From IMG/VR virus record IMGVR_UViG_3300042507_006396, positions 1 through 28,671 of that record: DNA of 28,671 nt; one strand, 5' to 3'. The notes under the pieces were generated by a model that searched no databases, was not told the origin of the DNA, and was given only the letters and a program-made list of their open reading frames with translations. Of this stretch, positions 1 to 28,671 are shown piece after piece. Within the stretch, counting starts at the first letter, position 1; every line of letters starts with the position of its first letter. The position numbers were made by a program, and so were the translations under genes. The stretch comes from a virus.

Positions 1-20
1 TTTTATTCTTTAGATTTCCA

Positions 21-626
21 CTAAACCCACCACTTTTCAATATTATTTTCTAATAATGAAAATAATAACTTTCTAGCTCTAATGTGATTTATATAACCTA
101 TATTTATAGCAATGGTGTTTTTCTTCTTATTTAAATCTTTCCATTGAGCCTTAAATGGGCCTTCCCCATTTAATACTTTTTTATATATTCTAGGATATTT
201 AATAAAATAATTATCTAAATTCTCATCTAATATTTTAGATTCTAAAGAAGAATAACCTTTTTCTTCAGGGATATTTTTAAACTCATATTTAGTTGTTTGA
301 TAATCTAAATATTCACATGAATAAAAATCATCTTGAATTAATTCCATTAACTTAACACAAGTCATCATAATTTCAGCATCTCTTTTAGCATTAACATAGA
401 AATCTCTATCTCTAATATACTTTGATTGATTTTTTAATTTAAATTTTAGGATTTCCATAATATAATGACTATCCCAATTACGATCTTTATATATTATAGG
501 AAACCAAGTTATTAGATTTTTTATACCAATTGAAATATCACTAATCCAAAATCTCCACTCAAAATTCCATTTTAGATATATATTTTTATTAATTAAAGAT
601 TGAAAAAAACTTATCAACTTTTTCAT
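21..626 (-). CDS. Unknown phage protein, 201 aa
   Basis: I do not recognise a family. The protein is basic and rich in aromatic residues, with a WNFEWRFWISD stretch near residue 20 and the segment ITWFPIIYKDRNWD near residues 38-51. No signal peptide, membrane helix or catalytic motif stands out. The start at 626 overlaps the end of the upstream gene (589) by 38 nt, which suggests translational coupling in one transcript; the next downstream Met would remove the first conserved-looking block, so the long start is preferred. It is the last gene of the minus-strand run from the promoter near 1340. Confidence 0.7.
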   Translation of the reverse strand: MKKLISFFQSLINKNIYLKWNFEWRFWISDISIGIKNLITWFPIIYKDRNWDSHYIMEILKFKLKNQSKYIRDRDFYVNAKRDAEIMMTCVKLMELIQDDFYSCEYLDYQTTKYEFKNIPEEKGYSSLESKILDENLDNYFIKYPRIYKKVLNGEGPFKAQWKDLNKKKNTIAINIGYINHIRARKLLFSLLENNIEKWWV

Positions 627-1125
627 GTTTTTTATTTTTTAAATGTGTTTTATATTGTTCAACTACTTCTAATAAAGTTCCTTCTGCTGAATTCTCAATA
701 AATTCAGAAATTTGTTCTATAGTGCCACCACATTCTTTTTTAAGATGTTCCTTAAATGAATTCATTCTTTCTCTTTCATCTTTTATAAAGTCGTCTTGTA
801 GTTTTCGAATTCTTTTATTACACATAGAGCGTAATTCATTTTCTTTTTCTTTAAGAACTCCCCAATTTTGAATAGTATTTCTAAGTTTAACAACTTCATC
901 TGCAAGCCACTGTCCTTCATATGAAATTTGGAATGCATATGGTGAGTAATCAAAATCACCATGATTTATTTTCGATATAAAAGAATAATGTTTATCAAGT
1001 GGTTTAGAAACGGGGTATCTTCTCCACCAAAAAAACTTATTAAAATTTAATGGAGTTGGTTTTGGTGGAGCTTCAAAAGATACATTTATGTTAAATTCCT
1101 TCAATATGTCTTCTCTTGTAACCAT
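589..1125 (-). CDS. Unknown phage protein, 178 aa
   Basis: No family is recognised. The N-terminal part has a proline-rich stretch (APPKPTP, residues 19-25) followed by an aromatic FFWWRRYP. Residues about 80-165 are strongly charged and probably a helical coiled coil (runs of K, E and R with heptad-like spacing). Its ATG overlaps the stop of the 53-aa gene upstream (TAATG arrangement at 1123-1127), so the two are almost certainly co-translated. Its own end overlaps the next gene by 38 nt. Confidence 0.72.
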   Translation of the reverse strand: MVTREDILKEFNINVSFEAPPKPTPLNFNKFFWWRRYPVSKPLDKHYSFISKINHGDFDYSPYAFQISYEGQWLADEVVKLRNTIQNWGVLKEKENELRSMCNKRIRKLQDDFIKDERERMNSFKEHLKKECGGTIEQISEFIENSAEGTLLEVVEQYKTHLKNKKHEKVDKFFSIFN

Positions 1126-1286
1126 TAGTTATAATTAATGGATTTAGTAATCTCATAATATTGAAGTCCTATTTCTGAATCTTCGTGATCAGATTCGTAT
1201 TGTTTAATTATTTCATCAAATTCTTCTTGTTCGTATGGAGTTGGTTGTTCATACTGTACTGGTTGTTTTTCTTGATCTTTGTCCAT
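1125..1286 (-). CDS. Small acidic protein, 53 aa
   Basis: A short reading frame starting MDKDQEKQPVQYEQ and ending KSINYN. It is rich in Glu, Gln and Asp and has no recognisable domain. It is supported by context: its ATG lies about 25 nt downstream of a strong promoter candidate (1312-1365), its leader is A-rich like the other genes here, and its stop codon overlaps the ATG of the next gene (TAATG). It is the first gene of the three-gene transcript 1286-21. The function is unknown. Confidence 0.65.
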   Translation of the reverse strand: MDKDQEKQPVQYEQPTPYEQEEFDEIIKQYESDHEDSEIGLQYYEITKSINYN

Positions 1287-1311
1287 TTTTATTTAATTTT
1301 ATTATGACATC

Positions 1312-1365
1312 AATATACGACCAAATCTTAGGATCTCCAAATATTTTATATGACGTTTATATGAC
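1312..1365 (-). promoter_or_regulatory. Promoter P1 with tandem GTCATA boxes
   Basis: Read on the minus strand: two GTCATA hexamers (1360-1365 and 1349-1354, spaced 11 bp), then AATATTTGG (1337-1345), a 19-nt spacer, and TATATT followed by GA (1312-1317). The TTTG...TAnnTT layout fits the known Bacteroidota promoter type. The same geometry recurs base for base at 13264-13317. It drives the 53-aa gene at 1286. Confidence 0.6.
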
Positions 1366-1395
1366 TTCTACACGATTTTTATATGAATTTATATA

Positions 1396-1800
1396 TTAAT
1401 ATCGTACCATAAAAATATCATCATGTCCAAAATTAGAAAGATCGGGTCTTAATTTAAATCCAAATTTTTTATAAAAATTAATTAAATCCTGTTGAGACAT
1501 ATCACTTTTAATATTATAATGTCCACCAACTGATGCTCTTAAAGCTACAGGCATTCCTTGTTTTTCAGCATATTCAATAGCACTTTGAATAATCTTAGAT
1601 CCGTATCCTTTTCCTTGATACTCTGGTTTAATATATATATCATTAATGAATAGAGCTTCTTCTCTATCAGACATAGTTTCAAGACCAAATTCAATATTTC
1701 CGTAACTTTGTTTTACAGTTATGTAATCACCAGCATCGTAAAATTCAGAGGCTCTACTCCAATCAATATTTTCTTTTAGTATATCTATTAGCTTTATCAT
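1396..1800 (-). CDS. GNAT acetyltransferase with hydrophobic-x-E leader
   Basis: A 134-aa Gcn5-related N-acetyltransferase. The acetyl-CoA binding motif A is seen as IKPEYQGKGYG (Q62 to G67), preceded by the strand LFINDIY, and motif B as NFYKKFGF (residues 108-115). The substrate cannot be told from sequence. The first ten residues, MIKLIDILKE, lie outside the GNAT core and match the leader of two other genes here (9446 and 10296). Leader length and the terminal I-L-K-E resemble T4 capsid-targeting sequences cut by the prohead protease, so the enzyme may be packaged and injected (inference). It follows the ribonucleotide reductase gene after a 74-nt gap with no clear terminator. Confidence 0.85.
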   Translation of the reverse strand: MIKLIDILKENIDWSRASEFYDAGDYITVKQSYGNIEFGLETMSDREEALFINDIYIKPEYQGKGYGSKIIQSAIEYAEKQGMPVALRASVGGHYNIKSDMSQQDLINFYKKFGFKLRPDLSNFGHDDIFMVRY

Positions 1801-1874
1801 TTATATGAATTTATATGGTCCGTTATATTTTTAATAGTACCCCTCAATAAATATATAAAAGATCACAATCACCA

Positions 1875-4169
1875 TCAGAATACCACTTCGCAGGAATTAT
1901 CTTTTCCATTGCAAGAGGCCGCACCCATAGTATCTATATCCACATACTGTGGTTCTTTGAGGATTTCCACAAAATCTGTGTTTTTGAATTTTCTATTAAT
2001 TTCTTCCCATTTATGCAAAAGATGAACATCTTTTAAACAATAAATCATTTTTTGCAAATCTTTTTTAAAATAATTTTTAGCAAATCTCTTAGCACTTTCT
2101 ACCCACAATTTTTTTAAGAGTACTTGTTCCCTAGTTCCACTGAATAATTTGTCTCTGTCTAAAATATAATCACAAGCGTCCCATAAATTCCCTCCAAAAT
2201 AATGTAATCCATCTACAATTAAACCAGAAGCAAACATTGCTCCTCTTCCATATTTTTGATTTATTTCTTCAAACGTTAGAACTGAGGTGTTGGGTGATTG
2301 ATTCCAATCTTTATCACCAAATAATGATAAAAAAGATACAGCGGTGAAATTATCCTGCCCTTCATATAGGTAATTTATTATCGATTCATAATCATCTATA
2401 ATAACTGTATTAGATACATTATGACATAGGGTTGGGATGATACATCTATCTTCAGTTTTTCCTTCTTTTACCCAATTTTGTTGAACTAATTTTATTAATT
2501 CTAAATGTTTTATTCCTTGAAGATCATTTTTATATAAAGTACCTTTATTATTTTCAATGGGTACAAATACAGCCCAATCTGATTTAGTTTCTGAATATAC
2601 GCTTTCTTCGAGAAGAAAATCCATATTCTCAGACAAATATTTAGCTGTTTCTGTTTCCTTATTAAGTTGCATTACTCTAAAATATTTCTCTGAGTGTTCT
2701 GGATGTATCCCAGAACCACAACCCAAAATTACGGATGCATTTCCACTAGGTTTTACTGTAGTTATTCTAGCTGAGGGATTTATATATATTAAATTTGCTA
2801 CTTCTTCATTTGTTTTTTTAGCCATTTGTGCTGCTTCTTTTAATACTTCAGCATTAAATAACCAAGGTTGATTAGTCCAACCTGTTATAGAAACTCCCAA
2901 TAATGCTTCTTTTTCTGTGATTGCTATACTTTCATATAAAACATCTTTAATATGTTTAAAGTCAGTAAATCCAGCTTGTAATGTTCCTGCAACCGTAGCA
3001 TATTTAACAGCTTCGAGGAGTGTTTTTTTATCTTTCATTAATGAACCATTAATTTCAGTTAAATTACATCCTTGTATTCCGGTTCTAAAGGTGGGTTCAT
3101 CTAATAATGTTTCATCTGAATTCATTACTCTTTCGATTATTGATTTATCATTCCAATCGAAATATAAGGGGGCGAAGTGAATTTCAAAACATGGGTTCAA
3201 AACTTCATATATATTATTCATAAATACAAAACCTATATCCGAAATCCCATTATTTAATTCAACAAGATATTTGAATTCTTCTTTAGTAAATTTATGACGC
3301 ATTAATCCAACTGAATTATTTGATCTTTCTCTTTGTTTATTTGTATTTCTCCAATTCCCTGTCTTAGCATTTACCATATCTTCATCACCTTGAGATATAA
3401 TTACGCTACATGCTGCTCTTCTAATTCCTCCACTTAATACAGCATTTGCTAAATGCATAAAGAAATCATATGCTATAATACTTTTAAATGATTTTGGGAT
3501 TTCTTCAACATATGCTTCCATCATTTCCTCAATCTTTTCAAAAGATTGTTTAATACCATTAGGTCCTGGGGCTTTATATTTTTTAGCAATTTTAGAACCC
3601 TTAGGTCTAATTGATGAATAATCAAATTTTATTTGATATCCTTGGTACTCTTCAAAACCGGAGATAGGATTTTCGGATAAATAAGATGATATTAAAACAT
3701 GGGCCGCGTCTGACCAACCTTCTATACTATCTTGAATGATATAAGTTTTAGTACCTTTTAATCTTTTTTGTATTTTAGGTAAACGATTAATAAAGGGTTG
3801 CATCATATTTACTCCTACCCCACACCCACATAATAATAAGTAAAATGCATTCCCTAAAAATGAAGGTTTATCTGCAAACATAACAACACAATTATACATT
3901 TTAAAATTATGTTGAAACATATTTTCTCCCCTAAATTGTAAAGATCTTTGAGATGTTAAATATTTTTTATCAAAATAAAATTTTTCAGCATTATCTATAT
4001 ATTCTACTAATTTATCATTATGTAAATAATCTTTATATTTTATTCGATGAGTATTAAAAACATCTTTTGTTGCTTCCTCCCAAGTCTCATATCTATCTAA
4101 TTTATCATTCCATCCTAAAAAGTCCGAATATAATTTTAAATCAGAAAGAAATTGTCGTCCGTTATTCAT
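1875..4169 (-). CDS. nrdJ: Adenosylcobalamin-dependent (class II) ribonucleotide reductase
   Basis: A 764-aa enzyme making deoxyribonucleotides for phage DNA synthesis, of the monomeric B12-dependent type. Motifs in order: first redox cysteine in KMYNCVV (C94), GCGVGVN near 115-121, the active-site loop NPCFEI (radical Cys327, Glu329), GCNLTEI with the second redox cysteine (C368), TTVKPSGN (471-477), and a C-terminal cysteine pair CNGKDNSC (C753, C760) expected to re-reduce the active site. About 40 residues separate NPCFEI from CNLTEI, more than in the Lactobacillus enzyme as I recall it. The start follows the helicase stop by 13 nt, so it belongs to the replication operon. No small subunit or activase is needed for this class, and none is present. 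Confidence 0.93.
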   Translation of the reverse strand: MNNGRQFLSDLKLYSDFLGWNDKLDRYETWEEATKDVFNTHRIKYKDYLHNDKLVEYIDNAEKFYFDKKYLTSQRSLQFRGENMFQHNFKMYNCVVMFADKPSFLGNAFYLLLCGCGVGVNMMQPFINRLPKIQKRLKGTKTYIIQDSIEGWSDAAHVLISSYLSENPISGFEEYQGYQIKFDYSSIRPKGSKIAKKYKAPGPNGIKQSFEKIEEMMEAYVEEIPKSFKSIIAYDFFMHLANAVLSGGIRRAACSVIISQGDEDMVNAKTGNWRNTNKQRERSNNSVGLMRHKFTKEEFKYLVELNNGISDIGFVFMNNIYEVLNPCFEIHFAPLYFDWNDKSIIERVMNSDETLLDEPTFRTGIQGCNLTEINGSLMKDKKTLLEAVKYATVAGTLQAGFTDFKHIKDVLYESIAITEKEALLGVSITGWTNQPWLFNAEVLKEAAQMAKKTNEEVANLIYINPSARITTVKPSGNASVILGCGSGIHPEHSEKYFRVMQLNKETETAKYLSENMDFLLEESVYSETKSDWAVFVPIENNKGTLYKNDLQGIKHLELIKLVQQNWVKEGKTEDRCIIPTLCHNVSNTVIIDDYESIINYLYEGQDNFTAVSFLSLFGDKDWNQSPNTSVLTFEEINQKYGRGAMFASGLIVDGLHYFGGNLWDACDYILDRDKLFSGTREQVLLKKLWVESAKRFAKNYFKKDLQKMIYCLKDVHLLHKWEEINRKFKNTDFVEILKEPQYVDIDTMGAASCNGKDNSCEVVF

Positions 4170-4182
4170 ATTTGTTTATTTA

Positions 4183-5556
4183 TTATTTATTTAATTCAAA
4201 AAATTTATTTTTTAAAAGCTGTTTATCAAATTTATCAAAGTCACTATCAAACTTTTTAGTAGCTGGTTTATTGTCTTCATCATCTTCTGGATTATATTCT
4301 TCTTCAATTTCTATATAACCTCTAGATGTATCTATTTTAGCATTATATGTCATACCATCTGCACCATATCTATTTTTCATAATGTGAATTCTACCTGTTC
4401 CATTAACTTTATCTTCTTTTTTTCTTGAGAGGGTTAAGCATAGGTCAGAAATCATAATTTTATCATAACTTCCGGCCGCTGCTGTGCCTTCTATAATATT
4501 TTCTTTAGCTCCTGTTCTATTAACCTGGGATACGGACCATACAGGTAAATTTAATTCTCGAGCTAATCCTTTAGTACTGATATAAATATCATCAATTTCT
4601 TCTTTTCTTTCCCTATTTTTTCTTTTTGATGAAAGTAAGTCAACATAATCTATAATAATTAAATCTGCTTTAAATCCTAGATCCTCACATTTTTTAACAT
4701 GGCTTTCTAGAGTAGAAATACTTGCTTTTCCTGGAGTGTATTCTTTTATAATTAATTTACCTGGGAGTTCTGTTACTGTTTCTTCTACTTTTATTTTAAA
4801 ATTTTTAAGTTTATCTACAGGAATACCTGTAAAAAAAGCATCATATCTTTTTCCAACATAATCTTCTCCTAATTCTAAAGTATAATGCACTACATTATAT
4901 CCTAATTGAACAGCACATCCTCCTAATGCTACTAAAGCCCATGACTTACCACCTCCAGGATTACCAAATACTAAACCAAAATCTCCATTCCCTAAACCTC
5001 CTTGTATTAATTCATTTATTTTACCCCAAGGAGTTGGAATAATAACTCTATTTTCTTCTCTATATCTAGATTCAGTGTCTTTATCATATTCATGACCTAT
5101 GTTTTTATCTTGTCCTGCTTTAAGAGCGCTATCAATCAAGAATCTAATAGAATCATATTCTCCACCCTTAAGTAAATCTACTGATTCTAATAATGCTCTT
5201 TTTAATTGTTGGTTTTTACAAAAACCTGAAAATTCATTTTCAATATATTCTAAATCATCTTCAGATGCTGAATAAGATTGCTTTAATTGTTCTTTAATAG
5301 CAATTTGAAGTACATCGTTTGTTATCTTCTTCATTTCTACTTTCAGAACTTCCATTGTTGGTGGGCAATGGTATTCACTATAATATTTTAAAATTTGACC
5401 TACAATCCATTTTGAAGCTTGAGTACTGAAATATTCATCAGTTAAAACATCATGTATTGATAGTAAAAATTTTTTATGTGTTAATAGTGAAGATATTACT
5501 TTAGTTTGGAAAGAGGGTCCGTATTCCTCTAAAGAATTTAATCTTGTCGTTGTCAT
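4183..5556 (-). CDS. Replicative DNA helicase, DnaB / T4 gp41 family
   Basis: A 457-aa hexameric helicase that unwinds DNA ahead of the phage fork. Residues 10-130 form the helical DnaB-type N-terminal domain. The RecA-like motor follows, with Walker A GNPGGGKS (198-205), the catalytic glutamate region HYTLELG (224-230), Walker B LIIIDYVDLL (D303), and the WSVSQVNR sensor (about 335-345). The C-terminus is acidic then basic (EEEYNPEDDEDNKPATKK), a likely flexible tail for primase or SSB contacts. Gaps of 13 nt on both sides place it tightly between the FEN nuclease and the reductase. No primase gene is in the window. Confidence 0.92.
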   Translation of the reverse strand: MTTTRLNSLEEYGPSFQTKVISSLLTHKKFLLSIHDVLTDEYFSTQASKWIVGQILKYYSEYHCPPTMEVLKVEMKKITNDVLQIAIKEQLKQSYSASEDDLEYIENEFSGFCKNQQLKRALLESVDLLKGGEYDSIRFLIDSALKAGQDKNIGHEYDKDTESRYREENRVIIPTPWGKINELIQGGLGNGDFGLVFGNPGGGKSWALVALGGCAVQLGYNVVHYTLELGEDYVGKRYDAFFTGIPVDKLKNFKIKVEETVTELPGKLIIKEYTPGKASISTLESHVKKCEDLGFKADLIIIDYVDLLSSKRKNRERKEEIDDIYISTKGLARELNLPVWSVSQVNRTGAKENIIEGTAAAGSYDKIMISDLCLTLSRKKEDKVNGTGRIHIMKNRYGADGMTYNAKIDTSRGYIEIEEEYNPEDDEDNKPATKKFDSDFDKFDKQLLKNKFFELNK

Positions 5557-5569
5557 AACTTTTATTTTA

Positions 5570-6595
5570 TTATTTTAAATATAAAAAATTTTCTTTAATC
5601 CAAAAATCTACATTTTTAATTATTTTTCCTAATTCGTCTTCATTATACATTCGTATAAATTCTTCAGGTTCAAAAGATAATTCATCACACTCAATTGCTG
5701 ATTGTAGATCTTCTATATCTTGCTCACTTACTAAAGGTTTACTTAGATCCATAACTTTATACTTGCTCTCTATCTCATTTCGCTCCATCAATATTCGAGC
5801 ATATACAACATGGTCTTTAAGTTTTTCTTCACATATATCAAATATATCTTGAAGTGATAAATTTCTTTCTTTTAATTCCGGGAATTTTTTTAAAAGTCCT
5901 TTTTCACCTAATCCTTTAATTCCTTTTACATTATCTGAGTTATCACCAAGAAGTGTTTTCTGTAGGATAAAGTTATGTGGTGTAAGTTGAAACTTATCAA
6001 TTACAGTCTGTGGCGTATAATATTCTTTTTCAACGGGACGATAGACTGTGATGTTATTGGTGACTAGCTGAAGGAAGTCTTTATCTGCGGATACTATAAA
6101 TGATTTATTATTTGGATTTGATGATATCTGTTGACTCAAACAAGCTAAAATATCATCTGCTTCTACTTTAGGAATACTTAGTACTTTAATAGGTAAACAT
6201 TCCAAATAATGCATCAAACGTACTATTTGATTAATTTTAGAATCATGTTCTTCCTCAATATCATCAAAAATATCCCAATTAGTAATTCTATTAATATTTC
6301 GACTTGATTTATATTCAGGAATCATATTTTTTCGACTAGCTGAAGATCCAGGACCATCAAAAACAACATATACAGATGTAGGTTTTATTTCTTTGACTAA
6401 TGTTCCTAATGATCTAAGAAAACCACCTAAACCCCCGATATGAACTCCATGGCTATTTATTAGATTTAAAATTGCAAAGTTTCTAAAAAATAGATTGAGA
6501 CCATCAATTAATAGTACTCTTTCATGTTTATTAGGAATTGAGTCTGTGTTTTCTTGGACTTCATTCAAGAGTTTAAGTAAATTTTTATTTTTCAT
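5570..6595 (-). CDS. 5'-3' flap exonuclease / RNase H (FEN family)
   Basis: A structure-specific nuclease (T4 RNase H-like) that removes RNA primers and flaps. The PIN/FEN core shows the metal-binding acids in order: LLIDGLN (D31), VVFDGPG (D80), VEADDIL (E145, D147, D148), SADKDF (D171, D173) and LGDNSDN (D218, D221), followed by the helix-hairpin-helix GIKGLGEKG. I choose the ATG at 6595, giving 341 aa, because it follows the uvsX stop by one base (TAG T ATG). A longer frame from 6667 would add 24 residues that only re-read the end of uvsX. Residues 1-25 before the core are a short charged extension. Confidence 0.92.
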   Translation of the reverse strand: MKNKNLLKLLNEVQENTDSIPNKHERVLLIDGLNLFFRNFAILNLINSHGVHIGGLGGFLRSLGTLVKEIKPTSVYVVFDGPGSSASRKNMIPEYKSSRNINRITNWDIFDDIEEEHDSKINQIVRLMHYLECLPIKVLSIPKVEADDILACLSQQISSNPNNKSFIVSADKDFLQLVTNNITVYRPVEKEYYTPQTVIDKFQLTPHNFILQKTLLGDNSDNVKGIKGLGEKGLLKKFPELKERNLSLQDIFDICEEKLKDHVVYARILMERNEIESKYKVMDLSKPLVSEQDIEDLQSAIECDELSFEPEEFIRMYNEDELGKIIKNVDFWIKENFLYLK

Positions 6596-6596
6596 A

Positions 6597-7685
6597 CTAT
6601 TCTTTAATAGATTCCAATATATCAGAAATATTTTCTCTTTCATCCCACTCACTCGAGTCTTCAACAATCAATATATCCCCATCTACTTCTTCAAACCAAT
6701 TACGTGAATATTCTTTTTTATATTTAGCTATTGAATTATCAGTATCAGGAATAAAACCATGAGGAGTAACAATTACTGTTGATTGAGTAGCTATTCCTAT
6801 TCCTGTGTGAATTTTATCTATTGCTATTTTGGTTCTTTTAGCAAATTCTACATTCTTTTTATCTTTAACAGCTTTGATTTTAGATGTTCCACTATTAGTT
6901 ATGTTACCAAAGGTTATTACTAAAGTTGCATCCCAATACATAGCATCTCCTCCTTTATTTGTCATTTTTGGTCTTCCCATGGGTGATTCAGCGGGTTGTA
7001 CTCCAACTTTATTAATAATAAAGAATGTATTTGTATAAGGATAATTAGATTTACGAGACATTGTGAATTTTTGATTCACAAAATTACCAAATTGAGTAGC
7101 CATAGCTCCTGCATTCCATTGAGGGTTGTTACTTTTAGCTTCAACACTCATTTTACATGGAATTGAACCAACGGAGTCCCATAAAAAGCAAAGATCATAA
7201 GGTAAATTCCCTTTCTTTTGTTCATCTAATATATCCAATATAAATGCTGATACATCTTCTATAACATTAATTGTTGATCTATCTACATACATAAAAAAAC
7301 CTTCGTAATTTATGTTTGTTGGATCCTCGGGATCTATTATTCTATTTAATTCAAATCCCATTTGAGCAGCATGTTCAAAATCCCACTTCATTTCAGTTAT
7401 TATGAATATAGGAAGAATTCCTTGTTTTTGAGCATTTATAGCTGTCTCAATTAATAGTGTTGTTTTACCAGAGTCTGATCTTCCCCTAGCTATAGTTAAA
7501 TGACCCATTGGAATTCCTTCTATAGAAAGAGCATCTTGAATAGGTTTACTGAATGGGATAAATTTCTGTTCTTTGAACTTTACATTATTGTCTAATCCTT
7601 TTTTCTCCTTGAATTTATCAAGTGAGAATTTTGATTTAAGTTCTTCCCCTACCGCTTCTGTGAGCGACTTTTTTGTTTTTGCCAT
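6597..7685 (-). CDS. uvsX: RecA-like recombinase, UvsX
   Basis: A 362-aa strand-exchange ATPase for recombination-dependent replication and repair. Walker A is GRSDSGKT (68-75), the catalytic Glu lies in ITEMKW (E98), and Walker B is LCFLWDS (D170). The segment GAMATQFGNFVNQKF is a RecA L1-region feature, and residues 205-290 hold the variable DNA-binding loops. The N-terminus (1-40) is charged and probably the polymerisation arm. The gene sits between the SSB and FEN genes, with a strong hairpin in the short gap after the SSB stop. The start has an A-rich leader and no Shine-Dalgarno. Confidence 0.93.
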   Translation of the reverse strand: MAKTKKSLTEAVGEELKSKFSLDKFKEKKGLDNNVKFKEQKFIPFSKPIQDALSIEGIPMGHLTIARGRSDSGKTTLLIETAINAQKQGILPIFIITEMKWDFEHAAQMGFELNRIIDPEDPTNINYEGFFMYVDRSTINVIEDVSAFILDILDEQKKGNLPYDLCFLWDSVGSIPCKMSVEAKSNNPQWNAGAMATQFGNFVNQKFTMSRKSNYPYTNTFFIINKVGVQPAESPMGRPKMTNKGGDAMYWDATLVITFGNITNSGTSKIKAVKDKKNVEFAKRTKIAIDKIHTGIGIATQSTVIVTPHGFIPDTDNSIAKYKKEYSRNWFEEVDGDILIVEDSSEWDERENISDILESIKE

Positions 7686-7698
7686 AAATTTTAGTTTT

Positions 7699-7726
7699 AA
7701 TTGGGGGCTAAATCACCCCCCTAATT
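7699..7726 (-). other. Hairpin between SSB and uvsX
   Basis: An inverted repeat with AATT and five G:C pairs around an 8-nt loop (one bulged base) fills most of the 45-nt gap. On the minus strand it is followed by AAAACTAAAA, not a T-run, so it is not a classical terminator. It could trim or protect the abundant SSB message or lower read-through into uvsX; this is inference. Confidence 0.5.
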
Positions 7727-7730
7727 GTTA

Positions 7731-8564
7731 TTAGTCTTTTTCAAACAGATCATCAAATTTTGACTTATTATCTTTTTTAGTAGTAGATAAAGTATAATTT
7801 GATGCAGGTTTAGATTTTGCTGTAGGTTTATCCCAAGGTAAATCTGTTGTTGGAGGTATTACTTCGTCTTCTTCCTCCTCTTCCTCAACTTCCTCATCCG
7901 GTGCTAACCAGCTTTGTAATGCACTTTTCATTTCATCAAATGTATAACGTTTAAACGCTTCAGATGGATCAGGTTGATTGTTTAAGAATTTTTCAATTTC
8001 TTCTTTAGTTGAAGCTAGTGGAGAAATCTTTGTTTTAGGACGAATAGATGATTTATTATAAGCAGTTCCTGTAGTTTCTGGTCCTACTGTATCTACTGTA
8101 AAATCTCTACCTTCTGCAACGTCAGTAAAATCCTGAATGTCTTCATCATCAGCCATTGATAAGAATTCCATATATACTTCTTTACCAAATTGCCATAAAC
8201 GAACCCCTTTATCTTCTTCACCACGTACAATTACAGGAGCGAATACTCTTAATTTTGGTTCTAATTTTTTAGCTAATCTCCAATCTTCTTTATCGCTTGA
8301 TTTACGTAATTGTTTTACGAATTCAGCAATTGGATCTTTTTCACCCCAAGAAAGTGGAGAAAGCATCATCTTGTTTCCAATACCATAATAAAAGAATAAT
8401 TCTTTGAATGGGGTTTTGTCGTCGAATTTTGACGGAACAATTCTAATTGTTTGTTTTCCGATAGATGGCTTCCAATATAATTTTTCATAATCCACTTTAG
8501 AACCACCTTTGTTGTTCTTTGAATTCATATTAGAAAGCTTCTGTCTAATTGTGTTTAAATCCAT
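7731..8564 (-). CDS. Single-stranded DNA-binding protein, T4 gp32-like
   Basis: A 277-aa SSB that coats single-stranded DNA and recruits UvsX and helicase. The N-terminal basic segment (NSKNNKGGSK, about 14-23) is in the place of the gp32 B-domain that gives cooperative binding. The middle has the OB-fold core with YWKPSIGKQTIRIVPS (about 30-45) and FFYYGIG. The C-terminus carries an acidic run (EEVEEEEEEDE, about 225-235) and ends in FDDLFEKD, the usual protein-interaction tail. The protein has no cysteine, so the zinc site of T4 gp32 is absent. It is the first gene behind promoter P3. Confidence 0.88.
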   Translation of the reverse strand: MDLNTIRQKLSNMNSKNNKGGSKVDYEKLYWKPSIGKQTIRIVPSKFDDKTPFKELFFYYGIGNKMMLSPLSWGEKDPIAEFVKQLRKSSDKEDWRLAKKLEPKLRVFAPVIVRGEEDKGVRLWQFGKEVYMEFLSMADDEDIQDFTDVAEGRDFTVDTVGPETTGTAYNKSSIRPKTKISPLASTKEEIEKFLNNQPDPSEAFKRYTFDEMKSALQSWLAPDEEVEEEEEEDEVIPPTTDLPWDKPTAKSKPASNYTLSTTKKDNKSKFDDLFEKD

Positions 8565-8598
8565 GTTTAATAACTTTTTTTTGTTTATAATATACTTT

Positions 8599-8632
8599 AA
8601 TGTAATAACCTATTTTTGGGAAGCCAAATATT
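8599..8632 (-). promoter_or_regulatory. Promoter P3 for the replication operon
   Basis: On the minus strand AATATTTGG (8624-8632), a 19-nt spacer and TACATT (8599-8604). The upstream box and spacer length equal those of P1, P2 and P4. It lies about 35 nt before the SSB start. No GTCATA boxes are present upstream. Confidence 0.5.
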
Positions 8633-8678
8633 TTTATTGAGAAAGAGTATTTTATATATAATAAATATCGCCTAAATT

Positions 8679-9446
8679 TTAGTTTAATTTTTTATAATCT
8701 ACAATATCAGTTTCTAAAGCTTTTGAAAAAGTATATAAAGCATCCTCCTTACTTCTACCTTCTCCTTCAGGTTCAACACTAAATTCAACAGGTTTAAATT
8801 TTATATTACCTTCAATTTTATCATATTTCCACCACCTGCCTTTTTTAGTAACTGATATTTTTGCTGTATTTCCATTAGCATCTGTTACGTTGTAAATGTA
8901 AGATATAATAGGTTCAACAAATTCTCCTTTTTTTAATTGAATTGGTGCGTGTTTCCATTGATTTAAATTTTTAGGAAAACCAAACCCATATTCACTGTAT
9001 AAGTAGTTTAAAAAGTCTTTATCCTTTTTTATCATTATATCACTATAAAATTCAAAGGTACCATTATCTTTAAGTGAATTATTTACTGTTGTAGCAAATG
9101 ATTTAACATTATCTAAGTTATATACTAATTGAGCAGCTATAATTTTATTTGCTTTTGGAAAGCTATAAGGTTGATTTAAATTATATTCAACATATATTTT
9201 TTCATCTTTTATCTCACCTGGTTCTTTAGCAAATTGTTCTATGGGAATGTTATCTACTATAACAATATTTTTTTCAGGGTAATAATTAGTTTCACCACCC
9301 CCCATATCATATATTAGATTTGAGATTTTTGATAATATTCCTATTGGAACTTTATTATAAGTTCTATCTGATTTTACAATATATACCTCAGGAGTTAAAG
9401 GTCCTGTATTGTCGTATTCCTTTAAAAGGTCTAAAAGTTTTATCAT
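8679..9446 (-). CDS. Unknown 255-aa protein with hydrophobic-x-E leader
   Basis: No domain is recognised in the body. The first ten residues, MIKLLDLLKE, form the same leader as the LRR protein just upstream, and the 25 bp covering its start (9423-9447) are identical to 10273-10297. The mature part would begin YDNTGPLTPEVYIV. The C-terminal region (about 180-255) reads like a small beta-rich domain: VTDANGNTAKISVTKKGRWWKYDK, then KFKPVEFSVEPEGEGRSKEDA. The leader resembles a T4-type capsid-targeting sequence, so head packaging is likely (inference). The gap to the LRR gene is 13 nt; the gene is the last of the polymerase transcript. Confidence 0.75.
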   Translation of the reverse strand: MIKLLDLLKEYDNTGPLTPEVYIVKSDRTYNKVPIGILSKISNLIYDMGGGETNYYPEKNIVIVDNIPIEQFAKEPGEIKDEKIYVEYNLNQPYSFPKANKIIAAQLVYNLDNVKSFATTVNNSLKDNGTFEFYSDIMIKKDKDFLNYLYSEYGFGFPKNLNQWKHAPIQLKKGEFVEPIISYIYNVTDANGNTAKISVTKKGRWWKYDKIEGNIKFKPVEFSVEPEGEGRSKEDALYTFSKALETDIVDYKKLN

Positions 9447-9447
9447 T
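9423..9447. repeat. 25-bp leader repeat, copy 1
   Basis: Identical to 10273-10297. It covers the start codon and the first eight codons (MIKLLDLL) of the 255-aa protein. The genes diverge completely after the leader. Confidence 0.9.
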
Positions 9448-9459
9448 AGTTGGTTATGT

Positions 9460-10296
9460 CTATGTATAAATATTACCTTTTACTCCGGGAACCATTTTTT
9501 TAATTTCTTCTTCGGAATATTTTTTACTTATTGGAGTATCTAATAAATCAAGATTACCTCCAACCGTTAAACCATTTGGCAATGAGGTAATTTTAGTATT
9601 TCTTAAATCAAGATTACCTCCAACCGTTAAACCATTTGGCAATGAGGTAATTTTAGTATTTCTTAAATCAAGATAGCCACCAACCGTTAAACCATTTGGC
9701 AATGAGGTAATTTTAGTATTTGCTAAATCAAGATAGCCATCAACCGTTAAACCATTTGGCAATGAGGTAATTTTAGTATTTGCTAAATCAAGATAGCCAT
9801 CAACCTTTAGACCATTTGGTAATGATGTAATTGGAGTATTTACTAAATTAAGATTACCCCCAACTTTTAAATCATTTGGTAATGATGTAATTGAAGTATT
9901 TCTTAAATAAAGATCACCTCCAACCTTTAGACTATTTGGTAATGATGTAATTGGAGTATTGGATAAATAAAGATCACCTCCAACCGTTAAACCATTTGGT
10001 AATGATGTAATTTTGGTACGATTTAAATTAAGATAGCCACCAACCGTTAGACCATTAGGTAATGAGGTAATTTTGGTACCATATAAATTAAGATAGCCAC
10101 CAACCGTTAGACCATTTGGTAATGATGTAATTGGGGTATTTCTTAAATCAAGATCACCTTTATCTCCATCCTTCATGTACTGTTCAATCTTTTTTTGGGT
10201 AGCAATTGCAAAATTTTGTTGACGTTCTTCAGGGGAACGTCTAGGTTTGAGAATGTTTAATTTTTCTTCGCGTAAAAGGTCTAAAAGTTTTATCAT
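9460..10296 (-). CDS. Leucine-rich-repeat protein, ten 20-residue repeats
   Basis: A 278-aa protein. After the leader MIKLLDLLREE and a charged helix (about 20-45) come ten tandem repeats of consensus ITSLPNGLTVGGYLDLRNTK, then a short cap ending MVPGVKGNIYT. The LP-containing 20-residue unit belongs to the bacterial LPX-type leucine-rich repeats (as in YopM/IpaH), which form curved binding surfaces. No catalytic domain is attached, so it looks like a pure binding module. The hydrophobic-x-E leader suggests packaging in the head and delivery to the host (inference). A TATAAATA sequence lies just upstream on the minus strand. The partner is unknown. Confidence 0.85.
   Translation of the reverse strand: MIKLLDLLREEKLNILKPRRSPEERQQNFAIATQKKIEQYMKDGDKGDLDLRNTPITSLPNGLTVGGYLNLYGTKITSLPNGLTVGGYLNLNRTKITSLPNGLTVGGDLYLSNTPITSLPNSLKVGGDLYLRNTSITSLPNDLKVGGNLNLVNTPITSLPNGLKVDGYLDLANTKITSLPNGLTVDGYLDLANTKITSLPNGLTVGGYLDLRNTKITSLPNGLTVGGNLDLRNTKITSLPNGLTVGGNLDLLDTPISKKYSEEEIKKMVPGVKGNIYT
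9541..10140. repeat. Tandem array, ten 60-bp units
   Basis: Ten in-frame 60-bp units encode the LRR. The units at 9547-9600 and 9607-9660 are identical, and those at 9661-9780 differ at a few bases. Units at 9781-10140 are more diverged (GATGTAATTGGAG in place of GAGGTAATTTTAG). Homogeneity therefore rises toward the C-terminal end, a sign of recent expansion or conversion there. Confidence 0.95.
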
Positions 10297-10297
10297 T
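10273..10297. repeat. 25-bp leader repeat, copy 2
   Basis: Identical to 9423-9447. It covers the start and first eight codons of the LRR gene. Confidence 0.9.
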
Positions 10298-10311
10298 GAA
10301 TTTATTTATAT

Positions 10312-10782
10312 CTACAGACTAATGATCTTATAAATTTTAGTATCTAGTCTTTTTAATTCACCCTGTTGAGTTAACAAAATGCAATTTCTGTAGTTATTCC
10401 AATCTATAACAAATTTAGAATCTAACATTCCATTGTTTAGACTTTTGATTAGCTGATTTAGAGCGTTTATTGAATATAAACTATTTGTTTCTTTTTTTCT
10501 ATGAACTAAGATGGTATTTTCAGGAATATCAGATATATTTCCAAGTTCAATATTATATGTTAATACATACTCATCGTTAGTTTTGATATGCAATGCAAAT
10601 ATCTTCCCGTATAATACGTTATATTTACTTTGAATCGATTCTATTAAATCCTCTATTTTATCTACTTTAGTAAAAGTACAAAACAATTTGTTTTGAATGT
10701 TCATATTGGGGTCGTATAAGTCATAATCATATGTCGTACCATACATATTAATAGAACTATCAAAAATCGAGTTTTGATTCAT
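10312..10782 (-). CDS. Unknown protein after the DNA polymerase, 156 aa
   Basis: No family with known function is recognised. It starts MNQNSIFDSSINMYG and has a central segment YNVLYGKIFALHIKTNDEYVLTYNIE, then ILVHRKKETNSLYSINALNQLI and a C-terminal DWNNYRNCILLT. No membrane segments or signal peptide are seen. It begins 5 nt after the polymerase stop, so it is co-transcribed and perhaps co-translated with it; a role linked to replication is possible but not shown. It has no hydrophobic-x-E leader. Confidence 0.75.
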   Translation of the reverse strand: MNQNSIFDSSINMYGTTYDYDLYDPNMNIQNKLFCTFTKVDKIEDLIESIQSKYNVLYGKIFALHIKTNDEYVLTYNIELGNISDIPENTILVHRKKETNSLYSINALNQLIKSLNNGMLDSKFVIDWNNYRNCILLTQQGELKRLDTKIYKIISL

Positions 10783-10787
10783 AAATT

Positions 10788-12047
10788 TTATTTTAAATTG
10801 TTATAATTGTAACCTGTTTTAATTTTGACATCGAATTTATATGTTTTAAATATTTCCAATATTTTATCTATCAAATCTTCTTCATCTTCATCCAAATCTA
10901 ATAAAAATGCATCGTAAGTAAAAAGTATTAGTTTTGTATTTTTACCTCTTAATATTTTTAACATATCCCATATAATGTTAATATTTGTTGAAGTTTCAGT
11001 CGTCTGAAGTAGATAGTTCAGTAACTTATTTGGGTTCATATTTTCCAATTTATCTTTGTAAAACTTCCATCCACTTGTTTTATCTTCAATAAATCCTTCA
11101 TTCTGAAATTGTTCCCATAATTTATCTTTAAAGTGTTGAAGACGTGAAAAAAATTCTACATTTTTATATTCTTCAAAAATATTACCATTAAGGTTTTTAA
11201 ATACTATTTTTTTAGCTTCATCATAACTTACATTACATTCTTCCACAATTTCATGATATATGTTCTTATCTCCAAAATCATAACCCATAAGTTTACTAAT
11301 TAGGGTAGGATGGAATGCTGATAAGTCTATTTCTACTAATTTATCATTTCTAGGAATAAATGCTTCTCTACTTCCGTTCTCCTTATTTAAGGCAGCATAA
11401 TTTACACCCCCAAATCTGTTGGCTGGTCTTCTTGTTGTAGTCTTAAAGTTGTATTGACTATATACGTAGTCGGCATCAACATGATAGAAGTGGTCTTTGA
11501 ATTTTTCTCTTTGTATTCGTAAACCATTCCGTTCAATTGCGTTAAACACCAAGGATGCTCTATTATTATAGAATAAGTTAATTGGTTCATTTATTTTTTC
11601 TTTTAAATCGTTAAATATTTTTTCACAAACTTCATAATGTTTGGATATAGGTATAATCTTATTAAGATCATCAATATGTTGATAATTACGATAAAAATAA
11701 TCATGAGCTGAGGTTGTGGGTCTCTCATAAATGTGTTCTAATGTGATATCAACTATATTCGGGTGTATAAGGTAGTGTAAAAACTCTTTCTTATCTCGTA
11801 CATATATTTTATTGATCTTATTAATAACCGTTGATATAGCGTTTATACTTAATTGTAATGTATCATTATGTTCTACACATAACATATAACCTTTACTATT
11901 GTTTATTGGTTTAATATAAATTAAGGATATGTTATTTATTGTTGGATGAATGTAATCATTAAATGGGATTATTTCAACAAACGCTTCTTCAATCTCTTTA
12001 TAGTAAAATTCCTTTAATTGTTCATAATTCTCAATAATGTAAAACAT
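10788..12047 (-). CDS. Short divergent family A DNA polymerase
   Basis: A 419-aa protein. The C-terminal half shows family A polymerase landmarks: TTTRRPANRFGGVNYAAL (203-220, the position of the TGRxS motif), motif A KLVEIDLSAFHPTLI with D241, a motif B-like helix AKKIVFKNLNGN (278-289), and motif C LILFTYDAFLLDL with D379. The usual motif A Glu (DYSQIE) is His here, giving an HPT segment reminiscent of family B. The N-terminal 190 residues are where a 3'-5' exonuclease would lie, but no DxE, YxxxD or similar metal motif is visible, so proofreading is probably absent or encoded elsewhere. It is the first gene behind promoter P4. Confidence 0.72.
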   Translation of the reverse strand: MFYIIENYEQLKEFYYKEIEEAFVEIIPFNDYIHPTINNISLIYIKPINNSKGYMLCVEHNDTLQLSINAISTVINKINKIYVRDKKEFLHYLIHPNIVDITLEHIYERPTTSAHDYFYRNYQHIDDLNKIIPISKHYEVCEKIFNDLKEKINEPINLFYNNRASLVFNAIERNGLRIQREKFKDHFYHVDADYVYSQYNFKTTTRRPANRFGGVNYAALNKENGSREAFIPRNDKLVEIDLSAFHPTLISKLMGYDFGDKNIYHEIVEECNVSYDEAKKIVFKNLNGNIFEEYKNVEFFSRLQHFKDKLWEQFQNEGFIEDKTSGWKFYKDKLENMNPNKLLNYLLQTTETSTNINIIWDMLKILRGKNTKLILFTYDAFLLDLDEDEEDLIDKILEIFKTYKFDVKIKTGYNYNNLK

Positions 12048-12063
12048 ATCTTATAACCTTTAT

Positions 12064-12095
12064 TCAGATAATGATAATATAATTATCTCAGATAA
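12064..12095. promoter_or_regulatory. Repeated TTATCTGA sites overlapping P4
   Basis: On the minus strand TTATCTGA occurs twice (12088-12095 and 12064-12071), 24 bp apart. The first copy is part of a 13-bp palindrome TTATCT-C-AGATAA at 12083-12095. The sites lie in the spacer and around the -10 of P4, a good place for a repressor. Confidence 0.4.
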
Positions 12096-12104
12096 CCAAA
12101 TATT
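12071..12104 (-). promoter_or_regulatory. Promoter P4 for the DNA polymerase
   Basis: AATATTTGG (12096-12104), 19-nt spacer, then TATCAT (12071-12076) on the minus strand, 24 nt before the polymerase ATG. It has the same -35-like box and spacing as P1 and P3; the -10 is weaker. Confidence 0.45.
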
Positions 12105-12109
12105 CTACA

Positions 12110-12154
12110 ATAAAAAGGAAATCCGAACTAGGTAGCGATACTTTGTTCGGATTT
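12110..12154 (-). terminator. Rho-independent terminator after the leader-protein operon
   Basis: A perfect 10-bp stem AAATCCGAAC / GTTCGGATTT (12119-12128 with 12145-12154) has an inner loop that can pair further. On the minus strand it is followed by CCTTTTTATTG. It ends the 13226-12216 transcript before P4. Confidence 0.8.
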
Positions 12155-12195
12155 GTCACCTGTTGGGTAACTATAACGGGCCCTAAGTTCCGTAT
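12155..12195 (-). other. Structured stretch with 23S rRNA-like words
   Basis: A small hairpin, GUUACC-caaca-GGUGAC on the minus strand (12155-12171), abuts the terminator. Next to it the plus strand reads GTAACTATAACGG then CCCTAAG (12167-12186), very close to the universal 23S rRNA helix 69 segment. The function is unknown. Confidence 0.35.
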
Positions 12196-12215
12196 GTTGT
12201 TGTTTTTATTTTTAA

Positions 12216-12602
12216 TTAATAATCATCATCATCGTCATCATCGTTATCTTCCCAATTAAATACAATGTCTTCCATTACATCGTAAGCCTTATCTTCGGCT
12301 TCTTTTTGGGTTTTGAATGGTCCTGTACCTTCCTCGTCTTCAAAATCACCAAAGCTAAGATATCCATCTACCCAAAATCCCTCCTCATCTTTCACAACTA
12401 CTACAGTATCCGAATTATTTGTATCCCACCCATCCATAGGTGCTGTATAGGCAGCTAGTACTTTTCCATTATATGTTTCGTCGTCTTCTTTAGTAGGTGT
12501 ATATGGCGTGAAACCTTTTGGATATTTTTCTTGACCTTCATTAATAATTCCTGCTAATTTTTGCATACGTTGGAATTGTTCGCTTAGTATTTGTTTTTTC
12601 AT
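12216..12602 (-). CDS. Small acidic protein with hydrophobic-x-E leader, 128 aa
   Basis: The body is not recognised. The N-terminus MKKQILSEQFQRMQKLAGIINE is an amphipathic, basic helix ending in I-N-E, of the kind proposed here as a head-targeting leader. The rest is acidic, with FWVDGYLSFGDFEDEEGTGPFKTQKEAEDKAYDVMEDI, and ends in an Asp run (EDNDDDDDDDY). After leader removal the product would be a small, very acidic protein, a common character of DNA-mimic or packaged phage proteins (inference only). It is the third gene of the P2 transcript and is followed by a terminator. Confidence 0.78.
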   Translation of the reverse strand: MKKQILSEQFQRMQKLAGIINEGQEKYPKGFTPYTPTKEDDETYNGKVLAAYTAPMDGWDTNNSDTVVVVKDEEGFWVDGYLSFGDFEDEEGTGPFKTQKEAEDKAYDVMEDIVFNWEDNDDDDDDDY

Positions 12603-12639
12603 TTTTGTTTAATTTGTTTGTTTTATTTGTTTGTTGTTT

Positions 12640-12945
12640 TTACAAACTAAGATTTTTATTATGTACAAGATTATCAATTAATTCATCAAAAGACCAATCT
12701 CTTAACGGCCTTCCCCCTCTACCGAAACTATACATATCATCACCTACTTTTTCAATAGTATACCAATTTTTTTGATTGCCGTTTGCATAGTAAGTTGTCA
12801 ACCATACTTTATCATCTTTTATAGATACATCACCCCATCTTGGTTTAAGCTTTTGAACTATTAAATTTAAATCACTATCTTCATTTTCTTTTAATACTTT
12901 ACGTACTTCTTCACGAATTAGTTTTCTGAATTCTGTTGCTTTCAT
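12640..12945 (-). CDS. Small protein with EVRKVLKE leader, 101 aa
   Basis: No known domain. It begins MKATEFRKLIREEVRKVLKE, a basic amphipathic helix ending in hydrophobic-x-E; the next gene upstream has nearly the same leader, with 27 identical bp (12886-12912 and 13167-13193). The body (about 21-101) contains LNLIVQKLKPRWGDVSIKDDKVWLTTYY, NWYTIEKVGDDMYSFG and RDWSFDELIDNLV, looking like a compact alpha/beta fold. It is likely expressed with its neighbours from P2 and probably packaged in the head (inference). Confidence 0.78.
   Translation of the reverse strand: MKATEFRKLIREEVRKVLKENEDSDLNLIVQKLKPRWGDVSIKDDKVWLTTYYANGNQKNWYTIEKVGDDMYSFGRGGRPLRDWSFDELIDNLVHNKNLSL
12886..12912. repeat. 27-bp leader repeat, copy 1
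   Basis: Identical to 13167-13193. It encodes EEVRKVLKE, the end of the leader, in the 101-aa gene. Confidence 0.9.
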
Positions 12946-12974
12946 TTTTTGTTTTTAATTGTTTTTAATTGTTT

Positions 12975-13226
12975 TTAATCTTCGTCTTCGTCATCATATA
13001 ATTCATCCGAGAATGAATCATAAACATCATTTGCTACATCTGAACTAAATTTAGAAAATGGTAAACTACCATCAGTTAATCCAACTAAAATCCGGATTAC
13101 ATCTTCAGGTTGATTTTCAACCATTATGCTCCAATATTCTTTAACCATATCATTGGTTGGTTTTTCTTCTTTTAATACTTTACGTACTTCTTCTTGTATT
13201 AGTTTTTTAAATTCTTGTTTTTTCAT
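12975..13226 (-). CDS. Small protein with EVRKVLKE leader, 83 aa
   Basis: Unknown body. The leader MKKQEFKKLIQEEVRKVLKE is followed by about 60 residues including MVKEYWSIMVENQPEDVIRILVGLTDGSLPF and an acidic end (DELYDDEDED). Cleavage after K-E would leave a helical, acidic small protein. It is the first gene behind promoter P2, with an A-rich leader and no Shine-Dalgarno. It is grouped with the two following genes by leader type, spacing (29-37 nt) and a shared terminator. Confidence 0.76.
   Translation of the reverse strand: MKKQEFKKLIQEEVRKVLKEEKPTNDMVKEYWSIMVENQPEDVIRILVGLTDGSLPFSKFSSDVANDVYDSFSDELYDDEDED
13167..13193. repeat. 27-bp leader repeat, copy 2
   Basis: Identical to 12886-12912, in the 83-aa gene. 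The remainder of the two genes differs. Confidence 0.9.
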
Positions 13227-13263
13227 TTTGTTTTTGTTTGTTTTTAATTATTTATTATACGTC

Positions 13264-13317
13264 AATATACGAACAGTGTTTCGATTCGCCACATATTTCA
13301 TATGACTTAGTTATGAC
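13264..13317 (-). promoter_or_regulatory. Promoter P2 with tandem GTCATA boxes
   Basis: On the minus strand GTCATA (13312-13317 and 13301-13306, spaced 11 bp), AATATGTGG (13289-13297), a 19-nt spacer and TATATTGA (-10 at 13264-13269). All distances equal those of P1. It drives the operon of three leader-bearing small proteins and fills most of the 142-nt gap after the late module. Confidence 0.6.
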
Positions 13318-13368
13318 GTTTTTATTTTATTTCATATAAATATATTAAAATTGAGTTAAAGTATCAAA

Positions 13369-13995
13369 TTATTGAAAATATTTAATATAATCAAATTTTA
13401 AATATTCATCAAATCTATATAATTTTTGTCTCTGCATAGCTAATGATATCATATTTTTATTAGTATTAGCTACTTTTTCTTTATTTCCCGATATTTGCCA
13501 TGCTAAATTAATAGGGGTATATAACTGCCACATAATTTGAGGATCTTTATTTACTAATTTATTATAAGTAGATTTATTAATTTCTATATATATTAATTCG
13601 TTTGTTTTTTTACAAAAATATCTTCTAAATTCACCTACTTGATAGTCTTGGATGGTTGGGAGTGTTATATTTTGGGTTGGAACAGAAATTGAAAAATTTG
13701 GATCTATTTTTTTAGTTACTATATATGTTTCAAGACTAGGTTGACTTTCAACTGACGAAATCACATCTAAAGTAATTTGTGAGAATGGTTGAGGTATTGT
13801 AGGATCACCATTTGGTATTTTAAATATTTCACTATTTGGAGTATCTTGAGGTGTTTTACCTGTAAAAAACTTTCCATCAGATGTACTCCAATACGATCCG
13901 ACATATGAATTACTTGGAGTGTATGGAGTTAAAGTAAATTCTTGTCCATTAGTATATAAATTGGTTTTTATTTGAGAGAGTGGATAATACGACAT
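13369..13995 (-). CDS. Probable virion/tail protein, 208 aa
   Basis: Not assigned to a known family. The N-terminus MSYYPLSQIKTNLYTNGQEFTLTPYTPSNSYVG is rich in Tyr, Thr and Ser, and YVGSYWSTSDGKFFTGKTP looks like a beta-rich structural element. No enzyme motif is present. It closes the late tail module downstream of the lysozyme-bearing baseplate protein (60-nt gap), which supports a structural role, perhaps in the baseplate or tail fibre attachment. Confidence 0.7.
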   Translation of the reverse strand: MSYYPLSQIKTNLYTNGQEFTLTPYTPSNSYVGSYWSTSDGKFFTGKTPQDTPNSEIFKIPNGDPTIPQPFSQITLDVISSVESQPSLETYIVTKKIDPNFSISVPTQNITLPTIQDYQVGEFRRYFCKKTNELIYIEINKSTYNKLVNKDPQIMWQLYTPINLAWQISGNKEKVANTNKNMISLAMQRQKLYRFDEYLKFDYIKYFQ

Positions 13996-14055
13996 TTTAT
14001 ACTAAATATTGTTTTTTAATTTTTGGTGATGGGGATTTTTTGTAGTATACATATT

Positions 14056-17000
14056 TTATGAGCTAAATAGTGCCGCTTCTTCTTGTCGTCGTTGTATCAA
14101 TCCTCGGAGTATTTTTCCCTCAGATGTTATTGGTCCTTCTGCTATAAGTTGTGCTGCTAAAGCGTATTGTCCTGTTTGTACGCTAGTCTTGATTCTTTCT
14201 CTTAAACTACCAACATTATATACATAACTTATAAGTGCCGCTTTTTGTCTATCGCTTAATTTATCAAAAGCACCTTTAGTTATTTGGTTTTTACCTTTAC
14301 CTACTAACCTATTATAGTATGTAGTCTGTATTTCAAGTCTAAGAACGGTATCTGCATCGGCACGGGTTGTTGTATCTCCTGGTACTACCTTTCTTATTTT
14401 TCTACTTTTAGCATCAATGACCCTATCTGTACCATATCCCAAACGGTATGCGGTTGCGTCAAATCTTGCTTTTGGAAGGAATTGTTCTTTATATGAAATA
14501 TAATTAAAAGCAATTGTTACCCAATCTCCTCCATTATATGCATTTATATCTATTGGTGCCTTAGCAACTTCGGTATTAGTTGAAGTTGCAGTAAGTGGTG
14601 GTGTAGGTGGACTAATATATCCACTTCCTTCAGGATTTCTAGGCATCCCTAAAGATTCTATTACAGTAGTCCATTGATTGTTTTCTATATTATGTGTTAT
14701 TCCTTTAATAATAAAATCTAAACTTTCAGGATAATTTGTTGGCAAAAATTCTTGTTCTGAGGTATATTTTTGATAAATTTTAAATCCTGATAGACCATCC
14801 ATTGTTAGTTGGAGATTAATAGGGATAAAACCATTACCAGGAGATAATTTATATGGATTTTTTGTTTTATCTTCTAATACTGCAAGAGATTGATTAATAG
14901 AAGCTATAGTTTTATTTAGTTTTACTAAATCTTTTCCTATGTTTTTCATACTATCTATTAAATCAGTATCGCCTAAATCTTGATCACCATATACTGTTTT
15001 TAAAAATTTAACAACTGTTGAAGTAATAGGAATTACACTATTATAAAAATTACTAATTAATTGTTCTTTAGGATCATTACTAGTATCTATATTAGCATCA
15101 ATTATCTCGGGTTTCATTCTATCTGTTAAACCATAATTCATTTTAGATAAACATGTAGCATCTTCTCCAACAACTAACCCACGAGCTTGAGCCCCTACTG
15201 TTATCATAGTTGCAAAACTTGCTGGAATTTCTGTTCTAAATGAAAAATCTCTGATAAAACTAGCCTGTCCTCCACTTTCTTTATATCCAAACATATTGAA
15301 TTTAGCTAATTCTGGGCCATCTCCTACTGTTTGAACTGCTTTACCCTTAAAATCTTCTTTTTTTAGAAATGTATCTCTATCTGGGAGAGCTATTTCATCT
15401 ATAAAAATTATTTCATTATTTTCGTTTATAGTTGGAGTTAATTTATTATAATAACAAGTTGCTTCTGAGAATCCATCGCATATTGATTGTAAGAAATCTA
15501 ATAGTATTATGTTTCCCTCACTATCAACCATTGAATCCATCTTAGATAAGATCCAATTCATATTGAAATACACATTCATTAAATAAAGATAACGATTGTT
15601 ATTTTCAATAAATTCACCTTCTAAAAACATTTCACGTACAGAATATGATAATTGTTCTTCTGTAGCTTGTACAGCTTGGGTTACTTCTTTAGGTGGTTCA
15701 ATATTGGCTTTAATAGAAGATCTAACCTTTTCAAAATTAGAAGGAACAGGATCATTAATTATGTCTCCTAATTGTATTTCTTCACCACTAGCACCTGGAT
15801 CATCTCTTGATTGTTTTTCTGAAAATAAAATTATATTGTAGTTAAGTCCAGCTTCTGTAATATCTGCTTGTCTAGCAATAATACCATATTTCTCATAAGT
15901 ATTATCTATGATTTTTATTATTTCACTTATGTCTTTTAACTTTCCTTCTTCATTTAGAAAGGCTTTATTATTTAAAATAATATCAACATTATTTATAACC
16001 TCATTTACTTGTGTATTTGCAGTTTCATTTAAAGTTGTAGATAATGAAGTATTTGTTATACCTAATAATGGATTAACTATAGTAGTTTTAAAAACACATA
16101 TTCCAGGATCAGTAATTATTTGTCTTTGTTCTAGATGAATAATATTTGTTTTTGTATCAGTATTTAATAAAATAGTTGGAACAATTTTATTATTTTTCTT
16201 AATTTGGGGTATTAAATTTTGTTGAATCCAATCAAGTAAATATCCCAGTCTTATGTAATATATACTATTTTGGGGGTGAGTATCCCACCAAAACGCATGT
16301 TCTTTTTTGTTTTTCCATTTTATTTGACCATAATTTGCAGCAGCTCCACTAACAGGCTCTCCTCCTAATCTTTTCATTAAATCGTAAAAATGTTGTCCCA
16401 TTTTTGATTTTTTAGAATATACTTCCAAGGATTCTTCATTATCTTTAGGTTTAGGTTTACTATCAGATTTAGCATCAGTATAATCTAATTTTATATCACT
16501 TTTAATGTTTGATAAAGAAGTATTTATTTTAAGTGATTCAATAACATCTCCAACACTTCTAACAGTCAATGTTATATCGTAACTTAAATCTTTATTTACA
16601 GTCCAACTATAGTTTACAACTTTTCCTAAAACCGCATCATAATTACCAAAAAATTGTTTTCTTCTTAAGTCTATTATAGGTAATAAAGAATTATAGGTTA
16701 TAGGCGATCCAGTTTTATCTTTACCTGTTAAAAATAAACTTTCTAAAGTAGCCTGACCAAAAGTAGCATTACCATTAGCATCAACATCATTTTTTAATTT
16801 TCCATCATTATCATAAAACATACTATGTCCCCACTCTAATAAAACTGTATATCCTAATCTAAGATATAATAAATCAATAATATCAAATTGTTTTCTATTA
16901 TATGCTTTTATAACAATTGTAGAAGTTCTTAATGATCCTCTATTTTCTGTTTTTATATTTGCACTTACTATACCTGGCATTGGGCTTAGTCCATAATCTA

Positions 17001-17352
17001 GACCTCCCAATCCATACGCTCCCATATTATGAACGGAACCATCTCTTGTAATTCCTGATCTTTGTTCTATTGTTGCTCCTTCTATTGCGTTTGGAGTATA
17101 TTTAGTAACTCCCCCAAATAAAACATATTGTTCAGCTAATGCTGATTCTCCATCCCCTCTTAACCCATCTAAAATTTTTCGGGGGTTAATTTCTTTATTA
17201 ACATCTACAGATGAAACTAATCTCACCCATCCAGTTTTAGAATTCATCCAACTTAATAACTCATTATCTCTATGTGATGAACCTAATTTAGTTTGTCTTA
17301 GATTTATTTGATCTACTATTTCTTTTGGAAAATTTTCTCCTACAATATTCAT
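14056..17352 (-). CDS. Large baseplate protein with C-terminal T4-type lysozyme domain
   Basis: A 1098-aa protein. Residues 1 to about 930 are unrecognised structural sequence, beginning MNIVGENFPKEIVDQINLRQ. Residues about 945-1098 match the GH24/T4 lysozyme fold: catalytic Glu956 in ISYKEQF, Asp965 nine residues later in ARFDATAYRLGYGTD (same spacing as T4 E11 and D20), LSDRQKAALISYVYNVGSL, and the end GLIQRRQEEAALF. The T4 Thr26 position appears to be Arg, as I recall for several phage relatives. It would cut peptidoglycan as the tail penetrates, the role of T4 gp5, but here the enzyme is fused to a different large protein. It overlaps or abuts its upstream neighbour with a 2-nt gap. Confidence 0.8.
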   Translation of the reverse strand: MNIVGENFPKEIVDQINLRQTKLGSSHRDNELLSWMNSKTGWVRLVSSVDVNKEINPRKILDGLRGDGESALAEQYVLFGGVTKYTPNAIEGATIEQRSGITRDGSVHNMGAYGLGGLDYGLSPMPGIVSANIKTENRGSLRTSTIVIKAYNRKQFDIIDLLYLRLGYTVLLEWGHSMFYDNDGKLKNDVDANGNATFGQATLESLFLTGKDKTGSPITYNSLLPIIDLRRKQFFGNYDAVLGKVVNYSWTVNKDLSYDITLTVRSVGDVIESLKINTSLSNIKSDIKLDYTDAKSDSKPKPKDNEESLEVYSKKSKMGQHFYDLMKRLGGEPVSGAAANYGQIKWKNKKEHAFWWDTHPQNSIYYIRLGYLLDWIQQNLIPQIKKNNKIVPTILLNTDTKTNIIHLEQRQIITDPGICVFKTTIVNPLLGITNTSLSTTLNETANTQVNEVINNVDIILNNKAFLNEEGKLKDISEIIKIIDNTYEKYGIIARQADITEAGLNYNIILFSEKQSRDDPGASGEEIQLGDIINDPVPSNFEKVRSSIKANIEPPKEVTQAVQATEEQLSYSVREMFLEGEFIENNNRYLYLMNVYFNMNWILSKMDSMVDSEGNIILLDFLQSICDGFSEATCYYNKLTPTINENNEIIFIDEIALPDRDTFLKKEDFKGKAVQTVGDGPELAKFNMFGYKESGGQASFIRDFSFRTEIPASFATMITVGAQARGLVVGEDATCLSKMNYGLTDRMKPEIIDANIDTSNDPKEQLISNFYNSVIPITSTVVKFLKTVYGDQDLGDTDLIDSMKNIGKDLVKLNKTIASINQSLAVLEDKTKNPYKLSPGNGFIPINLQLTMDGLSGFKIYQKYTSEQEFLPTNYPESLDFIIKGITHNIENNQWTTVIESLGMPRNPEGSGYISPPTPPLTATSTNTEVAKAPIDINAYNGGDWVTIAFNYISYKEQFLPKARFDATAYRLGYGTDRVIDAKSRKIRKVVPGDTTTRADADTVLRLEIQTTYYNRLVGKGKNQITKGAFDKLSDRQKAALISYVYNVGSLRERIKTSVQTGQYALAAQLIAEGPITSEGKILRGLIQRRQEEAALFSS

Positions 17353-17354
17353 AA

Positions 17355-17654
17355 CTACTGATTTATTGAATTAAAACTTCTTACAACATCTATATAAGAT
17401 GCAGGAATTCGAATTTGTATACCTCCAGGAATAACTAGTGAACTTTGATTTAAAATATTAGCGTTTGCTATTGATATTACCCACCATAATGAACTATCTT
17501 GGTAAAACTGTTGTGCTAAAATATCAAACCTATCTCCTTGTACTGTATATACATAAATATCGTCAGGGGATAAAGGAATTTCAGGATAGCGAGAAGTTTT
17601 ATAAACTACTTTGCCGTCTATTTTTGTTTGAGGTATATTTTGATATCTATTCAT
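17355..17654 (-). CDS. LysM-like baseplate protein, gp53-like
   Basis: A 99-aa protein whose middle (about 30-90) is a LysM-like fold: DIYVYTVQGDRFDILAQQFYQDSSLWWVISIANANI followed by IPGGIQIRIP. T4 gp53 and related baseplate wedge proteins carry this domain, which here acts in tail assembly rather than wall binding. It sits between the 694-aa tail protein and the lysozyme-bearing protein with 2-nt gaps on both sides, the usual place for such a protein. The short length fits a minimal gp53 analogue. Confidence 0.75.
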   Translation of the reverse strand: MNRYQNIPQTKIDGKVVYKTSRYPEIPLSPDDIYVYTVQGDRFDILAQQFYQDSSLWWVISIANANILNQSSLVIPGGIQIRIPASYIDVVRSFNSINQ

Positions 17655-17656
17655 AT

Positions 17657-19741
17657 TTAAGCTATTGGAAGTCCATCCAATCCTCTTAGTGTAAGTTGGT
17701 CAGATGATGGATTTGATATTTGAGAATCTATTGGGGGAAGATTAATAATTTCCTCTTCTATTCTTCCACTTGTTGTAAGTCCATATGGTTGCTCTTTTGG
17801 TTTTGTCTTTCTAGGATTTGGTGATTTAGCATATAATGTATTTGCATTCCCTGCAGCATCTTGTAATGCTATAAATCTACTTTTACCATCCCAATCTTTT
17901 ATATTTTGTGTTTTAGGTACAAAATTATGTATTGGTGTAAAGTTAAAACTACTTACTCTAATATAGTGGGGTAATTCTTTAACTTTACTATCATATTCAT
18001 TTGTTGCAGTATTAATCCCCCCATCTGGTAATCCTATTTCCCAAGGTGAATCCTCACCAATTTCAAATGTTAAACCCGTTATAAATCCAACTTGTTCATA
18101 AACATATCCCCCAATTGTCAATTGTACTAAAGGTCCACGCATATATCCACTCGGACTATAACTAGGAGCTAATGTTGAAGCTAGATAATTTAGTTTTTTA
18201 TACATTGGAGATAATTCCTCTCTTGATTGGGCAGCTACAGTCCATGATAAAGATAAAGTTCTATCAAATCCTCCATAAGAATAAAATTTTTCTCCTCTCC
18301 CTACATAATTATATGAATTCCAGGCTGCACTATAGTTATCAGTAATTGAATTTAAAAATGCTCTAAAATGCATAAATGTTTTAAAATTAGGATCACCAGC
18401 ATTAATAGATGCTATTCTAAATTTTACTAAATCATTTATAGGAGCACTAGTTGGATCATTTCCATTACCATTTGGATCAACATTCCCACTATAATATATA
18501 GGATGGGCATTTAATCTATCTATTGGGCCTATCCCTGATCCATTTGTATATGAATATAAATTTTTACCTGATTTATATCCAGGGCCTTGTTTGGTTAGTG
18601 TTCCTCCTATATTAACTCGAGTTTCAATATTTTGATTTGAATAATCAGGAGCATCTGACATTACTGTAGAGGTATTATTTATACTAGTTCTTAATAATGC
18701 TCTAAAATCTTGAATTTCAGGAGTATAACTAGGAGCATCTTTACTTACATTTATTGATAATGATGCCGATATAATATTCTCTTGAGTGTAAACTAGAGTA
18801 TTGTTTGGGAAATTAGGACTAGGGCTATTTCTGTAATCAAAATTTTTAATTCTACCTACTATATTAGTAATATCATTTGAAATTTTATTATAAATTAACA
18901 TTTGATTATCTTCATAAGTAGGACTTGCATTAAGTGTATTAAATCTAGTAAATCTAAGAAAGTTATCATAATCACTTGTAGGAATAGATATATTTGTTCC
19001 TAAAGAAAAATATGTCTTATCTCTACTAGCATCGGGTATGTATTTTCCAGTAAAAAACTCCTTTTTATCTTTAAAATTTATATTATTAATACCCGTTCTT
19101 TGATCCGCAAATCTAATATGAGTTGGTCCTACTCCTAATACTGAGCCGGGACCTCCAGGGTATAATATAAGATCAACTTGATCGTCTTTAGATGTTACAT
19201 TAGTTACTTTAGAAAATCCACCTAACGACCCATCTTGCATTTTAGTTTCATATAAAGCATAAAGTCTATTTTTTAAAATACCATCAGGTGAATTTTTTGT
19301 TTCATCAATTTCATTATTTATTACATCAGAATAAGTTATTCTAGAGCCAAAAGTTCCGGGAACCGGATTTATTCCTTGTTTATTAAAATGCAAACCTGCT
19401 GCACTAACTCCGGCTTGTGCTAAAGTATTTGTTGGTAAATATACCCCATCATTGATTAATCCGGATGCTTGAGTTTTAACTCCAGTTCTTGATAATAGAT
19501 TTTGATTTAAAGTAAATAAATAACCATTCGGAGATTTTAGATCAAAAAACATTTTTGTTAACCTAGATACATCCTCAAGAGTATGAATAGAAGCTAATAC
19601 TACTCCATTACCAACAGGAATTTTGTTGGGATCGGCATATAGAGGTTTCTTGATATATGGTTGTCCACTATCACCACCCCCAGGCCTATCATTCCCATAT
19701 TTGAGGGATTTTAGGTTTGTTTTTAAATCTAAAAGAGGCAT
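17657..19741 (-). CDS. Tail/baseplate structural protein, 694 aa
   Basis: Not named with certainty. The C-terminal third holds a recognisable pattern: GGFDRTLSLSWTVAAQSREELSPMYKKLNYLASTLAPSY, then GYMRGPLVQLTIGGYVYEQVGFITGLTFEIGEDSPWEIG. Similar patterns occur in phage tail tube-initiator and tail terminator-type proteins. The N-terminal part is Gly/Asn-rich with many beta-type stretches. It lies between the tape measure block and gp53-like protein, so it probably forms the baseplate platform on which the tube starts, the place of gp48/gp54 in T4 (inference from position). Confidence 0.7.
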   Translation of the reverse strand: MPLLDLKTNLKSLKYGNDRPGGGDSGQPYIKKPLYADPNKIPVGNGVVLASIHTLEDVSRLTKMFFDLKSPNGYLFTLNQNLLSRTGVKTQASGLINDGVYLPTNTLAQAGVSAAGLHFNKQGINPVPGTFGSRITYSDVINNEIDETKNSPDGILKNRLYALYETKMQDGSLGGFSKVTNVTSKDDQVDLILYPGGPGSVLGVGPTHIRFADQRTGINNINFKDKKEFFTGKYIPDASRDKTYFSLGTNISIPTSDYDNFLRFTRFNTLNASPTYEDNQMLIYNKISNDITNIVGRIKNFDYRNSPSPNFPNNTLVYTQENIISASLSINVSKDAPSYTPEIQDFRALLRTSINNTSTVMSDAPDYSNQNIETRVNIGGTLTKQGPGYKSGKNLYSYTNGSGIGPIDRLNAHPIYYSGNVDPNGNGNDPTSAPINDLVKFRIASINAGDPNFKTFMHFRAFLNSITDNYSAAWNSYNYVGRGEKFYSYGGFDRTLSLSWTVAAQSREELSPMYKKLNYLASTLAPSYSPSGYMRGPLVQLTIGGYVYEQVGFITGLTFEIGEDSPWEIGLPDGGINTATNEYDSKVKELPHYIRVSSFNFTPIHNFVPKTQNIKDWDGKSRFIALQDAAGNANTLYAKSPNPRKTKPKEQPYGLTTSGRIEEEIINLPPIDSQISNPSSDQLTLRGLDGLPIA

Positions 19742-19750
19742 ATATTATTA

Positions 19751-20038
19751 TTAATAATGTCCATCAATAGGGCCCGTATCTCTGTAAGTAGCGGGTCTTA
19801 CCCCGTTTAAGTCTAATAATGATGGATTTGGTAATAAATTAGGAACTCCGTCGTTATAAGCGTTGTATGCCGCCCTTACGTCGGCTGCATTTGCACCATT
19901 TAATGAGTATCCTGGTTGAGTGTTGTCAGCATGTAGTTTTGATAATGTAGTTGCTCCTATATTTGTAGGAGGTGTTGCTCCGTTACCTGTTGAAAGTACA
20001 GAGCCTGGACCTGATGTTAGTCTGTCTAAAAGTGCCAT
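19751..20038 (-). CDS. Small tail-module protein, 95 aa
   Basis: No family is recognised. It is rich in Gly, Asn, Pro and Ala, with MALLDRLTSGPGSVLSTGNG at the start and PNLLPNPSLLDLNG in the C-terminal half; no catalytic or membrane features. It is preceded by an exact copy of the late element TATTTATAATAAA and sits directly after the tape measure gene, 9 nt before the 694-aa tail protein. A minor virion component is likely. Confidence 0.7.
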   Translation of the reverse strand: MALLDRLTSGPGSVLSTGNGATPPTNIGATTLSKLHADNTQPGYSLNGANAADVRAAYNAYNDGVPNLLPNPSLLDLNGVRPATYRDTGPIDGHY

Positions 20039-20054
20039 GTTATGTTTTTATTTG

Positions 20055-20067
20055 TTTATTATAAATA
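20055..20067 (-). promoter_or_regulatory. Late element TATTTATAATAAA, copy 1
   Basis: Exact 13-mer on the minus strand, 16 nt before the 95-aa gene. It is shared with three other late genes. Confidence 0.5.
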
Positions 20068-20074
20068 TTATATA

Positions 20075-22411
20075 CTATTGAACTTTAACTGCTCCAATAT
20101 TGTGAGCTTGTCCTACTTTATTACTATCCATTTTTATTGTATTATCTTTTATTAGTATTTGATTTAGGACTGATTTTACTGCTTGAAGTTCTTGTATCAT
20201 AGGAGTTATATCTATTGAAGGTTGAGATCCACCACCTTTTGGTTTTTTAGTACCTGCTAAATCTGTTCCTGCTACTATTTGATCATTAGGATTTAATTGT
20301 ACTGTACCAAATTCTCCAGATACTATAGGGCCTTTTTTAGGATCAATAACACCATCTTTCATTGCCATTGCTGCGCCTACTGCCCCCATTACTGCACCCA
20401 TTACTGCTGCAATTCCTCCTATGATTGCTGGAGTAGCAAGACCAACAGTGGTGGCTTCAGCAGTAGCGGTAGCAGCCGCCGCATTAGCTAAATTAAGTCC
20501 CAACATTGTACCTAATTGTAAAGTATTTTTTACTAACCCCCCTAATAGAACTCCAGTTATTACAGTAGCTAATCCGGTAAATAATACCTTCATTAATCCA
20601 GTATGTTCAGCCATAGATGCTAACATTTCTAATGGACCTGCTAATGCTTCACCCATTTTACTTATGGATTTATTTATACTTTCTTGAACTGATAGTCTTT
20701 TAAAGTCTTCTACATTCATCCCTGATGCTTTTTGTACTTGCTCATCTGTTAATCCTAATTGGGATTTTTGATCTATTATCATCTTAGCAATATCTTCTCT
20801 TTGTAAACCAACAGATTTGGCTACTGCTTCTTGTTGTAATCTATTTCCTGAAGTATATGCACTTATTATATCTTGATTTTGGCCTATTTCTTTAGTAAGT
20901 TCAGCCGTTTCACCATTTAAAGCTAATAATCGGGCTTTTTCAAAATTTAAATCTTTTCCGGTTAATAATTCGGCTTCAATTTCCGATGATATTGATGACT
21001 CAAAATCTAGTAATGAACTTGCTATTTGTTCTGATTTTTCTAGTGAGAGACCAAATTTTCTTGCCTCTAAATTAGCTTGAGCAATTTTTGAAGCATTTCC
21101 TCCTAAATTAACTGCAATAACATTTGAGGTATTGGCTACATCACTTAATATTTGTTTTTGCGATATTGCTGTTCTATTAGTTTTATTGAAATTACCAGCT
21201 GTTTTAATTACACTTTCATTTGCCTTTTTTAATTCAGTTCCATTTAATTTAGAAAGCATAGCTAATTTACCTGCTTCTTCACTACTCATTCCCATAAGTT
21301 CAACCATTTCAGTTGCCTCTTGTAAAGTTTTAGAGGTAAAAATTAAATCAGCTTGAAATCCTAATTGTTTAGTTAAATCAGTAGCGGTTTTAATATAATC
21401 AGAAAGTGTAGTTACACTTGTACTTGTAGCATCCCATCGACTTGCTGTTCTTCCTGTTTCTCTTCCAAAATCTGTTTGGGCTTGGTTTAATGATGCAAAT
21501 CCTTTTACTATTAATCCTACTACAGATGCTACTATTACTGTAGGATCAAGTAGATTCTCTTTCATAGACTTACCGATATTTTTAAATGCTATTCCCATAG
21601 CCTCAGTTTTACCAATAATTCTATTTTCTGCTTTTTCTAATTCTTTAATTTGTGTTTTGACTTTTTCGAAAGCAGTACTTATTCCCGGAAGGTCTTTTAT
21701 GAATGGAATTTCCTTCATACCAGCCATGGTGGCTCCTATTACTCCCATTCTTCTATTTAAATTTTCGAGATATATTTCTTCATCCTTTCTTTCTTCGTTT
21801 TGTTTTTCTAATTCTTTAGTCTGTAACTGTAAATAAAGAAGCTGCTGTTCTTCAACGCTTAAGGATTTATTTAATATATTGAAATTTTCTTCACTAGTAT
21901 TTATTTTTTCATTTAATTCTTTAATACTTTGTTGGATTAAATCTAATTGAAATTGTTCTAAATCATTTTCTTCCTGTAATCCTTGGATTAGTTCTTGTCT
22001 TTGATGATAAAAATTATTTATATTATTTAATTCTTTAGCAGCTGCTTTTACTTTTTCTTCATTACTTATTTTGGATAGATTTCTTTCTAAGATTGTTGAT
22101 TTTGCTATTAAGTCTTTATTCGATTTAATTTGTTTGGTTAAATCTTTAATATCGTCATATTCTCCCTTTTGAGAAAGAAGAGATTTATTTATTTGTTTAC
22201 TAATCCCATATATGTCATTTTCAAAAGCAGTCAATTTAGTTTTAACTCCTAATACCTCTTTTAAAGATTCTAAATATGAACTAGATAAAGAATATCCTTC
22301 TTCCTGAAGACTTAGTCTTTTACGTAGTAGATCAATTTCTTCTTTTTGAAGTTTAATTGTTTCTTGAACTTTTGAAGTATCTTGATTTTGATTATTTATA
22401 GGATCTGCCAT
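20075..22411 (-). CDS. Tail tape measure protein
   Basis: A 778-aa protein that sets tail length and occupies the tube lumen. Residues about 10-270 are almost continuous charged helix with heptad repeats (KVQETIKLQKEEIDLLRKRL onward). Hydrophobic stretches follow near 290-310 and 600-690 (LFTGLATVITGVLLGGL; Ala/Gly-rich GGIAAVMGAVMGAVGAAMAM), as is usual for tape measures. The C-terminal GPIVSGEFGTVQLNPNDQIVAGTDL is a pattern I know from marine phage tape measures. At about 1.5 angstrom per residue it would predict a tail a little over 110 nm. Its place after tail tube and gp26-like genes is canonical. Confidence 0.88.
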   Translation of the reverse strand: MADPINNQNQDTSKVQETIKLQKEEIDLLRKRLSLQEEGYSLSSSYLESLKEVLGVKTKLTAFENDIYGISKQINKSLLSQKGEYDDIKDLTKQIKSNKDLIAKSTILERNLSKISNEEKVKAAAKELNNINNFYHQRQELIQGLQEENDLEQFQLDLIQQSIKELNEKINTSEENFNILNKSLSVEEQQLLYLQLQTKELEKQNEERKDEEIYLENLNRRMGVIGATMAGMKEIPFIKDLPGISTAFEKVKTQIKELEKAENRIIGKTEAMGIAFKNIGKSMKENLLDPTVIVASVVGLIVKGFASLNQAQTDFGRETGRTASRWDATSTSVTTLSDYIKTATDLTKQLGFQADLIFTSKTLQEATEMVELMGMSSEEAGKLAMLSKLNGTELKKANESVIKTAGNFNKTNRTAISQKQILSDVANTSNVIAVNLGGNASKIAQANLEARKFGLSLEKSEQIASSLLDFESSISSEIEAELLTGKDLNFEKARLLALNGETAELTKEIGQNQDIISAYTSGNRLQQEAVAKSVGLQREDIAKMIIDQKSQLGLTDEQVQKASGMNVEDFKRLSVQESINKSISKMGEALAGPLEMLASMAEHTGLMKVLFTGLATVITGVLLGGLVKNTLQLGTMLGLNLANAAAATATAEATTVGLATPAIIGGIAAVMGAVMGAVGAAMAMKDGVIDPKKGPIVSGEFGTVQLNPNDQIVAGTDLAGTKKPKGGGSQPSIDITPMIQELQAVKSVLNQILIKDNTIKMDSNKVGQAHNIGAVKVQ

Positions 22412-22424
22412 TTAATAAAGTGTA

Positions 22425-22437
22425 TTTATTATAAATA
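22425..22437 (-). promoter_or_regulatory. Late element TATTTATAATAAA, copy 2
   Basis: Exact 13-mer on the minus strand, 13 nt before the tape measure ATG. It directly follows the terminator-like hairpin at 22442-22465. Confidence 0.5.
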
Positions 22438-22465
22438 TTAAAAGGCATCACTTTCGCGATACCTT
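22436..22465 (-). terminator. Terminator-like hairpin after the chaperone frame
   Basis: An 8-bp stem AAGGTATC / GATGCCTT (one G:T) with an 8-nt loop lies on the minus strand, followed by TTAATATTT. It contains the stop codon of the +1 frame. The T-tract is weak, so some read-through to the tape measure is expected. Confidence 0.45.
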
Positions 22466-22741
22466 AGTTTGATATGTTTGTGGTAATTTCTTAACAAAAT
22501 CAGGAACTTTTATATTTTGAGATGCTTTTTGAGCAGCTGCTCCTGATTTATTAATCCATGAATCTTCAGCTTGGGAATTTTTATTTTGATTTTCGTAGTG
22601 TTCTTTAATTTTATTAAATGTGAACTTTCTTAACCAAATAGGCATATTATAAATAGTATTCCAATCATAACCGCCATTTCCATGAAATACTATCTCATGA
22701 ATTTGAGTAAATAAATGAAATCTATATTCTTGCGTCAGGCC
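22448..22741 (-). CDS. +1-frame extension of the gp26-like protein (gp51-like position)
   Basis: This frame is open from the T7 run of the gp26-like gene to 22448. Read from 22741 it gives 97 residues starting GLTQEYRFHLFTQIHEIV, passing through GNGGYDWNTIYNMPIWLRKF and ending in a basic tail. The first ATG inside it is at 22645 (MPIWLRKFTF, 65 aa), but the open stretch upstream of that ATG is rich in sensible residues and joins exactly at the slippery run. I therefore read it as the C-terminal part of a frameshifted tail assembly chaperone, about 343 aa in full. T4 has gene 51 directly after gene 26. The alternative is a separate 65-aa gene. Confidence 0.7.
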   Translation of the reverse strand, partial: GLTQEYRFHLFTQIHEIVFHGNGGYDWNTIYNMPIWLRKFTFNKIKEHYENQNKNSQAEDSWINKSGAAAQKASQNIKVPDFVKKLPQTYQTKVSRK

Positions 22742-23480
22742 AAAAAAAGCTAATCCCCATAGGGATCGTTAAGCCCTCCTCTAAGCCATTTGGACCTTCA
22801 AAATCAAATTTCATATCGATATCGGGTTGGATTAATTTAATATATTCTCTAAGTGATCTAGTATCTTTAGCTAAAAAATAATTATCAACAAATTCTCTAA
22901 TTGTTTTTGTTGTGCTGTCTCCATTAACTGATGTAATCATATATTTAAACCTAGTAGATGATTCTGGTGAAGCGTTTTTATTAATTTTCTTTAATCCCTG
23001 AAGTTCTTGGTTAATTTTATTTTCATCACTATGAGTTAATAATTTAAAAGTAATTTTAGTACCTGAAGCTGGTAATTCATATTCAAATTCATTTTTACCT
23101 GGAGTAAATAAGCTTTCATCAATAGGTTTAGGTTCTAATGTACTTAAATCTACAGTTACATTTTCTCCTTTGTAGGTAAATTCATAATCTTTTCCGTATC
23201 CTAAAACACGTGCTGCTATTAATAATGCATTTTTATCACCAACTATAATATCTCCATAATTAATCTTTGATACTATGAGGGATTCAATCAATTTATCCAA
23301 AACTGTACCGTTTTGGATATAACTTTGGTTCGTTAAAATATCTTCATGAGCAGCAGTCATATATTTCATTTCAATTTTTCCACTTGAAAGTGGATTTGTT
23401 GATGGGTAGACTAAACCTTTAGAAGGTAGTTCAACTATTTCAGTTGGGAATGGGGATTTGTTTGTAACTTCGTTTGACAT
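22722..23480 (-). CDS. gp26-like baseplate / tail assembly chaperone
   Basis: A 252-aa protein of the T4 gp26 baseplate family, recognised from VELPSKGLVYPSTNPLSSGKIEM, MTAAHEDILTNQSYIQNGTVLDKLIESLI and VGDKNALLIAARVLGYG (residues about 16-95). The 0 frame ends ISFFWPDARI. The TTT TTT TGG codons (22748-22740) form a T7 run where a +1 shift leads into a 97-residue open frame. Its location between tail tube and tape measure is where long-tailed phages encode the frameshifted chaperone pair that loads the tape measure. An exact late element precedes it. Confidence 0.85.
   Translation of the reverse strand: MSNEVTNKSPFPTEIVELPSKGLVYPSTNPLSSGKIEMKYMTAAHEDILTNQSYIQNGTVLDKLIESLIVSKINYGDIIVGDKNALLIAARVLGYGKDYEFTYKGENVTVDLSTLEPKPIDESLFTPGKNEFEYELPASGTKITFKLLTHSDENKINQELQGLKKINKNASPESSTRFKYMITSVNGDSTTKTIREFVDNYFLAKDTRSLREYIKLIQPDIDMKFDFEGPNGLEEGLTIPMGISFFWPDARI
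22741..22751 (-). promoter_or_regulatory. Putative ribosomal frameshift site
   Basis: On the minus strand the 0-frame codons are AGC TTT TTT TGG. After the second TTT, the P-site tRNA can re-pair perfectly one base on (or two back), entering the open +1 frame at GGC CTG. A -1 shift meets TGA after two codons, so +1 or -2 is needed. Confidence 0.55.
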
Positions 23481-23489
23481 AGATTTTAT

Positions 23490-23502
23490 TTTATTATAAA
23501 TA
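23490..23502 (-). promoter_or_regulatory. Late element TATTTATAATAAA, copy 3
   Basis: Exact 13-mer on the minus strand, 9 nt before the gp26-like ATG. Confidence 0.5.
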
Positions 23503-23523
23503 TATACAGATATTACTTTTGAT

Positions 23524-23556
23524 AAAAAATCCTCCTATTTTTTTAAGATAGGAGGA
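23524..23556 (-). terminator. Terminator at the end of homing endonuclease 1
   Basis: A 9-bp stem TCCTCCTAT / ATAGGAGGA lies on the minus strand, followed by six Ts. The endonuclease stop codon (23535-23537) is inside the stem. Its 3' half, AAATAGGAGGATTTTT, nearly repeats the 3' half of the terminator at 24315-24353. Confidence 0.85.
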
Positions 23557-24314
23557 CAATTTTCTAAAAGAATTTTTTTAACTATACTGATGTTATTGTT
23601 AATATCATTTTCCCAAAAACGTAACATTTTATATCCGTTATCTTGAACCCACTTATTCTTTTTTTCATCGTTAATTGAATTTTTAATCTGGCACTTATAT
23701 GTAGGACCATCTGGGTATTTTGTAGGATTGGAATGCCAAAAATCTCCGTCTACTTCTATTAGTATATTATAATCTGGGAGATAGAAATCATAAAATGCTC
23801 TGATTTCTTTAATATAGAATGATTGAGAGTAGTTTATATTTAAGAGAGTTAATATATTAGCAAACGTTTTTTCTAGTTTGGATTGATTATATTTTTTCTT
23901 TCCTATCTCTCCGGTTTCCCATTTATTTTTAGCAGTTTCGCTCATCTTTTTACGAGTTTCTTCAGATTGAACTCTTCCTACTCCAAATCCCTCAGGTTTA
24001 GGTTTAGGTATACCTTTAGCTCCTTGTGATATTTTTTTACCTAATTCAACATTGTCTCTATCTTTAACCGCTTGTTTTATATGATCATATTCACCTGAGG
24101 TGAATTTTTCTTTGCGTGTTTTGATAATAGCTTGTACTCGTTTTTCAGATTTAGGATCTCCAAAATGTCCTGGGACACGAGATTGGTGACCATGTATCCA
24201 TTTACAGAAGTCTTTTAGTTTGGCTTCATATCTTGTTTGGGTGCCGCACCCACACAAACATGTGGGATGTATTCCGTTATATTTTTCCTGTATTATTTTG
24301 TCTTTCTTGAGCAT
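23535..24314 (-). CDS. Homing endonuclease, Vsr/DUF559-like with NUMOD3 repeats
   Basis: A 259-aa free-standing homing endonuclease. The N-terminus has a cysteine cluster CLCGCG (C19, C21, C23) with a further Cys37 and His residues, likely zinc binding. Residues about 110-135 (SEETRKKMSETAKNKWE) are a NUMOD3 DNA-binding unit. The nuclease core has FYDFYLPDYNILIEVDGDFWH with D176, E187, D189 and H194, then NDEKKNKWVQDNGYKMLRFWEND. It sits between tail tube and gp26-like genes, both intact. The ATG begins immediately after the T-run of the upstream terminator, with GGGGG of that stem in Shine-Dalgarno position. Confidence 0.85.
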   Translation of the reverse strand: MLKKDKIIQEKYNGIHPTCLCGCGTQTRYEAKLKDFCKWIHGHQSRVPGHFGDPKSEKRVQAIIKTRKEKFTSGEYDHIKQAVKDRDNVELGKKISQGAKGIPKPKPEGFGVGRVQSEETRKKMSETAKNKWETGEIGKKKYNQSKLEKTFANILTLLNINYSQSFYIKEIRAFYDFYLPDYNILIEVDGDFWHSNPTKYPDGPTYKCQIKNSINDEKKNKWVQDNGYKMLRFWENDINNNISIVKKILLENCPPILKK

Positions 24315-24353
24315 AAAAATCCCCCTATTTATTATACATATGATAGGGGGATT
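24315..24353 (-). terminator. Tail tube terminator abutting the endonuclease start
   Basis: A perfect 10-bp stem AATCCCCCTA / TAGGGGGATT has a 16-nt loop on the minus strand, ending in TTTTT next to the ATG at 24314. The loop contains TATAATAAA. The stem sequesters the only Shine-Dalgarno-like GGGGG of the endonuclease gene. Confidence 0.8.
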
Positions 24354-24373
24354 GAAAGGTGAGGTGGGTTATA

Positions 24374-24392
24374 CTATCTTGAATTAAGATAG
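24374..24392 (-). other. Hairpin just after the tail tube stop
   Basis: A perfect 7-bp stem CTATCTT / AAGATAG with a 5-nt loop lies 10 nt after the stop codon. There is no T-run, so it is more likely a 3'-end stabiliser or processing site for the abundant tube message. Confidence 0.45.
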
Positions 24393-24402
24393 CAAATATA
24401 TG

Positions 24403-24891
24403 CTAATAATTGAGAACACAATAATCCATTGCGACTTCCAGTGTTAAGTTTTGTGCTGCAGATTCATTGTCCCAGCTATACTCACCAAAGTTAGCATTTA
24501 CAATTAAAGCGCCTTTAATAATCCATTCACTTACGATATCACCTACTGGACCTAATACGTTTAATGTTAAATCTTTCTTATAAAAGTCAGAATAACCATC
24601 TCTACCAGTTACTGATTCGTGATGTAAACGTACCCACTCCATTACTGCTTGAGCTCCGGAAGGTGTGATTGGATCAAAAAGAGTCATTGTAATGTTACTC
24701 CATTTTGATTTTCCTTTTACTTTACGTAAAATGTTAATGTGGTTCAATACTACTTCGTCTTGAGTTAAAGTAATTGCGCTTATTCCTTTAATAGTATATG
24801 ATGGAATACCATCAACATACATAATAAATCTATTTTGCTGTTTGGGCTCGAATGCCGTAAAGAATATCTCATTTGGGTTTAATACTGCCAT
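24403..24891 (-). CDS. Tail tube protein, T4 gp19-like
   Basis: A 162-aa tube subunit, the length and pattern of T4 gp19: FEPKQQNRFIMYVDGIPSYTIKGIS (about 14-38), VVLNHINILRKVKGKSKWSNITMTLFDPITPSGAQAVMEWV (about 47-88) and the C-terminal SWDNESAAQNLTLEVAMDYCVLNY. It stacks in hexameric rings inside the sheath. An exact late element lies 10 nt upstream. It normally follows the sheath gene directly; here two endonuclease genes separate them. The reading frame is complete, so no intron interrupts it. Confidence 0.93.
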   Translation of the reverse strand: MAVLNPNEIFFTAFEPKQQNRFIMYVDGIPSYTIKGISAITLTQDEVVLNHINILRKVKGKSKWSNITMTLFDPITPSGAQAVMEWVRLHHESVTGRDGYSDFYKKDLTLNVLGPVGDIVSEWIIKGALIVNANFGEYSWDNESAAQNLTLEVAMDYCVLNY

Positions 24892-24901
24892 AATTTTGTG
24901 T

Positions 24902-24914
24902 TTTATTATAAATA
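24902..24914. promoter_or_regulatory. Late element copy 4, in a divergent gap
   Basis: Minus strand TATTTATAATAAA, 10 nt before tail tube. Read on the plus strand the same site contains TATAAATA, the T4 late promoter core, 69 nt upstream of the plus-strand endonuclease. It could serve both directions. Confidence 0.45.
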
Positions 24915-24983
24915 TAATTAGTTTTGATTTCTAAGGAATTTTTTGTATATTTATCAACGTAACATTATTTAAACCTAAACCAT

Positions 24984-26468
24984 ATGGCACGTCCAAAAAA
25001 ACCACCAATTCAAAATACATGCAAACATTGTTTCGTTATGTTTGAAACTCGACCTTCATCAGCTAGAGATTTTTGTACTAAAAAATGTGCTCAACAACAT
25101 AAGGGAGTTGATAGAGAGTGGATGGAAAAACGAAAAAAAACATGTTTAGAAAAATATGGAAATGAAATAGCATTTAAATCTAAAGAAGTACAAGATAAAT
25201 ATAAAAATAATTTAATTGAAAAATATGGTGTTAATAATCCATTTTTAGTAAAAGAATTTAAGGATAAATCTAATAATACTGTTTTTGAAAGATATGGGTA
25301 TAAGTTTGCAACACAAAATAAAGATATTTCAGATAAGATATCTGTGAAATTAAAAGGACAAATACATGATAGAAAAAATTTTGTTAATTTAAAGTGGGAA
25401 AAATTAGTAAACTATCAAAATACATCAGGAATGGTTCCTTTATTTGATAAAGAATATTTAGAACAAAATAAAGTGAATCATTTATTTAGGAATAAATTCA
25501 AATTTCAATGTAACAAATGTTCTGAGGTTACTGAGGTATTTTTGAGTAATGGTTATCTTCCATCATGTAAGTGTTCTGATTATAAAGGATATTCGTTGAT
25601 TGAAGATGAATTAGTAGTTTTCTTATTTAACCATCTTTTATCTTCAGATATATGTTTAAATAGAAGAGATATATTACCTAATAGACAGGAAATTGATGTT
25701 TTTATAAAGTCACATAATTTAGCTATTGAAATTAATGGAGTGTATTGGCATTCAGAATCTATGGGGAAATATAAAAATTACCATTTATATAAAACAGAAA
25801 AATGTAGTGAAGTGGGAATTAATTTAATTCACATTTTAGATTATGAATGGATTTTTAAAAAACCAATTATACAATCTATAATTTTAAGTAAATTGGGAAT
25901 ATTTGATGATAAAATATATGCTCGTAAATGTACAGTTAATAAAATTGAAGATACTACTATAATTAGAAAATTCCTAAATGAAAATCACATGCAAGGTTAT
26001 ACTCATGCTTCTGTTTCTTTAGGATTGTATTATAATAATGAATTAGTTTCTATTATGACTTTTGGTAAAAATAGATTTAAGAAAAATTCAAATGAATTTG
26101 AAATGGTTAGATTTTGTAATAAATTAAATACTATTGTTGTCGGAGGAGCCTCAAAATTATTTAAACACTTTATTAATAATGGTAATAATAATTTAGATAT
26201 TGTGAGTTTTGCTGATAGGAGGTTTTTTGATGGTAATTTATATAAAACCTTGGGTTTTGAATTTAGTACTAATACATCTCCATCTTACATATATTGGAAA
26301 AATAATAATGTATTAAATAGGATGTCCTGTCAAAAACACAAATTAAATAAATTATTAGATATATTTGATGCAGAAAAATCGGAATATCAAAACATGTTAG
26401 ATAATGGATTTAGGAGGGTTTGGGATTGTGGTAATATGAAATTTATATATAAAAAAAAGGGAACCTAA
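24984..26468 (+). CDS. Homing endonuclease, plus-strand, zinc-finger type
   Basis: A 494-aa free-standing homing endonuclease and the only plus-strand gene. Domains in order: N-terminal zinc finger (C13, C16, C31, C35); helical repeats with the motif EKYGVNNPF (about 53-115); a second zinc ribbon (C176, C179, C195, C197); the nuclease core QEIDVFIKSHNLAIEINGVYWHSE with D238, E249, N251 and H256; then a C-terminal domain with NHMQGYTHASVSLGLYYNNELVSIMTFGK and FADRRFFDGNLY. It is a clear paralogue of the gene at 26526-28145 and converges on it. It opposes all neighbouring transcription, which marks it as an insert. Confidence 0.87.
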   Translation: MARPKKPPIQNTCKHCFVMFETRPSSARDFCTKKCAQQHKGVDREWMEKRKKTCLEKYGNEIAFKSKEVQDKYKNNLIEKYGVNNPFLVKEFKDKSNNTVFERYGYKFATQNKDISDKISVKLKGQIHDRKNFVNLKWEKLVNYQNTSGMVPLFDKEYLEQNKVNHLFRNKFKFQCNKCSEVTEVFLSNGYLPSCKCSDYKGYSLIEDELVVFLFNHLLSSDICLNRRDILPNRQEIDVFIKSHNLAIEINGVYWHSESMGKYKNYHLYKTEKCSEVGINLIHILDYEWIFKKPIIQSIILSKLGIFDDKIYARKCTVNKIEDTTIIRKFLNENHMQGYTHASVSLGLYYNNELVSIMTFGKNRFKKNSNEFEMVRFCNKLNTIVVGGASKLFKHFINNGNNNLDIVSFADRRFFDGNLYKTLGFEFSTNTSPSYIYWKNNNVLNRMSCQKHKLNKLLDIFDAEKSEYQNMLDNGFRRVWDCGNMKFIYKKKGT

Positions 26469-26486
26469 TATGTTTCCTCTCCATTT
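26462..26486 (+). terminator. Weak hairpin after the plus-strand endonuclease
   Basis: A GGAAC / GTTTCC-type stem of about 6 bp (one G:T) overlaps the stop codon and is followed by TCTCCATTT. It is short and poor in T, so only a tentative terminator. Confidence 0.3.
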
Positions 26487-26525
26487 ATTAAGTATTTATT
26501 ATTTATTATTTTTCTTAAATATTTT

Positions 26526-28145
26526 TTAAAAGTTAATTTGGTATTTTTTACTTCCACAGTCCCAAATTCTATCATATCCATTAGATTTCATATTTTCCCA
26601 TTCGGATTTGGTTTTATCAAAATTACTTAATATTTTAGGTAATTCTGATTTTCTGTATTTATATCTATGTTCTCTTACTTTATGGTATTTCATATACCAA
26701 TAATTTGGTTGGGTATTATGGATAAAATTAAATCCGTTTGATTGATATATTTCCCCTTGGCTCCATCTTCTATCGGCATAGCTAATTATATTATTAGGAG
26801 TTAATAATTTAATGAAATGTTTAAACAGCTTGGAAAAACTACCAATAACTGTTGTGCTTAGTTTATTACAGAACCTAATTAATTCATATTCACCCTCTTT
26901 AGCTTTATTACCTGTAATTTTTCGGAGTGACCCAAATGTCATGATAGAAACTAATTCATTATTATAATATAACCCAATTTTGATTTTAGATTTATCTTCT
27001 CCCTGAATATGGTTATCATTTAAGAATTTATTTTTTGTTTTATTATCTATTTCCTTAATTATACATTTTCGAGCATATATTTTATTTTGATTTAATTTTA
27101 AAATATTTCTGATTCTTGATTTTACTATTTCTTGTTTATTGTCCCACTCATCTTCAAATATATGAATTAACTTGGTATTATTTCGTTCTAATTCTTCAGT
27201 TTTATATAAGTGATATTCTTTATTTTTCCCATTAAGTTCAGAATGCCAATATATTCCATTAAATTCAAAAGCAACATTATATTCAGGTATGAATATATCT
27301 ATTTCTCTCCCCTTAACTAATTTTTTATTATTAAATATTATTTCTCCACTATATATTTCTTTTAAAAATGATTGAATTTCTTTCTCTTTAACAGATGTTC
27401 CTATACTAACTGTTGGATCTTTATATTTGGGTAATCTCCCACATGCTAAGTGATCAATAAAAGTCTCTCCAGTAGGAATATGTTTAAATCTATAGTATTT
27501 CAGATCCCCGTTCATTTCTTTCACTCCATTAAATTCATCTAATAATTCTAAATTATTATCATGCAACCATACTTTTAATTCCTCAAAAAAATTAGATTTC
27601 ATTTTATTTATAATCCCATCTTTTAATATGCTACCACTACATAAAGGATATATAGCCCCATATTTTTCAAGGTTGGTTTTTTGAATCTTTTGGTTTATTT
27701 TATCTCTTTCAATTTGAGAAATATTTAATAATGTACTCGATATTTTATTATTAATATTTTTTTTATCTTCAACTGAGAGACTGCTCCAATATTTCTTTCT
27801 TATTTTTGATCTTTCGTCTGAGTTTTTATTCATATTATTATATCCTTTGACTTCAAAAGGATTATCTACTCCATATTTTTCTTGAAGAGTTTTAACTGAT
27901 TTAACTCTAGATTGTTTTCGGTCTATATTACTATGTGAACATTTTATACTACAGTATTTTTGATCAGATCTATTTGATGGGACTTTAAATTCTTCTTTAC
28001 ATCCTATACAATTAATTGTAAGAGTATGTTTTTCATTATAACAACTCCTATTACAATATTTTTTATATAATGGAATATCATTACCACAATTATTACAAGG
28101 GTGTTTTTTACCTGTTCCCTCTCTGTTAGATTTTTTTAAATTCAT
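26526..28145 (-). CDS. Homing endonuclease, minus-strand paralogue
   Basis: A 539-aa free-standing homing endonuclease. Two N-terminal zinc fingers are seen (C17, C20, C31, C35 and C46, C49, C65, C69), then LQEKYGVDNPF and NLEKYGAIYP repeats, and the nuclease core REIDIFIPEYNVAFEFNGIYWHSE with D283, E294, N296 and H301. The C-terminal domain shares YYNNELVSIMTFGSLRK and SYADRRWSQGEIY with the plus-strand paralogue. The gene lies between the sheath terminator and the convergent paralogue. Both sheath and tube frames are uninterrupted, so it is an intergenic insertion. Confidence 0.87.
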   Translation of the reverse strand: MNLKKSNREGTGKKHPCNNCGNDIPLYKKYCNRSCYNEKHTLTINCIGCKEEFKVPSNRSDQKYCSIKCSHSNIDRKQSRVKSVKTLQEKYGVDNPFEVKGYNNMNKNSDERSKIRKKYWSSLSVEDKKNINNKISSTLLNISQIERDKINQKIQKTNLEKYGAIYPLCSGSILKDGIINKMKSNFFEELKVWLHDNNLELLDEFNGVKEMNGDLKYYRFKHIPTGETFIDHLACGRLPKYKDPTVSIGTSVKEKEIQSFLKEIYSGEIIFNNKKLVKGREIDIFIPEYNVAFEFNGIYWHSELNGKNKEYHLYKTEELERNNTKLIHIFEDEWDNKQEIVKSRIRNILKLNQNKIYARKCIIKEIDNKTKNKFLNDNHIQGEDKSKIKIGLYYNNELVSIMTFGSLRKITGNKAKEGEYELIRFCNKLSTTVIGSFSKLFKHFIKLLTPNNIISYADRRWSQGEIYQSNGFNFIHNTQPNYWYMKYHKVREHRYKYRKSELPKILSNFDKTKSEWENMKSNGYDRIWDCGSKKYQINF

Positions 28146-28156
28146 ATTGAATGTTA

Positions 28157-28183
28157 ATTATAATGTTAAATACGTTATTCAAA
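28157..28183 (-). promoter_or_regulatory. Tentative promoter of the minus-strand endonuclease
   Basis: TTTG (28180-28183), 17-nt spacer, TATAAT (28157-28162) on the minus strand, 11 nt before the ATG. It lies right after the sheath terminator, where an insert would need its own promoter. The AT-rich setting makes chance matches common. Confidence 0.3.
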
Positions 28184-28193
28184 TATAAATATA

Positions 28194-28227
28194 CGAAAAA
28201 AGAAAAAAGATACCAAATAGTATCTTT
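28194..28227 (-). terminator. Tail sheath terminator
   Basis: A perfect 8-bp stem AAAGATAC / GTATCTTT with a 6-nt loop is followed on the minus strand by TTTCTTTTTTC. It begins 22 nt after the sheath stop codon. Confidence 0.8.
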
Positions 28228-28249
28228 ATTCCTTAAATAAGTATTTTTA

Positions 28250-28671
28250 TTAACTAAAAGCCACACCTGTTGGCATTATGTTAAAGTTCAAATATATAAA
28301 TTCGGCTGTTCTAGTAGGTTGAATATAAATCGCTCCGACTAATTGGTTTCTATCGATCACGTCAGCTGTATTATTGCTCTCATCCATTACCACCTTGAAT
28401 GCATATAAACCTTGCCTTTGTTGTACTGACTGTAAATAAGGATTTACTTGGGCTAAGAATTGATTTCTTGTTGCTAATGTGTTTTGTTCAAATACTAAAG
28501 CGTTTGCAGTTTGACCAATATATGATTTAAGAGAAATTAATAGTCTTCTAACGTTTACTCTATCTAAAGCAGATGCTTGAGTTTGTAATGTTTTCTGACC
28601 ATATGCTACTACTCCTTGACCTGGGAAAGTTGCTATTGGATTTACTTTACCTTGATATAATGTGTCTCTAT
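28250..28671 (-). CDS. Tail sheath protein, T4 gp18-like (C-terminal part)
   Basis: The gene runs off the right edge; 139 C-terminal residues are present, from RDTLYQGKVNPIATFPGQGVVAYG through LDRVNVRRLLISLKSYIG and FKVVMDESNNTADVIDRNQLVGAIYIQPTRTAEFIYLNF to the stop after TGVAFS. These are the conserved C-terminal contractile sheath motifs of gp18. The protein contracts around the gp19 tube during infection. It has its own terminator, so tube and sheath are separate transcription units here, at least since the two endonucleases lie between them. Confidence 0.93.
   Translation of the reverse strand, partial: RDTLYQGKVNPIATFPGQGVVAYGQKTLQTQASALDRVNVRRLLISLKSYIGQTANALVFEQNTLATRNQFLAQVNPYLQSVQQRQGLYAFKVVMDESNNTADVIDRNQLVGAIYIQPTRTAEFIYLNFNIMPTGVAFS

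Follow-up and report, generated by a model that had tools for sequence, protein, structure and literature searches.

Putative prohead-targeting leaders of several classes on unrelated proteins of T4-like phages related to Flavobacterium phage immuto

Introduction

Why would phage proteins with unrelated bodies begin with similar short peptides? The question is raised by a 28,671-nucleotide stretch of viral DNA (hereafter the window; positions 1 to 28,671 of IMG/VR record IMGVR_UViG_3300042507_006396), which represents part of the genome of a T4-like phage akin to Flavobacterium phage immuto. An earlier note on this DNA pointed out six proteins that open with an amphipathic leader ending in hydrophobic-x-Glu, and likened the leader to those that target T4 proteins to the prohead. 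T4 internal proteins and Alt are delivered to the next host and act before phage gene expression, and gp67, gp68 and IPIII are structural or morphogenetic components of the core. The T4 capsid-targeting sequence (CTS) of IPI, IPII, IPIII and Alt is described as a short N-terminal propeptide, cut after L/I-x-E, that brings diverse cargo into the head (PMC9026906, PMC3012670). Asp at position 10 of this CTS is reported to prevent processing while leaving targeting intact (PMC9026906).

Results

Leaders in the window and in related phages

All six leader open reading frames (ORFs) are present in the window, on the minus strand, with the starts and N-termini given earlier. The earlier note treated their leaders as one; the six are real but fall into three sequence classes. 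Class 1 (consensus MIKLLDLLKE) opens a GNAT protein (MIKLIDILKE, 1771..1800, with a predicted cut after Glu10), a 255-aa protein (MIKLLDLLKE, 9417..9446) and a leucine-rich-repeat (LRR) protein (MIKLLDLLRE, 10267..10296). Class 2 is represented by MKKQILSEQFQRMQKLAGIINE (12537..12602) and class 3, with the pattern MKxxEFxKLIxEEVRKVLKE, by MKATEFRKLIREEVRKVLKE (12886..12945) and MKKQEFKKLIQEEVRKVLKE (13167..13226). These last three leaders have 20-22 residues each; the peptides quoted for them earlier had the motif end right but covered only the end of each leader. A fourth class was found in relatives. As in T4-type CTS cargo, each of the six is a short putative N-terminal propeptide ending in hydrophobic-x-Glu, and in the structural model of the 255-aa protein pLDDT is below 50 in residues 1-10 only, i.e., in the leader.

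The search for more such genes, called for in the earlier note, was productive: between 3 and 21 leader genes were found in each of six related genomes or contigs, namely immuto and five virus records with 1037 called proteins altogether. Immuto is a cultured phage of Flavobacterium sp. LMO8. Its leader proteins include gp083 and gp230, with a predicted cut after residue 22, and gp231, with a predicted cut after residue 10; gp082, gp076 and gp077 would likewise be cut just behind the leader Glu. N-terminal matches to the class patterns numbered 17, 11 and 15 for classes 1, 2 and 3, and none of the 1037 proteins had an internal match. The class 2 pattern occurred elsewhere at five C-termini only, all of them scaffolds. 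Shuffled N-termini gave means of 0 to 0.16 matches per genome, with a maximum of 2 in a single shuffle. Numbers vary between genomes, from 21 pattern-positive leader genes in G016 to just three in G014 (128 kb). One class 1 match, at 4692 in G016, was rejected as false, the gene encoding an exonuclease. Across IMG/VR, degenerate DNA patterns retrieved 61 stretches for MIKLLDLLKE, 10 for class 2 and 21 for class 3; among the matches listed, all leader stretches lie within 32 codons of an upstream stop. No description of the leaders was found in the non-subscription journal literature searched.

The common 5' ends might instead be a DNA or RNA element, serving recombination or translation, that yields similar peptides by accident. 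The leader DNA at 9446 and 10296 is nearly identical, as copying predicts, and these two leaders may thus be a recent copy; the leader DNA at 1800 differs. However, MIKLLDLLKE is encoded by 32 DNA versions (56 locus-version pairs), which indicates that conservation acts on the protein, and the class 2 motif also ends a long ORF, which excludes a role in translation start there. We therefore regard a nucleic acid element as very improbable.

Diverse bodies behind exchangeable leaders

Two of the bodies in the window were assigned by profile, as the earlier note had proposed: the GNAT acetyltransferase (1396..1770 including the stop codon; PF00583, 44.9 bits, cut-off 20.7) and the LRR body (9460..10266; PF12799, 39.6 bits, over the cut-off). 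A type III effector identity for the LRR body was dismissed, as the NCBIfam matches were far under their cut-offs and probably came from the repeats. The other four, described earlier as of unknown type, matched nothing in Pfam or PHROGs at E 0.01. They comprise the 245-residue body of the 255-aa protein (8679..9416), the body behind the class 2 leader (12216..12536) and two bodies (12640..12885 and 12975..13166) whose homologues also stand behind class 3 leaders (in L069 and L078, and in L079, L088 and L069, respectively). A Foldseek search with the 255-aa protein returned 79 matches at E ≤0.001; each of the 50 in the list is a SAM methyltransferase or another enzyme with a methyltransferase fold. 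Their TM-scores on the query were low (0.26-0.40), so we name no specific methyltransferase family and call the fold weakly methyltransferase-like.

Bodies in the whole set are very diverse: 196 proteins formed 108 clusters (BLAST E 1e-4), three of them false, leaving about 105 groups. The types include GNAT, LRR, methyltransferase-like, Acb1-like, ADP-ribosyltransferase-like and gamma-glutamylcyclotransferase. The Acb1-like body scored 28.5 bits against a cut-off of 27 and keeps both HxT motifs; its search against PDB sequences gave no match at E 1. PADLOC returned one weak match for each of two families among 105 members. Most bodies are without an assigned function, and the putative label of effector follows from homology of a few (Acb1-like, ADP-ribosyltransferase-like, GNAT and methyltransferase-like).

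One kind of body can stand behind more than one leader class, and the idea of modular leaders on unrelated bodies was upheld. Homologues of the LRR body carry a class 1 or a class 3 leader, as do members of body cluster 5. The body of the 255-aa protein occurs behind a class 1 or a class 4 leader and also within larger proteins, as one of their domains. Bodies of the set also recur beside other domains in proteins of 411 to 949 aa (L311, L312 and L313). Hydrophobic-x-Glu is found at 11 of 17 domain joints in comparison with 3.7 expected (one false entry included, LRR bodies left out), which suggests that the joints are cut by the prohead protease. Such proteins resemble the polyvalent proteins of phages and plasmids, as outlined in PMC5512222, in that the bodies recur in multi-domain proteins; the difference is that here the bodies are also found singly, each behind a leader that looks cleavable. 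Small size (83-278 aa) and at most one recognised domain each set the six proteins of the window apart from the polyvalent type, which has several disparate domains per polypeptide.

The leader end resembles a putative prohead protease site

Conservation drops after hydrophobic-x-Glu in each class, where the earlier note had placed the leader end. The patterns used for counting did not demand Glu, although that of class 1 did contain the hydrophobic position. Glu was at the leader end in 74% of class 1 (47 body clusters), 81% of class 2 (26) and 92% of class 3 (54), preceded in all three by a mostly hydrophobic residue two places before it, and was missing from the expected place in part of the leaders of every class. 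Information fell after the leader from 2.65 to 0.79 bits in class 1 and from 3.76 to 0.86 bits in class 3; in class 2 the fall extended over three residues (3.17, 1.72, 2.13, 1.02).

A putative site of the same kind occurs in the major capsid protein (MCP). Near the expected cleavage site, V/I/L-x-E follows QA(K/R)xx in 80/80 sequences (the best 80 of at least 591 relatives); a looser second pattern gave 78, an earlier QA being caught in two. The MCP Glu59 was invariant (7/7). We also inspected 22 long leader-bearing records, mostly fragments: immuto and others chosen among the source records of L001-L095. Peptidase_S77 was detected in ten and an MCP homologue in eleven, immuto being in both counts, and both immuto (protease gp070) and G016 have a gp21-type protease together with a T4-type MCP. 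At least one of the MCP, tail tube, large terminase and baseplate wedge of the group was present in 20 of the 22, the wedge query having been run only on the seven records left over; a query with the window RecA, which is little informative, had no match in seven records. The prohead protease and putative MCP site that the earlier note proposed to look for were found in relatives, but the Gp23 family had no match in the window's own 28.7 kb record. We strongly infer that the leaders are cleavable by a prohead protease.

Class 2 leaders match the scaffold tail

Scaffolds, taken as the products of the ORF that immediately precedes the MCP gene in the same best 80 of at least 591 MCP relatives, end in R-x-x-x-(L/I)-A-x in all 80 cases. 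The form R-x-x-x-L-A-x ends 73 of 75 scaffold ORFs of at least 150 aa, the remaining two having I for L; in five shorter, cut ORFs the motif was seen by eye. A profile of 75 distinct tails, free of leaders, was searched against 1066 proteins. Its top matches were 5 scaffolds followed by 12 leaders at N-termini, with E from 1.7e-7 to 0.034, the window protein at 12216-12602 (E=2.2e-7) among them. Three matches came after the leaders (E 0.27 to 0.92), and the best E against reversed proteins was 0.96. In the reciprocal search, a profile of 16 leaders matched in 20 of 25 records, 28 times in all; 19 of these matches are scaffold tails and 6 are leaders, of which at least two are rows of the profile itself, and 3 were not placed. 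The other five records gave none, though each holds an MCP of the group.

In both directions, the profiles link class 2 to the scaffold C-terminal tail. Strict residue covariation between leader and tail within a genome was rejected as inconsistent, with agreement in G033 (W/W) and G013 (LAN/LAN) and disagreement in G005 and G037. Among the four classes, such a likeness to a scaffold or MCP end is seen for class 2. Class 1 leaders were missed by profiles built from the N-termini of MCP and scaffold, and these N-termini were rejected as its source. The end of T4 gp22 is unlike the T4 leader, so T4 offers no precedent for scaffold-tail copying.

Late-type motifs and gene location

The late-promoter-like motif ATATTTAT lies upstream of the GNAT gene (1847..1854, minus strand), upstream of the 255-aa gene (9466..9473, minus strand) and about 110 bases upstream of the leader cluster at 13226-12216 (13336..13343, minus strand), where position alone suggests its role. 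Over the whole window it occurs 14 times against 13.8 expected by chance, TATTTAT is within 90 bases of only two of the six leader genes, and it was not found upstream of two tail-side genes of the window (208 aa and 1098 aa). The motif was first noticed upstream of leader genes, and its choice was not blind; a ranking that left these genes out serves as a check. ATTTATA and TATTTAT ranked first and second of 104 7-mers in the upstream regions of structural versus other genes (p ~2e-9). The late-type motif precedes 13/30 leader genes against 24/301 others (p=1.7e-6), and 10/23 against 24/301 outside structural clusters (p=1.9e-5). The late-type motif is thus common to leader and structural genes.

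Leader genes were within head operons at 8 of 46 loci by patterns, all classes together, and also in G002 and G013; on the pattern count, a leader gene is not a universal member of the head operon. The small gene between portal and protease has weaker amphipathic starts, as seen by eye and uncounted. Three of the six leader genes of the window adjoin replication or nucleotide-metabolism genes.

That location, and a conserved baseplate-cluster gene that opens with a class-3-like helix, would fit leaders that are helical docking peptides for another structure, such as the tail or baseplate, a replication compartment or a chaperone, with the end Glu a mere helix feature. Against this, it is the tail of the head scaffold that matches class 2, and the same drop after hydrophobic-x-Glu recurs in three unrelated classes and resembles the MCP site. 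We consider docking outside the head improbable.

A further alternative accepts targeting to the prohead core but takes the cargoes for structural or morphogenetic core components and not for injected effectors. Some leader genes do sit between protease and scaffold, few bodies can be assigned to an enzyme family, and a role in head morphogenesis has been suggested for T4 IPIII (PMC9026906). The diversity of the bodies argues against it, as do GNAT, Acb1-like, gamma-glutamylcyclotransferase and ADP-ribosyltransferase-like enzymes, which have no obvious head role. This alternative is the less likely one, though it deserves more weight than docking elsewhere.

Discussion

We think it likely that the leaders are propeptides which can replace one another, target proteins to the prohead and are cut off by its protease, and that several cargoes are probably delivered to the next host. 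Prohead targeting itself is strongly suggested, and injection is plausible. The leaders would direct proteins made late in infection to the core of the prohead, each class acting as an interchangeable docking peptide, and a gp21-type protease would remove them by cutting after hydrophobic-x-Glu. In class 2, the cargo N-terminus would be a C-terminal scaffold tail (gp22 position) to which -x-Glu has been added for an exit cut, and the cargo may bind the partner of the scaffold tail, be it shell, portal or core. Enclosed with the scaffold and freed at maturation, cargo would be left in the head beside the DNA. GNAT, methyltransferase-like, Acb1-like, ADP-ribosyltransferase-like and LRR cargoes would then probably be delivered and act before phage gene expression. 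Docking, cleavage, packaging and injection are each what we infer from the genes.

The likeness to the T4 CTS lies in the short N-terminal propeptide, its hydrophobic-x-Glu end and the unrelated bodies, and the starts of T4 gp24 (MAKINELLRES) and alt.-1 (MELITELFD) are close in style to class 1. Compared by eye with MKTYQEFIAE of the T4 ipII/ipIII leaders, classes 1 and 2 have no likeness and class 3 only MK..EF..I.E. The earlier comparison with T4 therefore holds for leaders that look capsid-targeting and cleavable, but not for the sequence of classes 1 and 2. Further differences from T4 are the three to four unrelated classes in one phage group, the likeness of class 2 to the scaffold tail, and the number of cargoes, three internal proteins and Alt in T4 versus up to 21 pattern-positive genes here. 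Phages of the SPN3US type, likened here by description only, are reported to package and eject head proteins, and to have head proteins cleaved by a prohead protease (PMC5694885, PMC7411985, PMC10052503).

A wider reading, to which we give slightly less than an even chance, is that a large, mostly uncultured T4-like group uses an open address code. Any late protein that starts with a copied end of a prohead protein (such as R-x-Q-K-L-A-G-I-I of the scaffold tail) followed by a protease site would be packaged and freed, with leaders swapped and about 20 cargoes per genome at most, and polyproteins with internal L-x-E would be cut to effectors, anti-CBASS-type included, in the prohead before injection. 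If the leaders do act as proposed, exact N-termini of cargoes are predicted, checkable in one virion mass-spectrometry run. The docking place of the CTS would be suggested to be the scaffold-tail site, which bears on how the CTS works in general. Across a large phage group, packaged cargo would be recognisable by a few readable tags, and many orphan genes would become ranked candidates for first-minute effectors and counter-defences.

Leader classes and their occurrence

The six leader genes of the window (starting at 1800, 9446, 10296, 12602, 12945 and 13226, all on the minus strand) begin where the earlier note had placed them. That note had described one leader shared by six proteins. The leaders were recovered, but not as a single type, since their sequences form three classes: MIKL(L/I)D(L/I)L(K/R)E (class 1), MKKQILSEQFQRMQKLAGIINE (class 2) and MKxxEFxKLIxEEVRKVLKE (class 3). 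A fourth class, based on FDLKKFLVENKL, is present in immuto, a cultured 160-kb T4-like Flavobacterium phage, and in further relatives.

We scanned the class patterns over 1037 called proteins from immuto and five virus records. There were 17, 11, 15 and 6 N-terminal matches for classes 1 to 4 and no internal matches in these proteins; shuffled N-termini gave a mean of at most 0.16 matches per genome. One class 1 match, an exonuclease, was false. Leader genes then numbered 47 across six genomes (21 in the virus contig G016, 9 in immuto, 5 each in G001 and G002, 4 in G003 and 3 in G014). DNA patterns run over IMG/VR found 61, 10 and 21 stretches for classes 1, 2 and 3, with matches at ORF starts, and MIKLLDLLKE is encoded by 32 DNA versions in 56 locus-version pairs. 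Leader occurrence is not due to chance.

One G016 gene (108719; L124:13719-14006) carries a tandem leader, in which a class 2 segment comes immediately after class 3 (MKKPELKQIIKEEIQKILSEQQKRMQKLAGINED). A conserved baseplate-cluster gene also starts with a class-3-like helix (e.g., FKKLIKEAVREAVREE), at L073:32525-32944 (immuto gp114), G016 79958, G001 101098, G003 24135 and G002 70421.

Genomic setting of the window

The window is a 28.7-kb virus record on its own. Its genes run from tail tube, hub, tape measure and baseplate-side genes to SSB, RecA-like, exonuclease, DnaB and ribonucleotide reductase, an order that agrees by eye with immuto. G016 (148.6 kb) is far nearer to the window than immuto: the tail tubes are 99% identical and many ORFs have similar beginnings. 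Three ORFs among the late tail genes resemble homing endonucleases by eye (23535-24314, minus; 24984-26468, plus; 26526-28145, minus), one of which is also in G016 (134430-135914). A single 1098-aa ORF (14056-17352) corresponds to two ORFs of 347 and 687 aa in G016, at 142569 and 143615. The last 160 residues of the 1098-aa product match annotated tape measures of unrelated phages.

Predicted cleavage site

We examined the leader boundary with search patterns that omitted the leader end, although the class 1 pattern did contain the hydrophobic position. Across 47, 26 and 54 body clusters (classes 1, 2 and 3; some false entries included), Glu occupied the leader end in 74%, 81% and 92%, two residues behind a mostly hydrophobic position. 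Conservation fell immediately past this Glu in classes 1 and 3 and more gradually, across roughly three residues, in class 2. A model of the 255-aa leader protein from the window has pLDDT below 50 in residues 1-10 only.

The major capsid protein (MCP) has a candidate site of the same form: among the best 80 of at least 591 MCP relatives, V/I/L-x-E lies behind a QA(K/R) stretch in 80/80; Glu59 is invariant in 7 of 7 MCPs. Twenty-two long records with leaders, many of them fragments, were searched for the prohead protease, a search target named in the note, and for MCP: Peptidase_S77 was present in 10 and MCP in 11. In T4, gp21 cleaves behind L/I-x-E and takes 65 residues off gp23 (PMC9026906). 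Cleavage behind the leader-end Glu is likely.

The class 2 leader and the scaffold tail

The immuto scaffold-position protein, gp067, lies directly upstream of MCP and ends ...QVSRWQKLAGIIK. Among the best 80 of at least 591 MCP relatives, 73 of the 75 directly upstream ORFs of at least 150 aa end in R-x-x-x-L-A-x and the remaining two have I in place of L; five shorter, cut ORFs also show the motif by eye. By plain count, hydrophobic-x-Glu precedes the tail in 77/80, and likewise ILSE stands ahead of QFQRMQKLAG in the leader.

A profile built solely from the 75 distinct tails retrieved 5 scaffolds and 12 leaders from 1066 proteins (window leader, E=2.2e-7). Three additional matches had E values of 0.27 to 0.92, and the best reversed-protein E was 0.96. 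Reciprocally, a profile of 16 leaders gave 28 matches in 20 of 25 records: 19 scaffold tails, 6 leaders (at least two of them rows of that profile) and 3 unplaced by the pattern used. The five records without a match to this profile hold the MCP of the group, so some scaffold tails are beyond its reach. Since the profiles match both ways, one peptide, as judged by sequence, forms both the C-terminal end of the scaffold and the N-terminal start of many other proteins. Leader copies add -x-Glu relative to the tail.

Bodies and module exchange

The 196 distinct leader proteins formed 108 body clusters (BLAST E 1e-4). Three were false (an exonuclease, an HNH protein and a scaffold piece) and were set aside. 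A single representative from each of the remaining 105 was searched against families; the majority had no family match. Recognised bodies include GNAT, LRR and gamma-glutamylcyclotransferase. An Acb1-family body scored 28.5 bits against a cut-off of 27 (a homologue, at 20.7, fell under it), with both HxT motifs invariant across three homologues. An ADP-ribosyltransferase of polyvalent proteins scored under its cut-off (28.4 vs 31.2), and P-loop bodies matched zeta-toxin weakly. Methyltransferase-type matches top the Foldseek list for the window's 255-aa body (best E=2.5e-5, low TM-scores).

Homologous bodies exchange leaders: LRR and cluster 5 occur with class 1 or 3, and leaders of class 1 or 4 precede the 255-aa body. 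The 255-aa-type body is also an internal module of 411-, 923- and 949-aa proteins, and in L311 it is inserted, with LNE at its left boundary, in a protein resembling immuto gp084. Hydrophobic-x-Glu lies within three residues of the boundary at 11 of 17 internal joints, against 3.7 expected; these joints exclude LRR, are not independent and include one false entry that scores as a match. Polyvalent-type proteins with L-x-E joints (L312:1179-3950, L313:1215-4064, L311:1845-3080) join bodies that elsewhere stand free behind leaders: methyltransferase-like, deoxyribonucleotidase-like and HExxH-containing (the last two by eye).

A late-type motif upstream of leader genes

TATTTAT was first spotted upstream of leader genes. 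As a check on that choice, we excluded leader genes and ranked the 7-mers that precede the head and tail genes of G016 and immuto; ATTTATA and TATTTAT were the most enriched. TATTTAT precedes 35/104 structural genes vs 24/301 other genes (p=2e-9) and 13/30 leader genes (p=1.7e-6 vs other genes), including 10/23 outside structural clusters (p=1.9e-5), usually 10-40 bases ahead of the start codon. Over six genomes, it occurs at 22/47 leader genes vs 157/942 others.

Within 90 bases in the window, TATTTAT precedes the GNAT and 255-aa leader genes and the tube, hub, tape-measure and 95-aa genes. Over that distance the other four leader genes, the 208- and 1098-aa tail-side genes, SSB and RecA lack it; an extra copy lies about 110 bases ahead of the 13226 cluster. 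The motif is not in excess over the window as a whole. We infer that TATTTAT is a late promoter; the T4 late promoter TATAAATA, read on the opposite strand, is TATTTATA. Some leader genes sit in head operons, at 8 of the 46 loci where the upstream DNA was long enough, and in G002 and G013.

A proposed capsid-targeting system

In T4, ten N-terminal residues are enough for targeting, after which they are cut off, and the internal proteins are described as diverse counter-defence proteins conserved in the targeting sequence only (PMC9026906, PMC3012670). The likeness to T4 internal-protein leaders drawn earlier extends to sequence-level features of that system and not to homology of the leaders. 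We propose the same mode of working in this phage group, which differs from T4 in having several leader classes, in the match of class 2 to the phages' own scaffold tail (T4 gp22 ends otherwise) and, in G016, in cargo gene number. The literature searched contained no account of these leaders.

The leader would dock late-made cargo onto the partner of the scaffold tail, and the docked cargo would become enclosed together with the core. A protease cut behind the terminal Glu would then free the cargo, which may remain with the DNA. Targeting of the prohead by the leaders is very likely, and by analogy with T4 internal proteins at least several of the cargoes are probably injected.

Follow-up and report, generated by a model that had tools for sequence, protein, structure and literature searches.

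The window, as we call the whole stretch of 28,671 nucleotides that was analysed, carries on its minus strand a gp26-like gene with TTTTTTTGGCCTGAC directly ahead of its stop codon. In the 0 frame, the end of this gene read ...ATT AGC TTT TTT TGG CCT GAC GCA AGA ATA TAG. The run of seven Ts noticed in a previous, sequence-only reading of this DNA was found on the minus strand exactly where it had been placed (Table 1). After a shift to +1, translation continues as FF-GLTQEYRFHLF..., in a frame open for 97 codons up to the stop at 22448. The earliest ATG, GTG or TTG in this frame lies 32 codons past the slip site, so that its description as an open frame with no start before codon 32 agrees with our own reading of the frames. 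The -1 frame is shut immediately by a TGA within GGCCTGAC. The core TTTYTTTGGCCTGAC gave a single match within the window.

Table 1 Features of the putative tail chaperone locus and its neighbours in the window.
Feature	Position	Strand	Basis
Tail tube protein, upstream neighbour	24403–24891	-	phrog_4542 (E = 3.6e-20), weak PF06841 (gp19)
Gp26-like 0-frame gene, predicted short form (TAC-N), 252 aa, C-terminus ...MGISFFWPDARI followed by the stop	22722–23480	-	phrog_150 and immuto match
Predicted frameshift product (TAC-NC), 343 aa, ...MGISFF-GLTQEYR...	22448–23480	-	phrog_150 extension; AlphaFold2
Putative slip heptamer TTT TTT T, 0-frame codons TTT TTT TGG	22742–22748	-	seven Ts
Putative recoding core TTTYTTTGGCCTGAC, double-read as FFWPD / FFGLT	22734–22748	-	conserved base counts
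0-frame stop TAG, predicted end of the short form	22722–22724	-	ORF reading
Predicted +1-frame domain (TAC-C), 97 codons and stop	22448–22741	-	open frame; pN/pS 0.24–0.31
Tape measure candidate, 778 aa, immediate downstream neighbour	20075–22411	-	position, length

The 0-frame protein matched phrog_150, the baseplate hub family of T4 gp26/gp51, with an E value of 1.9e-11 over residues 7–247. PF12322 gave no direct match for the window protein; the relatives in RM378, SP-15 and GXN1 matched it with E values from 2e-9 to 1e-28. Both phrog_150 and PF12322 are matched by T4 gp26 as well as by T4 gp51. The gene order tail tube, chaperone, tape measure was also found in the Flavobacterium phage immuto, in which the counterpart of the tape measure candidate is annotated as tail tape measure protein.

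Between the tail tube and chaperone genes, the window has an endonuclease-like ORF (23535–24314, minus strand; DUF559/Vsr, NUMOD3), probably a homing endonuclease, at a place where immuto has only ~110 bases. Two large ORFs flank the tail genes (24984–26468, plus strand, and 26526–28145, minus strand), with C-terminal matches to the Mom family (E values of 1e-3 and 6e-8). In both, an endonuclease-like part seemingly precedes the Mom match, an odd pairing. Elsewhere on the minus strand we detected a probable baseplate protein of 1098 aa with a C-terminal phage lysozyme domain in residues 971–1092 (14056–17352), and a leucine-rich repeat protein with near-identical repeats TSLPNGLTVGGYLNL (9460–10296).

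Relatives of the gp26-like protein are encoded on more than 590 IMG/VR stretches, 80 of which were fetched. The baseplate hub subunit of immuto was 63% identical to the window protein and the relative from Microcystis phage Mel-JY01 47%, while those from a metagenomic jumbo phage, RM378, SP-15 and Streptococcus phage GXN1 were 25–36% identical. Automatic reading recognized the same layout (Phe codons, then a 0-frame stop at most 16 codons on, and an open +1 frame) at 85 loci, including immuto, Mel-JY01, RM378, SP-15 and GXN1. It was present in most of 98 further loci, so that most of the ~180 related loci share it.

Base counts were taken from 60 distinct 0-frame sequences of the relatives. 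TTT YTT T was kept in 60 out of 60, with the +1 frame open beyond it in all, in support of a proposed shift that is conserved among relatives. The first slip codon was always TTT (60/60), a codon with a share of 81% among the Phe codons elsewhere in the gene; the second was TTT in 53 and CTT in 7. The heptamer was followed by GG in 59 of the 60 sequences, then by CCT (60/60) and by the C closing GAC (57/60), and the complete TGG CCT GAC was found in 56. Double coding accounts for the conservation of CCT and GAC, since the bases that encode WPD in the 0 frame also encode GLT in the +1 frame. Upstream of the slip site, synonymous positions were free to vary. When IMG/VR was scanned with the bare 15-nt TTTYTTTGGCCTGAC, using no protein homology, 79 of the 80 sites inspected were this junction. 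Judged from the sequences, the slip-site layout is neither a sequencing error nor chance, the latter because TTT YTT T, GG, CCT and GAC are conserved in 60 distinct relatives together with the open +1 frame.

A homopolymer of seven would suit a sequencing or assembly indel within one continuous gene. This explanation, to which we give next to no probability, is refuted by the relatives: the same frame break occurs in the independently sequenced isolates immuto, Mel-JY01, SP-15 and RM378 and is shared by scores of metagenomic contigs, and the overlapping peptides FFWPD and FFGLT are both conserved.

In the stretch of the +1 frame from the 0-frame stop to the usual first Met (codons 7–31), pN/pS was 0.31, and 0.24 in close pairs. 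The same bases gave 1.6 and 1.0 in the other two frames. Third positions were the most variable. By these substitution patterns, the downstream frame is under purifying selection at the protein level already ahead of the usual first Met. This selection, and the conservation of codons 1–31, speak against the downstream ORF being translated on its own, without fusion, by ribosomes that re-initiate or start at an internal ATG (the YNMP Met). Separate translation would fit two observations: most relatives have an ATG at codon 32 or 36, and a separate ORF is annotated in immuto and Mel-JY01. However, the Met of YNMP lies within a conserved core and is a Phe in several relatives. Moreover, the downstream frames of loci L052/L053 (identical in this part) and L078 are devoid of any ATG, GTG or TTG, and given standard starts only a shift reaches them. 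We consider separate translation very unlikely for the window, even with two distant relatives, L105 and L110, on its side. In these, the downstream domain occupies the -1 frame and has a separate ATG a few bases past the gp26 stop, and in L105 the slip site is gone. The +1 frameshift is therefore not universal, and in these two loci it has apparently been lost, as far as their reading frames tell. The sequence-only reading had counted relatives relying on their own ATG against a shift; two such relatives were seen, L105 and L110.

The direction of the shift can be read from the variants of the slip site. We found TTT CTT TGG, TTC TTT TGG and CTT TTT TGG, with YTT followed by T as the only common element. 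YTT-T was present in nearly all alleles and makes re-pairing of the P-site tRNA at +1 possible; in the L003 allele, TTT CTA TTC, the +1 slip would be needed at TTT-C. Since the variants all keep YTT-T, which is what a +1 P-site slip requires, a +1 ribosomal shift is favoured over transcriptional slippage and over a -2 shift. RNA polymerase slipping on the T run would produce mRNAs with one U less or two Us more, then read straight, and seven Ts are indeed found in the window and most relatives. In TTTCTTTGG (7 of the 60 distinct core alleles) and TTCTTTTGG (14 loci), however, the T runs are just 3–4 long and the architecture is kept, making polymerase slippage highly improbable. A -2 ribosomal shift would enter the identical final frame, with FFF-GLT instead of FF-GLT in the product, and is feasible on the seven Ts and, by wobble, on TTTCTTT. 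On TTC TTT TGG it would put tRNA-Phe on UCU, with a mismatch in the middle position, whereas a +1 move leads to the cognate UUU; the GXN1 site, TTC TTT CGT, behaves similarly. Of the two directions proposed earlier, +1 thus gained support, and we regard -2 as extremely unlikely.

No stimulatory element was recognized around the site. Downstream of it, RNAalifold predicted zero pairs for 36 sequences, and single folds had z scores from -1.2 to +0.9. Upstream, no Shine-Dalgarno-like stimulator was conserved, the bases being variable among the 60 distinct sequences.

With a probability of roughly 0.9, we propose that a single mRNA yields both forms of a tail assembly chaperone of the T4 superfamily through a programmed +1 frameshift. 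The majority of ribosomes would remain in the 0 frame and reach the stop six codons past the second slip-site Phe, giving TAC-N of 252 aa. Some would slip +1 at TTT TTT TGG, where the P-site peptidyl-tRNA-Phe would leave its UUU for the UUU that overlaps it. GGC would then be read next in place of UGG, and 97 more codons would yield TAC-NC of 343 aa. Decoding of UGG in the A site may be the slow step. On the model of lambda G/GT, the N part would coat the tape measure protein, with the C domain recruiting tail tube subunits, and neither TAC-N nor TAC-NC would be expected in the virion. We infer the occurrence of the slip in vivo, its efficiency and the partners of the chaperone.

Judging by profile matches, the C domain probably corresponds to the extension at the C-terminus of gp51. 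T4 gp26 covers positions 14–235 of phrog_150 and T4 gp51 positions 13–280, from which it follows that the end of the profile represents the gp51 extension. Fusing the downstream frame to the window protein moved the end of the match from 233 to 266 (of 282) and raised the score from 44.9 to 51.3 bits (+6.4), while four shuffled tails brought no gain (43–45 bits). The fusion tail of L003 added 3.3 bits and lengthened the match; that of immuto added nothing. Comparison of our own small alignments with T4 gp26/gp51 by hhalign was not significant (P 0.06–0.2). The frame that had been assigned to the gp51 position would accordingly be the C-terminal domain of the long form, and not a whole gp51.

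We modelled the fusion with AlphaFold2, using the window fusion and unchanged 0-frame rows, which left the C-terminal part without alignment depth. The mean pLDDT was 80.8 for the fusion and 67.8 for the C domain modelled alone, the latter judged too low for a fold search. For the fusion model, the Foldseek rank 1 was a weak match to the tail assembly chaperone gp13 of HK97 (2ob9, E 0.57), and VIA ranks 1–2 were YqbN (3klu, Z 5.6), an XkdN-type protein from a chaperone family, and HK97 gp13 (2ob9, Z 4.7), both below Z 8. All these matches lay in residues 1–100. Weak as they are, these matches fit the location of the gene between tail tube and tape measure. Family, position and weak predicted-fold similarity together indicate that the locus encodes a tail assembly chaperone pair, a predicted short TAC-N and a long frameshifted TAC-NC. 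The chaperone role had been proposed from gene position, and it now has the family match and the same order in immuto behind it.

T4 genes 26 and 51 are adjacent, as the sequence-only reading had stated; the same order it had attributed to them does not hold, the two being on opposite strands and divergently transcribed. They share phrog_150 with the window protein, whose short form corresponds to gp26 and whose C domain maps to the profile section that gp51 alone covers. In T4, the short and long forms come from two divergent paralogous genes, gp51 being an independent long paralogue, whereas the window has one gene and a +1 shift. The suggestion that gp26 and gp51 are a chaperone pair was right, yet already published: Vladimirov, Gautam and Davidson, to go by the papers citing their 2022 work, reportedly equated T4 26/51 with TAC-N/TAC-NC. 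The annotation of Acinetobacter phage Stupor follows this TAC naming. Some T4-like phages are described, in a paper citing the same study, as carrying a short TAC gene alongside a long, fused one (PMC10885494). The study is also cited in PMC12846349, according to which TAC genes of T4-like phages are known to have poly-T -1 signals. A 2016 review still listed T4 as an exception (PMC5009743).

Both polarities occur among the relatives. In S-SM2, C48C1, Vibrio F86 and XacN1 the continuation was in the -1 frame after T_TTT_TTY, and in SP-15, its relatives LIS04 and GXN1, and RM378 it was in +1. The Kyanoviridae (S-SM2, C48C1), Vibrio F86 and XacN1 share with the window the gene family, the layout and the frame break at the Phe-Phe codons ending the gp26 gene, but their downstream frame is -1 (T_TTT_TTC type). 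In the relatives L116, L197, L198, L200 and L201, the C domain of the chaperone lay in the -1 frame, with the break at T_TTT_TTY, a polarity opposite to that of the window. For the frameshifted domain, separate or truncated ORFs starting at an internal codon are annotated in L197 (3196–3369), L001 (4848–4958) and L201 (3244–3348).

Lambda G/GT is likewise a short and a frameshifted long chaperone, both absent from the virion (PMC5009743), but its shift is -1, and similarity to the window sequence was neither found nor expected. The +1 frameshift site CUU UGA of bacterial prfB (RF2) shares the CUU-to-UUU P-site slip with the CTT TGG variants; it differs in that the A site of the relatives is the sense codon UGG and not a stop, and in that no conserved Shine-Dalgarno element was seen at the tail site. 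Another presumed +1 tail-chaperone shift is that of the archaeal myovirus HSTV-2, in a tail gene with a likely +1 shift (PMC5009743).

It seems fairly probable to us that one chaperone family has arrived at at least four short/long solutions at the same point: -1 (S-SM2, C48C1, Vibrio F86, XacN1), +1 (Immutovirus-type, Mel-JY01, SP-15/LIS04, RM378), a separate ATG-initiated ORF (L105, L110) and duplication (T4). The polarity would have been switched on the same Phe-Phe codons, and YTT TGG would represent a class of tail frameshift signals that is widespread and so far undescribed. The short/long tail chaperone frameshift as such is known. What may be new, Vladimirov et al. 2022 being compared via citing papers, is the +1 polarity with an RF2-like YTT TGG site in the Immutovirus-type lineage. 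Most of the tail-chaperone frameshifts known to date are -1. A short conserved +1 site, apparently working without an RNA stimulator, would help to annotate the long chaperone in environmental T4-type phages, in many of which the annotation of the chaperone ORF is now missing or truncated. With -1, +1, split and duplicated arrangements in one family, the evolution of recoding would become directly testable.
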